From contig DASZWD010000034.1 in NCBI GenBank assembly GCA_035546775.1, positions 1 to 62,391 of the forward strand: 62,391 nt of DNA, in the 5' to 3' direction. Source of the stretch: Acidimicrobiales bacterium (GTDB taxonomy: Bacteria; Actinomycetota; Acidimicrobiia; Acidimicrobiales; JACCXE01). Below, piece after piece: positions 1-62,391 of the stretch (its first letter is position 1; each line of letters starts with the position of its first letter). Below the pieces are notes generated by a model, which saw nothing but the letters and a program-made list of their open reading frames with translations, was not told the DNA's origin and did no database searches. The translations under genes were made by a program, and so were the position numbers.

Positions 1-1
1 C

Positions 2-679
2 CACGGCGACACCACCGCCACAGCCGACGCCACCGGTGCCAAGAACGGGTCGACGTTGACGTACGACCCGTTCGGGCAACAACTCGCCGGCACACCGGAC
101 AACTCGGACGGCAACTACGACTACGGCTGGCTCGGCTCCAAACAACGCGGCCTCGAACACGAAGCCGACATCAACACCATCGAAATGGGCGCCCGCCAAT
201 ACGTCCCCGGACTCGGCCGCTTCCTCGAAACCGACCCCATAGAAGGCGGCAGTGCAACTGCGTACGACTACACGAATCAGGACCCTGTTAACGGCAGCGA
301 TCTAGACGGCAACTCGGCAAAGAACCAGTTTGGGTGCGGCGTGAACTGGCCTGACGGCGATCGGCCCTATCTCCGGTCGAGTTCGGGCCGTACCCGTGTT
401 GGCCAGAAGGCCCGTTTCCACTGCCCGCACAACCCGGGGACGATGCGGCTAACCATCACCGTCTACCGAAAGAAGGGATGGTTCTGGGCCGAGAACATGG
501 GGTCGCAGAGCTACACCTTGACGGGCGGCGGCGACACGCTTCGGCCGAAGGACTTCTCCGCGAGGTGCGCTGGCGGAACCCACACCTACTGGGCGATCGT
601 CGTAGCGGAGGCCTGGTCGCCTGATGGAAAATACTCTCGCTACAGCTACATGACACCGTCAGTGCGACTGACATGTTGA
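2..679 (+). CDS. Rhs/YD-repeat protein, C-terminal end (5' truncated by window)
   Basis: The reading frame is open from the first bases, so this is the last 225 residues of a longer gene; the TTG at 56 is not a real start. About the first 95 residues match the Rhs repeat-associated core end: YDPFG, then a GRFLETDPIEGG segment, YDYTNQDPVN and DLDGN. In this family the core forms a shell and the sequence after it is a variable effector tip. The tip here (about 125 residues) has several Cys and looks beta-rich, with a WAIVVAEAW segment and a final LTC. I recognise no nuclease or deaminase motif, so toxicity is inferred from family architecture only. The next gene overlaps its stop, as cognate immunity genes do. 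Confidence 0.85.
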   Translation, partial: HGDTTATADATGAKNGSTLTYDPFGQQLAGTPDNSDGNYDYGWLGSKQRGLEHEADINTIEMGARQYVPGLGRFLETDPIEGGSATAYDYTNQDPVNGSDLDGNSAKNQFGCGVNWPDGDRPYLRSSSGRTRVGQKARFHCPHNPGTMRLTITVYRKKGWFWAENMGSQSYTLTGGGDTLRPKDFSARCAGGTHTYWAIVVAEAWSPDGKYSRYSYMTPSVRLTC

Positions 680-1122
680 GCGACAAGCAAGGAATCCGCC
701 TCGAACTCGGTGGCTCGATGATCGTAGGTGGCTCACGCCTTGCGTGGTCCGTGCTGGTTGGCTCGAAGCGCGGGGTCCCGGCTGATGAGCCACCCGACGC
801 CGATGAGATCGTCTGGGGCGCCGAAGCCTGGGACCAAGAACGTCGCTTGCAATACGTGATGCGGCTCACGGCGAAGCCGCACCTGACGGAGAGCGAGACT
901 CCGGAGGCCCCGGCGGATACTCGCGAAGGCGTACTCCTGGACGTTTCCGGCCAATCAGGAGACGTTCGGGTCCGCGTCCTCGGTATCAGCGGAACTACGA
1001 CGGCCGGGGGTGAGTATGACGACAGCTCTACCCCGACGATTCCAGGCCACGATCTGATCTTCTCGCTTGAGACCGGCAACCAGTGGCTCGGCCTCTTCGC
1101 TCCTTTTCCCACCGAGCGATAA
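673..1122 (+). CDS. putative immunity protein for the Rhs tip (149 aa)
   Basis: An ATG at 673 overlaps the last 7 bases of the rhs gene, indicating translational coupling. The product is a soluble acidic protein with no signal peptide or membrane span and no family that I recognise. Position is the main argument: in Rhs and other polymorphic toxin loci the small gene directly after the variable tip normally encodes immunity. The real start could also be the ATG at 718. The base composition is lower in GC than the metabolic genes nearby, typical of exchanged cassettes. The immunity role is inference. Confidence 0.6.
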   Translation: MLSDKQGIRLELGGSMIVGGSRLAWSVLVGSKRGVPADEPPDADEIVWGAEAWDQERRLQYVMRLTAKPHLTESETPEAPADTREGVLLDVSGQSGDVRVRVLGISGTTTAGGEYDDSSTPTIPGHDLIFSLETGNQWLGLFAPFPTER

Positions 1123-1133
1123 GCCGAACGGCG

Positions 1134-1664
1134 ATGACTTGTTTGCTTGTTGTCGATCCCGTAGAAGGCGGCTCAGCCAACAACTACGACTACGTCAACG
1201 CCGACCCGATTAACGCGTTCGACGTCGCTGGCACGTGCGGAACATTTGGCAGTCCATTCAAGGGGTGCGGCAAAGGGCATCCGCGCCACAGAGGTTTCCT
1301 CGGAGGCATCTTCGGGAAAGCGTTCGGCGGGCTTGGGTTCCAGGGCAACTTCTGCGCTGGATACGGAGTGGCGTGGTGCGGCGCCGCCGGAGGGAGTGTC
1401 CACGACCAGTATTACGCCGCACAAGGATCCGGACATGGGTTCGGCTGGAGCGGGCCCAGTGCAGGAATAACGTGGCAAAGCGGAAAGTCGTCGAGCTCCG
1501 GGAACTGTCACTCCGCAGGCGTAGCGCTGATCAGTTTTTCGTCCTGTTACGGCGGACATCGCGTGTACGGCGTCTTCATTGGATTCGGGACAGGCGGCTA
1601 CTTCCACACCCGGTATAGATCCAAGTCGACAACCCCGACTCGGACGGGGCCTAGCGGATGGTGA
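1134..1664 (+). CDS. orphan Rhs tip: core-end fragment fused to a Gly/Cys-rich C-terminal domain
   Basis: The frame contains a second copy of the Rhs core end, VDPVEGGSANNYDYVNADPIN, equivalent to residues 78-102 of the first gene's visible part, but without the rest of the core. It is followed by about 140 residues rich in Gly, Ser, Phe and Cys (for example GGIFGKAFGGLGF). Such displaced tips are known downstream of rhs genes and serve as alternative cassettes after recombination. The start is uncertain: the ATG at 1134 gives 176 aa and a GTG at 1083 gives 193 aa, and neither has a good ribosome-binding site, so it may be silent until recombined. The stop overlaps the next gene's ATG. Confidence 0.6.
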   Translation: MTCLLVVDPVEGGSANNYDYVNADPINAFDVAGTCGTFGSPFKGCGKGHPRHRGFLGGIFGKAFGGLGFQGNFCAGYGVAWCGAAGGSVHDQYYAAQGSGHGFGWSGPSAGITWQSGKSSSSGNCHSAGVALISFSSCYGGHRVYGVFIGFGTGGYFHTRYRSKSTTPTRTGPSGW

Positions 1665-1915
1665 TCGCCCAAACGGCGGCCCATGCGTCATTCGCCTTCG
1701 GCGCAACGATGGTGGGAATCGCCGTCGTTCTGGTTGGTCTTGGAAACATGGCAGGACGGCGCGTCGCGAAGGCAGTGTGGGGCCCGCTCGGGTCGGAGAG
1801 AGCAATTTGGTTTCGGGCGGGTTTGTTCTTCTTGCCGTATTGGTTAGCGCTCGCCATCACGGCGCTCGGAGTGACCATCATTGTGATCGGCGCAGCCTCA
1901 GCTTCACTGGCCTGA
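1658..1915 (+). CDS. small two-helix membrane protein, candidate immunity for the orphan tip (85 aa)
   Basis: The ATG at 1658 overlaps the TGA of the orphan Rhs tip by 7 bases. The product has two clear hydrophobic stretches (about residues 10-30, GIAVVLVGLG; and 55-84, ending IVIGAASASLA) joined by a basic loop with GRRVAKAVW. A membrane immunity protein would fit a toxin acting on membranes, and the orphan tip is unusually Gly-rich and hydrophobic. That match is my inference; no family is recognised. Confidence 0.55.
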   Translation: MVIAQTAAHASFAFGATMVGIAVVLVGLGNMAGRRVAKAVWGPLGSERAIWFRAGLFFLPYWLALAITALGVTIIVIGAASASLA

Positions 1916-2178
1916 GCGATGTCCTGCTTTTGGGTGTGGACGGCCCGTGTTCGGCGGTCTGGCTCGCGCTCGCTGTGTATGGCGGGCGCGTCGTATCGCG
2001 GACCGCGATCGGAAGCCGCTGGAGCAACCGCACACGCTTCGTACTCATCAACACGCGTGCGGTGAGTGCGGTTGGGCTTCGCGTTGGCCTGAAGACCGCA
2101 TACCTGAACCGGGGCGGTTGGCGAGACCACCTACTGGACGGATTCGCATGATGCTTCGTCGCAGGTCACAGCACCTGA
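1916..2178 (+). other. region without a supportable gene
   Basis: Between the small membrane protein and the propeller remnant several frames stay open for 60-90 codons, but they lack plausible starts, domains or consistent composition. The stretch probably contains decayed coding sequence from the rhs accessory region. I see no repeats or RNA genes in it. Confidence 0.4.
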
Positions 2179-2463
2179 TCCGCCGTACCCTCACCCGACG
2201 GAGCGCACGCCGCTCTCGTTGAGATGGGGCACACCGGACCGGTTCGCCTGTACGTGCTCGAGCTTGCGAGCCATCGCCTGTCACTGGTCGCGGAGTGTGA
2301 AAACTCGCCGCATGTGCTCTGGTCACGCGACGGCAAAACTCTAATCGTCACGGCCGAAAACGAAGCTGGCGAGTACGTGCTCCAGATAGGGAACGCGGAC
2401 GACGCCTGGCGACTGCGTGAGGTCATCCGCGGCGACCTTCCGCTACCGCTGCTCGAGATCTAG
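2179..2463 (+). pseudogene. C-terminal remnant of a beta-propeller (TolB/WD40-like) protein
   Basis: From 2179 the frame reads PSPDGAHAALVEM, then LYVLEL, then PHVLWSRDGKTLIVTAE, the alternating pattern of propeller blades (S-x-DG-x-x-L/I-x-V). An in-frame TGA sits at 2176-2178, so the rest of the protein is missing or shifted into another frame. An ATG at 2224 could start a 79-residue product, but the blade pattern begins before it. It is best read as a truncated relic between the rhs cassettes and the core metabolic genes. Confidence 0.45.
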
Positions 2464-2628
2464 CGAGCGAACCGGGATCTGCCGCACCGTGAGTCATCCG
2501 GCCTCAACGGCAGAACCACACGTCCTCGCTGTTGGCAGCCAGTCGGATCGTCCAGGAGAACTTCGTTCCAAGACTCGCCGGTGCGCCCTGAAGAGCGTCC
2601 CGCGGACGCTCGTCGGGCCGCCCCAGCT

Positions 2629-2678
2629 GACTTTCTGACATCTACGCGCGCCCGGGCGTACGCAGATGTCAGAAAGTC
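2629..2678. terminator. bidirectional hairpin terminator
   Basis: A perfect 15-bp inverted repeat (GACTTTCTGACATCT at 2629-2643 and its complement at 2664-2678) encloses a 20-base GC-rich, partly palindromic loop. It lies between the 3' ends of the propeller remnant (+) and the acyl-CoA dehydrogenase gene (-), where a two-way transcription stop is expected. There is no long T-tract. Confidence 0.6.
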
Positions 2679-2692
2679 GGGGGTGGGGGGCG

Positions 2693-3961
2693 TTACTCGC
2701 TGACGCCTTTGGGGGCGCGCTGTTTCATGAAGCCGAACATGTAGCCGGCGACGCGGCGCATCTGGATTTCTTCGGCGCCTTCGGTGATGCGGTAGCGGCG
2801 GTGGTGGCGGTAGATGTGCTCGAAGGGCATGTGGCGTGAGTAGCCGAGGCCGCCGTAGGTCTGCATGGCGCGGTCGGCCGCGTCGCAGCACAGGCGGTTG
2901 GCGAAGTAGTTGCACATCGACACCTGCTCGGACTGGGAGAACGCGCCGTACTTGTCCATCTTCCACGCCGTCTCGCGGATGAGCGAGCGCAGCATGGTCG
3001 CCTGGGTGTTCAGCTCGACGAGGGGGAACTGCACGCCCTGGTTGTGCGAGAGCGGCTTGCCGAAGGGCTTGCGCTCGTTCGCGTAGTTGACGGCCATGTC
3101 GATGCAGTACTGCGCAGCACCGAGCGACGACGCCGCCTGGCGGATGCGGTTCTCGTTGAAGAACAGCTGGGTGACGCCGAGGCCGCGGCCCTCGCCGCCG
3201 AAGATCGCCGAGTGCGGCACCCGCACGTCGGTGAGCCGGATGTGGCCGTGATCGGTGGGCATGTTGAAGGTCCACAGGTACTCGAGGACTTCGAAGCCGG
3301 GGGCGTTGGTCGGCACGAGGAAGGCGGTGATGCCCTCGCCGTCGCCGGGCTGGCCCGACGTGCGCGCCATGATCATGTCGTACTGGGCGCGGTGGATCCC
3401 GGTGTTCCACGTCTTCTCGCCGTTGATGATCCACTCGTCGCCGTCGCGCACGGCGGTGGTCTCCATCCACGTGGCGTCGGAGCCGTGGTTGGGCTCGGTG
3501 ATGCCGAAGGCGAAGCCGCCGGTCCCCTCGAGCAGCTTGGGCACCCACTCGGCCTTCTGCTCGTCGGTGCCGTGCTCGAGCATCAACAGCAGCCCGACGT
3601 TGTTGCCCACGATCGAGTTCTCGTTCTGGAGGTCGTTGTGCAGGCCGAGGCCTTTGTGGGCCAGGTGCTCGCGGATCACGGCCATGCCGAGGTTGGTACC
3701 GTCCTTGCCGCCGTATTCCTTGGGGAAGGCGTAGCGGTAGTGGCCGGCTTCATCCGCGAGGTTGCGCATCTGGTGCAGCAGGGCCTCCCATTCCTCGTTG
3801 GGCAGGCCGCCGCGATCCCAGTCGGTGCGGGCGTCCTCGCGCCGGTGATCGAAGAAGCGGATGTTGTCGTCCTTGTTCTCGAGCGGCTTGATGACCGTCT
3901 CGATAAAGTCGTCGAGTTCGGCGAGGTAGTCGACGAGATCCTGCGGCAGATCGAAGTCCAT
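2693..3961 (-). CDS. acyl-CoA dehydrogenase
   Basis: A 422-residue FAD-dependent acyl-CoA dehydrogenase that would make the alpha-beta double bond of an acyl-CoA, passing electrons to electron-transfer flavoprotein. Visible signatures are the FAD/substrate segment [11 protein letters not shown] (about residue 165), the NGEKTWNTG strand, and the C-terminal [17 protein letters not shown] plus ITEGAEEIQ segment, where the catalytic Glu of many family members sits. The start is placed at the ATG at 3961 (MDFDLPQDL); an upstream ATG at 4003 would add 14 unconserved residues. It is transcribed alone, divergent from the glycine-rich gene. Substrate unknown. Confidence 0.93.
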
Positions 3962-3969
3962 GCCTGCGG

Positions 3970-3975
3970 ACTGTA
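3970..3975 (-). promoter_or_regulatory. -10 box TACAGT, leaderless start of the acyl-CoA dehydrogenase gene
   Basis: On the minus strand TACAGT lies 8 bases before the ATG at 3961, so transcription would begin at or next to the start codon. No ribosome-binding site precedes the ATG. The same geometry recurs at about a dozen genes in the window. Confidence 0.55.
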
Positions 3976-4035
3976 GGGAACCCAAAGTGGGTAGTGCGCC
4001 CACGCTGGGTGCGGGGCGGATCCTTAGGAGGAGCG

Positions 4036-5349
4036 ATGCTCAAGAAACCACTGGTCTTCGGTGGCGTGGTCCTCGGCAGTCTCGCGGTGATGCCCGGTTT
4101 GGCGTTCGGACTCCCCCTCGTCGGCTTCGGCGGGACTCCGGGGTCCAACGGCGGCGTCGGGGGTTCGGGCGGCGACGCCATCGTGCTTCCGTCGGCGGTC
4201 AACGTCGGCGGCAACGGCGGGCCCGGCGGTGCGGGCGGCAGCGGTGGGCCGGGCCAGTGGGCCTGGATCGCGGCGGGCGACGGCGGACTCGGCGGTCAGG
4301 CTGGCAACGGCGGCCCCGGCGGCGAGGCTCGTGCCTTCATCGGCAACCACACCGTCGGCAGTCCGGCCGCGGTCGGCGGCAACGGCGGTGACGGTCGCAC
4401 CGGCGGTAACGGCGGCCTCGGCGGCAGCGCCCTGCTCTTCGCCGGCGACGGCGGGGCCGGCGGGCGCGGCGGACGCGGCGGGGCCGGCGGTGACGCCACG
4501 GCGCGCGTCGGCAACTTCAGCACAGGCTCGGCGAGCGCGGTCGGCGGCAACGGCGGCAACGGCGCGCTCGGCGGCCTCGGCGCCCTCGGCGGCAACGCCC
4601 TGTTGCGTGGCGGCGACGGCGGCGGCGGTGGAAACGGTGGCGCCGGTGGCGCCGGCGGCGCGGCGCTCGCCACGGTCGGCGACACCAGCACCGGCTCGCC
4701 GGACGCGGTGGGTGGCAACGCCGGCAACGGCGGCGCGGGCAACGACGGCGCCGCCGGCGGCTTCGGCCTCTTCGGTGGCAACGGCGGCAACGGCGGACGC
4801 GGCGGGGCCGGCGGCGACGGTGGCGACGCCCGCGGCGTCGTCGGCGTCGGCAGCACCGGCGATCCGATCGCGGTCGCCGGCAACGGTGGCAATGGCGGCG
4901 CCGGTGGCAACGGTGGCGCCGGCGGTGCCGGCTTCCTCCTCGGCGGCGACGGCGGCAACGGCGGCAATGGCGGCCGGCGCGGCGTCGGCGGCGACGCCAC
5001 CGCGCACATCGGTGCCGGCAGCACCGGCACGCCCACGCTGGTTGACGGCACCAACGGCACGCGGGGTGACGGCGGCGACGGCGGCAACGGGGCCAACGGC
5101 TTCCTCGTCGGCGGCAACGGTGGCAACGGCGGCAACGGCGCGACCGGTGGCGACGGCGGCAACGGCGGCAGCGGCCTGCTCGTCGGCGGCACCGGCGGTC
5201 ACGGAGGCAACGGCACCAACGGACCGAACGGCACCGACGGCAGCGACGGCTCCGGACTGCTGAACACCGTTGACGCCACGTTCGGCACCAACACCGTGGC
5301 GCCCGTCAGCACGGCGTTTCACTCCGTGAGCGACAGCCTCGGTTTTTAG
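4036..5349 (+). CDS. secreted glycine-rich repeat protein (PE_PGRS-like composition)
   Basis: The 437-residue product starts with a signal-peptide-like segment ([20 protein letters not shown]), then runs of GGxGGx and GGNGG with little else. A strong AGGAGGAG ribosome-binding site (4026-4033) selects the ATG at 4036. Within the Gly-rich part a 56-residue unit repeats, anchored by short non-Gly segments such as [14 protein letters not shown]. The last 30 residues (NTVDATFG to SLGF) are not repetitive. The composition resembles mycobacterial PGRS domains but no PE domain is present. It probably forms an extracellular or surface polyglycine-type or beta-roll structure; function unknown. Confidence 0.85.
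4333..5169 (+). repeat. five 168-bp coding repeats in the glycine-rich gene
   Basis: Units begin near 4333, 4501, 4669, 4834 and 5002. Spacings are 168, 168, 165 and 168 bases, i.e. 56 codons with one 55. Each starts with a variant of [A/G]-x-[V/I]-G-x-x-S/T-x-G-[S/D/T], then VGGNGGNGG and a long Gly tract ending GGDA. The fifth unit is diverged. Confidence 0.8.
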
Positions 5350-6101
5350 AAGGCCAGTAGGCGGTACGCCGTAAAGGCGATACCGAACACGATCAGGAAG
5401 ACGCCGAAGATGCGGCGTTGCACGCCGGCGCCGAATCCCGACGAGTAGTGACCACCGATCACGCTCGTCGGGATCACGCCGGCGGCGAACCAGGCGGCGA
5501 CCGACCAGTCCACGTGGCCGAGGGCGGTGTGGGTGATCAGCGTCGGGATCGACAGCACCGCCACCACGATGAGCGAGGTGCCGACGGCCTGGCGCATGCG
5601 CAGCCCGAACACCAACAGATAGAGGGGCATCAGCAGGAAGCCGCCGCCGTTGGCCAGCAGTCCCGTCATGAAGCCGACGCCGGCGGTGGCGGCGACGAGC
5701 AGCGGGCGGTTCTGGCGCCGGGCGGTGCCGACCTCGCGGGCGGCGTCGGTGATCGGCATGATCACCCGCACCCCGACCACCACGAGCATGACGCCCGAGA
5801 GCACGAGCAGCCCGTCGCCCCCCACGACCTTGGAGGCCAGAGCGCCGAGGACCGTCGCCGGCACCGCGCCGAGCAGCGACCAGGCGGCGGCTTTGGGCCG
5901 CGCCTCGCCGGATTTGAGGTAGGGGCGCACGGCCAGCAGGGCGCCGGGGATGGTCGCCGGCAGCGGGCTGGCGACCGCCGCGAGCGCCCGCACACCAGCC
6001 AGCGACAGCGCCGGGGTGGCGACGGAGGATCCGCCCACACCGAACAGTCCGATCAAAACGCCGATCGCCGCGCCTACGGCGACGACGACGGCGACGTGCA
6101 C
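5346..6101 (-). CDS. TauE/SafE family membrane transporter
   Basis: A 251-residue polytopic membrane protein with about eight hydrophobic segments. It shows the two family half-motifs: [15 protein letters not shown] near the N terminus and [19 protein letters not shown] in the middle. The family exports or imports sulfite, sulfoacetate or related small anions; the substrate here cannot be deduced. The start is a GTG at 6101, only 17 bases from the divergent aldehyde dehydrogenase ATG. Its 3' end overlaps the glycine-rich gene's stop by 4 bases, so the two are convergent. Confidence 0.88.
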
Positions 6102-6118
6102 CAGGTAAAACTAGATGC
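6102..6118. promoter_or_regulatory. 17-bp divergent promoter with overlapping -10 boxes
   Basis: On the minus strand TAGTTT (6108-6113) lies 6 bases before the GTG at 6101. On the plus strand TAAAAC (6106-6111) lies 7 bases before the ATG at 6119. The two boxes overlap and leave no room for leaders or Shine-Dalgarno sites. Confidence 0.5.
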
Positions 6119-7525
<1,407 letters not shown>

Positions 7526-7531
7526 CGGTCC

Positions 7532-8410
7532 GTGTGGACTGAGAAGAACATCCCGGCGCTTGACGGCAAGACCGCCGTCATCACCGGGGCGAACTCCGGC
7601 CTCGGCTTGGCCGCGGCCACCGTGCTCGCCGCCCACGGCGCGCGGGTGATCATGGCGTGCCGGAACGCGGCGAAAGCCGCGTCGGCCGCCGAGCACGTCC
7701 GTCAGACGGCGACCGGTCCAGTCGAGGTGATCTCGCTGGACCTCGCCAGTCTGGCGTCGGTGGAGTCGTGCGCCGCCGCGTTGTTGCGCGACGAGCAGTC
7801 GCTCGACCTGCTGCTGAACAACGCCGGGCTGATGGCCATCGACGAGGCCCGCACCGAGGACGGCTTCGAGATGCAGTTGGGCGTCAACCACCTCGGGCAC
7901 TTCGCGTTGACGGCCAAGCTGTACCCGCTGCTCGCGGCGACGCCGGGTTCTCGCATCGTGAACCATTCGTCGTTCGGGCACCGACCGGGACGCATGCACT
8001 TCGACGACTTGATGTTCGAGCGGCGCCGCTACGCCCGCTGGCCGGCGTACTTCCAGTCGAAGCTGGCCAACCTGCTGTTCACCCTCGAGCTGCACCGCCG
8101 CGGCGCCAAGGCGTTGACGGCGCATCCGGGGGCGACGCGCACCGACCTCGGCCACGAGGGCACGGGCGTCACCAACTTCTTCCTGAAGCCGGTGCAGTAC
8201 CTCGAGCAGCCGGCGTCGCTGGGGTGCCTGCCGCTGGTGCGCGCCGCCGTCGACCCGGCGGCGCGCAGCGGCGAGTTCTACGGCCCGATGTTCATGTACG
8301 CCGGGCCGCCGCGGCGCGAGACGCCGTCGCGCCGGGCGCGCAACGCGGCCGACGCGCAGACGCTGTGGGCCAAGTCAGAGGAACTGACCGGCGTGACGTT
8401 TCCGCTTTAG
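7532..8410 (+). CDS. short-chain dehydrogenase/reductase, retinol-dehydrogenase-like
   Basis: A 292-residue classical SDR with TGANSGLG for NAD(P) binding (about residue 19), NNAGLM (about 95), a catalytic Ser in VNHSSFGH and YFQSK as the YxxxK pair. The HPGATRTDLG segment after it is typical of the retinol dehydrogenase/protochlorophyllide reductase-like subgroup. It starts with GTG at 7532, just after the ALDH stop. The last 4 bases overlap the convergent FKBP gene. Substrate unknown. Confidence 0.92.
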   Translation: MWTEKNIPALDGKTAVITGANSGLGLAAATVLAAHGARVIMACRNAAKAASAAEHVRQTATGPVEVISLDLASLASVESCAAALLRDEQSLDLLLNNAGLMAIDEARTEDGFEMQLGVNHLGHFALTAKLYPLLAATPGSRIVNHSSFGHRPGRMHFDDLMFERRRYARWPAYFQSKLANLLFTLELHRRGAKALTAHPGATRTDLGHEGTGVTNFFLKPVQYLEQPASLGCLPLVRAAVDPAARSGEFYGPMFMYAGPPRRETPSRRARNAADAQTLWAKSEELTGVTFPL

Positions 8411-8775
8411 CGGCGCACCCACACCAGGTCGACGACGAACACCAGGGTCTCGTTCGGGCCGATGACACCGCCGGCGCCCTGACGGCCGTAAGCGAGGTCG
8501 GGCGGGATGGTGAGGCGGCGGCGCCCGCCGACTTTCATGCCGGCGACGCCGCGGTCCCAGCCGGAGATGACCTGGCCGGCGCCGAGGCGGAACTCGAAGG
8601 TCTCGTCGCGATCCCAGGACGCGTCGAACTGCTTGCCGTTCGAGTACGAGACGCCGACGTAGTGGACCTCGACGAAATCGCCGGGCTGGGCTTCGTCGCC
8701 GTCGCCTTCGGCGAGGTCTTCGATCAGCAGATCGGCGGGCGCGGGCGAGTCGGGGATCGAGACCTCGGGCTTCAT
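8407..8775 (-). CDS. FKBP-type peptidyl-prolyl cis-trans isomerase
   Basis: A 122-residue single FKBP domain catalysing proline isomerisation. Family signatures are VEVHYVGVSYSNGKQFDASW, GAGQVISGWDRGVAGMKVGGRRRLTIPP, LAYG and the final VFVVDL strand. No signal peptide is visible, so it is probably cytoplasmic. The ATG at 8775 has a TAACGT box 8 bases upstream and no ribosome-binding site. Confidence 0.95.
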   Translation of the reverse strand: MKPEVSIPDSPAPADLLIEDLAEGDGDEAQPGDFVEVHYVGVSYSNGKQFDASWDRDETFEFRLGAGQVISGWDRGVAGMKVGGRRRLTIPPDLAYGRQGAGGVIGPNETLVFVVDLVWVRR

Positions 8776-8795
8776 ACCGGCTTACGTTAGGAGAC
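8776..8795. promoter_or_regulatory. 20-bp divergent leaderless promoter with shared palindromic -10
   Basis: The central CTTACGTTAG contains TAACGT (8784-8789) for the minus strand, 8 bases before the ATG at 8775. It also contains TACGTT (8783-8788) for the plus strand, 7 bases before the ATG at 8796. One near-palindrome thus serves both genes. The plus gene also has AGGAG just before its ATG. Confidence 0.6.
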
Positions 8796-9509
8796 ATGCG
8801 CCGGGCGACCGTGGCCGTGTTGGTGGTTCTCATGCTGGCGTTGGGGGCGTGTTCGTCGTCGTCCTCGTCGAGCAACGGGACGTCGTCGAACGGTGGGTCG
8901 TCGTCGAACGGGTCATCGAACAACAACGGGTCGTCGAACAACAACGGGTCGTCGAACAACGACGGGTCGTCGAACGGCGGGTCGTCGAACGGCGGGTCGT
9001 CGAACGGGGGCTCGTCGGGCGGCAGCGCCACGACGGCGCCGGGCACGCAGTCGCCCGGGACGGTGCCGTCGTCGCCCAACGTGTCGGTGCCGGCGGCGCC
9101 GAGCGGGTTCACCCTCCCCCAGCCCGACGCCAATGGCAACGTACGGGTGCCGGCGCAACCGCCCAAGGAGGTGCGCGACGAGTCGCCGCGCACGCGCCTG
9201 CGTCACTTGCCGCCGATCCCGCGGTCGTGTCTCGACGACGACCTGACGCTGCTCGACGCGTTCGCGCCGTACGTGTCGGTGCCGCTGCGCTTCACGTACT
9301 GCTTGCTCTACATCGGCACGGTGGCGCGGTTGCCGTCGGAGATCAACATACGGGTGACGACGCCGTCATTCGACGGGCCCAGCATCCAAGTCGGCTTGCT
9401 GGCGCCGAGCCACACGCAGCGGGCGACGGCCACGATCGGACTGATCGTGTTGTTGATCGCGCTGGCGGTGCTGGCGGGCTACCTGTGGGGTCGGCGTGCT
9501 CGCACGTAA
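8796..9509 (+). CDS. lipoprotein with Ser/Asn/Gly-rich stalk and C-terminal membrane helix
   Basis: A 237-residue protein beginning with a lipoprotein signal, MRRATVAVLVVLMLALGAC, whose LGAC lipobox predicts lipid attachment to Cys19. Residues about 20-75 are a low-complexity SSNGGSSNNNG stalk. A compact domain with two Cys (PRSCLDDD and FTYCLLY) follows. The C terminus has a hydrophobic helix (IGLIVLLIALAVLAGYLW) and a basic tail. A protein anchored at both ends is unusual and would form a loop on the outer face. I recognise no function. The next gene starts inside its 3' end. Confidence 0.8.
   Translation: MRRATVAVLVVLMLALGACSSSSSSSNGTSSNGGSSSNGSSNNNGSSNNNGSSNNDGSSNGGSSNGGSSNGGSSGGSATTAPGTQSPGTVPSSPNVSVPAAPSGFTLPQPDANGNVRVPAQPPKEVRDESPRTRLRHLPPIPRSCLDDDLTLLDAFAPYVSVPLRFTYCLLYIGTVARLPSEINIRVTTPSFDGPSIQVGLLAPSHTQRATATIGLIVLLIALAVLAGYLWGRRART
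8880..9022 (+). repeat. short tandem repeats coding the Ser/Asn/Gly stalk
   Basis: Variants of GGGTCGTCGAACGGC and GGGTCGTCGAACAACAAC are repeated back to back about nine times. Such microsatellite-like units readily change copy number, so stalk length may vary between strains. Confidence 0.75.
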
Positions 9510-10173
9510 CCGCGCCGCGGCCACCGCGTTGCTGGTGGCGGTCGTCGCGCTGAGCGCGCTGGCCGTCGTGCGTCACGATGCCGATCGGCTGCGGGCGTAT
9601 TTCGAAGTGGTCGGTGCGCTGGTGGCGCTGACGATCTGGGCCGACCGCGCCGCGCACTTCAGCCGCGCGCTGGTGGCGGCGCTGACGTCGGTGGCGATCC
9701 TGCACCTGGTCGGCGGGTTGATGACGCCCGTGGGCGACGCGCCGACGTTCTACGAGACGTGGATCGTCAACGGTGTGTTGAAGTTCGACCAGGTGGTGCA
9801 CGCCTACGGCACGGCGGTGCTCACCGTCGCCTGCGCCCGCTTGGTCGTCGGGCTGCTCGGGCCGGTGGTGCGGCGCGGCGCCGGCCTGGCGTTCGTGGCG
9901 GCGCTGATGGCGTGCGGGTTGGGGGCGTTGAACGAGCTCGTGGAGTTCTTGTTCGGTCTCAACAATGCGCACCTGCACGCCGGCGGCATGGAGAACACGG
10001 GATGGGACTTGGCCTTCAACCTGCTCGGCGCGGCGATCGGGGCGGTTCTGCTAGTGAGTACGACCCATGACGAACACGACGCTGGACATGCCGGACGGGC
10101 GGACGCTGGGCTACGCGGACTACGGGCCGGCCGACGGCGTGCCGGTGCTGTGGTTTCACGGCGGGCCGGGTAG
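9496..10173 (+). CDS. DUF2238/YjdF-like integral membrane protein
   Basis: A 225-residue protein with about six hydrophobic segments. The pattern KFDQVVHAYGTA, GLGALNELVEF and a closing WDLAFNLLGAAIGA with its acidic and His residues resembles the YjdF/DUF2238 family of unknown function. It starts with GTG at 9496 inside the lipoprotein gene. The frame runs 107 bases into the next gene, giving a charged tail with no membrane character, so the conserved part ends near residue 190. Confidence 0.75.
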   Translation: MLARNRAAATALLVAVVALSALAVVRHDADRLRAYFEVVGALVALTIWADRAAHFSRALVAALTSVAILHLVGGLMTPVGDAPTFYETWIVNGVLKFDQVVHAYGTAVLTVACARLVVGLLGPVVRRGAGLAFVAALMACGLGALNELVEFLFGLNNAHLHAGGMENTGWDLAFNLLGAAIGAVLLVSTTHDEHDAGHAGRADAGLRGLRAGRRRAGAVVSRRAG

Positions 10174-10945
10174 CCGGCTCGAACCGAAGGGCGTGGCGGG
10201 CGACGCCGCCGCGCTCGGGCTGCGGCTCGTCGGCATCGACCGGCCGGGGTACGGGTTGTCGACGCCGCGGCCGGGGCGCACGATCGCGTCGGTCGTGCCC
10301 GACGCGCTGGCCGTCGCCGACGCGTTGGGCGTCGAGCAGTTCTACGCGGTGGGCGTGTCGACGGGCGGGGCGTACGCGCTGGCGACGGCGGCGATCGCGC
10401 CCGACCGCGTGCGCGGCGTGGTCGCGTGCTGCGCGTTGACCGACCTGCGCAACGCGTCGGTGAAGTCTGCGATGGTCGCCATGACGGACTGGTCGAAGAT
10501 CTTCGACGCGTCGTCGCGCGACGAGGCGCTGGCGCTGGCGGCCGAGCAGTTCGGCGAGGACGGGACGAAGCTGGCGGACCCCGCGGCGATGTCGGAACAG
10601 TCGATCGCGCTCGCGCCGCAGGACGAGAAGCTGTTCGCCGACCCGACCTATCTCATTGACATGCTCGAAGGTCTGCCGGCGATGTTCGTGTGGGGCGTAC
10701 AGGGCTACGCCGATGACCGCCTCGCCGACGGGCCGGGTTGGGGCAGCTTCGACGTCGAGGCGGTGCGGTGCCCGGTGGTCGTGCTGCACGGGTCAGCGGA
10801 CACCATCTGCCCCGTTCTGAACGCGCACGCGACGGCGGCAATCGTGCCGGGCGCGTCGCTGCGGTTGACGCCCGACGACGGGCACTTCAGCATCGTGCGT
10901 CACGTGCCGGGCGTACTCGCCGAGATGGTGGCGGGCGCGGCGTGA
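10067..10945 (+). CDS. alpha/beta-hydrolase
   Basis: A 292-residue alpha/beta-hydrolase fold protein. It has the oxyanion HGGPGSR segment (about residue 31), the nucleophile elbow GVSTGGAY (about 98), an Asp in HGSADTICP and the catalytic His in DDGHFS near the C terminus. It is probably a soluble esterase or related hydrolase; substrate unknown. It begins inside the DUF2238-like gene and its TGA overlaps the GTG of the crotonase gene, so the genes from 8796 to 11679 are probably co-transcribed. Confidence 0.9.
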   Translation: MTNTTLDMPDGRTLGYADYGPADGVPVLWFHGGPGSRLEPKGVAGDAAALGLRLVGIDRPGYGLSTPRPGRTIASVVPDALAVADALGVEQFYAVGVSTGGAYALATAAIAPDRVRGVVACCALTDLRNASVKSAMVAMTDWSKIFDASSRDEALALAAEQFGEDGTKLADPAAMSEQSIALAPQDEKLFADPTYLIDMLEGLPAMFVWGVQGYADDRLADGPGWGSFDVEAVRCPVVVLHGSADTICPVLNAHATAAIVPGASLRLTPDDGHFSIVRHVPGVLAEMVAGAA

Positions 10946-11679
10946 TCACGGTGACGCGTGACGCGTCGCTCGAGGGGCTGGTCACGATCACGCTCGACCG
11001 GCCCGAGAAGCTGAACGCACTGAGCGTGGAGTTGCACGACGCGCTGCAACCGGTGCTGGTCGAGTTGGAGACCGACCCGACGGCACGGGTGGTGGTGTTG
11101 ACCGGCGCCGGGCGGGCCTTCTCGGCGGGGGCGGACTTGTCGTCGCGGCGGTCGTCGAAGCCGGTAAACGACATCGACCGGTTGCAGCGGGCGCATTTGG
11201 GCGGGCGCACGACGGAGTTGCTCGACCGGCTGCCGCAGGTGGTGATCGCGTCGATCAACGGGCTGGCGGTGGGTGGCGCGGTGGTGTTCCTGACAGCGTG
11301 CGACATCCGGTTGGCGGCGGCGTCGGCGTGGTTCTCGATTCCCGAGGTGGAACTCGGGATGCCCTTGACGTGGCAGGCGATCCCGCGGTTGATGCGCGAG
11401 TTGGGACCGGCGCGCACCAAGGAGTTGGTGATGGCGTGCGAGCGGTTCTCGGCGCAGGACGCGGAGAGGTGGGGGTTCGTGAACCGCGTGTATCCCGACG
11501 GGGAGTTGGCGGGCGAGACGCGGGCGCTGGCGGAGCGGCTGTTGTCGATGGACACCCTGGCGTTGTCGCTGACGAAGGCGGCGTGCGCGGCGGCGGCCAA
11601 CACGATGGTGACGGTCGACACGAACTGGGCGGACCCCGAGCTGATGCTGCACACGTACCGGCGCATGCGCGACCGCTAG
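10942..11679 (+). CDS. enoyl-CoA hydratase/isomerase (crotonase) family protein
   Basis: A 245-residue crotonase-fold protein with the two oxyanion-hole segments AFSAGADLSS (about residue 61) and NGLAVGGAV (about 106), plus FSIPEVELGMPL where one catalytic Glu normally lies. The start is the GTG at 10942, overlapping the hydrolase stop (GTGA); the longer upstream frame is a shadow of the hydrolase. It probably hydrates or isomerises an acyl-CoA; the exact reaction is not certain. Confidence 0.9.
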   Translation: MITVTRDASLEGLVTITLDRPEKLNALSVELHDALQPVLVELETDPTARVVVLTGAGRAFSAGADLSSRRSSKPVNDIDRLQRAHLGGRTTELLDRLPQVVIASINGLAVGGAVVFLTACDIRLAAASAWFSIPEVELGMPLTWQAIPRLMRELGPARTKELVMACERFSAQDAERWGFVNRVYPDGELAGETRALAERLLSMDTLALSLTKAACAAAANTMVTVDTNWADPELMLHTYRRMRDR

Positions 11680-11952
11680 CGCGCGCACGGGGCGGCGCGG
11701 CGGCGCCAGCCGCCGGCGGTCGCCGACGGTCGCCGACGGTCGCCGCCGCAACGAGCACGCACTCCGGCGGTGGGGGTGAGACCACTGGTTGCTTAAGTAC
11801 CTAGATCGAACAGTGGGACGCGACGCCGCTGCACTGTTACACCCCCTATCTACAGTGGCAGTGCAACACACCCCACGTTGGGACATCGGTTTGGTGAGCG
11901 CTCGTGAGTCGCCGCCCTTTTGTGACTGAACACGAAGGGACGCGATCCAGAA
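11680..11952 (+). promoter_or_regulatory. intergenic region with inverted repeats upstream of the DUF7662 gene
   Basis: The first part is very GC-rich, with a near-tandem GGTCGCCGAC unit around 11718-11745. Further on, TGCACTG (11830-11836) and CAGTGCA (11859-11865) form an inverted repeat, with nested CACTGT/ACAGTG arms, a plausible operator. A purine-rich GAAGGGA about 13 bases before the ATG at 11953 may be the ribosome-binding site. No gene is seen. Confidence 0.35.
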
Positions 11953-12564
11953 ATGCACGTCGACCACAGCACGCCGGAGGCCCGGGGCGAACGGACCTGG
12001 ACCATGGTCACCCTGCGCGACGCCATCGAGCGCTACGAGGAGATGCTCACCGCCTCGGAACTCAAGCGGGCGACCCGCCACCACTACGTCGACCACGCCA
12101 CCCGCTTCCTCGACTGGGTCGAAGGCAAGTACGCGCCCCGCGTCACCAAACGCGACAAGCCCCAGGGCTGGCGCTATGGCGTCGAGTCGCGCTCGAAGTA
12201 CGACCCGCTCTACCACTACCTGCGCGGCCAAGCCGACGTCGCCGTGCGCCTCTCGTTTCGCCGCATCGAGGACATCCTCGGCCTCAAGCTGCCGCCCTCG
12301 GCGCGCCAGTACCACCACTGGTGGGCCAACGACACGACCGGCAACCACTCCCAAGCGGCGTCGTGGTTGCGCGCCGGGCGCCGCGTCACGCAGCTCGACC
12401 TCATCGAGCAACGCGTGATCTTCATCGCAGCCGAGCGCGACCCCCGCAGCGGCGTCATCGCCATGCGCCCCAGCCTGCGCGACACCGAGGACCGGCTAGC
12501 TCTCCTTGGAGCGGCGGCCGACGGCGAAGCCAGCGACGAAGGCGAAGACGACAGCAACGAGTGA
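11953..12564 (+). CDS. DUF7662-type protein with an integrase-SAM-like N-terminal segment
   Basis: A 203-residue protein. Residues about 18-62 (TLRDAIERYEEML, LKRATRHHYVDHATRFLDWVEG) look like the SAM-like core-binding region of tyrosine recombinases, without a catalytic domain. Residues about 85-160 carry YDPLYHYLRGQ, IEDILGLKLPPSARQYHHWWAND and SQAASWLRAGRRV, which I match to the DUF7662 group often found beside restriction or mobile genes. The tail is acidic. It is convergent with qcrB and overlaps it by 69 bases. A DNA-binding role is inference. Confidence 0.7.
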   Translation: MHVDHSTPEARGERTWTMVTLRDAIERYEEMLTASELKRATRHHYVDHATRFLDWVEGKYAPRVTKRDKPQGWRYGVESRSKYDPLYHYLRGQADVAVRLSFRRIEDILGLKLPPSARQYHHWWANDTTGNHSQAASWLRAGRRVTQLDLIEQRVIFIAAERDPRSGVIAMRPSLRDTEDRLALLGAAADGEASDEGEDDSNE

Positions 12565-13938
12565 CCCGTCCCCCCGCAACCAGGACCGGCGCACCGGGCC
12601 CGGCGACGACGCCGGCGCCACCGGCGGCACCGCCGGCACCCGCCGCTTTACGTGCTGCAACTCCCGGCACAACCGCCACGTCGCGGCGTAGACCACCACG
12701 GGCAACGCCAGCACGAGCACCCGCAGCGTGAAGGTCACATCCGGCACGGCGACGTTGAGCTTGGTGGCGATGATGTCCTGCGAACCGGCCACGAACAGCA
12801 CGCCGTAGAACGTCAGCGTTGCGGCGCCCACGGCGGTGCGCACCGGCCGGTCCCGCGGCGAGTTGAGCAAGTGGTGATCGCGGCGCCCCTCCCCCGTCAG
12901 TCGCTGCTCGAGGAACGGCCACGCGTACAGCAGTCCGAACGTCACGCTAGGCAGCACCACCGCGGGCCAGAACACCTCGGACACGCTGAACCCGAAGGCG
13001 TGGATGCGCCAGCCCGGGAACAAGCGCAGCGCGCCTTCCAGCCAGCCCATGTACCAGTCGGGTTGCGCGGCCGTCGACGTCGCCGCGGGCCGGTACGGCC
13101 CGTAGAGCCACACCGGGTTGATCTGGGCGAAGGCGCCGAGGGCAGCGCACACGGCGAACACGCCGCACACGAGACCGATCGAGCGCGCCGCGTACGTCGG
13201 CCACAGCCGCGAGCCCACGACGTTGTCCTCGCTGCGCCCGGGCCCGGCGAACTGCGTGTGCTTCTGGCGCCACATGATCCCGAGGTGGGCGCCGATCAGC
13301 CCGAGGATCAGCAGCGGCACGACGAACACGTGCACCACGAACAGCCGCGGGATGATCGCCTCCTGGGGGAACTCGCCGCCGAAGACGAGGAACGCCAGCC
13401 ACGAACCCACGACCGGGATGCTCAGCAAGACGGCATTGGCGATGCGCAAACCCGTGCCCGACAGGAGGTCGTCGGGCATCGAGTAGCCGGCGAACCCGTT
13501 GAGGATGGCGAGCACCAACAGCGTGACGCCCACCATCCAGTTGACCTCGCGCGGCCGGCGGAACGCGCCGGTGAAGAACACGCGGCACAGGTGCACCACG
13601 ATGGCGCCGACGAACACCAGCGCCGCCCAGTGGTGGATCTGGCGGATGACGAGACCAGCGCGCACGTCGAAGCTGATGTGCAGCGTCGACGCAAAGGCTT
13701 CGGACACGTGCACGCCGTTGAGGGGCATGTAGTGGCCGTGGTAGACGACCTCCTTGCCGCTCGGGTGAAAGAAGAACGTGAGGTAGACGCCCGTCACCAG
13801 CAGCACGAGGAAGGCGTAGAGCGCCAGTTCTCCGAACATGAAGGTGAAGTTGTCGGGAAAGACCTTGTCGAGCGACTCGTCGGTGAACTTGGCGATCCGC
13901 AGCCGCGAATCGAAGAAGCGGTAGAGGCGGTCGATCAT
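12496..13938 (-). CDS. qcrB: cytochrome bc1 complex cytochrome b subunit
   Basis: A 480-residue membrane protein of the menaquinol:cytochrome c reductase. Heme-ligand helices are visible as QIHHWAALVFVGAIVVH followed by FFTGAFRRPREVNW, and as VVHVFVVPLLILGLIGAHLG; the quinol-site motif appears as PDWY, the actinobacterial variant. An extra hydrophobic helix lies at the C terminus. The ATG at 13938 overlaps the ctaG-like stop by 4 bases. It is last in the operon, separated from the Rieske and cytochrome c genes, unlike the usual qcrCAB order. Confidence 0.92.
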   Translation of the reverse strand: MIDRLYRFFDSRLRIAKFTDESLDKVFPDNFTFMFGELALYAFLVLLVTGVYLTFFFHPSGKEVVYHGHYMPLNGVHVSEAFASTLHISFDVRAGLVIRQIHHWAALVFVGAIVVHLCRVFFTGAFRRPREVNWMVGVTLLVLAILNGFAGYSMPDDLLSGTGLRIANAVLLSIPVVGSWLAFLVFGGEFPQEAIIPRLFVVHVFVVPLLILGLIGAHLGIMWRQKHTQFAGPGRSEDNVVGSRLWPTYAARSIGLVCGVFAVCAALGAFAQINPVWLYGPYRPAATSTAAQPDWYMGWLEGALRLFPGWRIHAFGFSVSEVFWPAVVLPSVTFGLLYAWPFLEQRLTGEGRRDHHLLNSPRDRPVRTAVGAATLTFYGVLFVAGSQDIIATKLNVAVPDVTFTLRVLVLALPVVVYAATWRLCRELQHVKRRVPAVPPVAPASSPGPVRRSWLRGDGSLVAVVFAFVAGFAVGRRSKES

Positions 13939-14504
13939 GCGGGCTCCAGTGCCAGCCAGCGGCCGAAGCTGACGACGGCGACCGCCAGGTACACCGCGCC
14001 GCCGACGGACCACATCACGACGCCCGCCAGTTGCTGGTCGGCCAGCGTCGGCGCCACCGCGTACCAGGGACGCGGCGCCAGCGTCATGGCGACACCCAGC
14101 GCCATGCCCGGCATCGACGCCAGGAACAGCACCGGCGCCACCGCCGGGCGCAGCGCGGGCGCGGCGCCGAAGAGCACGGCGAAGAACGCGTAGCCCGCCG
14201 CCAGCATCGACAGGTGCTCGACGCCGTGCAGCGCCTCGGAGCGCACCGCGGCGTCGAAGGGCCCGGGCAGGTGCCACACCAGCATCACCGCGGCGTGCAC
14301 GACGGCGGTTGCGGCGACCGCGCCGAGGCGGAAGGGGCGCCGCGCCCGCAGCGGCCACCCGAGCGCCAGCAGCAGCGGGGCGACGTAGAGCCACACGATG
14401 TGCTCGGCCATGTGCACCGCCAGGTTGGTGTCGCCGGTGTGCAACGCCAGCGCGCCCGCCATCGCCCCCGCGGCGCCGAAGCGCCACCCGGCGCGCCTAG
14501 CCAC
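13935..14504 (-). CDS. cytochrome c oxidase assembly protein, CtaG/caa3 type
   Basis: A 189-residue membrane protein with about five or six helices and His residues on the helix faces (HMAEHIVWLYVAPLLLALGWP, HLPGPF, EHLSMLAAGYAFF). These match the bacterial CtaG (caa3) family implicated in copper delivery to cytochrome oxidase. The GTG at 14504 overlaps the previous gene's end by 8 bases and its own stop overlaps qcrB. The position inside the oxidase operon supports an assembly role. Confidence 0.8.
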   Translation of the reverse strand: MARRAGWRFGAAGAMAGALALHTGDTNLAVHMAEHIVWLYVAPLLLALGWPLRARRPFRLGAVAATAVVHAAVMLVWHLPGPFDAAVRSEALHGVEHLSMLAAGYAFFAVLFGAAPALRPAVAPVLFLASMPGMALGVAMTLAPRPWYAVAPTLADQQLAGVVMWSVGGAVYLAVAVVSFGRWLALEPA

Positions 14505-14832
14505 AGCGGTGACTCCCGAGGGCGACGACCATCAGCCCTTCGCCGAGGATCAACAGCGCGTTGGTGAGCGAGACGAGCACGCCGAGCTGGCCCAAGAAGC
14601 GCTTGTAGTCGACGAGCTCGCCGCGCCGCAGCGGCACCGACGCCAGACCGGCGCCGGCCAACGCGCCCGCCGCGGTCACCGCGGTGATGAGGTGCAGCAC
14701 CCACACCCGGGTCGAGCCAGTGCAGGTCGTGCGGGTCAGCGCCGCCTCCGACACGAGGTGCAGCATCCACAGCCCCGTGGTGCCCAGCAGCGGATACCAC
14801 AGCTCGAACAGGTCGGCGATCAACGGACCCAC
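14497..14832 (-). CDS. small membrane protein of the oxidase operon (111 aa)
   Basis: The chosen GTG at 14832 lies inside the end of the subunit III gene (13-base overlap), typical of coupled genes. The product has three hydrophobic helices (LLGTTGLWMLHLVSEAAL, VWVLHLITAVTAAGALAGAG, LGVLVSLTNALLILGEGLMV) and a His in the first two. I do not recognise a family. Its place between ctaE and the ctaG-like gene suggests an accessory subunit or assembly factor, by context only. Confidence 0.7.
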   Translation of the reverse strand: MGPLIADLFELWYPLLGTTGLWMLHLVSEAALTRTTCTGSTRVWVLHLITAVTAAGALAGAGLASVPLRRGELVDYKRFLGQLGVLVSLTNALLILGEGLMVVALGSHRCG

Positions 14833-15410
14833 CTCGGCGCCAGGAACATCGCCGGGAACACGAAGAGCCACACCACGTCGACGAAGTGCCAGTACAGCGA
14901 GAACACCGACACGCTGACGCGCCGTCCCGTGTCGTAGCGCCCGAACCACGCCTTGGCTTGGATCACGCCGCTCATCACCAGCGCCACGCACACGTGAGCG
15001 AGGTGCAGCCCGATGATCGTGTAGTGCAGCGACGCGTAGGTGTTGTCGCGCCAGCCGAAGTGCAGTTCGTGGAAGTCGTAGAAGCTGTAGGCCACAAAGG
15101 CCGCGGCCATCACGAAGGCCAGCGCGGTGAGCACCTTGAACTGTGTGACGCGGCCGCGCTCGATGGCGTGCTCGGCGGCGATGACCGGCAGGCTGCTAGT
15201 CCACAGCACGACGCTGAACACCAGGGCGAGGCCGAGCTTCGGCTCCTCGATGCCGACCGGCGGCCACTGCTTCGACTGCGCCATCACGAAGAAGTTGGCC
15301 GACAGCAGCAAGGCGAAGATCGTCGACTCCGTGGCGATGGTCACGACCATCCCCCACCACGCGATCGGGTAACTCCGCTGCTGCTGCTGCGGCAGTGCGA
15401 CCGTCGTCAT
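14820..15410 (-). CDS. ctaE: cytochrome c oxidase subunit III
   Basis: A 196-residue protein with five predicted helices. It shows the subunit III pattern WWGMVVTIATESTIFALLLS, the central YSFYDFHELHFGW, then HYTIIGLHLAHV and SLYWHFVDVVWLFVF at the C terminus. The start ATG at 15410 overlaps the end of ctaD by 4 bases. Subunit III stabilises the oxidase core and its proton uptake side. Confidence 0.93.
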   Translation of the reverse strand: MTTVALPQQQQRSYPIAWWGMVVTIATESTIFALLLSANFFVMAQSKQWPPVGIEEPKLGLALVFSVVLWTSSLPVIAAEHAIERGRVTQFKVLTALAFVMAAAFVAYSFYDFHELHFGWRDNTYASLHYTIIGLHLAHVCVALVMSGVIQAKAWFGRYDTGRRVSVSVFSLYWHFVDVVWLFVFPAMFLAPRWVR

Positions 15411-17269
15411 ACGAGGTCGGACTCCGTGTGCCAGGTCCACCAGCCGACGGCCACCGCGATGCCCGCGGCGGCGAGCCACGTGCACACGGTGGCGTCGATG
15501 AGCAGCCCGACGAAGAACAACGCGATCGCCGCCGCGCACAGGAACGGCACCAGCGTTTCGGGCGGCACGATGAGTTCACCCTCAGGCCGGGTGTCCATGC
15601 CGTGGGTGACCGTGGCGGTGCGCGTCGCCGGTATCGGCTGGCTCGCCAGCGCGGCATCGTCCCACAGCGGGTGGCGGCTTTCGACGACGGGCAACTCGGC
15701 GAAGTTGTATTCGGGCGGCGGCGACGTGGTCGACCACTCGAGCGAGTCGGCGTCCCACGGGTTCGCCGGCGCCGTGCGCGGCCCGCGCCGCGACGCGATG
15801 AACGCCCACAGCGAGATGCCCGTCCCCAGACCGAAGAAGCCCGACGCGATGCTCACCAGCATGTTGAGCCCGTTCCAGCCGAGACCGTCGTGGTACGTGT
15901 AGATGCGCCGCGGCATGCCGAGGAAGCCGAGGATGTGCATAGGGAAGAACGTCAGGTTGAACGAGACGAACATCACCCAGAAGCTCCACTTGCCGAGGCG
16001 CTCCGACAGCGGCCGGCCCGTCATCTTGGGCAGCCAGTAGTACATCGCCCCGAAAATGGGGAACACGACGGCCCCGTTGAGCACGTAGTGGAAGTGGGCG
16101 ACGACGAAGTAGCTGTCGGTCACCTGCCAGTCGAAGGGCATCACCGCCACCATCACGCCGGTGATGCCGCCGAGCAGAAAGATCAGCAGGAAGCCGATGC
16201 AGAACAGCATCGGCGTCGTCAGCTGCACCTTGCCCTTCCACATGGTGGCGATCCAGGCGAAGAACTGGATGCCGCTGGGCAGCGTCACCAGCAGGCTGAC
16301 GCCGGAGAAGAACGCCAGCGCGAGGGCGGGCATGCCGGTGGCGAACATGTGGTGCACCCACACGCCGAAGCTGATGAAGCCCACGCCGACGAGGGCGGCG
16401 ACAACCCAGAAGTAGCCGGCGAGGGGCCGGCGCGAGAACACCGGCAGGATCTGGCTCACCATGCCGGTGGCCGGCACGAACAGGATGTACACCTCGGGGT
16501 GGCCCCAGAACCAGAACAGGTGCTGGTACAGCAGGACGCTGCCGCCGAGGGCCGGCACGAAAAACGCAGTGCCGAAGATGCGGTCGAGTTCGAGCAGCCC
16601 CGCGGCGAGCGTCACCGCCGGCACGGCGAAGATCACCATCATCGAGAACACGAGCATCGACCACACGAAGATGGGCATGCGGTTGACGCGCATGCCCGGC
16701 GCCCGCAGCTTGAAGATCGTGACGATGAAGTTGATGGCGCCGACCGTCGTCGAGATACCGAGGAACACGACGGCGAGGCCCCAGAAGTCGAGGTTGATGC
16801 CGGGCGAGTAGTTGGAGTTCGTCATCGGCACGTAGGCGAACCAGCCGCCGTCGGGCACGCGACCCACGAGATAGCTCGAGTACAGGAACACGCCGCCGAG
16901 CAGGAAGATCCAGTAGCTGAAGGCGTTGAGCCGCGGGAAGGCCATGTCGCGGCTGCCGATCATCAGCGGCACGAGGTAGTTGCCGAACCCCGCCAGCACC
17001 GGCGTGTTGAACAGGAAGATCATGGTGGTGCCGTGCATGGTGAACAGCTCGTTGAACTGCTGCGGACCCACGAGGTGGTTGTTCGGCACCGCCAGCTGGC
17101 CGCGCATCGCCAGCGCCGTCAGCCCGGCGATGAAGAAGAACACGAAGGACGTGTAGATGTAGCGCAGCCCGATGCGCTTGTGATCGACGGTGGTGAGGAA
17201 GCCGGTGATGCCGGGCGCGTCCTCCCACAGTTCTTCGAACTCGGCGTCGGGTTCGGTCAGCACCGCCAT
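15407..17269 (-). CDS. ctaD: cytochrome c oxidase subunit I with a fused subunit-IV-like tail
   Basis: A 620-residue heme-copper oxidase catalytic subunit that reduces O2 to water. Motifs are TMHGTTMIF (low-spin heme ligand), WGHPEVYIL (CuB His, cross-linked Tyr and the proton-channel Glu), WVHHMF (CuB) and HFHYVLNGAV (heme a3 and heme a ligands). The presence of HPEVY marks an A-type enzyme. After the last canonical helix the chain adds about 80 residues with two more hydrophobic segments (FLCAAAIALFFVGLLI, LAAAGIAVAVGWW), like a fused small subunit IV. Confidence 0.95.
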   Translation of the reverse strand: MAVLTEPDAEFEELWEDAPGITGFLTTVDHKRIGLRYIYTSFVFFFIAGLTALAMRGQLAVPNNHLVGPQQFNELFTMHGTTMIFLFNTPVLAGFGNYLVPLMIGSRDMAFPRLNAFSYWIFLLGGVFLYSSYLVGRVPDGGWFAYVPMTNSNYSPGINLDFWGLAVVFLGISTTVGAINFIVTIFKLRAPGMRVNRMPIFVWSMLVFSMMVIFAVPAVTLAAGLLELDRIFGTAFFVPALGGSVLLYQHLFWFWGHPEVYILFVPATGMVSQILPVFSRRPLAGYFWVVAALVGVGFISFGVWVHHMFATGMPALALAFFSGVSLLVTLPSGIQFFAWIATMWKGKVQLTTPMLFCIGFLLIFLLGGITGVMVAVMPFDWQVTDSYFVVAHFHYVLNGAVVFPIFGAMYYWLPKMTGRPLSERLGKWSFWVMFVSFNLTFFPMHILGFLGMPRRIYTYHDGLGWNGLNMLVSIASGFFGLGTGISLWAFIASRRGPRTAPANPWDADSLEWSTTSPPPEYNFAELPVVESRHPLWDDAALASQPIPATRTATVTHGMDTRPEGELIVPPETLVPFLCAAAIALFFVGLLIDATVCTWLAAAGIAVAVGWWTWHTESDLV

Positions 17270-18195
17270 CAGCGCAGCCCTTCCAGGTAGGCGACGAGGG
17301 CGTCGACGTCGGCCTTGGACAGGTCGAAGGGCGGCATCACGTTGCCCCGCTTGACGGCTTGGGAGTCACGGATCCACGCCGCCAGGTTCGCCGGCGTGTT
17401 GCGCACAGTGAGCGCGCCCAGCCAGCGCCGCTCGCCGAGGTCGGTCAGGTCGGGGCCGACGTTGCCGCGGCTGACGCCCTTGATCGTGTGGCACCCGGCG
17501 CACGCTTCGCGCGTGAAGACGCGCTGGCCGGCGTCCTGCTGCTCGTTGGTGGGCGTGGGCATCACCGCCGCCTGGCGCGTCAACCAGCGGTCGAACGCCT
17601 GCGGCGCCATGGCGATGACGGCGAAGCGCATATTGGCGTGCTGGATCGAGCAGTACTCGGCGCACTCACCGAGGTACGTGCCGGGCTTGGTGACCGTGAG
17701 GTGCAGGTAGTTGGTCTGGCCGGGAATGGTGTCGACCTTGCCGGCGAGGTCGGGCACCCAGAACGAGTGGATGACGTCGCCGCTGTCGAGGCGGAACGTG
17801 ATCGGCCGGCCGACGGGCACGCGGATCTCATTGGCGGTGCGCACGTCCACGCTCGGGTAGTGCACGTCCCAGAACCAGCGCTTGGCCACAACTTCGATCT
17901 GCACACCGGTGCGCGACGACGCGTCGGCCTTCACCGTCGTCTGCACGGTGAGCACGGCGACGACGAAGAGGATGACGAGGGGCATGACGATGCCGCCGCC
18001 GACGATGACGGCGTTCTCGCGTCGACCGTCGCCCTCGGGGCCCCCGCGCCGGAAGCGGCCGCGCAGCACGGCGACGACCACGAGCGTGCCCACGACGACG
18101 TACACCGCCGCGCCCAAACCGAAGATGGCCCACCACAGGCCGGCGATGTCGTGGCCCTGGCTGCCGGCGCCGTGCAGGATCGACGGGCCGTTCAT
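17269..18195 (-). CDS. ctaC: cytochrome c oxidase subunit II with C-terminal cytochrome c domain
   Basis: A 308-residue protein with two N-terminal helices, then the CuA cupredoxin domain with an upstream ligand His in DVIHSFWVP and the cluster CAEYCSIQHANM. The chain continues into a c-type cytochrome domain with CAGCH (about residue 235) and an NVMPPF axial Met segment. So this is a caa3-like subunit II carrying its own electron-entry heme. No lipobox is seen. The ATG at 18195 overlaps the Rieske gene's end by 4 bases. Confidence 0.93.
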   Translation of the reverse strand: MNGPSILHGAGSQGHDIAGLWWAIFGLGAAVYVVVGTLVVVAVLRGRFRRGGPEGDGRRENAVIVGGGIVMPLVILFVVAVLTVQTTVKADASSRTGVQIEVVAKRWFWDVHYPSVDVRTANEIRVPVGRPITFRLDSGDVIHSFWVPDLAGKVDTIPGQTNYLHLTVTKPGTYLGECAEYCSIQHANMRFAVIAMAPQAFDRWLTRQAAVMPTPTNEQQDAGQRVFTREACAGCHTIKGVSRGNVGPDLTDLGERRWLGALTVRNTPANLAAWIRDSQAVKRGNVMPPFDLSKADVDALVAYLEGLR

Positions 18196-18998
18196 CCGCG
18201 GTGCCAGTACGCCGGGCCGACCGGCTGGGTGAAGTCCGACGTGGCGTAGACGAAGCCGTCGGCGTCGATCTCGATCGGCAGTTGCGGCAGCGGGGCGCCG
18301 GCGGGGCCGAACACCGGCTTGGCGTCGTGGAGCACGTCGAAAGCCGACTGGTGGCACGGGCACAGCAACTGGTGATCGGCCGCCTCGTAGAGGGCGACGG
18401 GGCAGCCGGCGTGGGTGCACACGCGGGAGAAGGCGATGAAGTCGCCGGGCACGAGGCCGGGTTCGAGGTGAATGAGCACGGCCTGGCCGTCGGCCGATCC
18501 GGGATGGCCTTCGGGGAAGATGGTGACGATGCCGCCGACGGGCACGTCGGCGGATTGCACGCGCTTTCCCTGCTCGTTGACCGCGCGGCGGTTGCGGGCC
18601 CACGGGGTGACGCCGAGGGCGCCGCCGGGCTTGGGCCCGAGCGAGCGCAGCGGCAGCAGGACCGCCGCGCCCGTGGTCACCGCGGCGAAGCCGAGCGCCC
18701 GGCCGAGCAGCCTGCGCCGACCGAGGGCCGTGGCGCCGCGGCGGAAGTCGGCTTCGGTCGCCTCGATCGACGATTCGGCGCTGGGCAGCGGCTCGCGCTC
18801 CTGTTCGAATGGGCCGCGGGGCATGAGGCGGTTGGCCCACGTCACCAGGCCGAAGCACAGCCCGGCGAAGGCCAGCGCGAGGAGGCCACCGAGCACGGGC
18901 GTGCTGGCGTCCTGCACGTAGGCGACGCACAGGCCGGCGCCGGCCAACCCGGCGATCACGAACCACGCGGCGGCGCGCGCCTCGGCGGCGCGGTTCAC
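18192..18998 (-). CDS. qcrA: Rieske iron-sulfur subunit of the bc1 complex
   Basis: A 268-residue protein with three N-terminal hydrophobic helices (about residues 10-30, 35-55 and 100-120), as in actinobacterial QcrA, followed by the Rieske domain with CTHAGC and CPCHQSAF binding the 2Fe-2S cluster and a GPAGAPLPQLPI strand. It carries electrons from menaquinol toward cytochrome c. The start is the GTG at 18998, which overlaps the TGA of qcrC (GTGA). Confidence 0.93.
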   Translation of the reverse strand: MNRAAEARAAAWFVIAGLAGAGLCVAYVQDASTPVLGGLLALAFAGLCFGLVTWANRLMPRGPFEQEREPLPSAESSIEATEADFRRGATALGRRRLLGRALGFAAVTTGAAVLLPLRSLGPKPGGALGVTPWARNRRAVNEQGKRVQSADVPVGGIVTIFPEGHPGSADGQAVLIHLEPGLVPGDFIAFSRVCTHAGCPVALYEAADHQLLCPCHQSAFDVLHDAKPVFGPAGAPLPQLPIEIDADGFVYATSDFTQPVGPAYWHRG

Positions 18999-19771
18999 CC
19001 GCGCTCCCCCATCCAGCGCACGAGGCCGATCAAGGCGCCGAGCCCGGCGAGCAGCGCCACCGCGCCCTCGGCGACTGGCCCGAGGTGCCACAGCGCCGAG
19101 CCGCCAGGGTCGACCGGGTGCTGGAGTTGGTGCACATAGGCGACGAGGTCGGCGAGCTGGCCGTCGGTCAGCGCGGCGGTGCCGAACGCCGGCATGTTGC
19201 CTGGCCCGACGCGCACGGCTTCGGCGGTCTGGCGCGCCGTGGCGGCGCGCAGCGCGGGTGCTTCGAGGTGGAGCAGGGCGCCGCCCTCGCCGGCCCACGA
19301 ATGGCAGGCGGCGCAGTTGAGCCGGAAGATCTCGCCGCCCCGGCTGACGTCGCCCCCGGCGAGGAACAACCCGTCGACCGACGGGCCCGATCCGGTGAGC
19401 GACGTGGCGTAGTCGATCAGCGCCCGCATCTCGTCGGACGTGTAGGGCGGGGTGTGGCGTGTCACCTTCAGGTCGTCGTCGGGGGCGAACCGGCCGGGAG
19501 CCAGCGTGCGGGTGCGACCGGGTTCGTCGCTGCGGGCAGTGTGCACGAGCGGCATGCGACCGGTGGAGACGTAGTAGTCGACCGCAGCGCGGCCCACGCC
19601 GTGCAGGCTCGGGCCGTAATGCGTGCCGCGGCCGGTGGCGCCGTGGCAGAAGGCGCAGTCGCGCTGGTAGAGGGCGTGACCGTCGACCGCGGCGTGGGCG
19701 TCACCGCTCGTGAGCCCGAAGTAGGCGGCAACGACGGCGAGCGCGCCAAGTACCGCCAGAATTCGGGCCAC
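18995..19771 (-). CDS. qcrC: diheme cytochrome c subunit of the bc1 complex
   Basis: A 258-residue protein with an N-terminal signal/anchor (MARILAVLGALAVVAAYFG), two c-type heme sites (CAFCH about residue 40, CAACH about 155), a GNMPAFG axial Met segment and a C-terminal helix near residue 240 ending WMGERG. This is the diheme QcrC layout, which passes electrons straight to oxidase in actinobacterial supercomplexes. I take the GTG at 19771, preceded by GGGAAAGA, over the GTG at 19828. The longer start would collide with the divergent small ORF. First gene of the operon. Confidence 0.88.
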   Translation of the reverse strand: MARILAVLGALAVVAAYFGLTSGDAHAAVDGHALYQRDCAFCHGATGRGTHYGPSLHGVGRAAVDYYVSTGRMPLVHTARSDEPGRTRTLAPGRFAPDDDLKVTRHTPPYTSDEMRALIDYATSLTGSGPSVDGLFLAGGDVSRGGEIFRLNCAACHSWAGEGGALLHLEAPALRAATARQTAEAVRVGPGNMPAFGTAALTDGQLADLVAYVHQLQHPVDPGGSALWHLGPVAEGAVALLAGLGALIGLVRWMGERG

Positions 19772-19821
19772 ATTCTGTCTTTCCCGCGCAAACGACTCGT
19801 AAACCCGGGTAGGACCATGAC

Positions 19822-19989
19822 GTGACACCAGGCAACGCAGAACACGAACACGCCGAAGACCTCGCCGACCTCGCCGCCGCCGAGAACCCCGATCCGCAGA
19901 CGCGGCGCGAGACGCTCGAACTGCACCTCCAGGACGAGGACATCTCCGAGGAGGGCGAGCGCGTCGAGGTCAACGAGACAGACGACTAG
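19822..19989 (+). CDS. small acidic protein (55 aa), hypothetical
   Basis: A GTG-started frame of 55 codons encodes MTPGNAEHEHAEDLADLAAA and a strongly acidic, Gln/Glu-rich helix-prone tail ending ETDD. It lies divergently from qcrC (50-bp gap) and its last 20 bases overlap the convergent hypF end. A TAGGAC box 6 bases upstream would suit a leaderless start. Function unknown; it may be spurious. Confidence 0.45.
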   Translation: MTPGNAEHEHAEDLADLAAAENPDPQTRRETLELHLQDEDISEEGERVEVNETDD

Positions 19990-22213
19990 CGGCGACCGCC
20001 GCCTGACCGACGCAGAGGCCGCCGTCGTTCGGCGGGACGTCGCGGTGCGCCAGGACGTGGAGGCCGGCGTCGGTCAGCGCCTCGGCCACGGTGGTGTGCA
20101 ACAGCACGTTCTGGAACACGCCGCCGGTCAGGACGACCGTGGCGACGTCGTTGGCGAGTGCGAGCGACGCGGCCACGTCAGCAACGGCGTGACCGAGCGA
20201 GTGGTGGAACGCCGCCGCGATCACTTCGGTGGGAACGCCGCGGTCGCGGTCGGCGACGATCGCCGCGATCAGTGGTCGCGGGTCGAGCGCACGCACCCCC
20301 TCCTCCGAACTGGTCCTGTCCAGCACCGGGTACCGGTGCTGGACAGGACCAGTTCGGTCGGTGGGCGGGCTCGACACGCGGCGCGCCGCCGCCTCGAGTT
20401 CGATTGCGGCCTGGCCTTCGTAGGTGGCGACGGTTCGGATACCGAGCAGCGCGGCGACGGCGTCGAACAGTCGGCCGGCGCTCGTGGTGGTCGGGGTGGC
20501 GTCGGCGGCGGCCAGGCGGGCTACGTCGTCGCGGCGCGGATCGCGCATGCCGTCGGCGACGCCCGCAGCCTGCGCCCACGCCACCGCCATACGCCACGGT
20601 TCGCGGATGGCGTTGCCGCCGCCCGGGAGCGCCACGGGCGCCAGGTGGCCGACGCGGGTGAAGTCGGCCCGATCGGCGAGCAGAAACTCGCCGCCCCACA
20701 GGGTGCCGTCGGCGCCGTAACCGAGGCCGTCGAAGGCGATGCCGAGCACCGGACCGTCGCACGCGTTGTCGACGAGGCAGGCGGCCACGTGGGCGTGGTG
20801 ATGCTGCACGCCGACGAGGGGCAGGTCGAGGTCGTGGGCGAACTTGGTCGACAGGTATTCGGGGTGCAGGTCGTGGGCGACGATGTCGGGCGTCACGTCG
20901 TACAGGGCGCACAGGTGCTCGATCGCCTGGCGGAAGGCCGTGTGGTTGGCGAGGTGCTCGAGGTCGCCGATGTGGTGGCTGACCACGACGTGGTCGCCGA
21001 CCGTCACCGCCACCGTGTTCTTCAACTCGCCGCCCACGGCGAGGATCGTGCCGGGCGCGTGGGCGTGCAACGGGATCGGTTCGGGGGCGTACCCCCGCGA
21101 GCGGCGCAACACGGTGGCGCCGCGCACGACGGAGTCGTCGGCGCGTACGTGGATCGGCCGGTCGTGGCCGAGCACGCCGTCGACCAGCGGGCCGAGGCGC
21201 GCCGCCGCGTCGGCGTCGTCGTGCGCGATCGGCTCGTCGGACACGTTGCCGCTCGTCATCACCAGCGGGCGACCGACGCCGGCCAGCAGCAGGTGGTGCA
21301 GCGGCGTATAGGCCAGCAGTACGCCGAGGTCGGGCAACCCGGGCGCGACCCCGGCGGCGATGGTCGCCTCGGCGCGCCGCGGCGCCAGCACGATCGGCCG
21401 GCGCGGCGAGTGCAGGGCGACGCGCGCCGCGTCGGTCCAGTCGCACAACGCGTCGGCCTGGTCGGCGGTCGCCATCACGGCGAAGGGCTTGTCGTCGCGG
21501 TGCTTGCGACGGCGCAGCGCGTCGACCGCCGCGTCGCTGGTGGCGTCGCAGGCAAGGTGGAACCCGCCGAGTCCCTTGACGGCGACGATGCCGCCGGAAC
21601 GCAGCGCGTCGACCGCGGCGCGCAACGCCGGGTCGCCGATGCGGTCGCCGAAGCGCAGTCGCGGGCCGCACGCCGCGCACGCGTTGGGTTGCGCGTGGAA
21701 GCGGCGGTCGGCGGGGTCGTCGTACTCGGCCTGGCAGGCGGCGCACATCACGAAGCCGGCCATCGTGGTGTTGCGCCGGTCGTAGGGCACGCGGCGCACG
21801 ATGGTGTAGCGCGGACCGCAGTTGGTGCAGTTGGTGAACGGGTAGCGGTAGCGGCGGTCGGCTGGGTCGTCGACCTCGGCGAGACACGCCTCGCAGGTCG
21901 CGGAGTCGGGCGCGACGGGCACGGCTGGCGCGGAACCCCGCGTGCTGGCGACGATGGCGAAATCGGCCTCGTCGCCCGCCGGGATCGTCTCGGCCCGCAC
22001 CTCGCGCACGCGGGCGAGCGGTGGAGGGTCGGCGACGAGCACCGAGGTGAGCGCGTCGAGGGCAGCGGCGTCGCCCTGCGCTTCGATGAGCACGCCGCGG
22101 TCGTCGTTGCGGACCCACCCCCGCAACCCGAGGCGCGTCGCCTCGCGGTACACAAAGGGACGGAAGCCGACGCCCTGCACGATGCCACTGACGCGGATGC
22201 GGCGCCGTTGCAT
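19970..22213 (-). CDS. hypF: carbamoyltransferase HypF (NiFe-hydrogenase maturation)
   Basis: A 747-residue enzyme that makes the carbamoyl-adenylate used for the CN ligands of NiFe hydrogenase. Domains in order are an N-terminal acylphosphatase-like domain (GIVQGVGFRPFVYR), two zinc-finger-like Cys motifs (CEACL with CTNCG; CAACQ with CAACG), a YrdC-like domain (KGLGGFHLACDA, KPFAVMA, MTSGNVSDEPI) and a Kae1-like domain (HDLHPEYLSTKFA, VQHHHAHVAAC, FDGLGYG, LTGGVFQN). A perfect inverted repeat lies in the codons of a variable loop (see 20306). It follows hypE after 2 bases. Confidence 0.95.
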   Translation of the reverse strand: MQRRRIRVSGIVQGVGFRPFVYREATRLGLRGWVRNDDRGVLIEAQGDAAALDALTSVLVADPPPLARVREVRAETIPAGDEADFAIVASTRGSAPAVPVAPDSATCEACLAEVDDPADRRYRYPFTNCTNCGPRYTIVRRVPYDRRNTTMAGFVMCAACQAEYDDPADRRFHAQPNACAACGPRLRFGDRIGDPALRAAVDALRSGGIVAVKGLGGFHLACDATSDAAVDALRRRKHRDDKPFAVMATADQADALCDWTDAARVALHSPRRPIVLAPRRAEATIAAGVAPGLPDLGVLLAYTPLHHLLLAGVGRPLVMTSGNVSDEPIAHDDADAAARLGPLVDGVLGHDRPIHVRADDSVVRGATVLRRSRGYAPEPIPLHAHAPGTILAVGGELKNTVAVTVGDHVVVSHHIGDLEHLANHTAFRQAIEHLCALYDVTPDIVAHDLHPEYLSTKFAHDLDLPLVGVQHHHAHVAACLVDNACDGPVLGIAFDGLGYGADGTLWGGEFLLADRADFTRVGHLAPVALPGGGNAIREPWRMAVAWAQAAGVADGMRDPRRDDVARLAAADATPTTTSAGRLFDAVAALLGIRTVATYEGQAAIELEAAARRVSSPPTDRTGPVQHRYPVLDRTSSEEGVRALDPRPLIAAIVADRDRGVPTEVIAAAFHHSLGHAVADVAASLALANDVATVVLTGGVFQNVLLHTTVAEALTDAGLHVLAHRDVPPNDGGLCVGQAAVAASRLSR
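20306..20356. repeat. perfect 24-bp inverted repeat inside hypF
   Basis: CGAACTGGTCCTGTCCAGCA plus CCGG on the left is mirrored exactly at 20333-20356, with a 3-base centre (GTA). It codes on the minus strand for TDRTGPVQHRYPVLDRTSS, a loop between the Kae1-like helices where HypF proteins vary. It keeps the frame. A 51-base perfect palindrome is far more than codon constraints require and looks like an inserted palindromic element. Confidence 0.8.
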
Positions 22214-22215
22214 TG

Positions 22216-23271
22216 TCAGCAGATCCGGGGCAGCGGGTCGCCGACGAGCAGGTCGACGATACGGGTGCCGCCGAAGCCGGTGACGAGCACGACCACGCCG
22301 GCAGGGTCGGCCTCGATCGTGCCGATGACCGCGGCGTCACCACCGACCGCTTGCACCGCGGCCTCGCACTCGTCGGGCGCCACGACCGCGACGAACTTGC
22401 CTTCGTTGGCGACATACAGCGGGTCGATGCCGAGCAGGTCGCAGGCGGCGGCCACCGCCGGCGTCACCGGCAGCGCCGGCTCGTCGAGCACGACGGCGAT
22501 GCCCGCGGCGCGCGCCAACTCGTTGCACACCGTACCGAGGCCGCCGCGGGTCGGGTCGCGCAACCAGCGCGTCGAGGGCGCGGCGGCGAACAGCGCCTCG
22601 ACCGCGGCCGCGACCGGCGCCGTGTCGGAGCGGATGTCGGCTTCGATGGCGAGGTCGCCGCGGGCAAGCATCACCGCCATGCCGTGGTCGCCGATAGTGC
22701 CCGACACGATCACCTTGTCACCGGGATGCACGCGCGCCGCGTCGACGCGCCGACCGGGTGGCACCACGCCCACGCCGGCGGTCGTGATGTACAGCCCGTC
22801 GGCCGCACCGCGATTGACGACCTTCGTGTCGCCGGCGACGACCGTCACGCCGGCGGCCGCGGCGGCGGTGGCCATGTCGGCGACGATGGCGCGTAACTCG
22901 TCGACGGCGAAGCCCTCTTCGATCACGAACGCCGCGCTCAGCCACTGCGGCCGGGCGCCCATCATGGCGAGGTCGTTCACCGTGCCGTGCACCGCCAGGT
23001 GCCCGATCGACCCGCCGGGGAACTGGCGGGGCGCCACGACGTAGGAGTCGGTGCTGAACGCGATGGTGCCGGCGGGCACGTCGAGACACGCCGCGTCGGT
23101 GAGCGGCGCCAGCGCGTCGTTGGCGAAGGCGTCGAGGAACACGGCGTCGACCAGCGCGGCCGACGACTTGCCGCCGGCGCCGTGGGCCAGCGTGATCACG
23201 TCGTCGGTGAAGCGCGGTCGCGCGCGACGGAACGCCTCGATGCGGTCGAGGACGTCGCGCTCCTCGCTCAT
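22216..23271 (-). CDS. hypE: carbamoyl dehydratase HypE
   Basis: A 351-residue protein of the PurM/AIR-synthase fold that accepts the carbamoyl group from HypF on its C-terminal Cys and dehydrates it to thiocyanate. It has HGAGGKSS near the N terminus, a FSTDSYVV strand, GGSIGHLAVHGTVNDLAMMGA, GDTKVV, RDPTRGGL, ANEGKFVAVV and the diagnostic final PRIC with the active Cys last. The ATG at 23271 overlaps the SIS gene's end by 4 bases. Confidence 0.96.
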   Translation of the reverse strand: MSEERDVLDRIEAFRRARPRFTDDVITLAHGAGGKSSAALVDAVFLDAFANDALAPLTDAACLDVPAGTIAFSTDSYVVAPRQFPGGSIGHLAVHGTVNDLAMMGARPQWLSAAFVIEEGFAVDELRAIVADMATAAAAAGVTVVAGDTKVVNRGAADGLYITTAGVGVVPPGRRVDAARVHPGDKVIVSGTIGDHGMAVMLARGDLAIEADIRSDTAPVAAAVEALFAAAPSTRWLRDPTRGGLGTVCNELARAAGIAVVLDEPALPVTPAVAAACDLLGIDPLYVANEGKFVAVVAPDECEAAVQAVGGDAAVIGTIEADPAGVVVLVTGFGGTRIVDLLVGDPLPRIC

Positions 23272-23867
23272 CGCATCAGCCTGCGCCACAGCTCGTAGGC
23301 GACGGCGTTCTGCGTCTCCTGGATGCGGTGCACGCTGTCGGACGCGACCTCGAGGCAGTGGTCGACGGCGCCGGGCAACTCGCCCCCGCCGTAACCGGCG
23401 ATGCCGACCGTCAGCATGCCCATCGCGCCCGCGGTCTCGAACGCGGCCAGCACGTTGCGCGACCCGCCACTCGTCGAGAAGCCGACCGCGATGTCCTCCG
23501 CGCGGCCCACGGCCCGCAGGGTGCGGGCGAACACGACGTCGAAGCCGACGTCGTTGGCCAGGGCGGTGATGACGGCGTCGTCGTCGGTGAGGCACAACGC
23601 CGGCAGCGGTCGCAGGAGCGCCACGAAGCCGGCGGCATCAGTGGCGCTGCCGCCGTTGCCGAACACGAGAAGTCGCCCGCCGGCGGCCACGCGGGCGCGC
23701 ATCGCGGCCGCGGTGCGCGTGAGTTCGTCGTCGAGCCGGCGCAGCGTGTCGTCGCGCAGCGCCACGCTCGCCGCCGTCTTGGCCCGCGCCGAGGCGGCGA
23801 GATCGGCGAGCAACGCGGCGGCGTCGTCCTCGGTGCGCTCGAGGAACGGATAGAGAAAGTCGGTCAC
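23268..23867 (-). CDS. SIS-domain protein, phosphoheptose-isomerase-like
   Basis: A 199-residue SIS-domain protein with VFGNGGSATDAAGFVA for sugar-phosphate binding, VGFSTSGGSRNVLAAF and a C-terminal helix ending ELWRRLMR. It resembles GmhA-type sedoheptulose-7-phosphate isomerases, and such genes occur beside hyp genes in some actinobacterial hydrogenase clusters. No lipopolysaccharide genes are nearby, so a hydrogenase-linked role is more likely than heptose synthesis. The GTG at 23867 overlaps the previous stop (GTGA). Confidence 0.85.
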   Translation of the reverse strand: MTDFLYPFLERTEDDAAALLADLAASARAKTAASVALRDDTLRRLDDELTRTAAAMRARVAAGGRLLVFGNGGSATDAAGFVALLRPLPALCLTDDDAVITALANDVGFDVVFARTLRAVGRAEDIAVGFSTSGGSRNVLAAFETAGAMGMLTVGIAGYGGGELPGAVDHCLEVASDSVHRIQETQNAVAYELWRRLMR

Positions 23868-24253
23868 GCCACGAGCCCCGGATGCTCGAAGCACACGTGG
23901 GTGAGCTCCCACAGCACGTGGTAGGCGCGCACGAGCGTGCCGTCGAACAGCTCGTCGCCGCGGGCGTCGAGCTGCATCAGCACGAGCCCGTGGGCGGTGG
24001 CGCGGTCGACCATCGCGGCATCGGCCGCGCCCAGCACGAAGAGCACGTCGCCGGTGCGCGCCGCGGTGAGCGGATCGTCAGCGCCGATCGCGACCGCCGG
24101 CAGGCTGCGGGCCCCGACGACGACAGGATGCACGAACTCGACGGCGAGGTGACGGGCGTGGTGGTCGGCGCCCGGCGCCACACACCACATCGTCGCCCCC
24201 GCGGCGAACCGCTGCGCCAGCGCCAGGGCGCACGCCGCGAGCTCGTCGTGCAC
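23864..24253 (-). CDS. SIS-like protein, probable partner of the neighbouring SIS protein
   Basis: A 129-residue protein starting at the GTG at 24253, 7 bases after the MaoC stop. It looks like a shortened SIS fold: MWCVAPGADHHARHLAVEFVHP, then a GDVLFVLGAAD strand and YHVLWELTHVCFEHPG at the end. It lacks the GNGGSA-type Ser loop, so it may be a non-catalytic partner. Pairs like this beside hypE/hypF hint at a heteromeric complex; the role is unknown. Confidence 0.65.
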   Translation of the reverse strand: MHDELAACALALAQRFAAGATMWCVAPGADHHARHLAVEFVHPVVVGARSLPAVAIGADDPLTAARTGDVLFVLGAADAAMVDRATAHGLVLMQLDARGDELFDGTLVRAYHVLWELTHVCFEHPGLVA

Positions 24254-24260
24254 GGTGCCC

Positions 24261-24746
24261 TTAGGCGAACACCATGCGCGTGATCCAGTCGGCGACGAGC
24301 GCCGGCTTGTCCTCACCCTCGATCTCGACGGTGAGGGTGTTGGTCATGTTGATGGCGTTGCCCTTGAGTTCGATGTCCTTGGTAACCGAGGTGGCGCGGA
24401 TCTTCGAGTTGACCTTGACCGGGTTGATGAAGCGGATCTTGTCGAAGCCGTAGTTCACGCCGGCGACCATGCCGGTGAAGTTCGGCGCCGGGCGCTCGTC
24501 GCCGCCCTTGAGGGAGCCCTGGAGGTGGACCAGCAGCGAGAGCGTGAGGAAGCCGTGGGCGATCGTGGTGCCGAACGGGCCCTGCTTGGCGCGCTCGGGG
24601 TCGACGTGGATGAACTGGTGGTCGAGCGTGACGTCGGCGAACTTGTTGATGAGGTCCTGGGTGACCTCGAACCAGTCGCCGGTGCCGTTGCTCAGGCCGA
24701 CGTTGCCCTTGATCGATTCGTACGCGGTCTCTGCGTTGGTAGCCAT
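24261..24746 (-). CDS. MaoC-like (R)-hydratase
   Basis: A 161-residue hot-dog-fold protein with the hydratase-2 motif HQFIHVDPERAKQGPFGTTIAHG, giving the catalytic Asp/His pair. It resembles the NodN/MaoC-like enoyl-CoA hydratases. It sits 11 bases after the Baeyer-Villiger gene and is preceded by AAAGAGCAGC. With the ligase and monooxygenase upstream, an acyl-CoA pathway is likely; substrate unknown. Confidence 0.9.
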   Translation of the reverse strand: MATNAETAYESIKGNVGLSNGTGDWFEVTQDLINKFADVTLDHQFIHVDPERAKQGPFGTTIAHGFLTLSLLVHLQGSLKGGDERPAPNFTGMVAGVNYGFDKIRFINPVKVNSKIRATSVTKDIELKGNAINMTNTLTVEIEGEDKPALVADWITRMVFA

Positions 24747-24757
24747 AGCTGCTCTTT

Positions 24758-26518
24758 CTAATTGATTTCGAGTCCGGCGAGATCACCGGACGCGCGCCAT
24801 TTCTCGAGTATGCGGTAGAAGGCGATCGGCCCGCCGCCGTAGGGACCGTTCTCGCCGGTGAAGAAGCCGTTTCCGGGCTGGCCTTCGTTGTTGTAGTAGC
24901 CCGGCGTGCAGTCCTCGAAGAACGACGAGCGCGCCGGCGCGAACTGGCGGATGACGCCCACCCACTCGTCGACCGCCGCGCGCGACGCCTCGACGCGGGT
25001 GGCGCCGCGGGCGCGCAACTCGCCGATCACGTAGGCGAAGTGGCGGCTCATCTCTTCGAGGTTGTGCGGGAAGTTCGGGGTGAAGCCGCCCTGCGCGTTC
25101 TGCACGAGGAACAGGTTGGGAAAGCCGTCGACGTGCATCGAGTGCAGCGTGCGCACGCCGTCGGCCCACGCGGCGTCGAGTTCGATCCCGTCGACGCCGT
25201 GGATCGTGTAGCCGCTGCGGCGCTGGTACGACGTGCCGACTTCGAAGCCGGTGGCGAAGATGATGCAGTCGACTTCGTACTCGACGCCGTTGGCGACCAC
25301 GCCGCGCGCGGTGATGCGCTCGACCCCCTGCCCGTTGGTGTCGACGAGGTCGACGTTGGGACGGTTGAACGTCTGGAGGTACTCGTCGTGGAAGCACGGT
25401 CGCTTGCAGAACTGGCGGTAGTACGGCTTGAGCGCGTCGGCCGTCCGCGGGTCCTCCACGATTTCGTCGACGCGGGCGCGGATCTGGTTCATCTTCTCGA
25501 AGTCGGCGGCCTCGAGGTCGCCCGTCGTCAGCAGCAGGCGGAAGATGTCGGTCCAGCCGTCGGCCACGAGGTCTTCTTCGGCGAAACCACCCGACACGAG
25601 TGCGTTGAAGTTCTCCATGCGCTGCTTCTGCCACCCGGGCTGGAGCGAGCGCGCCCACTCGGGATCGGTGTCGCGGTTGTTGCGCACGTCGATCGACGAC
25701 GGAGTGCGCTGGAACACGTAGAGGTGTTGCGCCCACTCGCCGACGTGGGGCACCACCTGCACCGCGGTGGCGCCGGTGCCGATGACGGCGACGCGCTTGT
25801 CGGCGAGGTTGACGAGGCCGCCGTCGGGGTCGCCGCCGGTGTAGGCGTAGTCCCAGCGCGACGTGTGAAACGAGTGACCGGTGAAGTCCTGAATGCCCGG
25901 GATCCCGGGCAGCTTGGCGCGGTGCAGCGGTCCACTCGACGAGATGACGAAGCGCGCCCGCATGGCGTCGCCGCGGTTGGTCGACACGATCCAGCGCTCG
26001 ACGTCTTCGTCCCACGTGAGGTCGGTGACCTCGGTCTGGAAGCAGGCGTTGTCGTAGAGGCCGAAGTGTTTGCCGATGTTGCGCGAGTGGTCGAGGATCT
26101 CGGGCGCGTGCGTGTACTTCTCCTTGGGCACGTACCCGAGCTCTTCGAGCAGCGGCAGGTAGATGTAGGACTCGATGTCGCACATGGCGCCGGGGTAGCG
26201 GTTCCAGTACCACGTGCCGCCGAAGTCGCCGCCCTTCTCGACGATGCGGATCTCGCCGGCATCGACGCCGGCTTCCCGCAAGCGGGCACCGGCGAGCAGG
26301 CCGCCGAAGCCGCCCCCGATGACGAGGACTTCGACTTCGTCGTGCAGCGACTCGCGCGCCAGCGGCGCGTCGACGTAGGGATCGTCGACGTAGTGGGAGA
26401 ACGCGCCGGTGACCTCGATGTACTGCGCGTTGCCGTCCGCACGGATGCGCTTGTCGCGCTCGGCGCGGTACTTGGCCCGCAACGCGTCGCGATCGAGCTC
26501 AGCTGGAGGCTTGGTCAC
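24758..26518 (-). CDS. flavin-binding Baeyer-Villiger-type monooxygenase
   Basis: A 586-residue class B flavoprotein monooxygenase. FAD-binding [15 protein letters not shown] lies at about residue 66, NADPH-binding [14 protein letters not shown] at about 245, and the BVMO fingerprint appears as [13 protein letters not shown] (F-x-G-x3-H-x3-W-D). [18 protein letters not shown] and an N-terminal extension resemble cyclohexanone- or steroid-type BVMOs. It would insert oxygen into a ketone to give an ester or lactone. It overlaps the acyl-CoA ligase gene by 20 bases, so the two are co-translated. Confidence 0.93.
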
Positions 26519-28058
26519 GCAGCACCCGCCGGAGGATCTTGCCCGAGGCGGACTTGGGCACGGCGTCGAGGAACGTCACCTTGCCGAGGCGCTTGTACGT
26601 CGCCACCTGGCTGGCGACGAACTCCTTGATCTCGTCCTCGGTCGCCTGCTGCCCCTCCTTCAACACCACGTAGCCGGCGGGGATCTCGCCCGCTTCGTCG
26701 TCGGGGATGCCGATGACCGCGGCGTCGGCGACCTTGGGGTTGGTGAGCAGCAGCGCCTCGAGTTCGGCCGGCGGCACCTGGAAGCCCTTGTATTTGATGA
26801 GTTCCTTCAGGCGGTCGACCACGTACAGGTGCCCGTCGCTGTCGATGTGGCCGATGTCGCCGGTGTGCAGCCAGCCGTCGGCGTCGATGGTCGACTTCGT
26901 CGCCGCCTCGTTGTTGAGGTAGCCCTTCATGACCTGCGGGCCGCTGATCCACACTTCGCCGTCCTGGTCGACGTCGAGGTCCTCGCCGCTCGCCGGGTCG
27001 ACGATGCGCACCCGCGTGTTGGGCACCGTCATGCCCGCCGATCCCGGCTTGAACTTGCCCGGCGGCGTGGCGTGGGTGACGGGCGACAACTCGGTCATGC
27101 CGTAGCCCTGCACGACTTCGCAATCGAGGCGGGCGCCGCACTCGATGGCCAGTTCGGCCGACAGCGGCGCCGCCCCCGAGAAGATCGTCTTGAGCGACGA
27201 CAGGTCGTAGTTGTCGACCATCGGGTGCTTCGCCAGCGCCACGACCATCGGCGGCGCCACGAAGGCGCGCGTGAGCTTGTGCTCCTGATGCAGCGTCAGA
27301 AACTGCTCGAGGTCGAAGCGCGGCATCGTCACGATGGTGGCGCCGGCGTAGAGGCCGAGGTTCATCAGCACCTGCATGCCGTAGATGTGGAAGAACGGCA
27401 GCACGGCGACGAACGACTCGTCCTCGCCGATCGGGATGGCGGCGGCCGACTGCACGATGTTGGCCACGAGGTTGTAGTGCGTGAGCATCACGCCCTTGGA
27501 CAGCCCCGTCGTGCCCGACGAGTACGGCAGCACGACGACGTCGTGGGGGTCGACGGGGACCTGCTCGGCCAGCGGTTCGCCGAAGAGGTCCTCGAGCGAC
27601 TGGTACCCCTCGGCGCCGCCGAGCACCACGATCTCGGTGACGCCCGACTCCTTGGCGGCGAGCGATGCCGTCTCCAAGAACATCGGCACGGTCACGAGCA
27701 GCGTCGCTTGGGCGTCGTTGAGCTGATGGTGGACTTCGCGCTCGGTGTAGGTGGGGTTGATCGTGGTAACGATGCCGCCGGCCATCGCGACGCCGTGGAA
27801 CACCGTCGCGTAGTCGGGGCAGTTAGGCGCCATGATCGCCACCACCTCGCCCTTGGCGAGGCCGCGCGCGACGAGGCCGCCGGCGAGACGCTTCACGCGG
27901 TCGTACAGGTCGCGGTACGACAGCGGCTGGTCGGTGGTGCCGTCGATGAACGCCGGCTTGTCACCGAGGCGGTCGGCCTTGGCGAACACGAAGGGCGTGA
28001 GCGCGATCTCGGGAATGTCGACGCGGGGCAGGGGGCTCTCGTGGATCACGCGAACCAT
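26499..28058 (-). CDS. acyl-CoA synthetase, 4-coumarate-CoA-ligase-like
   Basis: A 519-residue ANL-superfamily enzyme activating a carboxylic acid to its CoA ester through an acyl-adenylate. It has [16 protein letters not shown] (P-loop, about residue 180), [20 protein letters not shown] (hinge Asp), [20 protein letters not shown] and the C-terminal catalytic Lys in [11 protein letters not shown]. It is the first gene of the minus-strand run toward hypF. The substrate, perhaps an aromatic or branched acid, is not determined. Confidence 0.94.
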
Positions 28059-28080
28059 TCTTCCTCAGTAACGTCCGGCG
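28059..28080. promoter_or_regulatory. 22-bp divergent promoter region
   Basis: On the plus strand TAACGT (28069-28074) lies 6 bases before the ATG at 28081, a leaderless layout. On the minus strand TACTGA (28065-28070) lies 6 bases before the ATG at 28058. The boxes overlap by two bases. Confidence 0.5.
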
Positions 28081-29550
28081 ATGCCCGCTCGCGAGGTCGT
28101 TACCGGATATTGCTGGCCGCAGTCGATCGCCGCCGGGGAATCGGTCGGCCTGCACCTGTCGTCGGCGGGCGGGCGTCCGGTGCGGGTGACGGTCAACGGG
28201 TCAACGTTCTCGGTCGCCGCTGACGAGCACGCCACGCCGCCCGATGCCGCGGCCAGCGGCTGCAAGTGGCCCGTCGCCCACACCATCGAGACGACCGCCG
28301 AGTGGCCGTCGGGCTACTACGAGGTCGTCCTCGAAATCGAGCTCGACGGCGGCAAGGTGCGGCGCGACTACGCCTTCTTCGTCGTGCGGCCACACGCCGG
28401 AGCGAAGATCGTGCTGGCGCTGGCGTCGAACACGTGGGCGGCCTACAACGACTTCGGCGGGCCCAACCTGTACACCGGCGGCACCACGGTGTCCTTCGCC
28501 CGGCCGATGGCGGCGGGCTACCTGTACAAGCCGCCGGGCAAGGGCCGGCGGGTGACGGGTACGGGCGCGCCCGATCCGCAGAACGCGGCGCACGTCGGTT
28601 ACGTGCAGTTGAACCACCTGTCGGGGTACGCCGGGTCCGCCGGTTGGCCCGACTGGGAGGAGCCGTTCCTCCGCTGGGCGGCGCGCGAGGGCTTCGAGAT
28701 CGGCGTGTGCCTCAACGCCGATCTCGAGCAGCACCCGTCCGTGTTGGACGACGCGTCGTTGTACCTGTCGGTGGGTCACGACGAGTACTGGTCGAAGGGC
28801 ATGCGCGACACGGTCGAGGCGTTCATCGCGCGGGGCGGCAACGCCGCGTTCTTCAGCGGCAACACGTCGCTGTGGCAGGTCCGGCTCGAGGGCGACGCGA
28901 TGGTCGGGTACAAGGGCTTCCTCAAGAACGACCCGCTGTACGACACCGACCGCATGAACGAGGTCACGACGTTCTGGTCCGACCACATCGTCGCCCGGCC
29001 GGAGAACCACATGACGGGCGTGTCGTTCGTGCGCGGCGGCTACCACCGCATCGGGCGCAACGTCACCAACGGGCTCGGTGGCTACACGGTCTACCGGCCC
29101 GAGCACTGGCTCTTCGACGGAACCGACGTGCGCTACGGCGACGTGCTCGGCAACGCGGCCACCGTCGTCGGCTACGAGTGCGACGGCTGCGCGTTCACGT
29201 TCCGCGACGGCCTGCCGTATCCGACGTTCGAGGACGAGACGCCGGCGACGTTCGAGATCCTCGGCATCTGCCCGGTGCAGCACTTCACCCGCGAGTCGGC
29301 GCCGCGGCCGCCAAAGCCGAACGAGCCGTCGGAGTTGGAGTACATCGCGGCGCGCGTGTTCGACACCCGCGACGAGTGGGCCGTCGAGAAGATCCGCCAC
29401 GGTCACGCGATGTTGGGTACGTACACGTCGCCCGCCGGCGGGACGGTCGTCACCAGCGGCTCCACCGACTGGGCCCACGGCCTCGCCAACCGCGACCCCA
29501 ACATCGAACAGATCACCCGCAACGTCCTCACCCGCCTCGGCCGCGGGTAA
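28081..29550 (+). CDS. N,N-dimethylformamidase large-subunit-like protein
   Basis: A 489-residue protein matching the C-terminal domain of the large subunit of N,N-dimethylformamidase: LALASNTWAAYNDFGGPNLY, YLSVGHDEYWSKGMRD, FFSGNTSLWQVRLE and a GSTDWAHGL near the end. The N-terminal 100 residues look like an Ig-like beta domain. True DMFase also needs a small alpha subunit, and no candidate lies beside this gene, so its amide-hydrolase activity is uncertain. It is leaderless by its -10 spacing. Confidence 0.8.
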   Translation: MPAREVVTGYCWPQSIAAGESVGLHLSSAGGRPVRVTVNGSTFSVAADEHATPPDAAASGCKWPVAHTIETTAEWPSGYYEVVLEIELDGGKVRRDYAFFVVRPHAGAKIVLALASNTWAAYNDFGGPNLYTGGTTVSFARPMAAGYLYKPPGKGRRVTGTGAPDPQNAAHVGYVQLNHLSGYAGSAGWPDWEEPFLRWAAREGFEIGVCLNADLEQHPSVLDDASLYLSVGHDEYWSKGMRDTVEAFIARGGNAAFFSGNTSLWQVRLEGDAMVGYKGFLKNDPLYDTDRMNEVTTFWSDHIVARPENHMTGVSFVRGGYHRIGRNVTNGLGGYTVYRPEHWLFDGTDVRYGDVLGNAATVVGYECDGCAFTFRDGLPYPTFEDETPATFEILGICPVQHFTRESAPRPPKPNEPSELEYIAARVFDTRDEWAVEKIRHGHAMLGTYTSPAGGTVVTSGSTDWAHGLANRDPNIEQITRNVLTRLGRG

Positions 29551-29563
29551 CCGCCCCCTCCCC

Positions 29564-29614
29564 GCTTTTGGTCCGTCTGATCCAGGGTCTTTCTGCATAG
29601 AACGGACCAGAAGC
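29564..29614. terminator. bidirectional hairpin between convergent genes
   Basis: Arms GCTTTTGGTCCGT (29564-29576) and ACGGACCAGAAGC (29602-29614) pair at 12 of 13 positions, and weaker pairing continues outward. The hairpin lies between the 3' ends of the DMFase-like gene (+) and the YdjC gene (-). Confidence 0.6.
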
Positions 29615-29627
29615 TGGGGTGGCGGGG

Positions 29628-30377
29628 TTAGAGGTCGGCGGCGGTGATGAGGTCGATGTTGCGGGACTCGACGACTTGGCGGACCTCGGGCGCGCAGAGG
29701 GCTTCGAGGTCGGGGACGCGGGTGGACTCGACCCAGAAGTAGTTCTCGGCGTGTTCGGGGGTGACGGCGCGCAACTCGGCGCTGGCGACGGCGGGGTGCG
29801 TCTGGACCATGTGCGTACCCGGGGTGAGCTGTTCGAGGAAGTCGGCGAACCAGGCGGCGCGGTCGCGGCGTGACTGCACGCTCAGCACCGTCACCGAGTC
29901 GAAGACGTGGTGCGGGTCCACGCCGGGGTACATGAACTTCACCCCGAGGCGGGCGCACGCCGCTTCGTACGCGGGGATGATCGACAGGCCCATGTGCGGG
30001 TCGACGTAGGACAACTCGAGCCCGAGCGCCAGCGCCCGGTCGACCTGCGCCAGCGCCTCGGCGACACCATCCTCCGCGGTCCCCTCGGCCGCCGCCCTCA
30101 CCGTGTTCTTGAACAGGCCTTGGTCGTCGCGCAACGACGCCGCGGCGGTGAGCGGACCCCACCGCAGGTATTCCCAGTCGCAGGTGAGGGTGACGTGGAG
30201 TCCCGTGGCGACACCGAGGCGCTTGGCCATCAGCGCGCCCTCGGCGAACCACGGTGTCGGCGCCATGACCGAGGTCTGCGTGAGGATGCCGTCGGTCTTG
30301 GCGAGGGCGATGCCTTCGTTGACGGCGCGGCACATGCCGCAGTCGTCGGCCTGCACGATCAGCCTGATGTCGCCCAC
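29628..30377 (-). CDS. ChbG/YdjC-family carbohydrate deacetylase
   Basis: A 249-residue YdjC-like protein with the metal-binding QADDCGMCRAVNEGI near the N terminus, ATGLHVTLTCDW, YVDPHMG and an MVQTHPAV strand; these Asp and His residues fit the family's metal site. The family deacetylates N-acetylated sugars such as diacetylchitobiose. The start is the GTG at 30377, which has a TAGTCT box 7 bases upstream. It diverges from the SDR gene by 18 bases. Confidence 0.9.
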   Translation of the reverse strand: MGDIRLIVQADDCGMCRAVNEGIALAKTDGILTQTSVMAPTPWFAEGALMAKRLGVATGLHVTLTCDWEYLRWGPLTAAASLRDDQGLFKNTVRAAAEGTAEDGVAEALAQVDRALALGLELSYVDPHMGLSIIPAYEAACARLGVKFMYPGVDPHHVFDSVTVLSVQSRRDRAAWFADFLEQLTPGTHMVQTHPAVASAELRAVTPEHAENYFWVESTRVPDLEALCAPEVRQVVESRNIDLITAADL

Positions 30378-30395
30378 GAACGTCAGACTAGGGAA

Positions 30396-31136
30396 ATGAC
30401 TTCTCGCCGAGTCGCCATCGTCAGTGACGCCGCCGCCTATGTCGGGCCCAACCTGGCGCGGGTGCTCGCCGACCGCGGGCACGACCTCGTCGTCGGCGAC
30501 CCCGAAGACGGCCTCGTCGCCGACCTCGAAGCGCGCGGCGCGTCCGTGGCGGCCGTCGCGGGCGTGCGCGACCTCGCCAAGCCTGAGTCGTCGGAACGAC
30601 TGCTCGCCGCCGGCCTGGAACGCTTCGGTCGCGTCGACGCCGCCGCCGCGTTCACCGGCCGGATCGTGGTCGGCCGGTTCCTCAAGTCGTCGCTCGACGA
30701 CCTGCACGCCGTGCTGCGCGGCTGTGTCGACGCGCCGTACAACTTCCTGCGCACCGTCGTGCCCCACATGGTCGAGCAGGGCGACGGGCAGGTGCTCGTG
30801 TTCACCAGCGCGGCGGGCGCCCGCCCCACGCCGGGCGCGCCGCTGTACTCCTCGGCGCGCGCCGCGGCCAACATGCTGGTGCGCAACGTGGCCGACGAGG
30901 TGGTCGGCAAGGGCGTGCAGGTCAACGCCATCGGCACGAACTTCATGGACTTCCCCGGCTTCCTCCAAGCCAATCGCGCCGAGGACGCCGAAGGCCGCGC
31001 CCGCGTCGAGGCGCAGGTGCCGATGGGCCGCCTCGGTACCCTCGACGAGCTGGCGAACTTCAGCGCGGTGTTCGTCGACGGCACCAGCCGGTTCCAGACC
31101 GGCCAGTTCGTGTCGTTCTCGGGCGGCTGGGGTTAA
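30396..31136 (+). CDS. atypical short-chain dehydrogenase/reductase
   Basis: A 246-residue SDR-fold protein. The usual TGxxxGxG loop is replaced by SDAAAYVGPNLA, the NNAG strand by AAAFTGRIVV, and the catalytic YxxxK by YSSAR (YxxxR). The general-base Ser region (VFTSAAG) and the SGGWG end remain. With the cofactor loop and Lys changed it may not be a normal dehydrogenase. The ATG at 30396 has GGGA just before it. The tetR gene follows after 34 bases holding an operator, so the two may be linked. Confidence 0.85.
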   Translation: MTSRRVAIVSDAAAYVGPNLARVLADRGHDLVVGDPEDGLVADLEARGASVAAVAGVRDLAKPESSERLLAAGLERFGRVDAAAAFTGRIVVGRFLKSSLDDLHAVLRGCVDAPYNFLRTVVPHMVEQGDGQVLVFTSAAGARPTPGAPLYSSARAAANMLVRNVADEVVGKGVQVNAIGTNFMDFPGFLQANRAEDAEGRARVEAQVPMGRLGTLDELANFSAVFVDGTSRFQTGQFVSFSGGWG

Positions 31137-31138
31137 GC

Positions 31139-31164
31139 AAAACCTGAGGGTTACGTCAGGTTTT
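31139..31164. promoter_or_regulatory. TetR-type operator upstream of tetR
   Basis: AAAACCTGA (31139-31147), an 8-base spacer, and TCAGGTTTT (31156-31164) form a perfect 9-bp inverted repeat. It ends 6 bases before the tetR ATG at 31171. The same palindrome with the same spacer occurs at 40019, before the ABC importer operon. Confidence 0.75.
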
Positions 31165-31170
31165 GGTAAA

Positions 31171-31827
31171 ATGGACGACGTGGAAGCACTGCGGCGGGAA
31201 GGCGACCGCGTCGTCCCCGCCGGACCCAAGGCGCGCCGCACGCGGGCGCAGCTGATCGACGCCGCCACGTCACTCTTCGCCGAGCGCGGGTTCCAGAACA
31301 CCGCCGTGGCCGAGATCGCCGAGGCAGCGGGCGTCAGCCTCGGCACCTTCTACCAGTACTTCCGCAACCGCGACGAGGTACTCGGAGCGATGGTCCACGA
31401 CCAGCTCGAGTGGATGAGCGCGACGACCGGCACCGGCTGGCGGGTGTGCGACGGCGTCGAGGGTCTCGAGCGCATGCTGTCGATCTACGTGAAGGCCTAC
31501 ACCCGCACCATCGACCTGTCGCGCGTGTGGGAGGCCGTCAGCCTCACCGAGCCGGAGATGGTGGCGATCCGGCGCGAGGCGGGCCGCAGCATCACCGGCC
31601 GCCTCGCCGCCGAGCTCGTGCGCGCCGGTAAGGCGGGCGAGATGCGCAAGCTGACGAAGCGTCAGGCGACGCTGACGGCGCGCGCCCTCGCCGGGATGAT
31701 GGACCGTGTCTGTTTCGACATGTTCGTGTTCGACCCGCCCGAGCCGCGGCCGACCGAGGCCGAGGTGGCCTCGCTCGTGGCCGGGCTGTGGGCCAACGCC
31801 CTCGGTCTGCCGCTGGCGCACCCGTAG
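31171..31827 (+). CDS. TetR/AcrR-family transcriptional regulator
   Basis: A 218-residue regulator. The helix-turn-helix lies near residues 25-70 (RAQLIDAATSLFAERGFQNTAV, then EIAEAAGVSLGTFYQYFRNRDEV); the C-terminal part is the ligand/dimer domain. The ATG at 31171 is chosen because everything upstream in the frame is the shadow of the SDR gene. A perfect palindrome just before it implies autoregulation, and its twin before the importer operon marks the likely target. The ligand is unknown. Confidence 0.92.
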   Translation: MDDVEALRREGDRVVPAGPKARRTRAQLIDAATSLFAERGFQNTAVAEIAEAAGVSLGTFYQYFRNRDEVLGAMVHDQLEWMSATTGTGWRVCDGVEGLERMLSIYVKAYTRTIDLSRVWEAVSLTEPEMVAIRREAGRSITGRLAAELVRAGKAGEMRKLTKRQATLTARALAGMMDRVCFDMFVFDPPEPRPTEAEVASLVAGLWANALGLPLAHP

Positions 31828-31850
31828 ACCGCCGGGCAGACTGCCGCGCT

Positions 31851-32471
31851 ATGGACAAGTCCCAGATCTGGCCGACGATCCACGCCGAGCGGCGCGCCCT
31901 CGCCGCCGACCTCGAGACACTGACGGCAGGCCAGTGGGACACGCCGTCGCTGTGCGCGGGCTGGACGGTGCGCGACGTGCTCGCCCACATGACCGCCACC
32001 GCCGAGAAGACGCCGTTCAACTTCCTGCCGGGCATGCTCGCCAACGGCTTCAGCCTGACGAAGCTGCAGAACAAGGACATCGCCCGCATCAACGCCACCG
32101 GCGACACGCTCGGCCAATTCAAGAACGTCCTCGACCGTTCGACCTCGCCGCCCGGGCCGGTCGACACGTGGCTCGGCGAAGTGCTCATCCACGCCAGCGA
32201 CATCCGCCGCCCGCTCGGCATCGCCCACGACTACCCCGTCGACGCCGCGGTCCGCGTCGCTGACTCCTACAAGAAGACGAACCTCGTCATGGACGCCAAG
32301 AACCGCATCGCCGGCGTGAAGCTCGTCGCCACCGACGCCGACTGGACCCACGGCGACGGCCCCGAGGTCACGGGCCCGATGATGTCGCTGCTGCTCGCCA
32401 TGTCCGGCCGCAAAGACGCCCTCGCCGACCTCACCGGCGACGGCGTCGCCACGTTGCAGTCGCGGGACTAG
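31851..32471 (+). CDS. maleylpyruvate isomerase family protein (DinB-like, mycothiol-type)
   Basis: A 206-residue protein of the TIGR03083/DinB-like fold. The typical CAGWTVRDVLAHMTATAEKT carries a metal-binding His, and the HASDIRRPLG segment supplies another. Some members use mycothiol, which fits an actinobacterium; the reaction of this one is unknown. It starts 23 bases after tetR in the same direction, so it is probably in the same unit. Confidence 0.82.
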   Translation: MDKSQIWPTIHAERRALAADLETLTAGQWDTPSLCAGWTVRDVLAHMTATAEKTPFNFLPGMLANGFSLTKLQNKDIARINATGDTLGQFKNVLDRSTSPPGPVDTWLGEVLIHASDIRRPLGIAHDYPVDAAVRVADSYKKTNLVMDAKNRIAGVKLVATDADWTHGDGPEVTGPMMSLLLAMSGRKDALADLTGDGVATLQSRD

Positions 32472-32540
32472 GCGGTTCTCTCAGCACGTTGTTGTGACTC
32501 ATCCGGCGGTCGGGGACGCGCAAGACTCACGCCCGTTTGT

Positions 32541-32577
32541 GGGGGTGAAACCGGTGCTCGGAGCCGAATTCGCCCCC
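32541..32577. terminator. possible hairpin between convergent genes
   Basis: GGGGGTGAA (32541-32549) can pair with TTCGCCCCC (32569-32577) with one G-U, enclosing a 19-base loop. It lies in the 146-bp gap between the maleylpyruvate isomerase-like gene and the ABC operon end. No other feature is seen in that gap. Confidence 0.35.
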
Positions 32578-32617
32578 AGAAAGTGTCGCCAAAGATTCGT
32601 TCGGGGCGAGCCAACAC

Positions 32618-33346
32618 CTAGGAGCCGAGGAAGACGGAGCGGAGCAGGTCGCGGCGGCCGGCGAGTTCTTTGCCGCGGCCTTCGAAGCGGACCTGCCCCT
32701 TCTCCATGAACAGCACGCGCTCGGCGGTTTCCATCGCAAGGGTGGCGTGCTGCTCGACGACCAGGATGGTGAGGCCCGTCGCGTTGAGTTCCTTCAGCAC
32801 GTCCATCAGCTGGGCGACGATGACGGGCGCGAGGCCGAGCGACAGCTCGTCGACCATCAGCATTTTCGGGCGCAGCACCAGGGCGCGGGCGATGGCGAGC
32901 ATCTGCTGCTCGCCACCCGACAGCGTGCCGGCGAGTTGCTTGCGCCGCTCCCCCATCCAGCCGAACAGGCCGTAGGCGTACTCGAGGCCCGCCTCGAACT
33001 CGGCCTTCTTGCCCCGGCCGCGCAGCAAGTGGCCGCCGAGGCGGAGGTTCTCGTCGACGGTGAGGTCGGGCAGCGAGCCGCGCCCGCCGGGCACGTGGGC
33101 CAGGCCGACGGCGGCGATCTTGTCGGGCGACCAGCCGGCGATGTCGACCCCGTCGAACACGACGCGCCCGGCCGTCAGGCCTGACAGGTTCGACACCGCC
33201 TTGAGGAACGTCGACTTGCCGGCGCCGTTGGTGCCGAGCAGGGCGACGAACTCGCCGCGGTTGATCGTGATCGACACGTCGAACAGCACGCGCACCTTGC
33301 CGTACTGCAGGTCGAGGTTGGTGGCTTCGAGCAGGGCCTCGGTCAT
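32618..33346 (-). CDS. branched-chain-amino-acid-type ABC transporter ATPase (LivF-like)
   Basis: A 242-residue ABC ATPase with Walker A GTNGAGKST, signature LSGGEQQ, Walker B MLMVDELSLGLAP and switch VEQHA, typical of LivF. It is the last gene of the six-gene importer operon; its ATG at 33346 overlaps the livG-like stop by 4 bases. The cargo may be an amino acid, an organic acid or a steroid-like compound; Liv-type systems are broad. Confidence 0.92.
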   Translation of the reverse strand: MTEALLEATNLDLQYGKVRVLFDVSITINRGEFVALLGTNGAGKSTFLKAVSNLSGLTAGRVVFDGVDIAGWSPDKIAAVGLAHVPGGRGSLPDLTVDENLRLGGHLLRGRGKKAEFEAGLEYAYGLFGWMGERRKQLAGTLSGGEQQMLAIARALVLRPKMLMVDELSLGLAPVIVAQLMDVLKELNATGLTILVVEQHATLAMETAERVLFMEKGQVRFEGRGKELAGRRDLLRSVFLGS

Positions 33347-34125
33347 GCCGACTGCCCCAGGTACGACGTGAGCACTTCGGGGTGGTGACGCACGGCCTCG
33401 GGATCGCCGGCGGTGATGACCTTGCCGGCCGCCATGGCGACGATGGTGTCGGACAGCTTCATGATCATCGGCATGTCGTGCTCGATCAGCAGCATGGTGG
33501 CGCCGAGGTGTTCGGCGACCTGGCGCAGCAGCGGCGCCAGCGCCTCGGTCTCGGCCTGGGCGATGCCCGACGAGGGCTCGTCGAGCAGCAGCAGCTTCGG
33601 CTTGACCGCGATGACCGCCGCCAGCTCGCACAGCCGCAACATGCCCGTCGACAACTCCTGCGCCGGCTTGTCGGCGTGGGGCAGCAGGCCGACGAGGTCG
33701 AGTGCCTCTTCGGCGTTGCGGCGCACGTCGGCTTCGTCGCGGCGGGCGCCGCCGACGCCGAGCACCGAGCGGAAGAAGCCCGAGTGCTTCATCGAGTCGT
33801 GCTGCACCGTGCGCAGGATGTCCAGCAGCGACAGCGACCGGAACATGCGGGCGTTCTGGAACGTGCGGCCGACCCCGAGCGACGTGCGCCGCCACGGCGG
33901 CTGCTGCACCAGGTCAACGGGACCGCTCGGCGTCTGCAACACGATCGAGCCGGAGTCGGGCTTGCGGAAGCCGGAGATGCAGTCGAACAGCGTCGTCTTG
34001 CCGGCGCCGTTCGGGCCGATGATGCCGACGATCTGGCCGGCGGGCACGTCGTAGTTGACGCCGTCGAGAGCGTGCACACCGCCGAAGGACAAGCGCACGT
34101 CGTTGATCGAGAGCGCAATGCTCAT
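33343..34125 (-). CDS. branched-chain-amino-acid-type ABC transporter ATPase (LivG-like)
   Basis: A 260-residue ABC ATPase with Walker A GPNGAGKTT, Walker B LLLLDEPSSGIA and VGRTFQNARMF after the Walker region, typical of LivG. The signature is LSTGMLRL rather than LSGGQ, a departure that could weaken one ATP site. The ATG at 34125 overlaps the permease gene's TGA. Confidence 0.92.
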   Translation of the reverse strand: MSIALSINDVRLSFGGVHALDGVNYDVPAGQIVGIIGPNGAGKTTLFDCISGFRKPDSGSIVLQTPSGPVDLVQQPPWRRTSLGVGRTFQNARMFRSLSLLDILRTVQHDSMKHSGFFRSVLGVGGARRDEADVRRNAEEALDLVGLLPHADKPAQELSTGMLRLCELAAVIAVKPKLLLLDEPSSGIAQAETEALAPLLRQVAEHLGATMLLIEHDMPMIMKLSDTIVAMAAGKVITAGDPEAVRHHPEVLTSYLGQSA

Positions 34126-36188
34126 GCCGTCACCTCCGCCACGACCTCCGGTGCGGGCGTGTCCTCGACGTCGTCCCACGCCGTGGCGCGCGAGCGGATG
34201 AACCGGTTCATCGAGGCCAGGCCACCCGGGTTCACCATCATGATCACCAGCAGCAACGCGGCGGCGATGATCTCGGGCCAGAAGCTGATCGACGTCGCCT
34301 TGACGGCACCCTTGGTCAATTCGGGGTACAGCCCGAACAGCAGCGCGGCGATCACGGGGCCACCGAGCGAACCGATGCCGGCGACCACGGCGTAGGTCAG
34401 CCACGTGATCGAGAAGAACACGGATCCGTACTGTCCGCTGACGCCGCCGAGTTGGTACGCGAGCAACCCGCCGGCCAGCGCCGAGATGGCGCCCGACACC
34501 ACGAAGCCGGTGAGCTTCACCCGCACCGGGCGGATGCCGTAGGCGGCGGCGACGGTCTCGCTGTCGCGGATGGCGTAGAAGCTGCGCCCGACGCGGCTGA
34601 CCGAGATGCGCCACGCCACGAGGAAGGCCAACGCGGTGAGCCCGAGGATCAGGTAGTAGCGGGCGCCGTCGGAGTCGAGCCAGTGCGGCAGCACGACGCG
34701 GTTCGACGCGTCGAAGCGCGGCAGGATCGCCCGCTCCGCCGCGAGGCCGAAGGCGAGCGTCGCCACCGCGAGGTGCAGGCCGCGCAGGCGCAGCGCCGGC
34801 AGGCCGATGAGGATCGACACGGGGATGCTGAAGATCACGCCGCCGATCAGTGGCAACGGGAACGGCAGGTTGAGCGCATTGGCGCAGATGGCGACGCCGG
34901 CACCACCGACGGCGAGGAACGCGCCCTGCGCCACACTGATCTGGCCGAGCCAGCCGACGAGCACGACGAAGCTCAACACGATGAGCAGGTAGATGAGGGC
35001 GAAGTTCGCCGGCAACGTCCAGAACGACGGCAGCGGCAGCGCCGGGAACACGAGGGCGAACACGCCGAGGGCGACGGGGACACCGATGCCGATGACCTTG
35101 CCGAAGCGACCGATCACACCGGTCGTCGGCACGGCGGCGCGGAAGGCGCGGTAGGCCTCGACCGGGTCGATGAAACGCGCCAGACGCGAATCGGTTGCGC
35201 CGCTGCGCGACAGCAGACCCGAGTCCTCGTCATCGCGCAGGCCGCGGAAGATCCACTTGGGACGCGCGGCGAGCACGATGATGACGGCACCGAGGGTGAT
35301 GACTTCGGGGGCGCCCTGGAACAGCTTGGCGTTGTGGGCCAGCAGGTAGTGCCGGGCGATCTCCTCGACGATGCCGATGCCGAAGCCGGCGAACGCCGCG
35401 ATGGGGAAGCTGACGAGACCACCGACGATGGCCGCGGCGAAGCCCTTAATCGACAGCAGCGTCAGCAGGTTGGGGTTGGAGGACACCACGAGCGACGCCA
35501 GCGCGATGCCGGCGATGCCCGCGGCGATCGAGCCGCCGATCCACGACACGATCGCCAGGCGCTGTGACGACACGCCGAGCAGGCTGGCCACGTCGGGGTC
35601 GGTGGCCGCGGCGCGGATGGCGAGGCCGGTCGAGGTGAACCGGAAGAAGGCGAACGTCAGCAGCGCGAACGCGGCGACGATGCCGATGACGCCGATGCGC
35701 TCGTAGCTCACGTTGACGCCGGCGATAGCGAACGCCGGCGCGCGCGAGAAGATCGCGTTGTCGTTGCTGACGATGAGGTCGTTGGCGCCGAAGAGCTGCT
35801 GAGTGATCGCGGCGAGCAACAACCCGAGCCCGAGGGTGACGACGGTGAGCGTCACCGTCGACATGCGGGCGAAGGGCCGGATCACGAAGCGCTCGATCAC
35901 GAAGCCGAGCAACGCCGCCATGGTGAGGCTGACGGGCACGGCCGCCCAGAACCCGAGGTGCACCGTCGGGTGCCAGTTCACGTGCACGAACAGGGCGTTG
36001 AAGTGCAGCCCGTAGGTGCGACCGTTGACGAGGTCGTAGTGGAAGAACGCGACGAACGTCGCCATCCCGCCGTAGGCGAAGTTCGGAATACGCGTCGCCT
36101 TGTAGATGAGCACGAGGCCCATGGCGAGCAGCGCGTAGACCGCGCCGGTGACGAGGCCGCCGGGCAGCGTGGACAGAAACTGGGTCAT
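34122..36188 (-). CDS. fused LivH-LivM permease
   Basis: A 688-residue protein joining two permeases that are usually separate. Residues about 1-300 match LivH (GAVYALLAMGLVLIYKATRIPNFAYG). Residues about 390-660 match LivM (ALIYLLIVLSFVVLVGWLGQISVAQGAF, AVVAGIGSLGGPVIAALL). A cytoplasmic linker of about 60 residues with SGLLSRSGATDSRLARFIDP connects them. Fusion fixes the 1:1 stoichiometry of the channel. Both ends overlap neighbouring genes by 4 bases. Confidence 0.93.
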   Translation of the reverse strand: MTQFLSTLPGGLVTGAVYALLAMGLVLIYKATRIPNFAYGGMATFVAFFHYDLVNGRTYGLHFNALFVHVNWHPTVHLGFWAAVPVSLTMAALLGFVIERFVIRPFARMSTVTLTVVTLGLGLLLAAITQQLFGANDLIVSNDNAIFSRAPAFAIAGVNVSYERIGVIGIVAAFALLTFAFFRFTSTGLAIRAAATDPDVASLLGVSSQRLAIVSWIGGSIAAGIAGIALASLVVSSNPNLLTLLSIKGFAAAIVGGLVSFPIAAFAGFGIGIVEEIARHYLLAHNAKLFQGAPEVITLGAVIIVLAARPKWIFRGLRDDEDSGLLSRSGATDSRLARFIDPVEAYRAFRAAVPTTGVIGRFGKVIGIGVPVALGVFALVFPALPLPSFWTLPANFALIYLLIVLSFVVLVGWLGQISVAQGAFLAVGGAGVAICANALNLPFPLPLIGGVIFSIPVSILIGLPALRLRGLHLAVATLAFGLAAERAILPRFDASNRVVLPHWLDSDGARYYLILGLTALAFLVAWRISVSRVGRSFYAIRDSETVAAAYGIRPVRVKLTGFVVSGAISALAGGLLAYQLGGVSGQYGSVFFSITWLTYAVVAGIGSLGGPVIAALLFGLYPELTKGAVKATSISFWPEIIAAALLLVIMMVNPGGLASMNRFIRSRATAWDDVEDTPAPEVVAEVTA

Positions 36189-37537
36189 GAGGTGCGTCGC
36201 AGTCGGCTGAGGCCAAGGTGGGTGATGACGAGCCACGCCACCGCGCACACGACGAGCAGCGTCGTGCGGGTCACGCCGTCGAGCGGGGTGACGGCGACGA
36301 AGCGCGCCTGCTTGGCGAGTGTGGATGCCGGCCGGTGCTTGGTCGGCGCCGTCGGCGTTTCGGGTGCGAGGGCGACGGGCGTGTCGGGCGTCGGCGCCAC
36401 GGCGACGTCGAGGCTCGGCAGGGCGCCCACGGACTGGTCGCCGTTGGTGAGGTCGCCGAGACCAAAGCCGCCCGGATCCGCGGTCGCGCTGGCGGCCGAG
36501 TAGGCGAAGCCGACGACGACCTGCACACGCTCAGGCGTGAACTCCTTCGGCGTGACGTTCTGGGGCAGGTCGCACACCACGAGCAGCCCGGCGCGCATCG
36601 ACGCGGCGAACGTGCCGTCTTCGGCCAGGCCCGTCTTGGGCGTCGGCCGGGCGAAGAGGTAGCCCTGCGGGTAGCGGCCGGGGTTGTCGATGACGTCGAT
36701 GCGGCACCCCGACGCGACGAGCGCCGTGTTGGCCTGATCGATGACGGCCTGACCGGCGTTGCCGAACAGCGGCACCTGCTGCGAGCCGGCGACGAGTTGG
36801 TCATCGGCGATCGAGAACCGCACGCCGGCCACGCGCACGTCGTGCACGCTGACGCGCGTGCTGGTCGCCGCGCCCCCCTTCTGCCCCGTCACGCTCGACG
36901 CGCTCGAGATGTCGACGCCGCCGATGGTCACGACGCCGCCGGCGATCGAGATGTTCGACGCGTGCGCCGAGGTGTCGGACTTGTCGGCGCCCTTCTCGGT
37001 GCGCATGAACGACGTCGACTCGAGGTTGTCCGCTGACACGCCGACGCCGGCGTAGTGGTCGACGCTGCCGTCGAGCTGGCTCCGCGGCCCGGCGTTGCAC
37101 TCGGCCGTGGCGTGCGATACCGGCGGCACCGCCTTGGTCTCGTCGCGCGTGTCGGTCGGGAAACCGAAGGCGACGTCGACGAGATCGCCGGGATAGAAGC
37201 ACTCCGCCTGGGGCAGGCGGTTGTACTTCTTGGGGTCGCTGATCTCGTGGTTCGGGTTGACGTACTCGCCGGCGACCACCGCGTCGAAGTGCGTCGGCGC
37301 GCCGGCGACGCCCTTGGCGTTCTCCCCCGCGCTGGTGCGCCGCGTCTCGCCCACGGTGTGCGGGATCGTGCCGGGACCCGCGGGGAGCGGGATGTCGTAC
37401 TCGACGCGCAGCGCGTAGCTCTCGGCTTCGGCGGTGACGAGACCGTCGAGGCCGTCGGCCGAACTCACCGACGACACCAGTGGCACGATCATCATGCCGA
37501 GTAGCAGCGCGACGAGACCGAGGGCGAGGCGTTTCAT
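36185..37537 (-). CDS. exported protein with C-terminal membrane anchor, ABC-operon accessory (450 aa)
   Basis: The protein starts with a signal peptide (MKRLALGLVALLLGMMIVPLV) and ends with a single helix (LLVVCAVAWLVITHLG) and LRRTS, so about 390 residues face outward. The ectodomain is beta-rich with a repeated Val/Ser pattern (VTIGGVDISSASSV, VSVHDVRVAGVRFSI), four Cys and a Pro/Ala-rich stalk before the anchor. I recognise no domain. The ATG at 37537 follows the previous stop by 4 bases; a GTG at 37549 is possible. Its overlap with the permease gene argues that it works with the importer, perhaps as an outer scaffold or solute-delivery factor (inference). Confidence 0.8.
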   Translation of the reverse strand: MKRLALGLVALLLGMMIVPLVSSVSSADGLDGLVTAEAESYALRVEYDIPLPAGPGTIPHTVGETRRTSAGENAKGVAGAPTHFDAVVAGEYVNPNHEISDPKKYNRLPQAECFYPGDLVDVAFGFPTDTRDETKAVPPVSHATAECNAGPRSQLDGSVDHYAGVGVSADNLESTSFMRTEKGADKSDTSAHASNISIAGGVVTIGGVDISSASSVTGQKGGAATSTRVSVHDVRVAGVRFSIADDQLVAGSQQVPLFGNAGQAVIDQANTALVASGCRIDVIDNPGRYPQGYLFARPTPKTGLAEDGTFAASMRAGLLVVCDLPQNVTPKEFTPERVQVVVGFAYSAASATADPGGFGLGDLTNGDQSVGALPSLDVAVAPTPDTPVALAPETPTAPTKHRPASTLAKQARFVAVTPLDGVTRTTLLVVCAVAWLVITHLGLSRLRRTS

Positions 37538-37541
37538 CCCG

Positions 37542-38555
37542 CTATTCACCGGCCGCCACCTCCACGAACACTTCGGACGGCTTGAGCCCGTTGCAGGCGC
37601 CCCGCACGTAGCCGAAGCCGGCGGCGATGAACACCAGCACGCCGGCGAAGGCGCCGCGGGCAACGATGACGGCGGCGAGCGCCGGATGCGACGGCAAGAC
37701 GAACACGATCAGCTTCGACAGCAGCACGCCGACGAAGGTGGCGTAGACCATGAACTGCAGACCGATGGGCGAACGTGACGGCACCGTCTGCGCGTCGGGA
37801 TCGTCGAGATGCACGCGCCCAGTGGCGAAGTCGAAGGCGCCCATCGAGCGCGTGATGCCACCGAAGATCGTCGTCATCAGCACGGCGACCAGCAGGGCAT
37901 CGGCGAAGCCGGTCGAGGACGTCAGCTTCTCGGCGCTGTAGGCGTGGAACAGCAGCCACGCCACGCCACCGTTGACGAGGGCTTGCGACAGGGCGAACGG
38001 AACCGCCACGTGCAGCCACGCCCGGCGGCGCAGGGAGACGGACTCGGTTGCCGTCGCGGCCGCCGACGCGTACCCGCGCCGGCGCGCCGCACCGTTGACG
38101 GCCACGACGCTGACTCCGGCCAGCGCGGTCAGCGACACGAACACGATCGGGAACTTCGCCACGCGACCGTTGAGCACGGCGGCGACGAGTCCGGCGCCGG
38201 CGCCCGCCCACGCGGCCGCGCCGAGCGCCCACAGCAGGGTCGTGCGCCAGAGCGTCGCGGTGGCAAACGGGTCGCTCGACGACGGCTCGATCGACTCGTC
38301 GGGTGTGACCGCCCGCGTGAGGGAATCGAACGCGCCGCCGTAGAGGTTCGCCGTCCACCCGATGACCGTCGCCGTGGCGGCGGCGACGACCACCATGGCG
38401 GCGACGACGCCAGCGGACAGCACGTGGCCCGCCGCCCGCGAGGTCGCCAGCGCGGCGAACAACGCGAACGTGACGACCTGCTGCACGCCGGTGGAGACGT
38501 AGCCGGAGCGCATCGCCTGGGTGAAGGTGGGCTTGGGAGCAGTTGTGGTCGCCAT
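37542..38555 (-). CDS. polytopic membrane protein, ABC-operon accessory (337 aa)
   Basis: A 337-residue protein with about eight hydrophobic helices. Short polar loops carry GRVHLDDPDAQTVPSRSPIG and a C-terminal GFGYVRGACNGLKPSEVF. It is not a known permease family to me. It lies between the solute-binding protein gene and the exported protein gene, 4 bases from each, and so belongs to the importer operon. It might be an additional channel, a sensor or an envelope adaptor; none is proven. Confidence 0.75.
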   Translation of the reverse strand: MATTTAPKPTFTQAMRSGYVSTGVQQVVTFALFAALATSRAAGHVLSAGVVAAMVVVAAATATVIGWTANLYGGAFDSLTRAVTPDESIEPSSSDPFATATLWRTTLLWALGAAAWAGAGAGLVAAVLNGRVAKFPIVFVSLTALAGVSVVAVNGAARRRGYASAAATATESVSLRRRAWLHVAVPFALSQALVNGGVAWLLFHAYSAEKLTSSTGFADALLVAVLMTTIFGGITRSMGAFDFATGRVHLDDPDAQTVPSRSPIGLQFMVYATFVGVLLSKLIVFVLPSHPALAAVIVARGAFAGVLVFIAAGFGYVRGACNGLKPSEVFVEVAAGE

Positions 38556-38559
38556 CAGC

Positions 38560-40002
38560 TCAGCCCTTCACGAAGATGTCGCAGCCGGCGTACTGGGGCG
38601 GCGGCGTCTCGCCGGGCGGCACGGGTACCGTTTGCATCTGCGGCGTGATCTGCGTCCACTTCAGCGCGCCGTTGTGCTTCTGGATCTGGATGACGTAGCC
38701 GCCGCGCAACGCGTCGTGACAGTTCGGACGCCACGTCCACGACGGCTGGTTCGGATCCGACGTGAGGCCCGGCTGCCAGTTGGTGAACGTGTTGAGCACG
38801 TCCTTGAGCCGCGCCCGCGTGATGTTGTCGCCCAGCTTGGCGATCGAGTCGCGCATCAACAGCGCGGATACGAAGTAGCTCATCGTGACCGAGCTGTAGG
38901 TGTCGGTCTTCGGCGAGATGTCGTGGACGGCCTTGATGTAGTCGGGGTTGTCGTACAGCGCGCCGAACGTGTCGAAGGCGTACATGCCCTCGGAGTAGTC
39001 GCCGAGCGCCTGGTGGATCACGGGCACGCCGATGAGGTAGCCGCCCCAACCCTTGGGCGGCTTGTAGCTCTGCAGCTGGGCTTCGACGCCGCAGTTGATG
39101 ACGGTCGACGCGTCCACCTCGAAGTCGATGAAGTCGACGTTGGCGTTCTTGGCGGCGCTGATGGCGTCGGAACAGCTGGTCTGGCCCGCCGAGAACGGCG
39201 ACAGCACCGGGGTGGCGACGCCGTAGCCCTGCCAGTCCTTGGCCACCGCGTCGGCGTAGGCCTTGGAGTAGTTGGCGGCGCCGGCGTCGAGATACAGGAT
39301 CGCCACCTTCTTCACGCCGAGCGTCTTGGCGCCGAAGTTGGCGAGCCAGAACGACGCCAGGCGCTGCGGCGCGCCGACGGGGAACCAGAACGGGTTGGTG
39401 AACTCGGCTTCCTGCTGGCCGAGGTGGAATACCGGGATGCCCTGCTGCGCCACGTACTGCCCGGCGATGTCGCCGTAGACCATCGAGAGGGCGAACACCT
39501 TGTCGATCTCGACCAGCCGCTTGGTGTTCGCCAGCTGCTTGGCGGGGTCGGCACCGTCGTCGTAGATCTTGAGCACGAGCTTGCGGCCGTTGATCCCGCC
39601 GTGCTGGTTGACGTAGTTGACGCCCGCCGCGAATCCAACGGCGATCTGCTCGCCGTAGACCGCCGCGGGACCCGACGTGAACGTCGAGCCGCCGATGCGG
39701 ATCTCGGTGTCGGTGACGCCCTGGTCGTAGATCGCGTGGGGATGCGCCACCGCCGCGCCGGTGCCGCCGGCGGCCTTGGCCGCGCCGCCCGTCGCCGCGC
39801 CGGACGACGCCTGCAGGTCGCCGAGGGCGATGCCGCTCGAGCTCGCTCCGTCGGCACCGGCGGTGGTGCGGGTGCCCGATCTCGTCGCCGCGACCGGGAT
39901 CGTGTTGCTCCCCGTCGAGGTCGCGACCGCGAGCGTCAGCAGCAGCGCGGCGAGCGCGACGACGTAGCCGATGAGGCGCGATTGCGGACGAGGTGCGGCC
40001 AT
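38560..40002 (-). CDS. ABC transporter substrate-binding protein (Liv type)
   Basis: A 480-residue periplasmic-binding-protein type I. An N-terminal signal helix (LIGYVVALAALLLTLAVATS) and an Ala/Gly/Ser-rich spacer precede the domain that starts GVTDTEIRIGGSTFTSGPAA. GINGRKLVLKIYDDGADP follows, and two lobes end in GCDIFVKG. No lipobox Cys is visible, so anchoring is by the uncleaved helix or not at all. The ATG at 40002 is selected because a MAAPRP start fits the signal sequence. Its promoter carries the TetR-type palindrome 17 bases upstream. It is the first gene of the operon. Confidence 0.9.
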   Translation of the reverse strand: MAAPRPQSRLIGYVVALAALLLTLAVATSTGSNTIPVAATRSGTRTTAGADGASSSGIALGDLQASSGAATGGAAKAAGGTGAAVAHPHAIYDQGVTDTEIRIGGSTFTSGPAAVYGEQIAVGFAAGVNYVNQHGGINGRKLVLKIYDDGADPAKQLANTKRLVEIDKVFALSMVYGDIAGQYVAQQGIPVFHLGQQEAEFTNPFWFPVGAPQRLASFWLANFGAKTLGVKKVAILYLDAGAANYSKAYADAVAKDWQGYGVATPVLSPFSAGQTSCSDAISAAKNANVDFIDFEVDASTVINCGVEAQLQSYKPPKGWGGYLIGVPVIHQALGDYSEGMYAFDTFGALYDNPDYIKAVHDISPKTDTYSSVTMSYFVSALLMRDSIAKLGDNITRARLKDVLNTFTNWQPGLTSDPNQPSWTWRPNCHDALRGGYVIQIQKHNGALKWTQITPQMQTVPVPPGETPPPQYAGCDIFVKG

Positions 40003-40018
40003 GCGGAGAGGTTCCCCC

Positions 40019-40042
40019 AAACCTGAGGCGGATGTCAGGTTT
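40019..40042. promoter_or_regulatory. TetR-type operator upstream of the ABC importer operon
   Basis: AAACCTGA (40019-40026), an 8-base spacer and TCAGGTTT (40035-40042) match the operator at 31139. On the minus strand the box is preceded by TGGTAAAAC, a plausible extended -10, so a bound repressor would block initiation. It is 17 bases from the ATG of the binding-protein gene. Confidence 0.75.
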
Positions 40043-40069
40043 TACCAGACAGCGCTGCCATTCTTGGTA

Positions 40070-41023
40070 TCAGGAAGCGGTCGTCCTCGCTAGGGCTTCG
40101 TTGCGAAAACGGTTGATGCGTCGCGAGGATCCCGCCCCGGGGTGATAGCTCTCCGACGCGTGGAACGCGCCGGGTGTCACCAATAGTTCGGTTGCCACGC
40201 CCGCCTGCAACAGCTTCTGCGCGTACTCGATGTCCTCGTCGCGGAAAGCGTCCAGTTCGCCCACATCGATGAAGGTCGGCGGCAACCCCCGCAATTCGTC
40301 CACCGTTGCCCGCGCCGGCGCGGCGTAGATCGGCACGTCGTCGGTGCCGTAACGGTCGCCGAGGTACGCCGACCACCCGAACCGGTTGGCGTCGCGATGC
40401 CACACCTTCGAATAGGTGATCTCCTGGTTCGAGGGCGTGACGTCGCGGTCGTCGATCATCGGATAGAAGAGCACCTGGCCGGCGACGGCGACCTCATCGC
40501 GGTCGCGGGCGAGCAGGCACGTGCCCGCTGCCAGCCCTCCCCCGGCGCTGGCGCCGACCACGGTGATCGACGCCCGGTCGACCCCGAGGTCCGCGGCGTT
40601 GCGCCACAGCCAGAGCAGGCCGGTGTAGCAGTCCTCGACCGGCGTCGGGTAGGGATGCTCGGGCGCGAGGCGGTACTCCACGGACACGACGAGCGCACCG
40701 AAGCGCTCGGCCCAGACCTTGCACACGTAGTCCTGCTCGTCGTACGCGCCGAGGACCATGCCGCCTCCGTGAATCCAGTAGATCGCCGGCGACGGGCCGG
40801 TGCGGCCGTCGTGCTCGTAGATGCGCACGAGCACGTCGTCGCTGACCTGCGTGTCGCGATGTGAGACGCCCGGGACGTCGGGCAGCGTCGCGGCCACCTG
40901 GGCGCGGGTCTCGGCAAACGCCTTGCGGATGACGTCGATACCGACGGAGAAGTCGAGGACGCGATCCGGGAAGCTCTCGAGCATCACTCGCAGTTCCGGG
41001 TCGACGCGGTCGATGAAGTCCAT
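40070..41023 (-). CDS. alpha/beta-hydrolase, hormone-sensitive-lipase family esterase
   Basis: A 317-residue HSL-family esterase: oxyanion IHGGGM (about residue 84), nucleophile elbow GASAGGG (about 158), catalytic Asp in VGELDAFRDED and His in PGAFHASE. The YRLAPEHPYPTPVED segment is typical. It lies 24 bases after the SDR gene in the same direction, in a set that resembles the mycobacterial mymA locus, where LipR has this place. Confidence 0.92.
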   Translation of the reverse strand: MDFIDRVDPELRVMLESFPDRVLDFSVGIDVIRKAFAETRAQVAATLPDVPGVSHRDTQVSDDVLVRIYEHDGRTGPSPAIYWIHGGGMVLGAYDEQDYVCKVWAERFGALVVSVEYRLAPEHPYPTPVEDCYTGLLWLWRNAADLGVDRASITVVGASAGGGLAAGTCLLARDRDEVAVAGQVLFYPMIDDRDVTPSNQEITYSKVWHRDANRFGWSAYLGDRYGTDDVPIYAAPARATVDELRGLPPTFIDVGELDAFRDEDIEYAQKLLQAGVATELLVTPGAFHASESYHPGAGSSRRINRFRNEALARTTAS

Positions 41024-41047
41024 GAATCCAGCATGGCCGACGCGCCG

Positions 41048-41848
41048 TCAGCGACGACGGGCGTTGCCGAAGGAGATGAGGCGGTGCAGGAACGAGCCGG
41101 GCAGGCGCGAGAGGAAGTCGATGACGTTGGCGTCGGGACCGATCAGGGCGCGTCGGCGGTTGGCCTTGACCGCGGCGAGGATCTCGCGCGCCGCCTTGTC
41201 GGGTGTCGTCAGCGCGATGCGATCGAAGTTCGCGGCGAGGCTGCGGTCGCCGCGCATGTTGCGGGCGATGTTGGTCTTGATGCCGCCGGGGTGCACCGTG
41301 GTCGACGACACGCCGCACTTCTCGGCGTCGAGCTCGATGCGCAGTGCGTCGGTGAAGCCGCGCACCGCGAACTTCGCGGCGTTGTACGCCGACTGCGACG
41401 GGATCGACACGAGCCCGAACACGCTCGAGATGTTGACGACGTGGCCGTCGCCCGTCGCTTTGAGATGGGGCAGGAACGCCTGGGTGCCGTGGACGACGCC
41501 CCAGAAGTTGATGTCCATCAACCAGCGGAAGTCCTCGATCGACATCTCGGCGATATCGGCGGCCAGCGCCACGCCGGCGTTGTTGAAGATCAGGTTGACC
41601 TTGCCGTGCTCGGCCACGACCTGATCGGCCCAGGCGAACACGGCGGCGCGGTCGGCGACGTCGACGCGCGCCGACGTGACCTTGACGCCGCGGCCTTCGC
41701 ACGCCGCGACGGTCTCGGCGAGGCCGACCTCGTTCACGTCGCTCAGCGCCAGCGCGCACCCGTCGGCCGCCAGGTTGACGGCGAGGGCGCGCCCGATGCC
41801 GCTGCCGGCGCCCGTGATCGCTGCGACTTTTCCGGCGAAGGTTTTCAT
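41048..41848 (-). CDS. short-chain dehydrogenase/reductase (SadH-like)
   Basis: A 266-residue classical SDR with TGAGSGIG (about residue 13), NNAGVA (about 91), a catalytic Ser in NISSVFG and YNAAK as the YxxxK motif, then HPGGIKTNIARNM. The C-terminal part after about residue 220 carries RRRALIGPDANVIDFLSRLPG, typical of the SadH group associated with envelope lipid loci. The ATG at 41848 overlaps the BVMO gene's end by 4 bases. Confidence 0.92.
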   Translation of the reverse strand: MKTFAGKVAAITGAGSGIGRALAVNLAADGCALALSDVNEVGLAETVAACEGRGVKVTSARVDVADRAAVFAWADQVVAEHGKVNLIFNNAGVALAADIAEMSIEDFRWLMDINFWGVVHGTQAFLPHLKATGDGHVVNISSVFGLVSIPSQSAYNAAKFAVRGFTDALRIELDAEKCGVSSTTVHPGGIKTNIARNMRGDRSLAANFDRIALTTPDKAAREILAAVKANRRRALIGPDANVIDFLSRLPGSFLHRLISFGNARRR

Positions 41849-43290
41849 GCGAACACCATTTCTTCGTCGACGATCGGCTTCATCTTCATCGCGCGGTAGT
41901 CGGCGACGTAGCTGTGCTTCACCTGCCACGGGAACGACGCTCCCTGCCGCGGCAGGCGGTCGGCGGCGCGGTTGATGTAGCCGGAGTTGAGCCCGAAGAC
42001 GCTCGACGTGCTCTGCCCCGCGTCCGACGCCTCGGGCGTGCAACTCGTGAGACCTTCGTGGTGGAGGTGGTTGAGCAGCCGCGTCACGTAGTCGCACGTG
42101 AGGTCGCACTTGAGCGTCCACGACGCGTTCGAATAGCCGATGGCGAAGGCGAGGTTCGGCACGCCCTCGAGCATCATGCCCTTGTAGGTGAGCTTGTCGT
42201 GCGGGTGTACTTCGTCGCCGTCGACCGACAGGCGGACACCGCCGAGGAAGAGCAAGTCGAGGCCGGTCGCCGTCACGATGATGTCGGCGTCGAGGTGCTC
42301 ACCGCTGTCGAGCGTGATGCCCGTCTCGTCGAAGGTGGCGATGGTGTCGGTGACGACGCTCGCCTTACCGGCGCTGATCGCCTTGAACAGATCGCCGTTG
42401 GGCACGACGCACAGGCGCTGGTCCCACGGGTTGTAGCGCGGCGTGAAGTGGCGCTCGACGTCGTAGCCCGCCGGCAGCTGACGCTTCACCTGGCGCACGA
42501 TGATGCCCTTGACCAAGTCCGGCCAGCGCTTGCTGGCGAAATACGACGCCTGGGTCGTGAGCGCCTTGATCCAACGGATGATGGGCGAGCTCAGCGACGA
42601 CGGCAGCGTGCGGCGCAGCGCGTTGGCCAGCGGGTCCTTCGCCGGCAGCGACACGACGTAGGTAGGCGAGCGCTGCAGCATCGTGACGTGCGCCGCCTTG
42701 TCGGTGAGCGACGGGATGAGCGTGACCGCGGTGGCACCGCTGCCGATCACGACGATCTTCTTGCCGGTGTAGTCGAGGTCTTCGGGCCAGTGCTGCGGGT
42801 GGATGACGGTGCCGGTGAACCGGTCGCGGCCGGGGAAGTCCGGCGTGTAACCGTCGTCGTAGCGGTAGTAACCCGTGCAGCTGAACACGAAGCTCGCGGT
42901 CAACTCGAACGTCTCGTTCGTGTCAGCGCGGTGCGCCTTCACGCGCCAGTGACCGTCGGCGCTCGACCAGTCGGCGGCGACGATCTTGTGGTTGAAGCGG
43001 ATGTGCTTGTCCACGCCCGTCTCGCGCGCCGTGTCCTCGATGTAGCGCAGGATCGACGGGCCATCGGCGATCGACTTCTCACCGTCCCAGGGGCGGAACG
43101 AGTAGCCGAGGGTGAACATGTCGGAGTCCGAGCGGATGCCGGGATAGCGGAAGAGATCCCACGTGCCGCCGATGGCGTCGCGCGCTTCGAAGACCGCGTA
43201 GTTCGCCCACGGGCACTTGTCCTGCAAGTAGGCGCCGGCGCCGACGCCGGACAGGCCGGCGCCGATCACCAGGACGTCGAGGTGTTCCAC
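41845..43290 (-). CDS. FAD-containing Baeyer-Villiger monooxygenase (EthA/MymA-like)
   Basis: A 481-residue monooxygenase. FAD-binding VIGAGLSGVGAGAYL lies at residue 7; GGTWDLFRYPGIRSDSDM; the BVMO fingerprint FTGTVIHPQHWPED lies at about 158; and NADPH-binding VIGSGATAVTLIPSL at about 176. The short N terminus and the DLFRYPGIRSDS form are those of EthA/MymA rather than cyclohexanone-type enzymes. It is the second gene of the divergent TetR-controlled unit. It probably oxidises a ketone or a sulfur compound. Confidence 0.94.
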   Translation of the reverse strand: MEHLDVLVIGAGLSGVGAGAYLQDKCPWANYAVFEARDAIGGTWDLFRYPGIRSDSDMFTLGYSFRPWDGEKSIADGPSILRYIEDTARETGVDKHIRFNHKIVAADWSSADGHWRVKAHRADTNETFELTASFVFSCTGYYRYDDGYTPDFPGRDRFTGTVIHPQHWPEDLDYTGKKIVVIGSGATAVTLIPSLTDKAAHVTMLQRSPTYVVSLPAKDPLANALRRTLPSSLSSPIIRWIKALTTQASYFASKRWPDLVKGIIVRQVKRQLPAGYDVERHFTPRYNPWDQRLCVVPNGDLFKAISAGKASVVTDTIATFDETGITLDSGEHLDADIIVTATGLDLLFLGGVRLSVDGDEVHPHDKLTYKGMMLEGVPNLAFAIGYSNASWTLKCDLTCDYVTRLLNHLHHEGLTSCTPEASDAGQSTSSVFGLNSGYINRAADRLPRQGASFPWQVKHSYVADYRAMKMKPIVDEEMVFA

Positions 43291-44145
43291 TTACGCGACC
43301 GCGCTCGTCGCGAGCTTGTCGTTCAGCGTGCCGTTGGCGCCGAACAGCTCCTCGCGCCAAGGCTCGACCAGACCGGTGTGCTCCGACTGGTTCGGGTGGA
43401 AGTCGCGGCGGTTGTAGTCCTTCAGCTGATTCCACAGCTTCTTCGACATCAGCGGCGAATGGCGGACGCGCTTGAGGCTCTGCCACACGCGGCGCGGGTG
43501 ACGGCGGGCGTCCTTGTCGAGCAGCAGCGAGACCACGACCTGACCGGCGATCGCCACGGGAAAGCCGAAGCGCAGCACGTTCATCGTGATGGTGCGCATG
43601 CGCTCGCCGCCGGCGACCTGCTTGTAGACGTCGAAGGCGACCGCCTTGTGCTCGGACTCTTCGAGCGCGTGCCACAGGAAGAGGTTCTTCACCGTCTCGT
43701 CGCCGAACAGGCCGCGCGCCTCGGGGTCGCTCAGGATCAACTCGGCGAGCGTCGCCGTGAAGTGCTCGAGCGCGGCGGTGGTAGCCAGGTTGACGCTGGC
43801 GGGCGCGAACCGCGTCCGCAGCTCGAGGCCCTTCTTGGTGAGGCGCTCCACCACCTTCGTGGGGTAGCCCAGTTCGGCGAAGCGCTCGTTGAGCACGCGG
43901 TGCTCACGGCCGTGGATCGACTCCTGACCGATGAAGCCCGCCACCTGGCGCTTGAGTTCGGGGTCGGTGATCTCGTCGCGGTAATGACGCACCGAGCGCA
44001 CGAAGAAGTCCTCGCCGTCGGGGAACACCGACGAGAGGGCGACGGCGATGTGGCTCGCCACGATGTCGTCGTCTTTGGCGAAGTGCTTCGGCACGGTCTT
44101 GATCGCGTCGTCGAAGTTCATTCTGCGTACGGGGATATCCGTCAT
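43291..44145 (-). CDS. metal-dependent hydrolase, PF10118 family
   Basis: A 284-residue protein with the conserved His/Glu set of the PF10118 'predicted metal-dependent hydrolase' family: QESIHGREH (about residue 73), LEHFTATLAE and HALEESEHKAVAFDVY. These repeated ExxH motifs look like a ferritin-like di-metal site, so it may be an oxygen-using enzyme rather than a true hydrolase. It leads the operon; the ATG at 44145 has TACAGT 7 bases upstream and no ribosome-binding site. A palindromic operator overlaps its promoter. Confidence 0.88.
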   Translation of the reverse strand: MTDIPVRRMNFDDAIKTVPKHFAKDDDIVASHIAVALSSVFPDGEDFFVRSVRHYRDEITDPELKRQVAGFIGQESIHGREHRVLNERFAELGYPTKVVERLTKKGLELRTRFAPASVNLATTAALEHFTATLAELILSDPEARGLFGDETVKNLFLWHALEESEHKAVAFDVYKQVAGGERMRTITMNVLRFGFPVAIAGQVVVSLLLDKDARRHPRRVWQSLKRVRHSPLMSKKLWNQLKDYNRRDFHPNQSEHTGLVEPWREELFGANGTLNDKLATSAVA

Positions 44146-44152
44146 GCTTGCA

Positions 44153-44158
44153 ACTGTA
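44153..44158 (-). promoter_or_regulatory. -10 box TACAGT of the mymA-like operon
   Basis: TACAGT on the minus strand lies 7 bases from the ATG at 44145. A TTGATT -35-like box sits 17 bases further upstream, inside the operator. Confidence 0.6.
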
Positions 44159-44164
44159 GAGCAC

Positions 44165-44189
44165 TTGAGTGATTGAATCAATCCCTCAA
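44165..44189. promoter_or_regulatory. TetR operator in the divergent intergenic region
   Basis: TTGAGTGATTGA (44165-44176), a central A, and TCAATCCCTCAA (44178-44189) pair at 11 of 12 positions. It overlaps the -35 region of the minus operon and lies just upstream of the -10 of the plus tetR gene, so one bound dimer could control both. Confidence 0.75.
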
Positions 44190-44195
44190 TTTTGG

Positions 44196-44201
44196 TAATC
44201 T
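44196..44201 (+). promoter_or_regulatory. -10 box TAATCT of the second tetR gene
   Basis: TAATCT preceded by TTTGG lies 6 bases before the ATG at 44208, placing transcription start at the start codon (leaderless). Confidence 0.55.
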
Positions 44202-44207
44202 GTTGAC

Positions 44208-44846
44208 ATGACGAAGGGCGCCCAGACCAAGGGAGTGCAGACTCGTAACGCGATCCTGCGCGCCGCCATCGCCCGTTTCGCCCGCGACGGCTTCCGCGCC
44301 ACGTCGGTGGCCGACATCGCCCGCGACGCCGGCGTGTCGGGCACGCTGGCCTACGCCTACTTCCCCAACAAGGAAGCACTCTTCCTCGCCGCCGTCGACG
44401 AAGACGCCGCGGACTTGATCCAACTCGCCGTCGACCATCTCAACTCTTTGCACGACGTGACGGAGATGGAGTGGCGTTCGACGCTGCTGCTGACACTGGT
44501 CGACGCCCTCGAGATGCACCCGCTGGCCCAGCGCCTCCTCGCCGGGCTCGAACCCGACGTCACCGAACGCGTGCTCGCCATCCCGGCGCTCGAGGAACTG
44601 CGCAAGGTCGTGGGCGAACGGCTGCGGGCCGAGCAGCTCACCGATCTCATCCGCAGCGACATCGACCCCTACGCCGTCGGCAGCGGCCTCGTGTCGATCT
44701 TCCTGTCGCTGCTGATGTCGGTCACCCAGATCGGCCGCGACGCGATCGCCACCTACGCCCCCGGCGTGTTCGCGGTGACTGAAGCGGCGCTGGCCCCGCC
44801 CCGCCCTTCCACCGCGACGGCACAGGGCAAGAAGCGCCAGCGCTGA
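44208..44846 (+). CDS. TetR/AcrR-family transcriptional regulator
   Basis: A 212-residue regulator with an N-terminal helix-turn-helix (RNAILRAAIARFARDGFRATSV, then DIARDAGVSGTLAYAYFPNKEAL). The rest is the ligand/dimer domain. It is divergent from the PF10118/BVMO/SDR/esterase operon across a 62-bp gap that holds a 25-bp palindrome, the usual layout of a self-regulated local repressor. In the mycobacterial mymA locus the regulator is of the AraC type, so the control here differs. Confidence 0.93.
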   Translation: MTKGAQTKGVQTRNAILRAAIARFARDGFRATSVADIARDAGVSGTLAYAYFPNKEALFLAAVDEDAADLIQLAVDHLNSLHDVTEMEWRSTLLLTLVDALEMHPLAQRLLAGLEPDVTERVLAIPALEELRKVVGERLRAEQLTDLIRSDIDPYAVGSGLVSIFLSLLMSVTQIGRDAIATYAPGVFAVTEAALAPPRPSTATAQGKKRQR

Positions 44847-44871
44847 CGCCTCCGCAATAACCTCGCCCGGC

Positions 44872-45561
44872 ATGGCACGGGTTACCTATGAATGCGACGG
44901 CGGCGTCGCCACGATCACGATGGACGACGGCAAGGTCAACGCGCTGTCGCCCGACATGCAGGCGGAGATCAACGCTGCGCTCGACAAGGCCGAGGCCGAT
45001 CAGGCCGTCGTGATCCTGACGGGCAACCAGAAGGCGCTGTCGGCGGGCTTCGACCTGTCGATCATCACGACGCCCGGCCCCGAGTCGGTAGCGATGCTGC
45101 GCGGCGGGTTCGACCTCAGCTGCCGGCTGCTGTCGTTCCCGACGCCGGTCGTGATCGCGGCGTCGGGCCACGCCATCGCCATGGGGTTCTTCCTGCTGCT
45201 GTCGGGCGACTACCGCATCGGCGTCGACAAGCCGGTGAAGCTCGTGGCCAACGAGGTGCAGATCGGCATGACGCTGCCGTGGGCCGCCATCGAGATCACG
45301 CGTCACCGGCTCACGAAGAACGCGTACCAGCGCATGCTCGACCTCGCCGAGCCGATCGCGGTGAACGAAGCGGTCGCGGCGGGCGTGCTCGACGCCGTCG
45401 TGCCCGAGGATCAGCTCATGACCACCGCGCGCGAGGTGGCAGCGCGGTTCGCGTCCACCCTCAACATGGACGCGCACCGCGGCACCAAAGAACGCGTGCG
45501 CGCCGACATGCTCAAGGCGATCCGCGCCGCCAACGACGCCGAGTTCCCCGCCGCGACTTAG
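44872..45561 (+). CDS. crotonase-family protein (enoyl-CoA hydratase/isomerase-like)
   Basis: A 229-residue crotonase-fold protein. Oxyanion segments are ALSAGFDLS (about residue 57) and SGHAIAMGFFLLL (about 101). The position of one usual catalytic Glu is in LVANEVQIGMTLP. It is short for the family and may isomerise or hydrate a small acyl-CoA. TAACCT lies 8 bases before the ATG at 44872. The 3' end overlaps the HNH remnant by 4 bases. Confidence 0.88.
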   Translation: MARVTYECDGGVATITMDDGKVNALSPDMQAEINAALDKAEADQAVVILTGNQKALSAGFDLSIITTPGPESVAMLRGGFDLSCRLLSFPTPVVIAASGHAIAMGFFLLLSGDYRIGVDKPVKLVANEVQIGMTLPWAAIEITRHRLTKNAYQRMLDLAEPIAVNEAVAAGVLDAVVPEDQLMTTAREVAARFASTLNMDAHRGTKERVRADMLKAIRAANDAEFPAAT

Positions 45562-46440
45562 GCCGCTCTGAGGAAGCTGGCGGTTGTTTGGAGGGTTTGG
45601 CCTCTTGGTCCTTCGAGGGTGACGGTGCCGGTGGTGGGGTTCCAGGCGATGTTCCATCCGCCTTCGTGCACGAGGTGGTGGTGGTAGGAGCACAGCGGTA
45701 TGCCGTTGTCGATGCTGGTTTCGCCGTCGTTTTCCCACCAGTCGATGTGATGGATCTGGGTGATGCGCCGGCCGCAGCCGCGCACGCCGCACACGTGGCC
45801 GTGCCGGAACCGCAGGGCGCGGCGTAGCAGGCGGTTGAAGAGGCGTTCGCCGCGGCCGTAGTCGAGGATCTCGGATTGGCCTTTGACGACGATGCGGTGG
45901 ATGTCGGCGTCGCAGGCCAGACGCCTCACGGCTTCGCCGGTTAACGTCGAGCCCTGTGAACTGAGGCCGTTGCCGGTGGCGTTGATGAGGTCTTCGTACA
46001 GGATGGTGACGCCGACCGCGGCGACGTAGGGGTCGAGCTTCTTCGGATCGGCGAGCGCGGCTTCCTCGAGCAGATCGAACAGCCAGTCCAGCCCGCTGCG
46101 CCCGCTGTGGCCGCGGGTTCTCCTCGGTGGCGGTGTCGGCGAACGGATCGGCGTCGGGCGTTTTCCCAGCATCAGTCCACAATGTGGACTCTTCCCCATT
46201 TTCGTTGCGGCGCAGGAACTCACCGTAGGCGTCGCGTTCGTCGTCGAGGCCGTCGAGGCGGACCAGCCACACCACCTTCGTGTACCGCAACCCGGCCTCG
46301 AACGCGGCGCGCACCACCGGCCGGCGCATCAACTCCCGCGACAAATGCAGCTTTCGGAACGCGTCAGTCCGGCTGATCTCGCACTTGTCCGCCAACCACG
46401 AACCGCACGACCCGTGACCGACGCCTAGAAAAACACCACG
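45558..46440 (-). pseudogene. DUF222-HNH endonuclease-like gene, truncated and frameshifted
   Basis: The 3' half encodes an HNH domain: CGVRGCGRRITQIHHIDWW, then SIDNGIPLCSYHHHLVHEGGW. The 5' half, in another frame, encodes DUF222-like sequence (CGSWLADKCEISRTDAFRKL, AAFEAGLRYTKVVWLVRLDG). The two join only with a frameshift near 46100-46125. The N-terminal part of DUF222 is missing, cut off by the TauE-like gene. Such multicopy 13E12-type genes are common and often decayed in actinobacteria. Confidence 0.8.
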
Positions 46441-46459
46441 TTTTCGCAGGTAGACGCGA

Positions 46460-47173
46460 CTAAATGAGGCCTCGGAGGACGGCGACGGCGCCGCCGATGG
46501 CGGCGACGACGAGCAGCGCGTTGCGCACGACGTGGTCGTCAACGCGGCGAGCGACACGGCTGCCGCTCGCCCATCCCAGCGCCGTCACGAGCGCCAGCGC
46601 CGGGAACAACGACGCGTGCTTGACGTGCGGCAGCCCGCGGACGGCGAAGCTGAGGATGTTGATCGCAAGGAAGTACGCCTGCACCGTCGGGCGATACATC
46701 TGAGCGGGCCATTCGGCATTCACGGCGTACATCGCGATGGGCGGTCCTCCCACGCTCGTGGCCACGTTCATGGCGCCGGACGTGGCGCCGGCGAGCGCGG
46801 CGCCACGACGGCCGCGCAGCCGTGGCGCGCGCCAGCCGGTAGCCAGTAGCGCCGTGGCGCCGAGGATGGCGACTCCGTTGATGACCGAGAGGGCGTCGGT
46901 GTTCAGCCGCTTGATCAGCACGCCGACGATCGGAATCACGATCGCGGCCGGGACGAAGAGTCGGAGCGCGGCGCGCCAATCGACGTGCTGGCGCTCGTGT
47001 AACAGCATCACGATGTTGAGGCCGCCGGCGAGCAGGTTCATCGTCGGTACGGCAGCCGCAGGGCCGACTGCCAACGAAACGAAGGGGACGGCTACGAGCG
47101 AAAAGCCGATCGCGGTCACGGCCTGTCCCGCGGCCGCGGCGAAGACGGCGATGACGGCGGCGGCGAAGGCCAC
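46460..47173 (-). CDS. TauE/SafE family membrane transporter
   Basis: A 237-residue protein with about seven hydrophobic segments. It has the half-motif GQAVTAIGFSLVAVPFVS and, in the middle, GATSGAMNVATSVGGPPIAMY. It is a second member of the family seen at 5346, but clearly diverged. It starts with GTG at 47173, directly after the hydrolase stop, so the two genes are co-transcribed. Substrate unknown. Confidence 0.86.
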   Translation of the reverse strand: MAFAAAVIAVFAAAAGQAVTAIGFSLVAVPFVSLAVGPAAAVPTMNLLAGGLNIVMLLHERQHVDWRAALRLFVPAAIVIPIVGVLIKRLNTDALSVINGVAILGATALLATGWRAPRLRGRRGAALAGATSGAMNVATSVGGPPIAMYAVNAEWPAQMYRPTVQAYFLAINILSFAVRGLPHVKHASLFPALALVTALGWASGSRVARRVDDHVVRNALLVVAAIGGAVAVLRGLI

Positions 47174-48019
47174 CTACGACCCGTTGAAGGCCGCGCGGAT
47201 CGAGTCGATCGTCCGCTCGGGGTCGGCCAGGCAGCCGAAGTGGCCGTGGTCGGTCCAGATGTCGACCGTCGCGTGGGGCAGCCGCGCCGCCAGCAGCGGC
47301 AGCGCGGCCGGACCGATGGCGTCGGTCGTCTCACCGCAAACCAGCGCCACCGGGCAGCCGACGCCGTGCAGGCGCGAATAGGCCCCGTGCCGCCCGCCCA
47401 TTTCGTAGGTGCGCGCCTCGCTCTCCGGATCGCAGGCGAGACGCACGGACCCGTCGGGCTCGTCCACGAAGCCGCAGGCGACGTAACCGTCGAGGCACCG
47501 GGGATCGAGCCACATCAACGGAGGCTTCGACGCGTAGTTGGCGTGGGCTTCGGCGCGCGACGCGAAGACGGCGCGACGCCGCCGGGCGCCGTCGGACAGG
47601 CGGTTGCCGTTAGGCGTCGGCTGCACGTCAGCGGGCTCGTCGACCGGGTAGACGATCGGCTCGAACGCCCAGATCGCACGGAACGTGCCCGGGCGGCGCA
47701 ACTCGGCGAGCACCAGGAGTGCCCCGCCGCACGAATGGCCGGCGCCGAAGGGATGTTTCAGGTCGAGGGCGTCCACGACGGCGAGCGCGTCGGTGGCGAA
47801 CCCTTCCCAGTCGTATTCGCCGTTGGGCGCCGGCTCGGACGCGCCGTGCCCGCGCTCGTCGAAGGTGACGACGCGAAAGTCCGCCGTCAGCGCATCAGCG
47901 ATTGGTGCCCACACGCCGCCACAGAAGCCGGTGGCGTGGGCCAGCAGGAGATCAGGACCCGAGCCACCGTGGTCGGTGAACGCGATCGTGTTGCCGTCGG
48001 GGGTAACGGTGGTCGCCAT
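47174..48019 (-). CDS. alpha/beta-hydrolase
   Basis: A 281-residue alpha/beta-hydrolase with the oxyanion segment HATGFCGGVW, FDERGHGASE, nucleophile elbow GHSCGG (about residue 94), an acidic residue near CGETTDAIG and His in DHGHFGCL. The Cys in the elbow is a variant of GHSxGG. It is probably a soluble esterase or lactonase; substrate unknown. Divergent from the pentapeptide-like gene by 27 bases. Confidence 0.9.
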   Translation of the reverse strand: MATTVTPDGNTIAFTDHGGSGPDLLLAHATGFCGGVWAPIADALTADFRVVTFDERGHGASEPAPNGEYDWEGFATDALAVVDALDLKHPFGAGHSCGGALLVLAELRRPGTFRAIWAFEPIVYPVDEPADVQPTPNGNRLSDGARRRRAVFASRAEAHANYASKPPLMWLDPRCLDGYVACGFVDEPDGSVRLACDPESEARTYEMGGRHGAYSRLHGVGCPVALVCGETTDAIGPAALPLLAARLPHATVDIWTDHGHFGCLADPERTIDSIRAAFNGS

Positions 48020-48046
48020 AGGAACTGTTCAAGATACGGTGCGCGG
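48020..48046. promoter_or_regulatory. 27-bp divergent promoter
   Basis: On the plus strand TACGGT (48035-48040) lies 6 bases before the GTG at 48047. On the minus strand TATCTT (48031-48036) lies 11 bases before the ATG at 48019. The two boxes overlap by two bases. Confidence 0.5.
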
Positions 48047-48670
48047 GTGCCTGGCTACGACCCCGCGCCCGACGAGCTCGTCGACGACGACGTGTGGTCC
48101 ATGGTCGAGGCGACGGGCGACTACGTCGGTCAGCGCGCCGAAGGAATCGAGATGGGTGACGTGGTCGTGCGCGGCGGCCGTTGGAGCGGTGCAGTGCTCG
48201 AGGGCTTGCGCGCCTTCGACGTCACCTTCGAGGACTGTGACCTGTCGGGGCTGACGCTGCACGAAGATCCCGTACTCCAGACGGTCACCTTCCGGCGCTG
48301 CCGCCTGGACGGTGCCACCTTCGCCGGGGCCCGTCTGCGCGACGTGCGCTTCGAGGGCTGCGCCTTCGGCGAGGGGAACCTTCGGATGCTCGACGCCGAA
48401 CGCGTGACCTTCGACGACACCGTGCTCACCGGCGCCGACTTCCACGCCGCCAAGCTTCACGAGGTGCGCGTCGAGAACTGCGACCTGCGAGGAAGCGACT
48501 GGACCAAGGCGCGGCTGCAGTCGGTCGATCTCCGCGGCTCGCGCCTCGAAGACCTGCGGGGCGCCGACGCGCTGCGCGGCGCGACAGTCGACTCGGCGCA
48601 GGTCGTGTCGCTGGCCCTCAGCTTCGCCGTGGCGCTCGGACTCAACGTCGTCGACGACGATTCCGGGTAG
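48047..48670 (+). CDS. pentapeptide-repeat-like protein
   Basis: A 207-residue protein with an A(D/N)LxG-type pattern along residues about 60-180 (DVTFEDCDLSGLTLHEDP, FRRCRLDGATFAGARLRDV, CDLRGSDWTKARLQSVDLRGSRLEDLRGAD). Such repeats fold as a right-handed square beta-helix. Some members mimic DNA and protect gyrase, others are scaffolds; nothing here decides. The start is the GTG at 48047, with TACGGT 6 bases upstream; everything earlier in this frame is shadow. Confidence 0.85.
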   Translation: MPGYDPAPDELVDDDVWSMVEATGDYVGQRAEGIEMGDVVVRGGRWSGAVLEGLRAFDVTFEDCDLSGLTLHEDPVLQTVTFRRCRLDGATFAGARLRDVRFEGCAFGEGNLRMLDAERVTFDDTVLTGADFHAAKLHEVRVENCDLRGSDWTKARLQSVDLRGSRLEDLRGADALRGATVDSAQVVSLALSFAVALGLNVVDDDSG

Positions 48671-48697
48671 GCGACCGACGCTCCGTATGCTCGGCGC

Positions 48698-49951
48698 GTG
48701 CGTTGGGTCGTCGCCATTTTGCTCGTGTTTTCTGCGGTTTTCGCCGTATTCTGCGTGCCGGCGAGCGCGGTCACACCGCCGTCGATCAAGCACGTGTGGG
48801 TCATCACCCTCGAAAACGAGGCCGCCGACACAACGTTCGGCTCCGGTTCACCGGCGCATTACCTGAACGACACGCTGCGGAAGCAAGGCGTCTTCGTGCC
48901 GAACTACTACGGGACGGGTCACGCCAGCCTCGACAACTACGTGGCGATGGTCAGCGGTCAGGGAGCGAACCCAATGACGCAGGCGGACTGTCCGCTGTAC
49001 ATCGACGTCGTGCCCGGGACGATTGGCCTCGCTGGCCAGAGTTACGGCGCGGGCTGCGTGTACCCCGCCGCAGTCAAGACCATCGCCGACCAGCTCGAGG
49101 CGAAGGGCCTGACGTGGAAGGGCTACATGCAAGACATGGGCAACGACCTCACGCGTGAAGCCGCAACCTGCGCCCATCCGAAGCTCAATCATCAGGACAA
49201 CACCGAGGCCGCGACGGCGAAGGACAATTACGCGACGCGGCACAACCCGTTCATGTACTTCCACTCGATCATCGACGAGCCCAGTTGTGCCACCAGCGTC
49301 GTGCCGCTGCCACCGCTGGTGAACGACCTCGCGACCGAAGCGACGACGCCCAACTTCTCGTTCATCACCCCGAGCCTGTGCGAGGACGGCCACGACGCGC
49401 CGTGTGCGGACGGCCGGCCCGGTGGTCTCGTGAGCGCCGACACGTTCTTGAAGACGTGGGTGCCGCGCATCATGGCGTCGCCGGCCTACAAGTCCGGCAT
49501 GATCGTCGTCAACTTCGACGAGTCGGACACCGCCGACGCGTCGGCGTGTTGCGGCGAGCAGCCGAACCCCGGCGGTTCACCGCGGCCCGGCATTTCCGGT
49601 CAGGGCGGGGGACGCACTGGCGCGGTCGTGCTGTCGCCTTTCACCGCCGGCGGCACCGTCTCGACCGTCGCCTACAACCACTACTCGTTGCTGCGCAGCC
49701 TCGAGGACGCGTTCGGTCTCGGGCATCTCGGTTTCGCCGCCGCCGACGGCCTCGTCCCCTTCGGAACCGACATCTACAACGCGCCGGCCGCGCCGGCCCC
49801 AACCACCACCACGACCCGGCCGACGAGCGCCGCCGGCGAGGTGCTGGCGGCCACCGGCGGCGACGGTCCCGCGGCCGGTCTGGTGCTGACGGCGCTGGCG
49901 CTAGTGGTGGTGCACAGCCGGCGCCGTGTTGCGCGCCGCGATACGCCGTAG
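48698..49951 (+). CDS. secreted phosphoesterase (PF04185-like) with LAATG sorting-like tail
   Basis: A 417-residue protein starting with a GTG at 48698 and a signal peptide (AILLVFSAVFAVFCVPASA). The catalytic region resembles the phosphoesterase/phospholipase C family of the alkaline-phosphatase superfamily: VWVITLENEAADTTFG, NYYGTGHASLDNYVAMVSGQ, FSFITPSLCEDGHDAPC and VVNFDESD. A Pro/Thr linker leads to LAATGGDGPAAGLVLTALAL and a basic end, the order of a cell-wall sorting signal; LAxTG is the class E sortase form. TATGCT lies 6 bases before the start. Confidence 0.88.
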   Translation: MRWVVAILLVFSAVFAVFCVPASAVTPPSIKHVWVITLENEAADTTFGSGSPAHYLNDTLRKQGVFVPNYYGTGHASLDNYVAMVSGQGANPMTQADCPLYIDVVPGTIGLAGQSYGAGCVYPAAVKTIADQLEAKGLTWKGYMQDMGNDLTREAATCAHPKLNHQDNTEAATAKDNYATRHNPFMYFHSIIDEPSCATSVVPLPPLVNDLATEATTPNFSFITPSLCEDGHDAPCADGRPGGLVSADTFLKTWVPRIMASPAYKSGMIVVNFDESDTADASACCGEQPNPGGSPRPGISGQGGGRTGAVVLSPFTAGGTVSTVAYNHYSLLRSLEDAFGLGHLGFAAADGLVPFGTDIYNAPAAPAPTTTTTRPTSAAGEVLAATGGDGPAAGLVLTALALVVVHSRRRVARRDTP

Positions 49952-50176
49952 CGGCGGCAGCGTCGGCGGCGGGTTCCGCCGTTGCGGGAGGGCGTCGAGG
50001 AGTTCGGTGCTCGCCTTGGTGATGGCGCGCACCGCCTTTTCGAACGCGGCTTCGGTTGCCTCCGACGTCTTGGCGACGCCGCTGATCTTGCGCACGTACT
50101 GCCGCGCCGCCGCCTCGATCTCTTCGGGTGTGGCCTCGGGCTCAAGCCCCCGCAGCGTCGTGATGTTCCGGCACAT
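49901..50176 (-). CDS. DUF2277-family protein
   Basis: A 91-residue protein with the family's characteristic start MCRNITTLRGLEPEATPEEIE, followed by AARQYVRKISGVAK and an amphipathic helix. The function of the family is unknown. It overlaps the 3' end of the phosphoesterase gene by 51 bases (convergent) and its start lies inside the GH20-like gene, so it is probably translated from the same message as that gene. Confidence 0.85.
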   Translation of the reverse strand: MCRNITTLRGLEPEATPEEIEAAARQYVRKISGVAKTSEATEAAFEKAVRAITKASTELLDALPQRRNPPPTLPPLRRIAARNTAPAVHHH

Positions 50177-51773
50177 AGACCGAGAGTAAACGGTCGTAGT
50201 TGGCCAGGCATTCGTCCAGGCCGCCGGGCCGGTTGCGCAGGTTCCAGATCCGGGTGTGCTCGGCGCGCAGGGCGCGGGCGCGTCGGGCGAAGTCGGCGAG
50301 CACTTCGGGCGGCGCCGCGCCGAGCCGGCCGTCGCCCTTGACGCGCTCGATGCCGTCGTCGATCAGCAGCGCCAGCAAGTCGGCGGTGGCGAACACTTCG
50401 TCGCGTTCGAGCGACGGAGACGTGCGCGCCGCCAGCTCGCGCGCCCGGGCCACTTGCGCGCCGCAGCGCCCGAGGTCTTCGACGGTGATCCCGGTGGTGG
50501 CCGGCCCGTGACCGAAGCGGGTCCAGGGCCGGTACATCGGCAGCGTCAGGATCGACATGTTGAACAACTGCGGGGCGACGAGGGTGTGGGCGTCGCCGAG
50601 GAGACGCAGTGCTTCGCCGAGCTCGCCGATCACGTCGGTGATGTCGTCGGGCGACGCCGACGGGTTCCACGCGCACGCCGCGGCCCACGCGAACATCGGA
50701 TGCGACACCACGTGGTGCTGGATATGGCCCATGTCGCCCCAGTCCGTGACCATCACGCCTTCGGCGCCATTCGCCGCCGCGGCGGTGCACGCCGACGCGA
50801 TGTTCGTCACCGCGTTGGTCCACCGGCCCGCCACCGTCGTCCACGTCGAGGTGCCGGGGCAGAGCCAGAAGGGCAGGCCCATCGCTTTGAGTTCGGTGGC
50901 GCGCTCGTCGAAGGGCTGGGCTGCTTCGTAGCCCCAGTCGCAGATCGTCACGTCGGCGGGAATGTCGAGCAGGAGTTCGGGATGGTGCACCAGCACGTCG
51001 TCCCACACGAGCAAGTGGTGGCCGGCCAGCTCGGGAGCGGCGCGCAACGACTGGAGATAGCCGACCCACGACCCGCTGCGATCCGAACTCAACTCCCACG
51101 GCTCGTCGAGGCCGACGTGGGCGCGCCGGCTGCGCAGGTTCGGCAACAACTGCCCGAACAGGTCGCGGGCGAGGGCGAGCGTCGCGGGATTGTCGGGGTC
51201 GGCGGTCGACGGGCCGCGGAACTCACCCCACGGCGTCGTGAAGCCGTCGGGAGAGATGGCGAGCGTGCGGTAGCGGTCGAACTTCAGCCACCGCTCCATG
51301 TGCCCGAGGCAGTTCTGTTGGCCGGTGAGTTCGATGCCGACGCTGTCGGCGAAGCGGTCGAGCTCGCGCAGTTCCTCAGGTGTGTACGCCGACGCATCGC
51401 GCCACACCTCGTCGTGGCCGGCGTAGGCGAACGTGTGCTCGAGATAGAGCTCGACGTGGTTGATCTTCCACGAGGCCAGACGCGCCAGCAACGCCTTGAG
51501 CGTGTCGAGCGCGGGCACTCGACAGCGCGACACGTCGAGCATGACTCCGCGCACCGCGATCGCCGGCCAGTCCTCGATGACGCCGTCGACGACGTCGCGT
51601 CCGAGTTGGGCGAGCGTGGAAGCGGCGTAACGGGCGCCGGCGGCGTCGGCCGCCTCCACGGCAGCGTCGCCACCGCGCACGACGATGCGGTAGCCCTGGG
51701 GCGGAAGCGGTCCGGTCGAAGGCTGCGCGTCAGCGCGTAGGTCGAGGCGTTGCGGAGGAGGCCAGAGAATCAT
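50142..51773 (-). CDS. glycoside-hydrolase family 20-like protein
   Basis: A 543-residue protein with a GH20-like barrel: an N-terminal substrate-recognition domain, then VRGVMLDVSRCRVP, TLKALLARLASWKINHVELYLEHTFAY and the acid pair in RAHVGLDEPWEL. In GH20 enzymes this is usually GGDE; here it is GLDE. The C-terminal third is helical. No signal peptide is visible, so it acts inside the cell or is exported differently. It may release a terminal N-acetylhexosamine, but altered specificity is likely. Confidence 0.8.
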   Translation of the reverse strand: MILWPPPQRLDLRADAQPSTGPLPPQGYRIVVRGGDAAVEAADAAGARYAASTLAQLGRDVVDGVIEDWPAIAVRGVMLDVSRCRVPALDTLKALLARLASWKINHVELYLEHTFAYAGHDEVWRDASAYTPEELRELDRFADSVGIELTGQQNCLGHMERWLKFDRYRTLAISPDGFTTPWGEFRGPSTADPDNPATLALARDLFGQLLPNLRSRRAHVGLDEPWELSSDRSGSWVGYLQSLRAAPELAGHHLLVWDDVLVHHPELLLDIPADVTICDWGYEAAQPFDERATELKAMGLPFWLCPGTSTWTTVAGRWTNAVTNIASACTAAAANGAEGVMVTDWGDMGHIQHHVVSHPMFAWAAACAWNPSASPDDITDVIGELGEALRLLGDAHTLVAPQLFNMSILTLPMYRPWTRFGHGPATTGITVEDLGRCGAQVARARELAARTSPSLERDEVFATADLLALLIDDGIERVKGDGRLGAAPPEVLADFARRARALRAEHTRIWNLRNRPGGLDECLANYDRLLSVYVPEHHDAAGA

Positions 51774-51782
51774 GCAGGCGCA

Positions 51783-53732
51783 TCATGGCGCCCGGCTGGC
51801 CAGCGCGCGCTCCATGGCCTCGTCGAGCGACGCGCGGTTGATCGGCTTGGTGAGGTACTCGTCCATCCCGGCGTCGAGGCAGCGCTGCCGGTCCTCGGGC
51901 AGCGCGCTTGCCGTCATTGCGAGGATCGGCAGCCGGCACACCGGTTCGGGCATGTCGCGAATCGCGCGCGCGGCGGAAAAGCCGTCGAGCACCGGCATCT
52001 GACAATCGAGGATCACAACGTCGAAGGAGTCCTGTGACAGAGCTTCGAGCGCGTCTCGACCGTTCTCGACGATCCGCACCGACCAGCCGGACTTCTCCAA
52101 CATCGCCCGCGCCACGAGCTGGTTCACCGGCGTGTCCTCGGCCAGCAGCACGCGGCCGCCTTCGTGCGTCGTCGTCAGCGGGATGACCGGTGCCGCAGAG
52201 CACTCCACCGGAGCGTGACCCGCAACGAACGGCAGATCGATGACGAAGGTGGTGCCGACATGGCTCTCACTCGTGCAACGGATCGTGCCGCCCATCAGCT
52301 GCGTGAGCTCGCGGCAGATGGCGAGGCCCAAGCCCGTACCGCCGAACCGGCGTGTCGTCGACGCGTCGCCCTGTTCGAAGGGCGACATCAACCGCTCCTG
52401 ATCTTCGGGCGGGATGCCGATGCCGGTGTCGACCACCGTGAACTCGAGGCGGTCGCCGGCACGGCGCAAGCGCAGCCCGACGGTGCCGCGCTCGGTGAAC
52501 TTGAGCGCGTTGCCGACGAGGTTTCCGAGAATCTGCTTGAGTCGCGTTGGGTCGATGCGGGCCCAGCGCGGTGTCGTGGGGTCGATGGCGCGCTGTAGCT
52601 CGATCCCCTTCGTGTCCGCCGCCACCTTGAACAACGCGATCATCTCGTCGACGAGCGCGTGCAAGTCGCAGTCAACCGTTTCGAGAGTGACTTTGCCCGC
52701 CTCGATCTTGGACAGATCCAGGATGTCGTTGAGGAGGTGTACGAGACTGTTGGCGGCGGCCCGGAGCGCATTGACGTGCTCGCGTTGCGTCGCCGTCAGC
52801 GCCGAGTCGGCCAGCAGCTCCGTCATCCCGACGACGCCGTTGAGTGGCGTGCGGATCTCGTGGCTCATGTTGGCGAGAAACTGCGACTTCTGACGCGACG
52901 CCAGATGGGCTCGTTCCTCCGATTCGCGCAGACGCGCCTCGTTGCGTCGCAGCTCGGTGACGTCTTGGCGCGTGCCGCGGATGCACAGCGGCCGGCCGCG
53001 CTCGTCGAACTCGACCTCCGCGGTGCCTGACAGGATCCGCACCTCGCCGCTCGCGGTGCGCACGTGCACATCGCCTGACCACCCTTCGCCCGTCGCCGCC
53101 GCCCGCAGGGTGCGATAGCGCACGGCGGCGGCGTCGTCGGGGTCGAGGTGGGCGAGCAGCACGTCGAGTGGTTGTGGGCCGGGGATCGGCTCGAGGTCGT
53201 AGAGCCGAAACAACTCGGCTGACCATTCCGACTTGCCGGTCGGGATGTCGTAGCGCCAGGTGCCCGACTTGGCGAGGCGCTGCGCCACGACGAGTTGGCG
53301 CTCCGATTCGGCGAGTGCGGCTTCGCGCCGGCGCGCCTCGGTTACGTCCTGTCCCGTGCCGATCATCTGCACGGTCTGTCCGTTGTGCCTGATGACCTCA
53401 CCGCGGGCGTGCACGATGCGCTCCTCGCCATTGCGGCGCACGATCCGGTGTTCGAACACGAACGGCTGGCCGGTGTCGAAGGACGTCCGCACGATGTCGT
53501 CGACGCGGGCGCGGTCGTCAGGGTGGATGCGACTCAGAAAGGACGTATACGACGCTTCGAACTCGGCCGGCTCCACGTCGTAAATCTCGTAAAGCTCGTC
53601 GGTCCACACCAGGGTGTCCGCGCCGACGTTCCACTCCCACGAGCCGACGTGGGCGACGCGCAGCGCTCGCTTCAGACGCTCCTCGCTCGCTCGTAGTGCC
53701 GACAGCGCGCCCTCACTCGCGCCCGTTGCCAT
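51783..53732 (-). CDS. hybrid sensor histidine kinase/response regulator
   Basis: A 649-residue soluble sensor. Two PAS domains (about residues 20-130 and 150-265) precede the HisKA domain with FLANMSHEIRTPLNGVVGM carrying the phospho-acceptor His, a HATPase_c domain (ILGNLVGNALKFT, DTGIGIPPEDQ, GGTGLGLAI) and a receiver domain with Asp in DVVILDCQMPVLDG and the TKP motif. No membrane span, so it senses a cytoplasmic cue. It faces the kinase-like gene at 53881, with which it may exchange phosphate. Confidence 0.94.
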   Translation of the reverse strand: MATGASEGALSALRASEERLKRALRVAHVGSWEWNVGADTLVWTDELYEIYDVEPAEFEASYTSFLSRIHPDDRARVDDIVRTSFDTGQPFVFEHRIVRRNGEERIVHARGEVIRHNGQTVQMIGTGQDVTEARRREAALAESERQLVVAQRLAKSGTWRYDIPTGKSEWSAELFRLYDLEPIPGPQPLDVLLAHLDPDDAAAVRYRTLRAAATGEGWSGDVHVRTASGEVRILSGTAEVEFDERGRPLCIRGTRQDVTELRRNEARLRESEERAHLASRQKSQFLANMSHEIRTPLNGVVGMTELLADSALTATQREHVNALRAAANSLVHLLNDILDLSKIEAGKVTLETVDCDLHALVDEMIALFKVAADTKGIELQRAIDPTTPRWARIDPTRLKQILGNLVGNALKFTERGTVGLRLRRAGDRLEFTVVDTGIGIPPEDQERLMSPFEQGDASTTRRFGGTGLGLAICRELTQLMGGTIRCTSESHVGTTFVIDLPFVAGHAPVECSAAPVIPLTTTHEGGRVLLAEDTPVNQLVARAMLEKSGWSVRIVENGRDALEALSQDSFDVVILDCQMPVLDGFSAARAIRDMPEPVCRLPILAMTASALPEDRQRCLDAGMDEYLTKPINRASLDEAMERALASRAP

Positions 53733-53880
53733 GGGTACTCAATCGGAACTGCTCGGACACTCCTGAGGCCGTGCTGTTGGGATTTCGTTGGGATTTGTTG
53801 TGTTCCTATTGAGCGCCCTTCACCTGCCGATAGAGCCGCTGATGGACCAGGGCGAGTCCGTCACGAAAGCGAGCTGCAAC
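53733..53880. promoter_or_regulatory. divergent region between the two kinase genes
   Basis: This stretch contains the direct repeat TTGGGATTTCG/TTGGGATTTGT near 53777-53797 and an A/T-rich CCTATTGAG, plausible promoter elements for the plus gene. In-frame ATGs at 53842 and 53881 are both possible starts. I see no other gene. Confidence 0.35.
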
Positions 53881-56187
53881 ATGAACGAATCGGAGATCCC
53901 GGTACCGACCGCGCGCCTGCGGCGGTGGGGCTGGTTGATTGCCATGGCCGGGGTCGCAGCCGGCCTAATCGTCCGCGTGGGCGGCCTGTTCCTGGTCGGG
54001 CGGGGTGCACACGACGCGGTGCTGCACCAACAGGTGGCCTTCGTCGCCACGAGTGCCCTGGTCGTCGTCGGCTTGGCGTTGTGGGTTCGGGGTGAGGAGA
54101 GTCGATTCACACCGGGGCTGACCGAAGCGGCGACGCTGGCCACCGCGGCCATGGCGTTGCTGATGTGGGTCGGCATCGCGCAGCCCTACGTGGTGCGAGC
54201 CGCGTTGAGCTCACCCCAGCGTCTGACCGCTGAGGTCTCCTTGGTGGTCGATCTTGCACTCGGCGTCGTGTTGATGTGCCTGTTCGCGCGCCGGACGCGC
54301 CATACACGCGCGGCAATGACCCTCGGCCTCGCGATCCTGTGTCGCGTCCTTACCGACTCCGCCTTCGTCGTCATCACGTCGCGCCACGGCGGTACCGCGT
54401 CGACGTCACAGCTGCTGTGCGTCATCGTGGCGTACGGCGCCTTCGGCGGCGTGCTCCTTCGGGTGTGGAAGGGCCAGGACGAACGGGACGCGGACGAGCC
54501 GGTCGCCGCCGCCAACGACACGTTCGACCCTCTCGTCGGCGTGGTGTTGCTCAACAGCGTCTCGGTCGTGTTGGCCTCGTTCCACGAGTCGCGCCTCGGC
54601 GCGCTCGGCGTCGGTGCCGCCGCCTTGTTGCTCACCGCAACTGCCGCCCGCGCCCAGTGGAAGCTGCACGCGTCGAGCGAGGTCTTGCGCGCTGCTGTCG
54701 AGTCGGAGCGGGCGGAGCTGCGTAAGGCCCACGAGTCGCTGTCCAACGTGCACACGAACACCACTGTCACGCTGGCGTCGACGTCGCACTTCCTCGACGA
54801 GATGACCACGCGTATCGCCGGCCCGCTCAACGGCGTCCTCGAAGCCGCCGATCGCTTGCGCGACAACGACCTCGACGTGTGCGCCGATCGACTCCTCACC
54901 GTCATGAACGAGTTGCTGGGCGTCACCCAGGTGGCCGCCGTTGCACCGGACCTGGTCGACGAGGACTTCAGCCTGCGCACCGTTATCGGCACGACGCTGG
55001 CCACCTACGAGGAAACGGCGGCCGTCAAAGGCCTCGAGACGCTCGTCACGGTGGCCGACGACGTGCCCGAAATGGTGAAGGGTGACGCCGCGCATCTACG
55101 CGAGCTGCTGGCGCTGTTCCTGGACAATGCAATCACCTACACCGCCGAGGGTGGCATCGGCGTGACGGCCAACCTCGTCGAGAAGCGTCGCGGGGAATTC
55201 GTCGTGTACGTCGCGGTGACCGACACCGGCGTCGGGTTGTCGCACTACGACTGTTACCGCGCCTTCGAGCCCGACGTGCGGGCCGATCCGACGGCGCGCC
55301 GCTATCGGGGCAAGACGCGTGGCCTCATCAAGGCGCGCATGCTCGTCGAGCAATTCGACGGTCTCTATGGCGTCGAGAGCGAACTCGGACGCGGCGCCAG
55401 TTTCTGGTTCACGGTGACGCTGCGTGCGGCGACACCCGCGAAGGACCGGGCGGCGGCACCCGCAGCGAGCGCAGTGCCACCGCCCGCTCCGAGGCCTGCG
55501 CCCGAGTCGATCGTGTTCGTCGAGCCCGAGCCGGAGCCGGAGCCTGAGCCCGTCGTGTTCGTCGAGCCCGAGCCGGAGCCTGAGCCCGTCGTGTTCGTCG
55601 AGCCGGAGCCGGAGCCGGAGCCTGAGCCCGTCGTGTTCGTCGAGCCGGAGCCGGAGCCCGTCGTGTTCGTCGAGCCGGAACCGGAGCCGGAGCCGGAGCC
55701 GGAACCCGAACCCGAACCCGAACCCGAACCCGAACCCGAACCCGAACCCGTCATGGTCGCCGAGCTCGAGCCCGAACCCGAGCCCGAACCAGAGCCTGAG
55801 ATGCGCTTCGGCTTCCTGCTCTTCGCCGAGGACGACCCGTTGTGTCGTCGCATCACGGTCGCAGCGTTGCGACGCGCCGGCTACCACGTCGACACGGTGA
55901 CCAATGGCGTCGACGCCGTTCGCGCCGTCGAGGAGAACGATTACGACGTCGTGCTCATGGACTGCCAGCTTCCGATCATGACCGGCCTCGAAGCGACGGC
56001 AACGATCCGGGAGCACTCGGGCCCGGTCGGGCGCGTGCCGATCATTGCCGTCTCCGCGTTCACGTCGGAGCACGATCAGGCGGCCGCGCTGGCCGCCGGC
56101 ATGGACACGTTCATCAGCAAGCCGCTCGACATCGACGAACTGATGACGATCCTCGATCGTTGGGTCCAGCAGCACGCCATGGCGTAA
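53881..56187 (+). CDS. membrane histidine-kinase-like protein lacking the acceptor His, with Glu-Pro linker and receiver domain
   Basis: About 768 residues from the ATG at 53881 (a start at 53842 adds 13). Roughly eight hydrophobic helices fill the first 270 residues. A HisKA-like helix follows, but the H-box reads [19 protein letters not shown] where family members have SHEIRTPLNG, so the His is replaced by Thr. The HATPase_c domain keeps the Asn box (LFLDNAITY) and DTGVGLS, but the second Gly box is altered ([12 protein letters not shown]). A Glu-Pro-rich linker of about 95 residues follows, then a receiver with Asp in [14 protein letters not shown] and SKP. It probably receives phosphate from another kinase; ATP binding is uncertain. 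Confidence 0.88.
55513..55800 (+). repeat. tandem repeats coding ([12 protein letters not shown])n linker
   Basis: Five VFVEP starts, each followed by 2-12 Glu-Pro pairs, are coded by GAGCCGGAGCC- and GAACCCGAACCC-type units. The array separates the kinase-like core from the receiver and is likely to vary in length. Long EP tracts form stiff, extended chains. Confidence 0.8.
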
Positions 56188-56228
56188 TCGTGAAGGGTCG
56201 GTGCTGACGGCCGGTAGTGTGCGCGGGC

Positions 56229-56972
56229 GTGCCCGCCACCACGTACGCCTCGCGTGCCGTAGACGCCGTCAAGGTCTACGGCTCCGGTTCGACCGAAGTC
56301 ACGGCTCTCGACGGCTTGAGCGTCGACTTCGAACACGGCGTGTTCAGCGCGCTGATGGGTCCATCGGGGTCCGGCAAGTCGACGCTGCTGCACTGCCTCG
56401 CCGGCCTCGACCGGCTCACCTCCGGACAGGCGCTGCTCGACGAAGTCGACCTCACGACGCTCGAGGAGCGGCGCCTGACTGAGATGCGCCGCGACAAGGT
56501 CGGCTTCATCTTCCAGGGCTTCAATCTCATCCCGACGCTGACGGCGCTCGAGAACATCACGCTGCCGTCCAAGCTCGCCCGCCGGGAGTATGACGGCGCG
56601 TGGCTCGACAAGATCGTCGACACGGTGGGCCTGCGGGCGCGCCTGAGCCACCGGCCGACGGAGCTCAGCGGCGGTGAGCAGCAGCGCGTCGCCGCGGCGC
56701 GAGCCCTGCTGGGCCGCCCGGCCGTTATCTTCGCCGACGAGCCGACGGGCAACCTCGACACGCGCACGGGTGCGGCGTTGCTGTCGTTCCTGCGCGACGC
56801 CGTGGCCGATCTCGGACAGACGATCGTTATGGTCACCCACGACCCGATCGCCGCCAGTTACGCCGGCCGCGTCGTGTTCATGGCGGACGGCCACGTGGTC
56901 GACGAGCTGCAGAAACCGACGGCCGAGAAGGTCATCGACAAGATGCGCACCCTCGACGTCGCGAAGGCGTAG
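56229..56972 (+). CDS. ABC exporter ATPase, LolD/MacB type
   Basis: A 247-residue ABC ATPase with Walker A GPSGSGKST, Q-loop GFIFQGFNLIPTLTA, signature LSGGEQQR and Walker B VIFADEPTGNLD, the set of the LolD/MacB/FtsE-like group. The start is the GTG at 56229, with TAGTGT 8 bases upstream; an upstream in-frame GTG at 56217 is less likely. The permease follows after 2 bases, so the two form one transporter. Confidence 0.93.
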   Translation: MPATTYASRAVDAVKVYGSGSTEVTALDGLSVDFEHGVFSALMGPSGSGKSTLLHCLAGLDRLTSGQALLDEVDLTTLEERRLTEMRRDKVGFIFQGFNLIPTLTALENITLPSKLARREYDGAWLDKIVDTVGLRARLSHRPTELSGGEQQRVAAARALLGRPAVIFADEPTGNLDTRTGAALLSFLRDAVADLGQTIVMVTHDPIAASYAGRVVFMADGHVVDELQKPTAEKVIDKMRTLDVAKA

Positions 56973-56974
56973 CG

Positions 56975-59530
56975 GTGTTCCGCGCCACGATCAAAGGGCT
57001 GCTCGCGTACAAGCTGCGGCTGGCGCTGACGGCGATCGCCGTCGTGCTCGGCGTGAGCTTCGTCGTGGGCACCTACGTGCTGAGCGACACGATCACCGGG
57101 TTTTTCGACAAGACCTTCGCCGAGGCCAACAAGGGCACCGACATCGTCGTGTCGACCGGCAGCGCCGGTGGCGCGATCCAGGACGCCAGCGACACGCTCG
57201 ACACCGAGAACATCAGCGCCGCGGTGTTCGACACCGTCAAACACGTGGCCGGCGTCGAGGTCGCCGAGGGCAACGTTCAGGGCCCCGCGCAAATGCTCGA
57301 CAAGAAAGGCAAGCCCTACGGCGGCCTCGGTCCACCGACGCTCGGATTGTCATGGGCCACGTATGCGCCGTTCTCGCCCCTACGCCTGCGATCGGGTCGG
57401 GCGCCGAAGGGGCCCGACGACGTGGTGATCGACGCCGTGTCGGCCCGCAAGATGGGCTACGCCGTCGGTGACGAGATCAAGGTCATCCCGAATGGACCGG
57501 TCCGCACGTTCAGCATCGTGGGCATCGTCGGGTTCGGCAAGGCCGACAATCTCGGCGGCGCCACGATCGTGTCGTGGTCGCTACCGGTGGCGCAGGAGGT
57601 GTTCAAGAAGGGGACGGCCTACGACGGGATCGACGTGAAGGTGGCGCCGGGACACACGGTCAACGACGTCATCGCTTCGATCCAGGATGCGATCGGTCCG
57701 CACTACAAGGTGCAGTCCGGCGCGGCGTCGGCGAAGGAGGGTGCCGACGCCATCAACCAAGGCGTGAAGATCTTCACCACGGGGATCCTGTTCTTCGCCG
57801 GCATCGCGTTGTTCGTCGGCGCGTTCATCATCGCCAACACGTTCTCGATCATCGTCGCCCAGCGCTCGCGCGAGCTGGCGTTGCTGCGCTCGATCGGCGC
57901 CAGTCGCACACAGATCCTGTTGTCGGTGCTCATCGAAGCCGCCGTTGTCGGCGTCGTCGCCTCCGCGGTCGGCATCGTTGCCGGCCTCGGTATCGGTGCC
58001 GGATTGCGGGCCCTCGTCAACGCGCTCAGCGGCGGCGGCGGACTCCCGGGCGCCTACGCCGGTCTCAAGGCGCGCACCATCCTCCTCGGGTTCGCCGTGG
58101 GCACGATTACCACGCTGGTCTCCGCCCTGTTCCCGGCGCTGCGGGCGTCGCGCCAGCCGCCGATCGCCGCGCTGCGTCAGGAGACGCATGTCGCGGCGTC
58201 GCACTTCACGGTGCGCCGACTCGCCATCGGTGTCGTCGCGTCCGCCGTCGCCGTCGCCTTGTTGGGCTACGGCATGTACGGCAACGACGTCGCCCTGCGC
58301 TTCCTCTGGATCGTGCTCGGCGCCTTTGGCGTCTTCCTCGGCATCGCCATGCTGAGCCCGCTCGTCGTGCGGCCCATCGCCGGTTTGCTCGGCGCACCGA
58401 TGGCACGCGCCAGCATGCCCGGAACGCTGGCGCGCGAGAACTCGCGCCGAAATCCGCAGCGCACGGCGTCGACCGCCGCAGCCCTCATGATCGGAATCGC
58501 GGTGGTGGCCGCCGTCGCCACGCTGGGATCGTCGATCGACAAGTCGCTCCACGTCGTGCTCGACCGCACCGTGAAAGCACAGGTGATCGTCAACAACAAC
58601 CAGGGGCCGATCGATCCGGCCGTCGAGCAGCGCGTCATGACCGACCGAGACGTCGCCGACGCCGTGCCCCTGCGCTACAACGAGTTCAAGTACGCCGGCA
58701 AGAAGCGCACGCTGTTGGCGATGCCGCCCGACAAGGTGGCCAAGGTGTTCGATCTCGAAGTGCAGCAGGGGTCCTTCGCCGATCTGGCGCCGGGTGGCGT
58801 GCTGCTGCACAAGGACATCGCCAAGACGCTGCACAAGCGGGTCGGCGACACGTTGTCGATGGGCTTCCCCGGCGCGTTACGCAACGAGGTCGTGCGCGGC
58901 ATCTTCGGCAACAACCAGGTCACCAACGCCAGCTACATGATCTCCCTGGCCGAGTACCAGCAGGTGTACACGGAGCAGGAGGACGCCATCGTTTTCGTGG
59001 TGACGAAACCGGGAGCGTCGCCTTCCGTCGTCGCCCACCGCCTCGACACCGAACTGAAGCCTGACTACCCCCAGATCGACGTGCTCGACCAGAAGGGCTT
59101 CGCCGATCAGCAAGCGGGCCAGATCCGCGGTCTGCTCAACGTGGTGTCGGCCATGCTCCTGCTGTCGATCATCATCGCCCTGCTCGGGATCGCCAACACC
59201 CTGGCGCTGTCGGTGTTCGAACGCACCCGCGAGATCGGCCTGCTACGCGCCATCGGCACGAGTCGCCGCCAGACGCGGCGGATGATCCGCTACGAGTCGA
59301 TCATCATCGCCGTGCTCGGCGCCACGCTTGGCATCGTGATCGGGCTCGCCTTCGGGAGCGCCGCCGTCGGCGCTCTCCGTGACTCGGGCCTGACGCAGCT
59401 GTCGTTCCCCGTCGGCACGGTGATCGTCGTGCTGTTGCTTTCGGGGTTCGCCGGGGTGGGCGCGGCGTTCTTCCCGGCGCGCCGCGCCGCCAATCTCAAC
59501 GTGCTCGACGCCATCGCCGCGGCCGAATAG
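56975..59530 (+). CDS. FtsX/MacB-like ABC permease
   Basis: An 851-residue permease with N-terminal helix LRLALTAIAVVLGVSFVVGTYVL, a first extracytoplasmic domain (about residues 45-260), a three-helix core with FIIANTFSIIVAQRSRELALLRSIGAS, then a second helix-ectodomain-helix block and a final core with TLALSVFERTREIGLLRAIGTSRRQ. This duplicated FtsX layout is common in actinobacterial lipid or peptide exporters. It starts with GTG at 56975. It would act with the preceding ATPase as a mechanotransmission-type transporter; cargo unknown. Confidence 0.93.
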   Translation: MFRATIKGLLAYKLRLALTAIAVVLGVSFVVGTYVLSDTITGFFDKTFAEANKGTDIVVSTGSAGGAIQDASDTLDTENISAAVFDTVKHVAGVEVAEGNVQGPAQMLDKKGKPYGGLGPPTLGLSWATYAPFSPLRLRSGRAPKGPDDVVIDAVSARKMGYAVGDEIKVIPNGPVRTFSIVGIVGFGKADNLGGATIVSWSLPVAQEVFKKGTAYDGIDVKVAPGHTVNDVIASIQDAIGPHYKVQSGAASAKEGADAINQGVKIFTTGILFFAGIALFVGAFIIANTFSIIVAQRSRELALLRSIGASRTQILLSVLIEAAVVGVVASAVGIVAGLGIGAGLRALVNALSGGGGLPGAYAGLKARTILLGFAVGTITTLVSALFPALRASRQPPIAALRQETHVAASHFTVRRLAIGVVASAVAVALLGYGMYGNDVALRFLWIVLGAFGVFLGIAMLSPLVVRPIAGLLGAPMARASMPGTLARENSRRNPQRTASTAAALMIGIAVVAAVATLGSSIDKSLHVVLDRTVKAQVIVNNNQGPIDPAVEQRVMTDRDVADAVPLRYNEFKYAGKKRTLLAMPPDKVAKVFDLEVQQGSFADLAPGGVLLHKDIAKTLHKRVGDTLSMGFPGALRNEVVRGIFGNNQVTNASYMISLAEYQQVYTEQEDAIVFVVTKPGASPSVVAHRLDTELKPDYPQIDVLDQKGFADQQAGQIRGLLNVVSAMLLLSIIIALLGIANTLALSVFERTREIGLLRAIGTSRRQTRRMIRYESIIIAVLGATLGIVIGLAFGSAAVGALRDSGLTQLSFPVGTVIVVLLLSGFAGVGAAFFPARRAANLNVLDAIAAAE

Positions 59531-59564
59531 CGCCAGATTTCCCCCTCCGGTCCGTTGTTCGTCC

Positions 59565-59816
59565 GTGCGACGGAAACTTGTGATTGGGGCGCTCTTCGCG
59601 CTGGGGGCTGCAGTGGTGCCGACCACGCTGGGTTCGGGAGCGGCGAGCGAGGCGCTGAACTTGCCGTGCGGAACGGGGGCACTCGGCATTGCGTGTTCGG
59701 GCGTCGAGACGGTCTACGGGCTGGCGTGCGGCGGCTTGCCGACCCAAGTGCCGACCATCGAGTTCGTGACCATCAACCTGGAGAATCCGCCCGCCGTAGA
59801 GTGCCCGACGCTCTAG
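59565..59816 (+). CDS. small secreted Cys-containing protein (83 aa)
   Basis: The GTG at 59565 starts an 83-residue product with a signal peptide (RKLVIGALFALGAAVVPTTLG) and a 55-residue mature part with four Cys (LPCGTG, IACSG, LACGG, VECPTL), suggesting two disulfides. No family recognised. It is 34 bases from the permease stop and could be transcribed with it. Confidence 0.6.
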   Translation: MRRKLVIGALFALGAAVVPTTLGSGAASEALNLPCGTGALGIACSGVETVYGLACGGLPTQVPTIEFVTINLENPPAVECPTL

Positions 59817-59874
59817 CTCCGGGCGCGACAGCTACGTGCATCGAACCTGACCGCGCTATCTTTGGCGACTCCAA

Positions 59875-59948
59875 GGGCCTGTGGCGCAGTCCGGTAGCGC
59901 ACTTGACTGGCAGTCAAGGGGCCACGGGTTCAAATCCCGTCAGGTCCA
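59875..59948 (+). tRNA. tRNA-Ala (anticodon GGC)
   Basis: The acceptor stem GGGCCTG (59875-59881) pairs with CAGGTCC (59941-59947), including G3:U70, the alanine identity pair. The anticodon stem CTTGA/TCAAG holds loop CTGGCAG with GGC at 59909-59911. T-arm ACGGG-TTCAAAT-CCCGT. The discriminator is A and CCA is not encoded. A TATCTT box at 59857-59862 may be the promoter -10. Confidence 0.95.
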
Positions 59949-59957
59949 CAATGGAAG

Positions 59958-59989
59958 AGAAAGACGCCCACGAGAGTGGGCGTCTTTCT
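59958..59989 (+). terminator. strong intrinsic terminator after tRNA-Ala
   Basis: AGAAAGACGCCCAC (59958-59971) and its exact complement (59976-59989) form a 14-bp stem with a GAGA tetraloop, followed by TATT. It lies 10 bases after the tRNA and insulates it from leuS. Confidence 0.85.
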
Positions 59990-60097
59990 TATTGGGCGAG
60001 CCTACGACCGCGACGCGCGCGGCGGCCGACGCGTCACGACCTCTAACGGCGAAACGGCTTCGTACGGCGTTGCCAAGCCTCATACGATTGGCTGGCA

Positions 60098-60108
60098 ATG
60101 GTGGCCGA

Positions 60109-60112
<4 letters not shown>
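60098..60112 (+). promoter_or_regulatory. possible four-codon upstream ORF coupled to leuS
   Basis: ATG GTG GCC GAA TGA (MVAE) starts 9 bases after a TACGAT box (60083-60088) and its stop overlaps the leuS ATG in ATGA. If transcription starts near 60096 the mini-ORF would be nearly leaderless and could feed ribosomes into leuS, for which I see no ribosome-binding site. This is inference. Confidence 0.35.

Positions 60113-62391
<2,279 letters not shown>

Follow-up and report, generated by a model that had tools for sequence, protein, structure and literature searches.

A Liv-type importer operon with two additional envelope proteins, one of which apparently belongs to a surface-protein family that accompanies Liv importers in Actinomycetota

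The DNA analysed here (the window) is 62,391 nucleotides long and constitutes the entire contig C34 of an Acidimicrobiales genome of 3.7 Mb that is 97.5% complete. Between positions 40002 and 32618, on the minus strand, lie six genes in the order SBP-TM8-P-LivHM-LivG-LivF, and directly upstream of them are four catabolic genes (40070..44121) on the same strand. The features are as follows.

43291-44121, minus strand: PF10118 hydrolase (Pfam)
41845-43290, minus strand: FMO-like monooxygenase (Pfam)
41048-41848, minus strand: SDR (Pfam)
40070-41023, minus strand: Abhydrolase_3 esterase (Pfam)
38560..40002, minus strand: SBP, binding protein; PF13458 Peripla_BP_6, E 2.3e-38
37542..38555, minus strand: TM8, 337 aa, about 8 predicted helices, no named family; same-position homologues in four other genomes
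36185..37549, minus strand: P, 454 aa, predicted to be secreted and C-terminally anchored; remote choice-of-anchor P homologue
34122..36188, minus strand: LivHM, fused LivH-LivM permease; BPD_transp_2 twice
33343..34125, minus strand: LivG-type ATPase; ABC_tran; closest NCBIfam model LivG, 216 bits, under its equivalog cut-off
32618..33346, minus strand: LivF-type ATPase; ABC_tran; closest NCBIfam model LivF, 205 bits, under its equivalog cut-off

A first-pass annotation of this DNA had described six tightly packed genes, and all six open reading frames are indeed present, with coding-like codon use in each and with distances from SBP to LivF of 4, -8, -4, -4 and -4 bp (negative values are overlaps). 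A scan for sigma-70 promoters and terminators returned nothing exceeding shuffled sequences. The four upstream genes are spaced at 67, 24, -4 and 0 bp, beginning with the gap to the operon, and are perhaps co-transcribed with it. Elsewhere in the window, positions 12496-19771 hold a block of membrane-protein genes that by sequence appearance resembles respiratory oxidase/cytochrome genes.

The Liv-type ABC importer is a textbook example of a machine with five parts, and the domain content of the operon identifies it as one complete importer of this kind (branched-chain amino acid, HAAT) plus two extra proteins. When the operon is compared to the Liv/HAAT importer (LivKHMGF, with its urea relative UrtABCDE), all five core functions are present with matching domains. 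The binding protein, fused permease and two ATPases of the first-pass annotation are borne out by Peripla_BP_6, by two copies of PF02653 (BPD_transp_2; E 3e-53) and by ABC_tran in both ATPases. Within LivHM, matches to the NCBIfam UrtB/LivH and LivM/UrtC models follow one another in that order. Unlike the Liv/HAAT importer, the window operon has fused permease halves, two additional envelope proteins, and an SBP that lacks a lipobox and in which the binding-site stretches of LivK are not conserved. The signature loop of its LivG-type ATPase reads LSTGMLR, as opposed to the usual LSGGQ-like sequence, and the LivG of the sister operon in genome G320 reads LSYGMLR.

The SBP begins with a hydrophobic helix that is followed by a linker of about 60 residues rich in Gly, Ser and Ala. 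It has no lipobox cysteine, and the SBPs of the TM8-bearing operons have no Cys at all within their first 60 residues. The SBPs of the sister operons share 46-57% identity with the window SBP, and its relatives in the PDB are Leu/Ile/Val-binding proteins. Alignment to the E. coli leucine-binding protein (1usg) shows that the CSSS and GAT stretches, which we take to be the amino-acid contacts, are not conserved. Since these stretches are not kept, we doubt that the substrate is a plain amino acid.

The P protein consists of a signal-like N-terminal helix, a beta-rich middle and a single C-terminal helix (residues 429-447), in agreement with the earlier description of a signal-peptide protein with a beta-rich ectodomain and one anchor. 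Four cysteines (C117, C151, C282 and C326) are invariant. Because of the signal helix, the C-terminal anchor and these four cysteines, we place P outside the membrane, where it would be held by its C-terminal helix. The P protein scores 29.1 bits against NCBIfam NF040603 (choice-of-anchor P), which exceeds the family cut-off of 27, although its orthologues in G055 and G320 give no match to this model at E 0.1. Judging from its name, we take NF040603 to comprise secreted proteins with one of several C-terminal anchors, and the N-terminal hydrophobic and C-terminal helices of P fit this description. Unlike the family at large, the Liv-linked P proteins form a group of their own, with a C-terminal membrane helix and a place in transporter operons. 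The structure predicted for P from a three-sequence alignment has a mean pLDDT of 42, and fold searches with this low-confidence model gave no match above Z 4.3.

Searches of Pfam, NCBIfam, PHROGs and the PDB gave no match to TM8. The first-pass annotation had called it an eight-helix protein; hydropathy gives six helices for the window copy and eight for its homologues in G010 and G055, and a structure predicted from a three-sequence alignment shows eight long helices at low confidence (mean pLDDT 44). Eight helices are plausible on these predictions, while the count for the window protein itself falls short by hydropathy. An internal duplication suspected by eye was not supported (hhalign probability 1.8%). 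The TM8 homologue in G320 (L011:9324-10757) is longer by about 140 residues at its N-terminus, although its true start codon is uncertain; by eye the extension resembles a VOC/glyoxalase-type domain, with no Pfam match.

To follow the two accessory genes beyond the window, we searched 59 relatives for TM8 and for P independently; G010 and G055 contain both, side by side and ordered as in the window. TM8 is also present in one more genome of the class, G320, and a fifth copy of the operon lies in G458, outside the window's class. In these loci, for which genes were called with a simple codon-bias caller trained on the window, the full order SBP-TM8-P-LivHM-LivG-LivF recurs in G010, G320 and G458, and G055 agrees up to the end of its contig. 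The first-pass annotation had made its reading depend upon conservation of the accessory genes with the ABC genes, and such conservation is what these genomes display. As judged from their gene order, P and TM8 are demonstrably inherited together with the complete set of Liv parts. Identity to the window copies falls to 25-28% for TM8 and to 26% for P, so this co-inheritance is not recent. An SBP of the window type occurs in only 2 of 296 class genomes, the window's own and G320, which are exactly the carriers of TM8 among the 296; it scores at least 790 bits, versus 190 bits for the next-best SBP. Further scans for TM8 added no other carrier. A scan of 84,980 species genomes, which needs short conserved peptides, recovered only the G010 and G055 contigs, with G320 and G458 either missed or not in the collection. 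A weak TM8 match in G470 was set aside as chance, as Liv genes are absent nearby and the called genes match no profile. The TM8 operon subtype is real and rare.

The P protein is far more widespread. In the window's own genome there are 8 independent matches to NF040603, and for 7 of them a Liv permease is no more than about 3 kb away; with an assumed Liv footprint of 4.3% of the genome, the chance of this linkage is about 2e-9. These Liv-linked proteins are predicted to be secreted, have a C-terminal helix and lie in or adjoining a Liv operon. One additional P locus (L032) was spotted by eye and then confirmed by a profile, and a P homologue is thus found in at least 8 of the roughly 20 Liv loci of this genome. 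Among ten relatives, 13 of 23 NF040603 matches are linked to Liv genes, and the unlinked ones (in G009 and G029, for example) are ordinary secreted proteins, mostly without the C-terminal helix. Leave-one-out profiles show that the Liv-linked P proteins are one family; a profile built without the window's P subfamily recovers it at E 1e-16 to 1e-8. L067, an unlinked choice-of-anchor P protein, scores almost as well as the weakest Liv-linked P. Therefore, the domain itself is common to other proteins, and it is the linkage to Liv genes that is distinctive.

We then took a profile of the P alignment to 148 genomes of the class and 296 of the phylum. It matched 34 further places, some of which come from close genomes and hence are not independent, and in 27 of these a Liv permease or ATPase adjoins P. 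Two others (L133 and L155) are probably Liv-linked as well, given the limits of contigs or gene calls, and five are not. The first-pass annotation had held that ordinary Liv systems have no counterparts of the two accessory proteins. This is true of TM8, which is limited to its subtype, but it fails for P, whose homologues occur in many Liv operons of the phylum. The description of the system as undescribed agrees with our searches: TM8 has no named family, P has only the generic surface-domain name of NF040603, and the open-access literature yielded no earlier account of either protein. P travels with a whole branch of Liv importers across Actinomycetota, apparently without previous description.

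The loci differ in layout. The window's own genome (G000, 3.7 Mb) has about 20 Liv-type systems, and in L017, L019, L020, L027 and L034 the permease halves and both ATPases form a single fused polypeptide of about 1200-1300 residues. In a third layout (L019, L020, L022, L131, L132, L134-L136 and L140), P lies upstream of a large protein that has an N-terminal helix, and next comes LivHM or LivHMGF as one fused chain. This large protein often has GYGP near its start, and the one copy tested, from L020, weakly matches Peripla_BP_6.

The trees of P and of the permease are congruent. Across 41 loci that have both proteins, their distances are correlated with a Mantel r of 0.87, versus 0.28 for the best of 5000 permutations, and since one genome holds several systems, this agreement follows the type of system and not the species alone. 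On a tree of 56 permeases, the presence of P requires 3 changes as compared to about 11 with shuffled labels (minimum 7), a count that is biased in that the set of loci was assembled around P matches. In both the P tree and the permease tree, the TM8 loci are one clade next to systems that bear P without TM8. These observations bear on whether P and TM8 are simply unrelated surface genes that lie in the operon by chance, as might be suggested by the choice-of-anchor P domains of ordinary secreted proteins far from Liv genes (those of G009 and G029). The order kept across classes, the congruent trees and the clade-wise presence of P contradict such an origin, which we regard as highly improbable. 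A partnership of P and TM8 with the importer, by contrast, is very probable on this sequence evidence.

In many Liv loci, P adjoins a small two-helix protein of about 180 aa (alignment A8), which is found, among others, at these positions:

L018:8363-8890, small two-helix protein
L069:7641-8189, small two-helix protein
L083:4361-4921, small two-helix protein
L086:4731-5285, small two-helix protein

This protein, which belongs to no named family, has a conserved IPYLISGG followed by C-terminal H-x3-C and C-x2-C motifs that look metal-binding and are reminiscent of a zinc site. Like TM8, it stands next to P; it differs from TM8 in having two helices and the Cys/His motif, and the profiles used detect no similarity between the two. 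No locus that we read contains both, and TM8 thus seems to replace the small protein in the window operon. The metal-binding appearance of the motif, together with the usual position of P beside a membrane partner or the permease, would suit a P that regulates or assembles the permease (through folding, gating or sensing of the state of the wall), a signal being passed across the membrane by TM8 or the small protein. Searches of P and TM8 against Pfam and NCBIfam, however, reveal no known signalling domain, and the motif of the small protein is missing from TM8; we consider a regulatory role improbable.

The absence of a lipobox cysteine from the SBPs of the TM8 subtype raises a different prospect, in which P serves as a tether or scaffold: without contacting the substrate, it would bind the SBP and retain it close to the permease in an envelope that has a single membrane. 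The first-pass annotation had proposed that the accessory proteins pass solute through the envelope or hold the binding protein, both of which are possible roles. An alternative hold on an SBP that lacks a lipobox would be useful, and the genes for P and the permease overlap. Yet the window SBP has a hydrophobic N-terminal helix of its own, and in many sister systems (L018, L021, L032, L143 and L148) P coexists with a lipobox SBP, so P is not a simple substitute for a lipid anchor. A tether is accordingly an unlikely role for P, if one that deserves to be weighed ahead of regulation.

The genes that surround these loci offer a hint as to the cargo. The esterase, SDR, monooxygenase and PF10118 hydrolase upstream of the window operon could together open a cyclic ketone or a similar compound. 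Two kinds of gene are modestly commoner beside loci with P and either the small protein or TM8 than in a comparison set, which includes P-less loci as well as other P loci: acyl-CoA dehydrogenases (8 of 98 versus 2 of 94) and thiolases (5 of 98 versus 0 of 94). The neighbours differ between loci, and their enrichment is suggestive only.

Taken together, we lean somewhat towards reading the operon as a Liv importer with a dedicated extracytoplasmic accessory module made up of P and a membrane partner. In this module, P would sit next to the permease, external to the membrane and anchored by its one C-terminal helix, and the partner (TM8 here, the small two-helix protein in sister systems) would hold it there. 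At the cell surface, P might help the SBP to capture or hand over a substrate that would be organic, not an amino acid and probably poorly soluble, and that, once imported, would feed the monooxygenase/esterase/dehydrogenase pathway. We rank capture or hand-over of a hydrophobic substrate first, tethering of the SBP second and regulation third, and the role of P in capture or hand-over is itself tentative. It is possible, at not quite even chances, that a large, undescribed Actinomycetota branch of Liv systems uses a P subunit and a membrane partner to import hydrophobic organics across a thick envelope, with the TM8 operon as one subtype. If so, P would represent a conserved extracytoplasmic subunit that has accompanied the permease by inheritance through deep divergence, and hence a new element of the Liv machine, and it would provide a handle on what many Liv systems import in uncultured actinobacteria.
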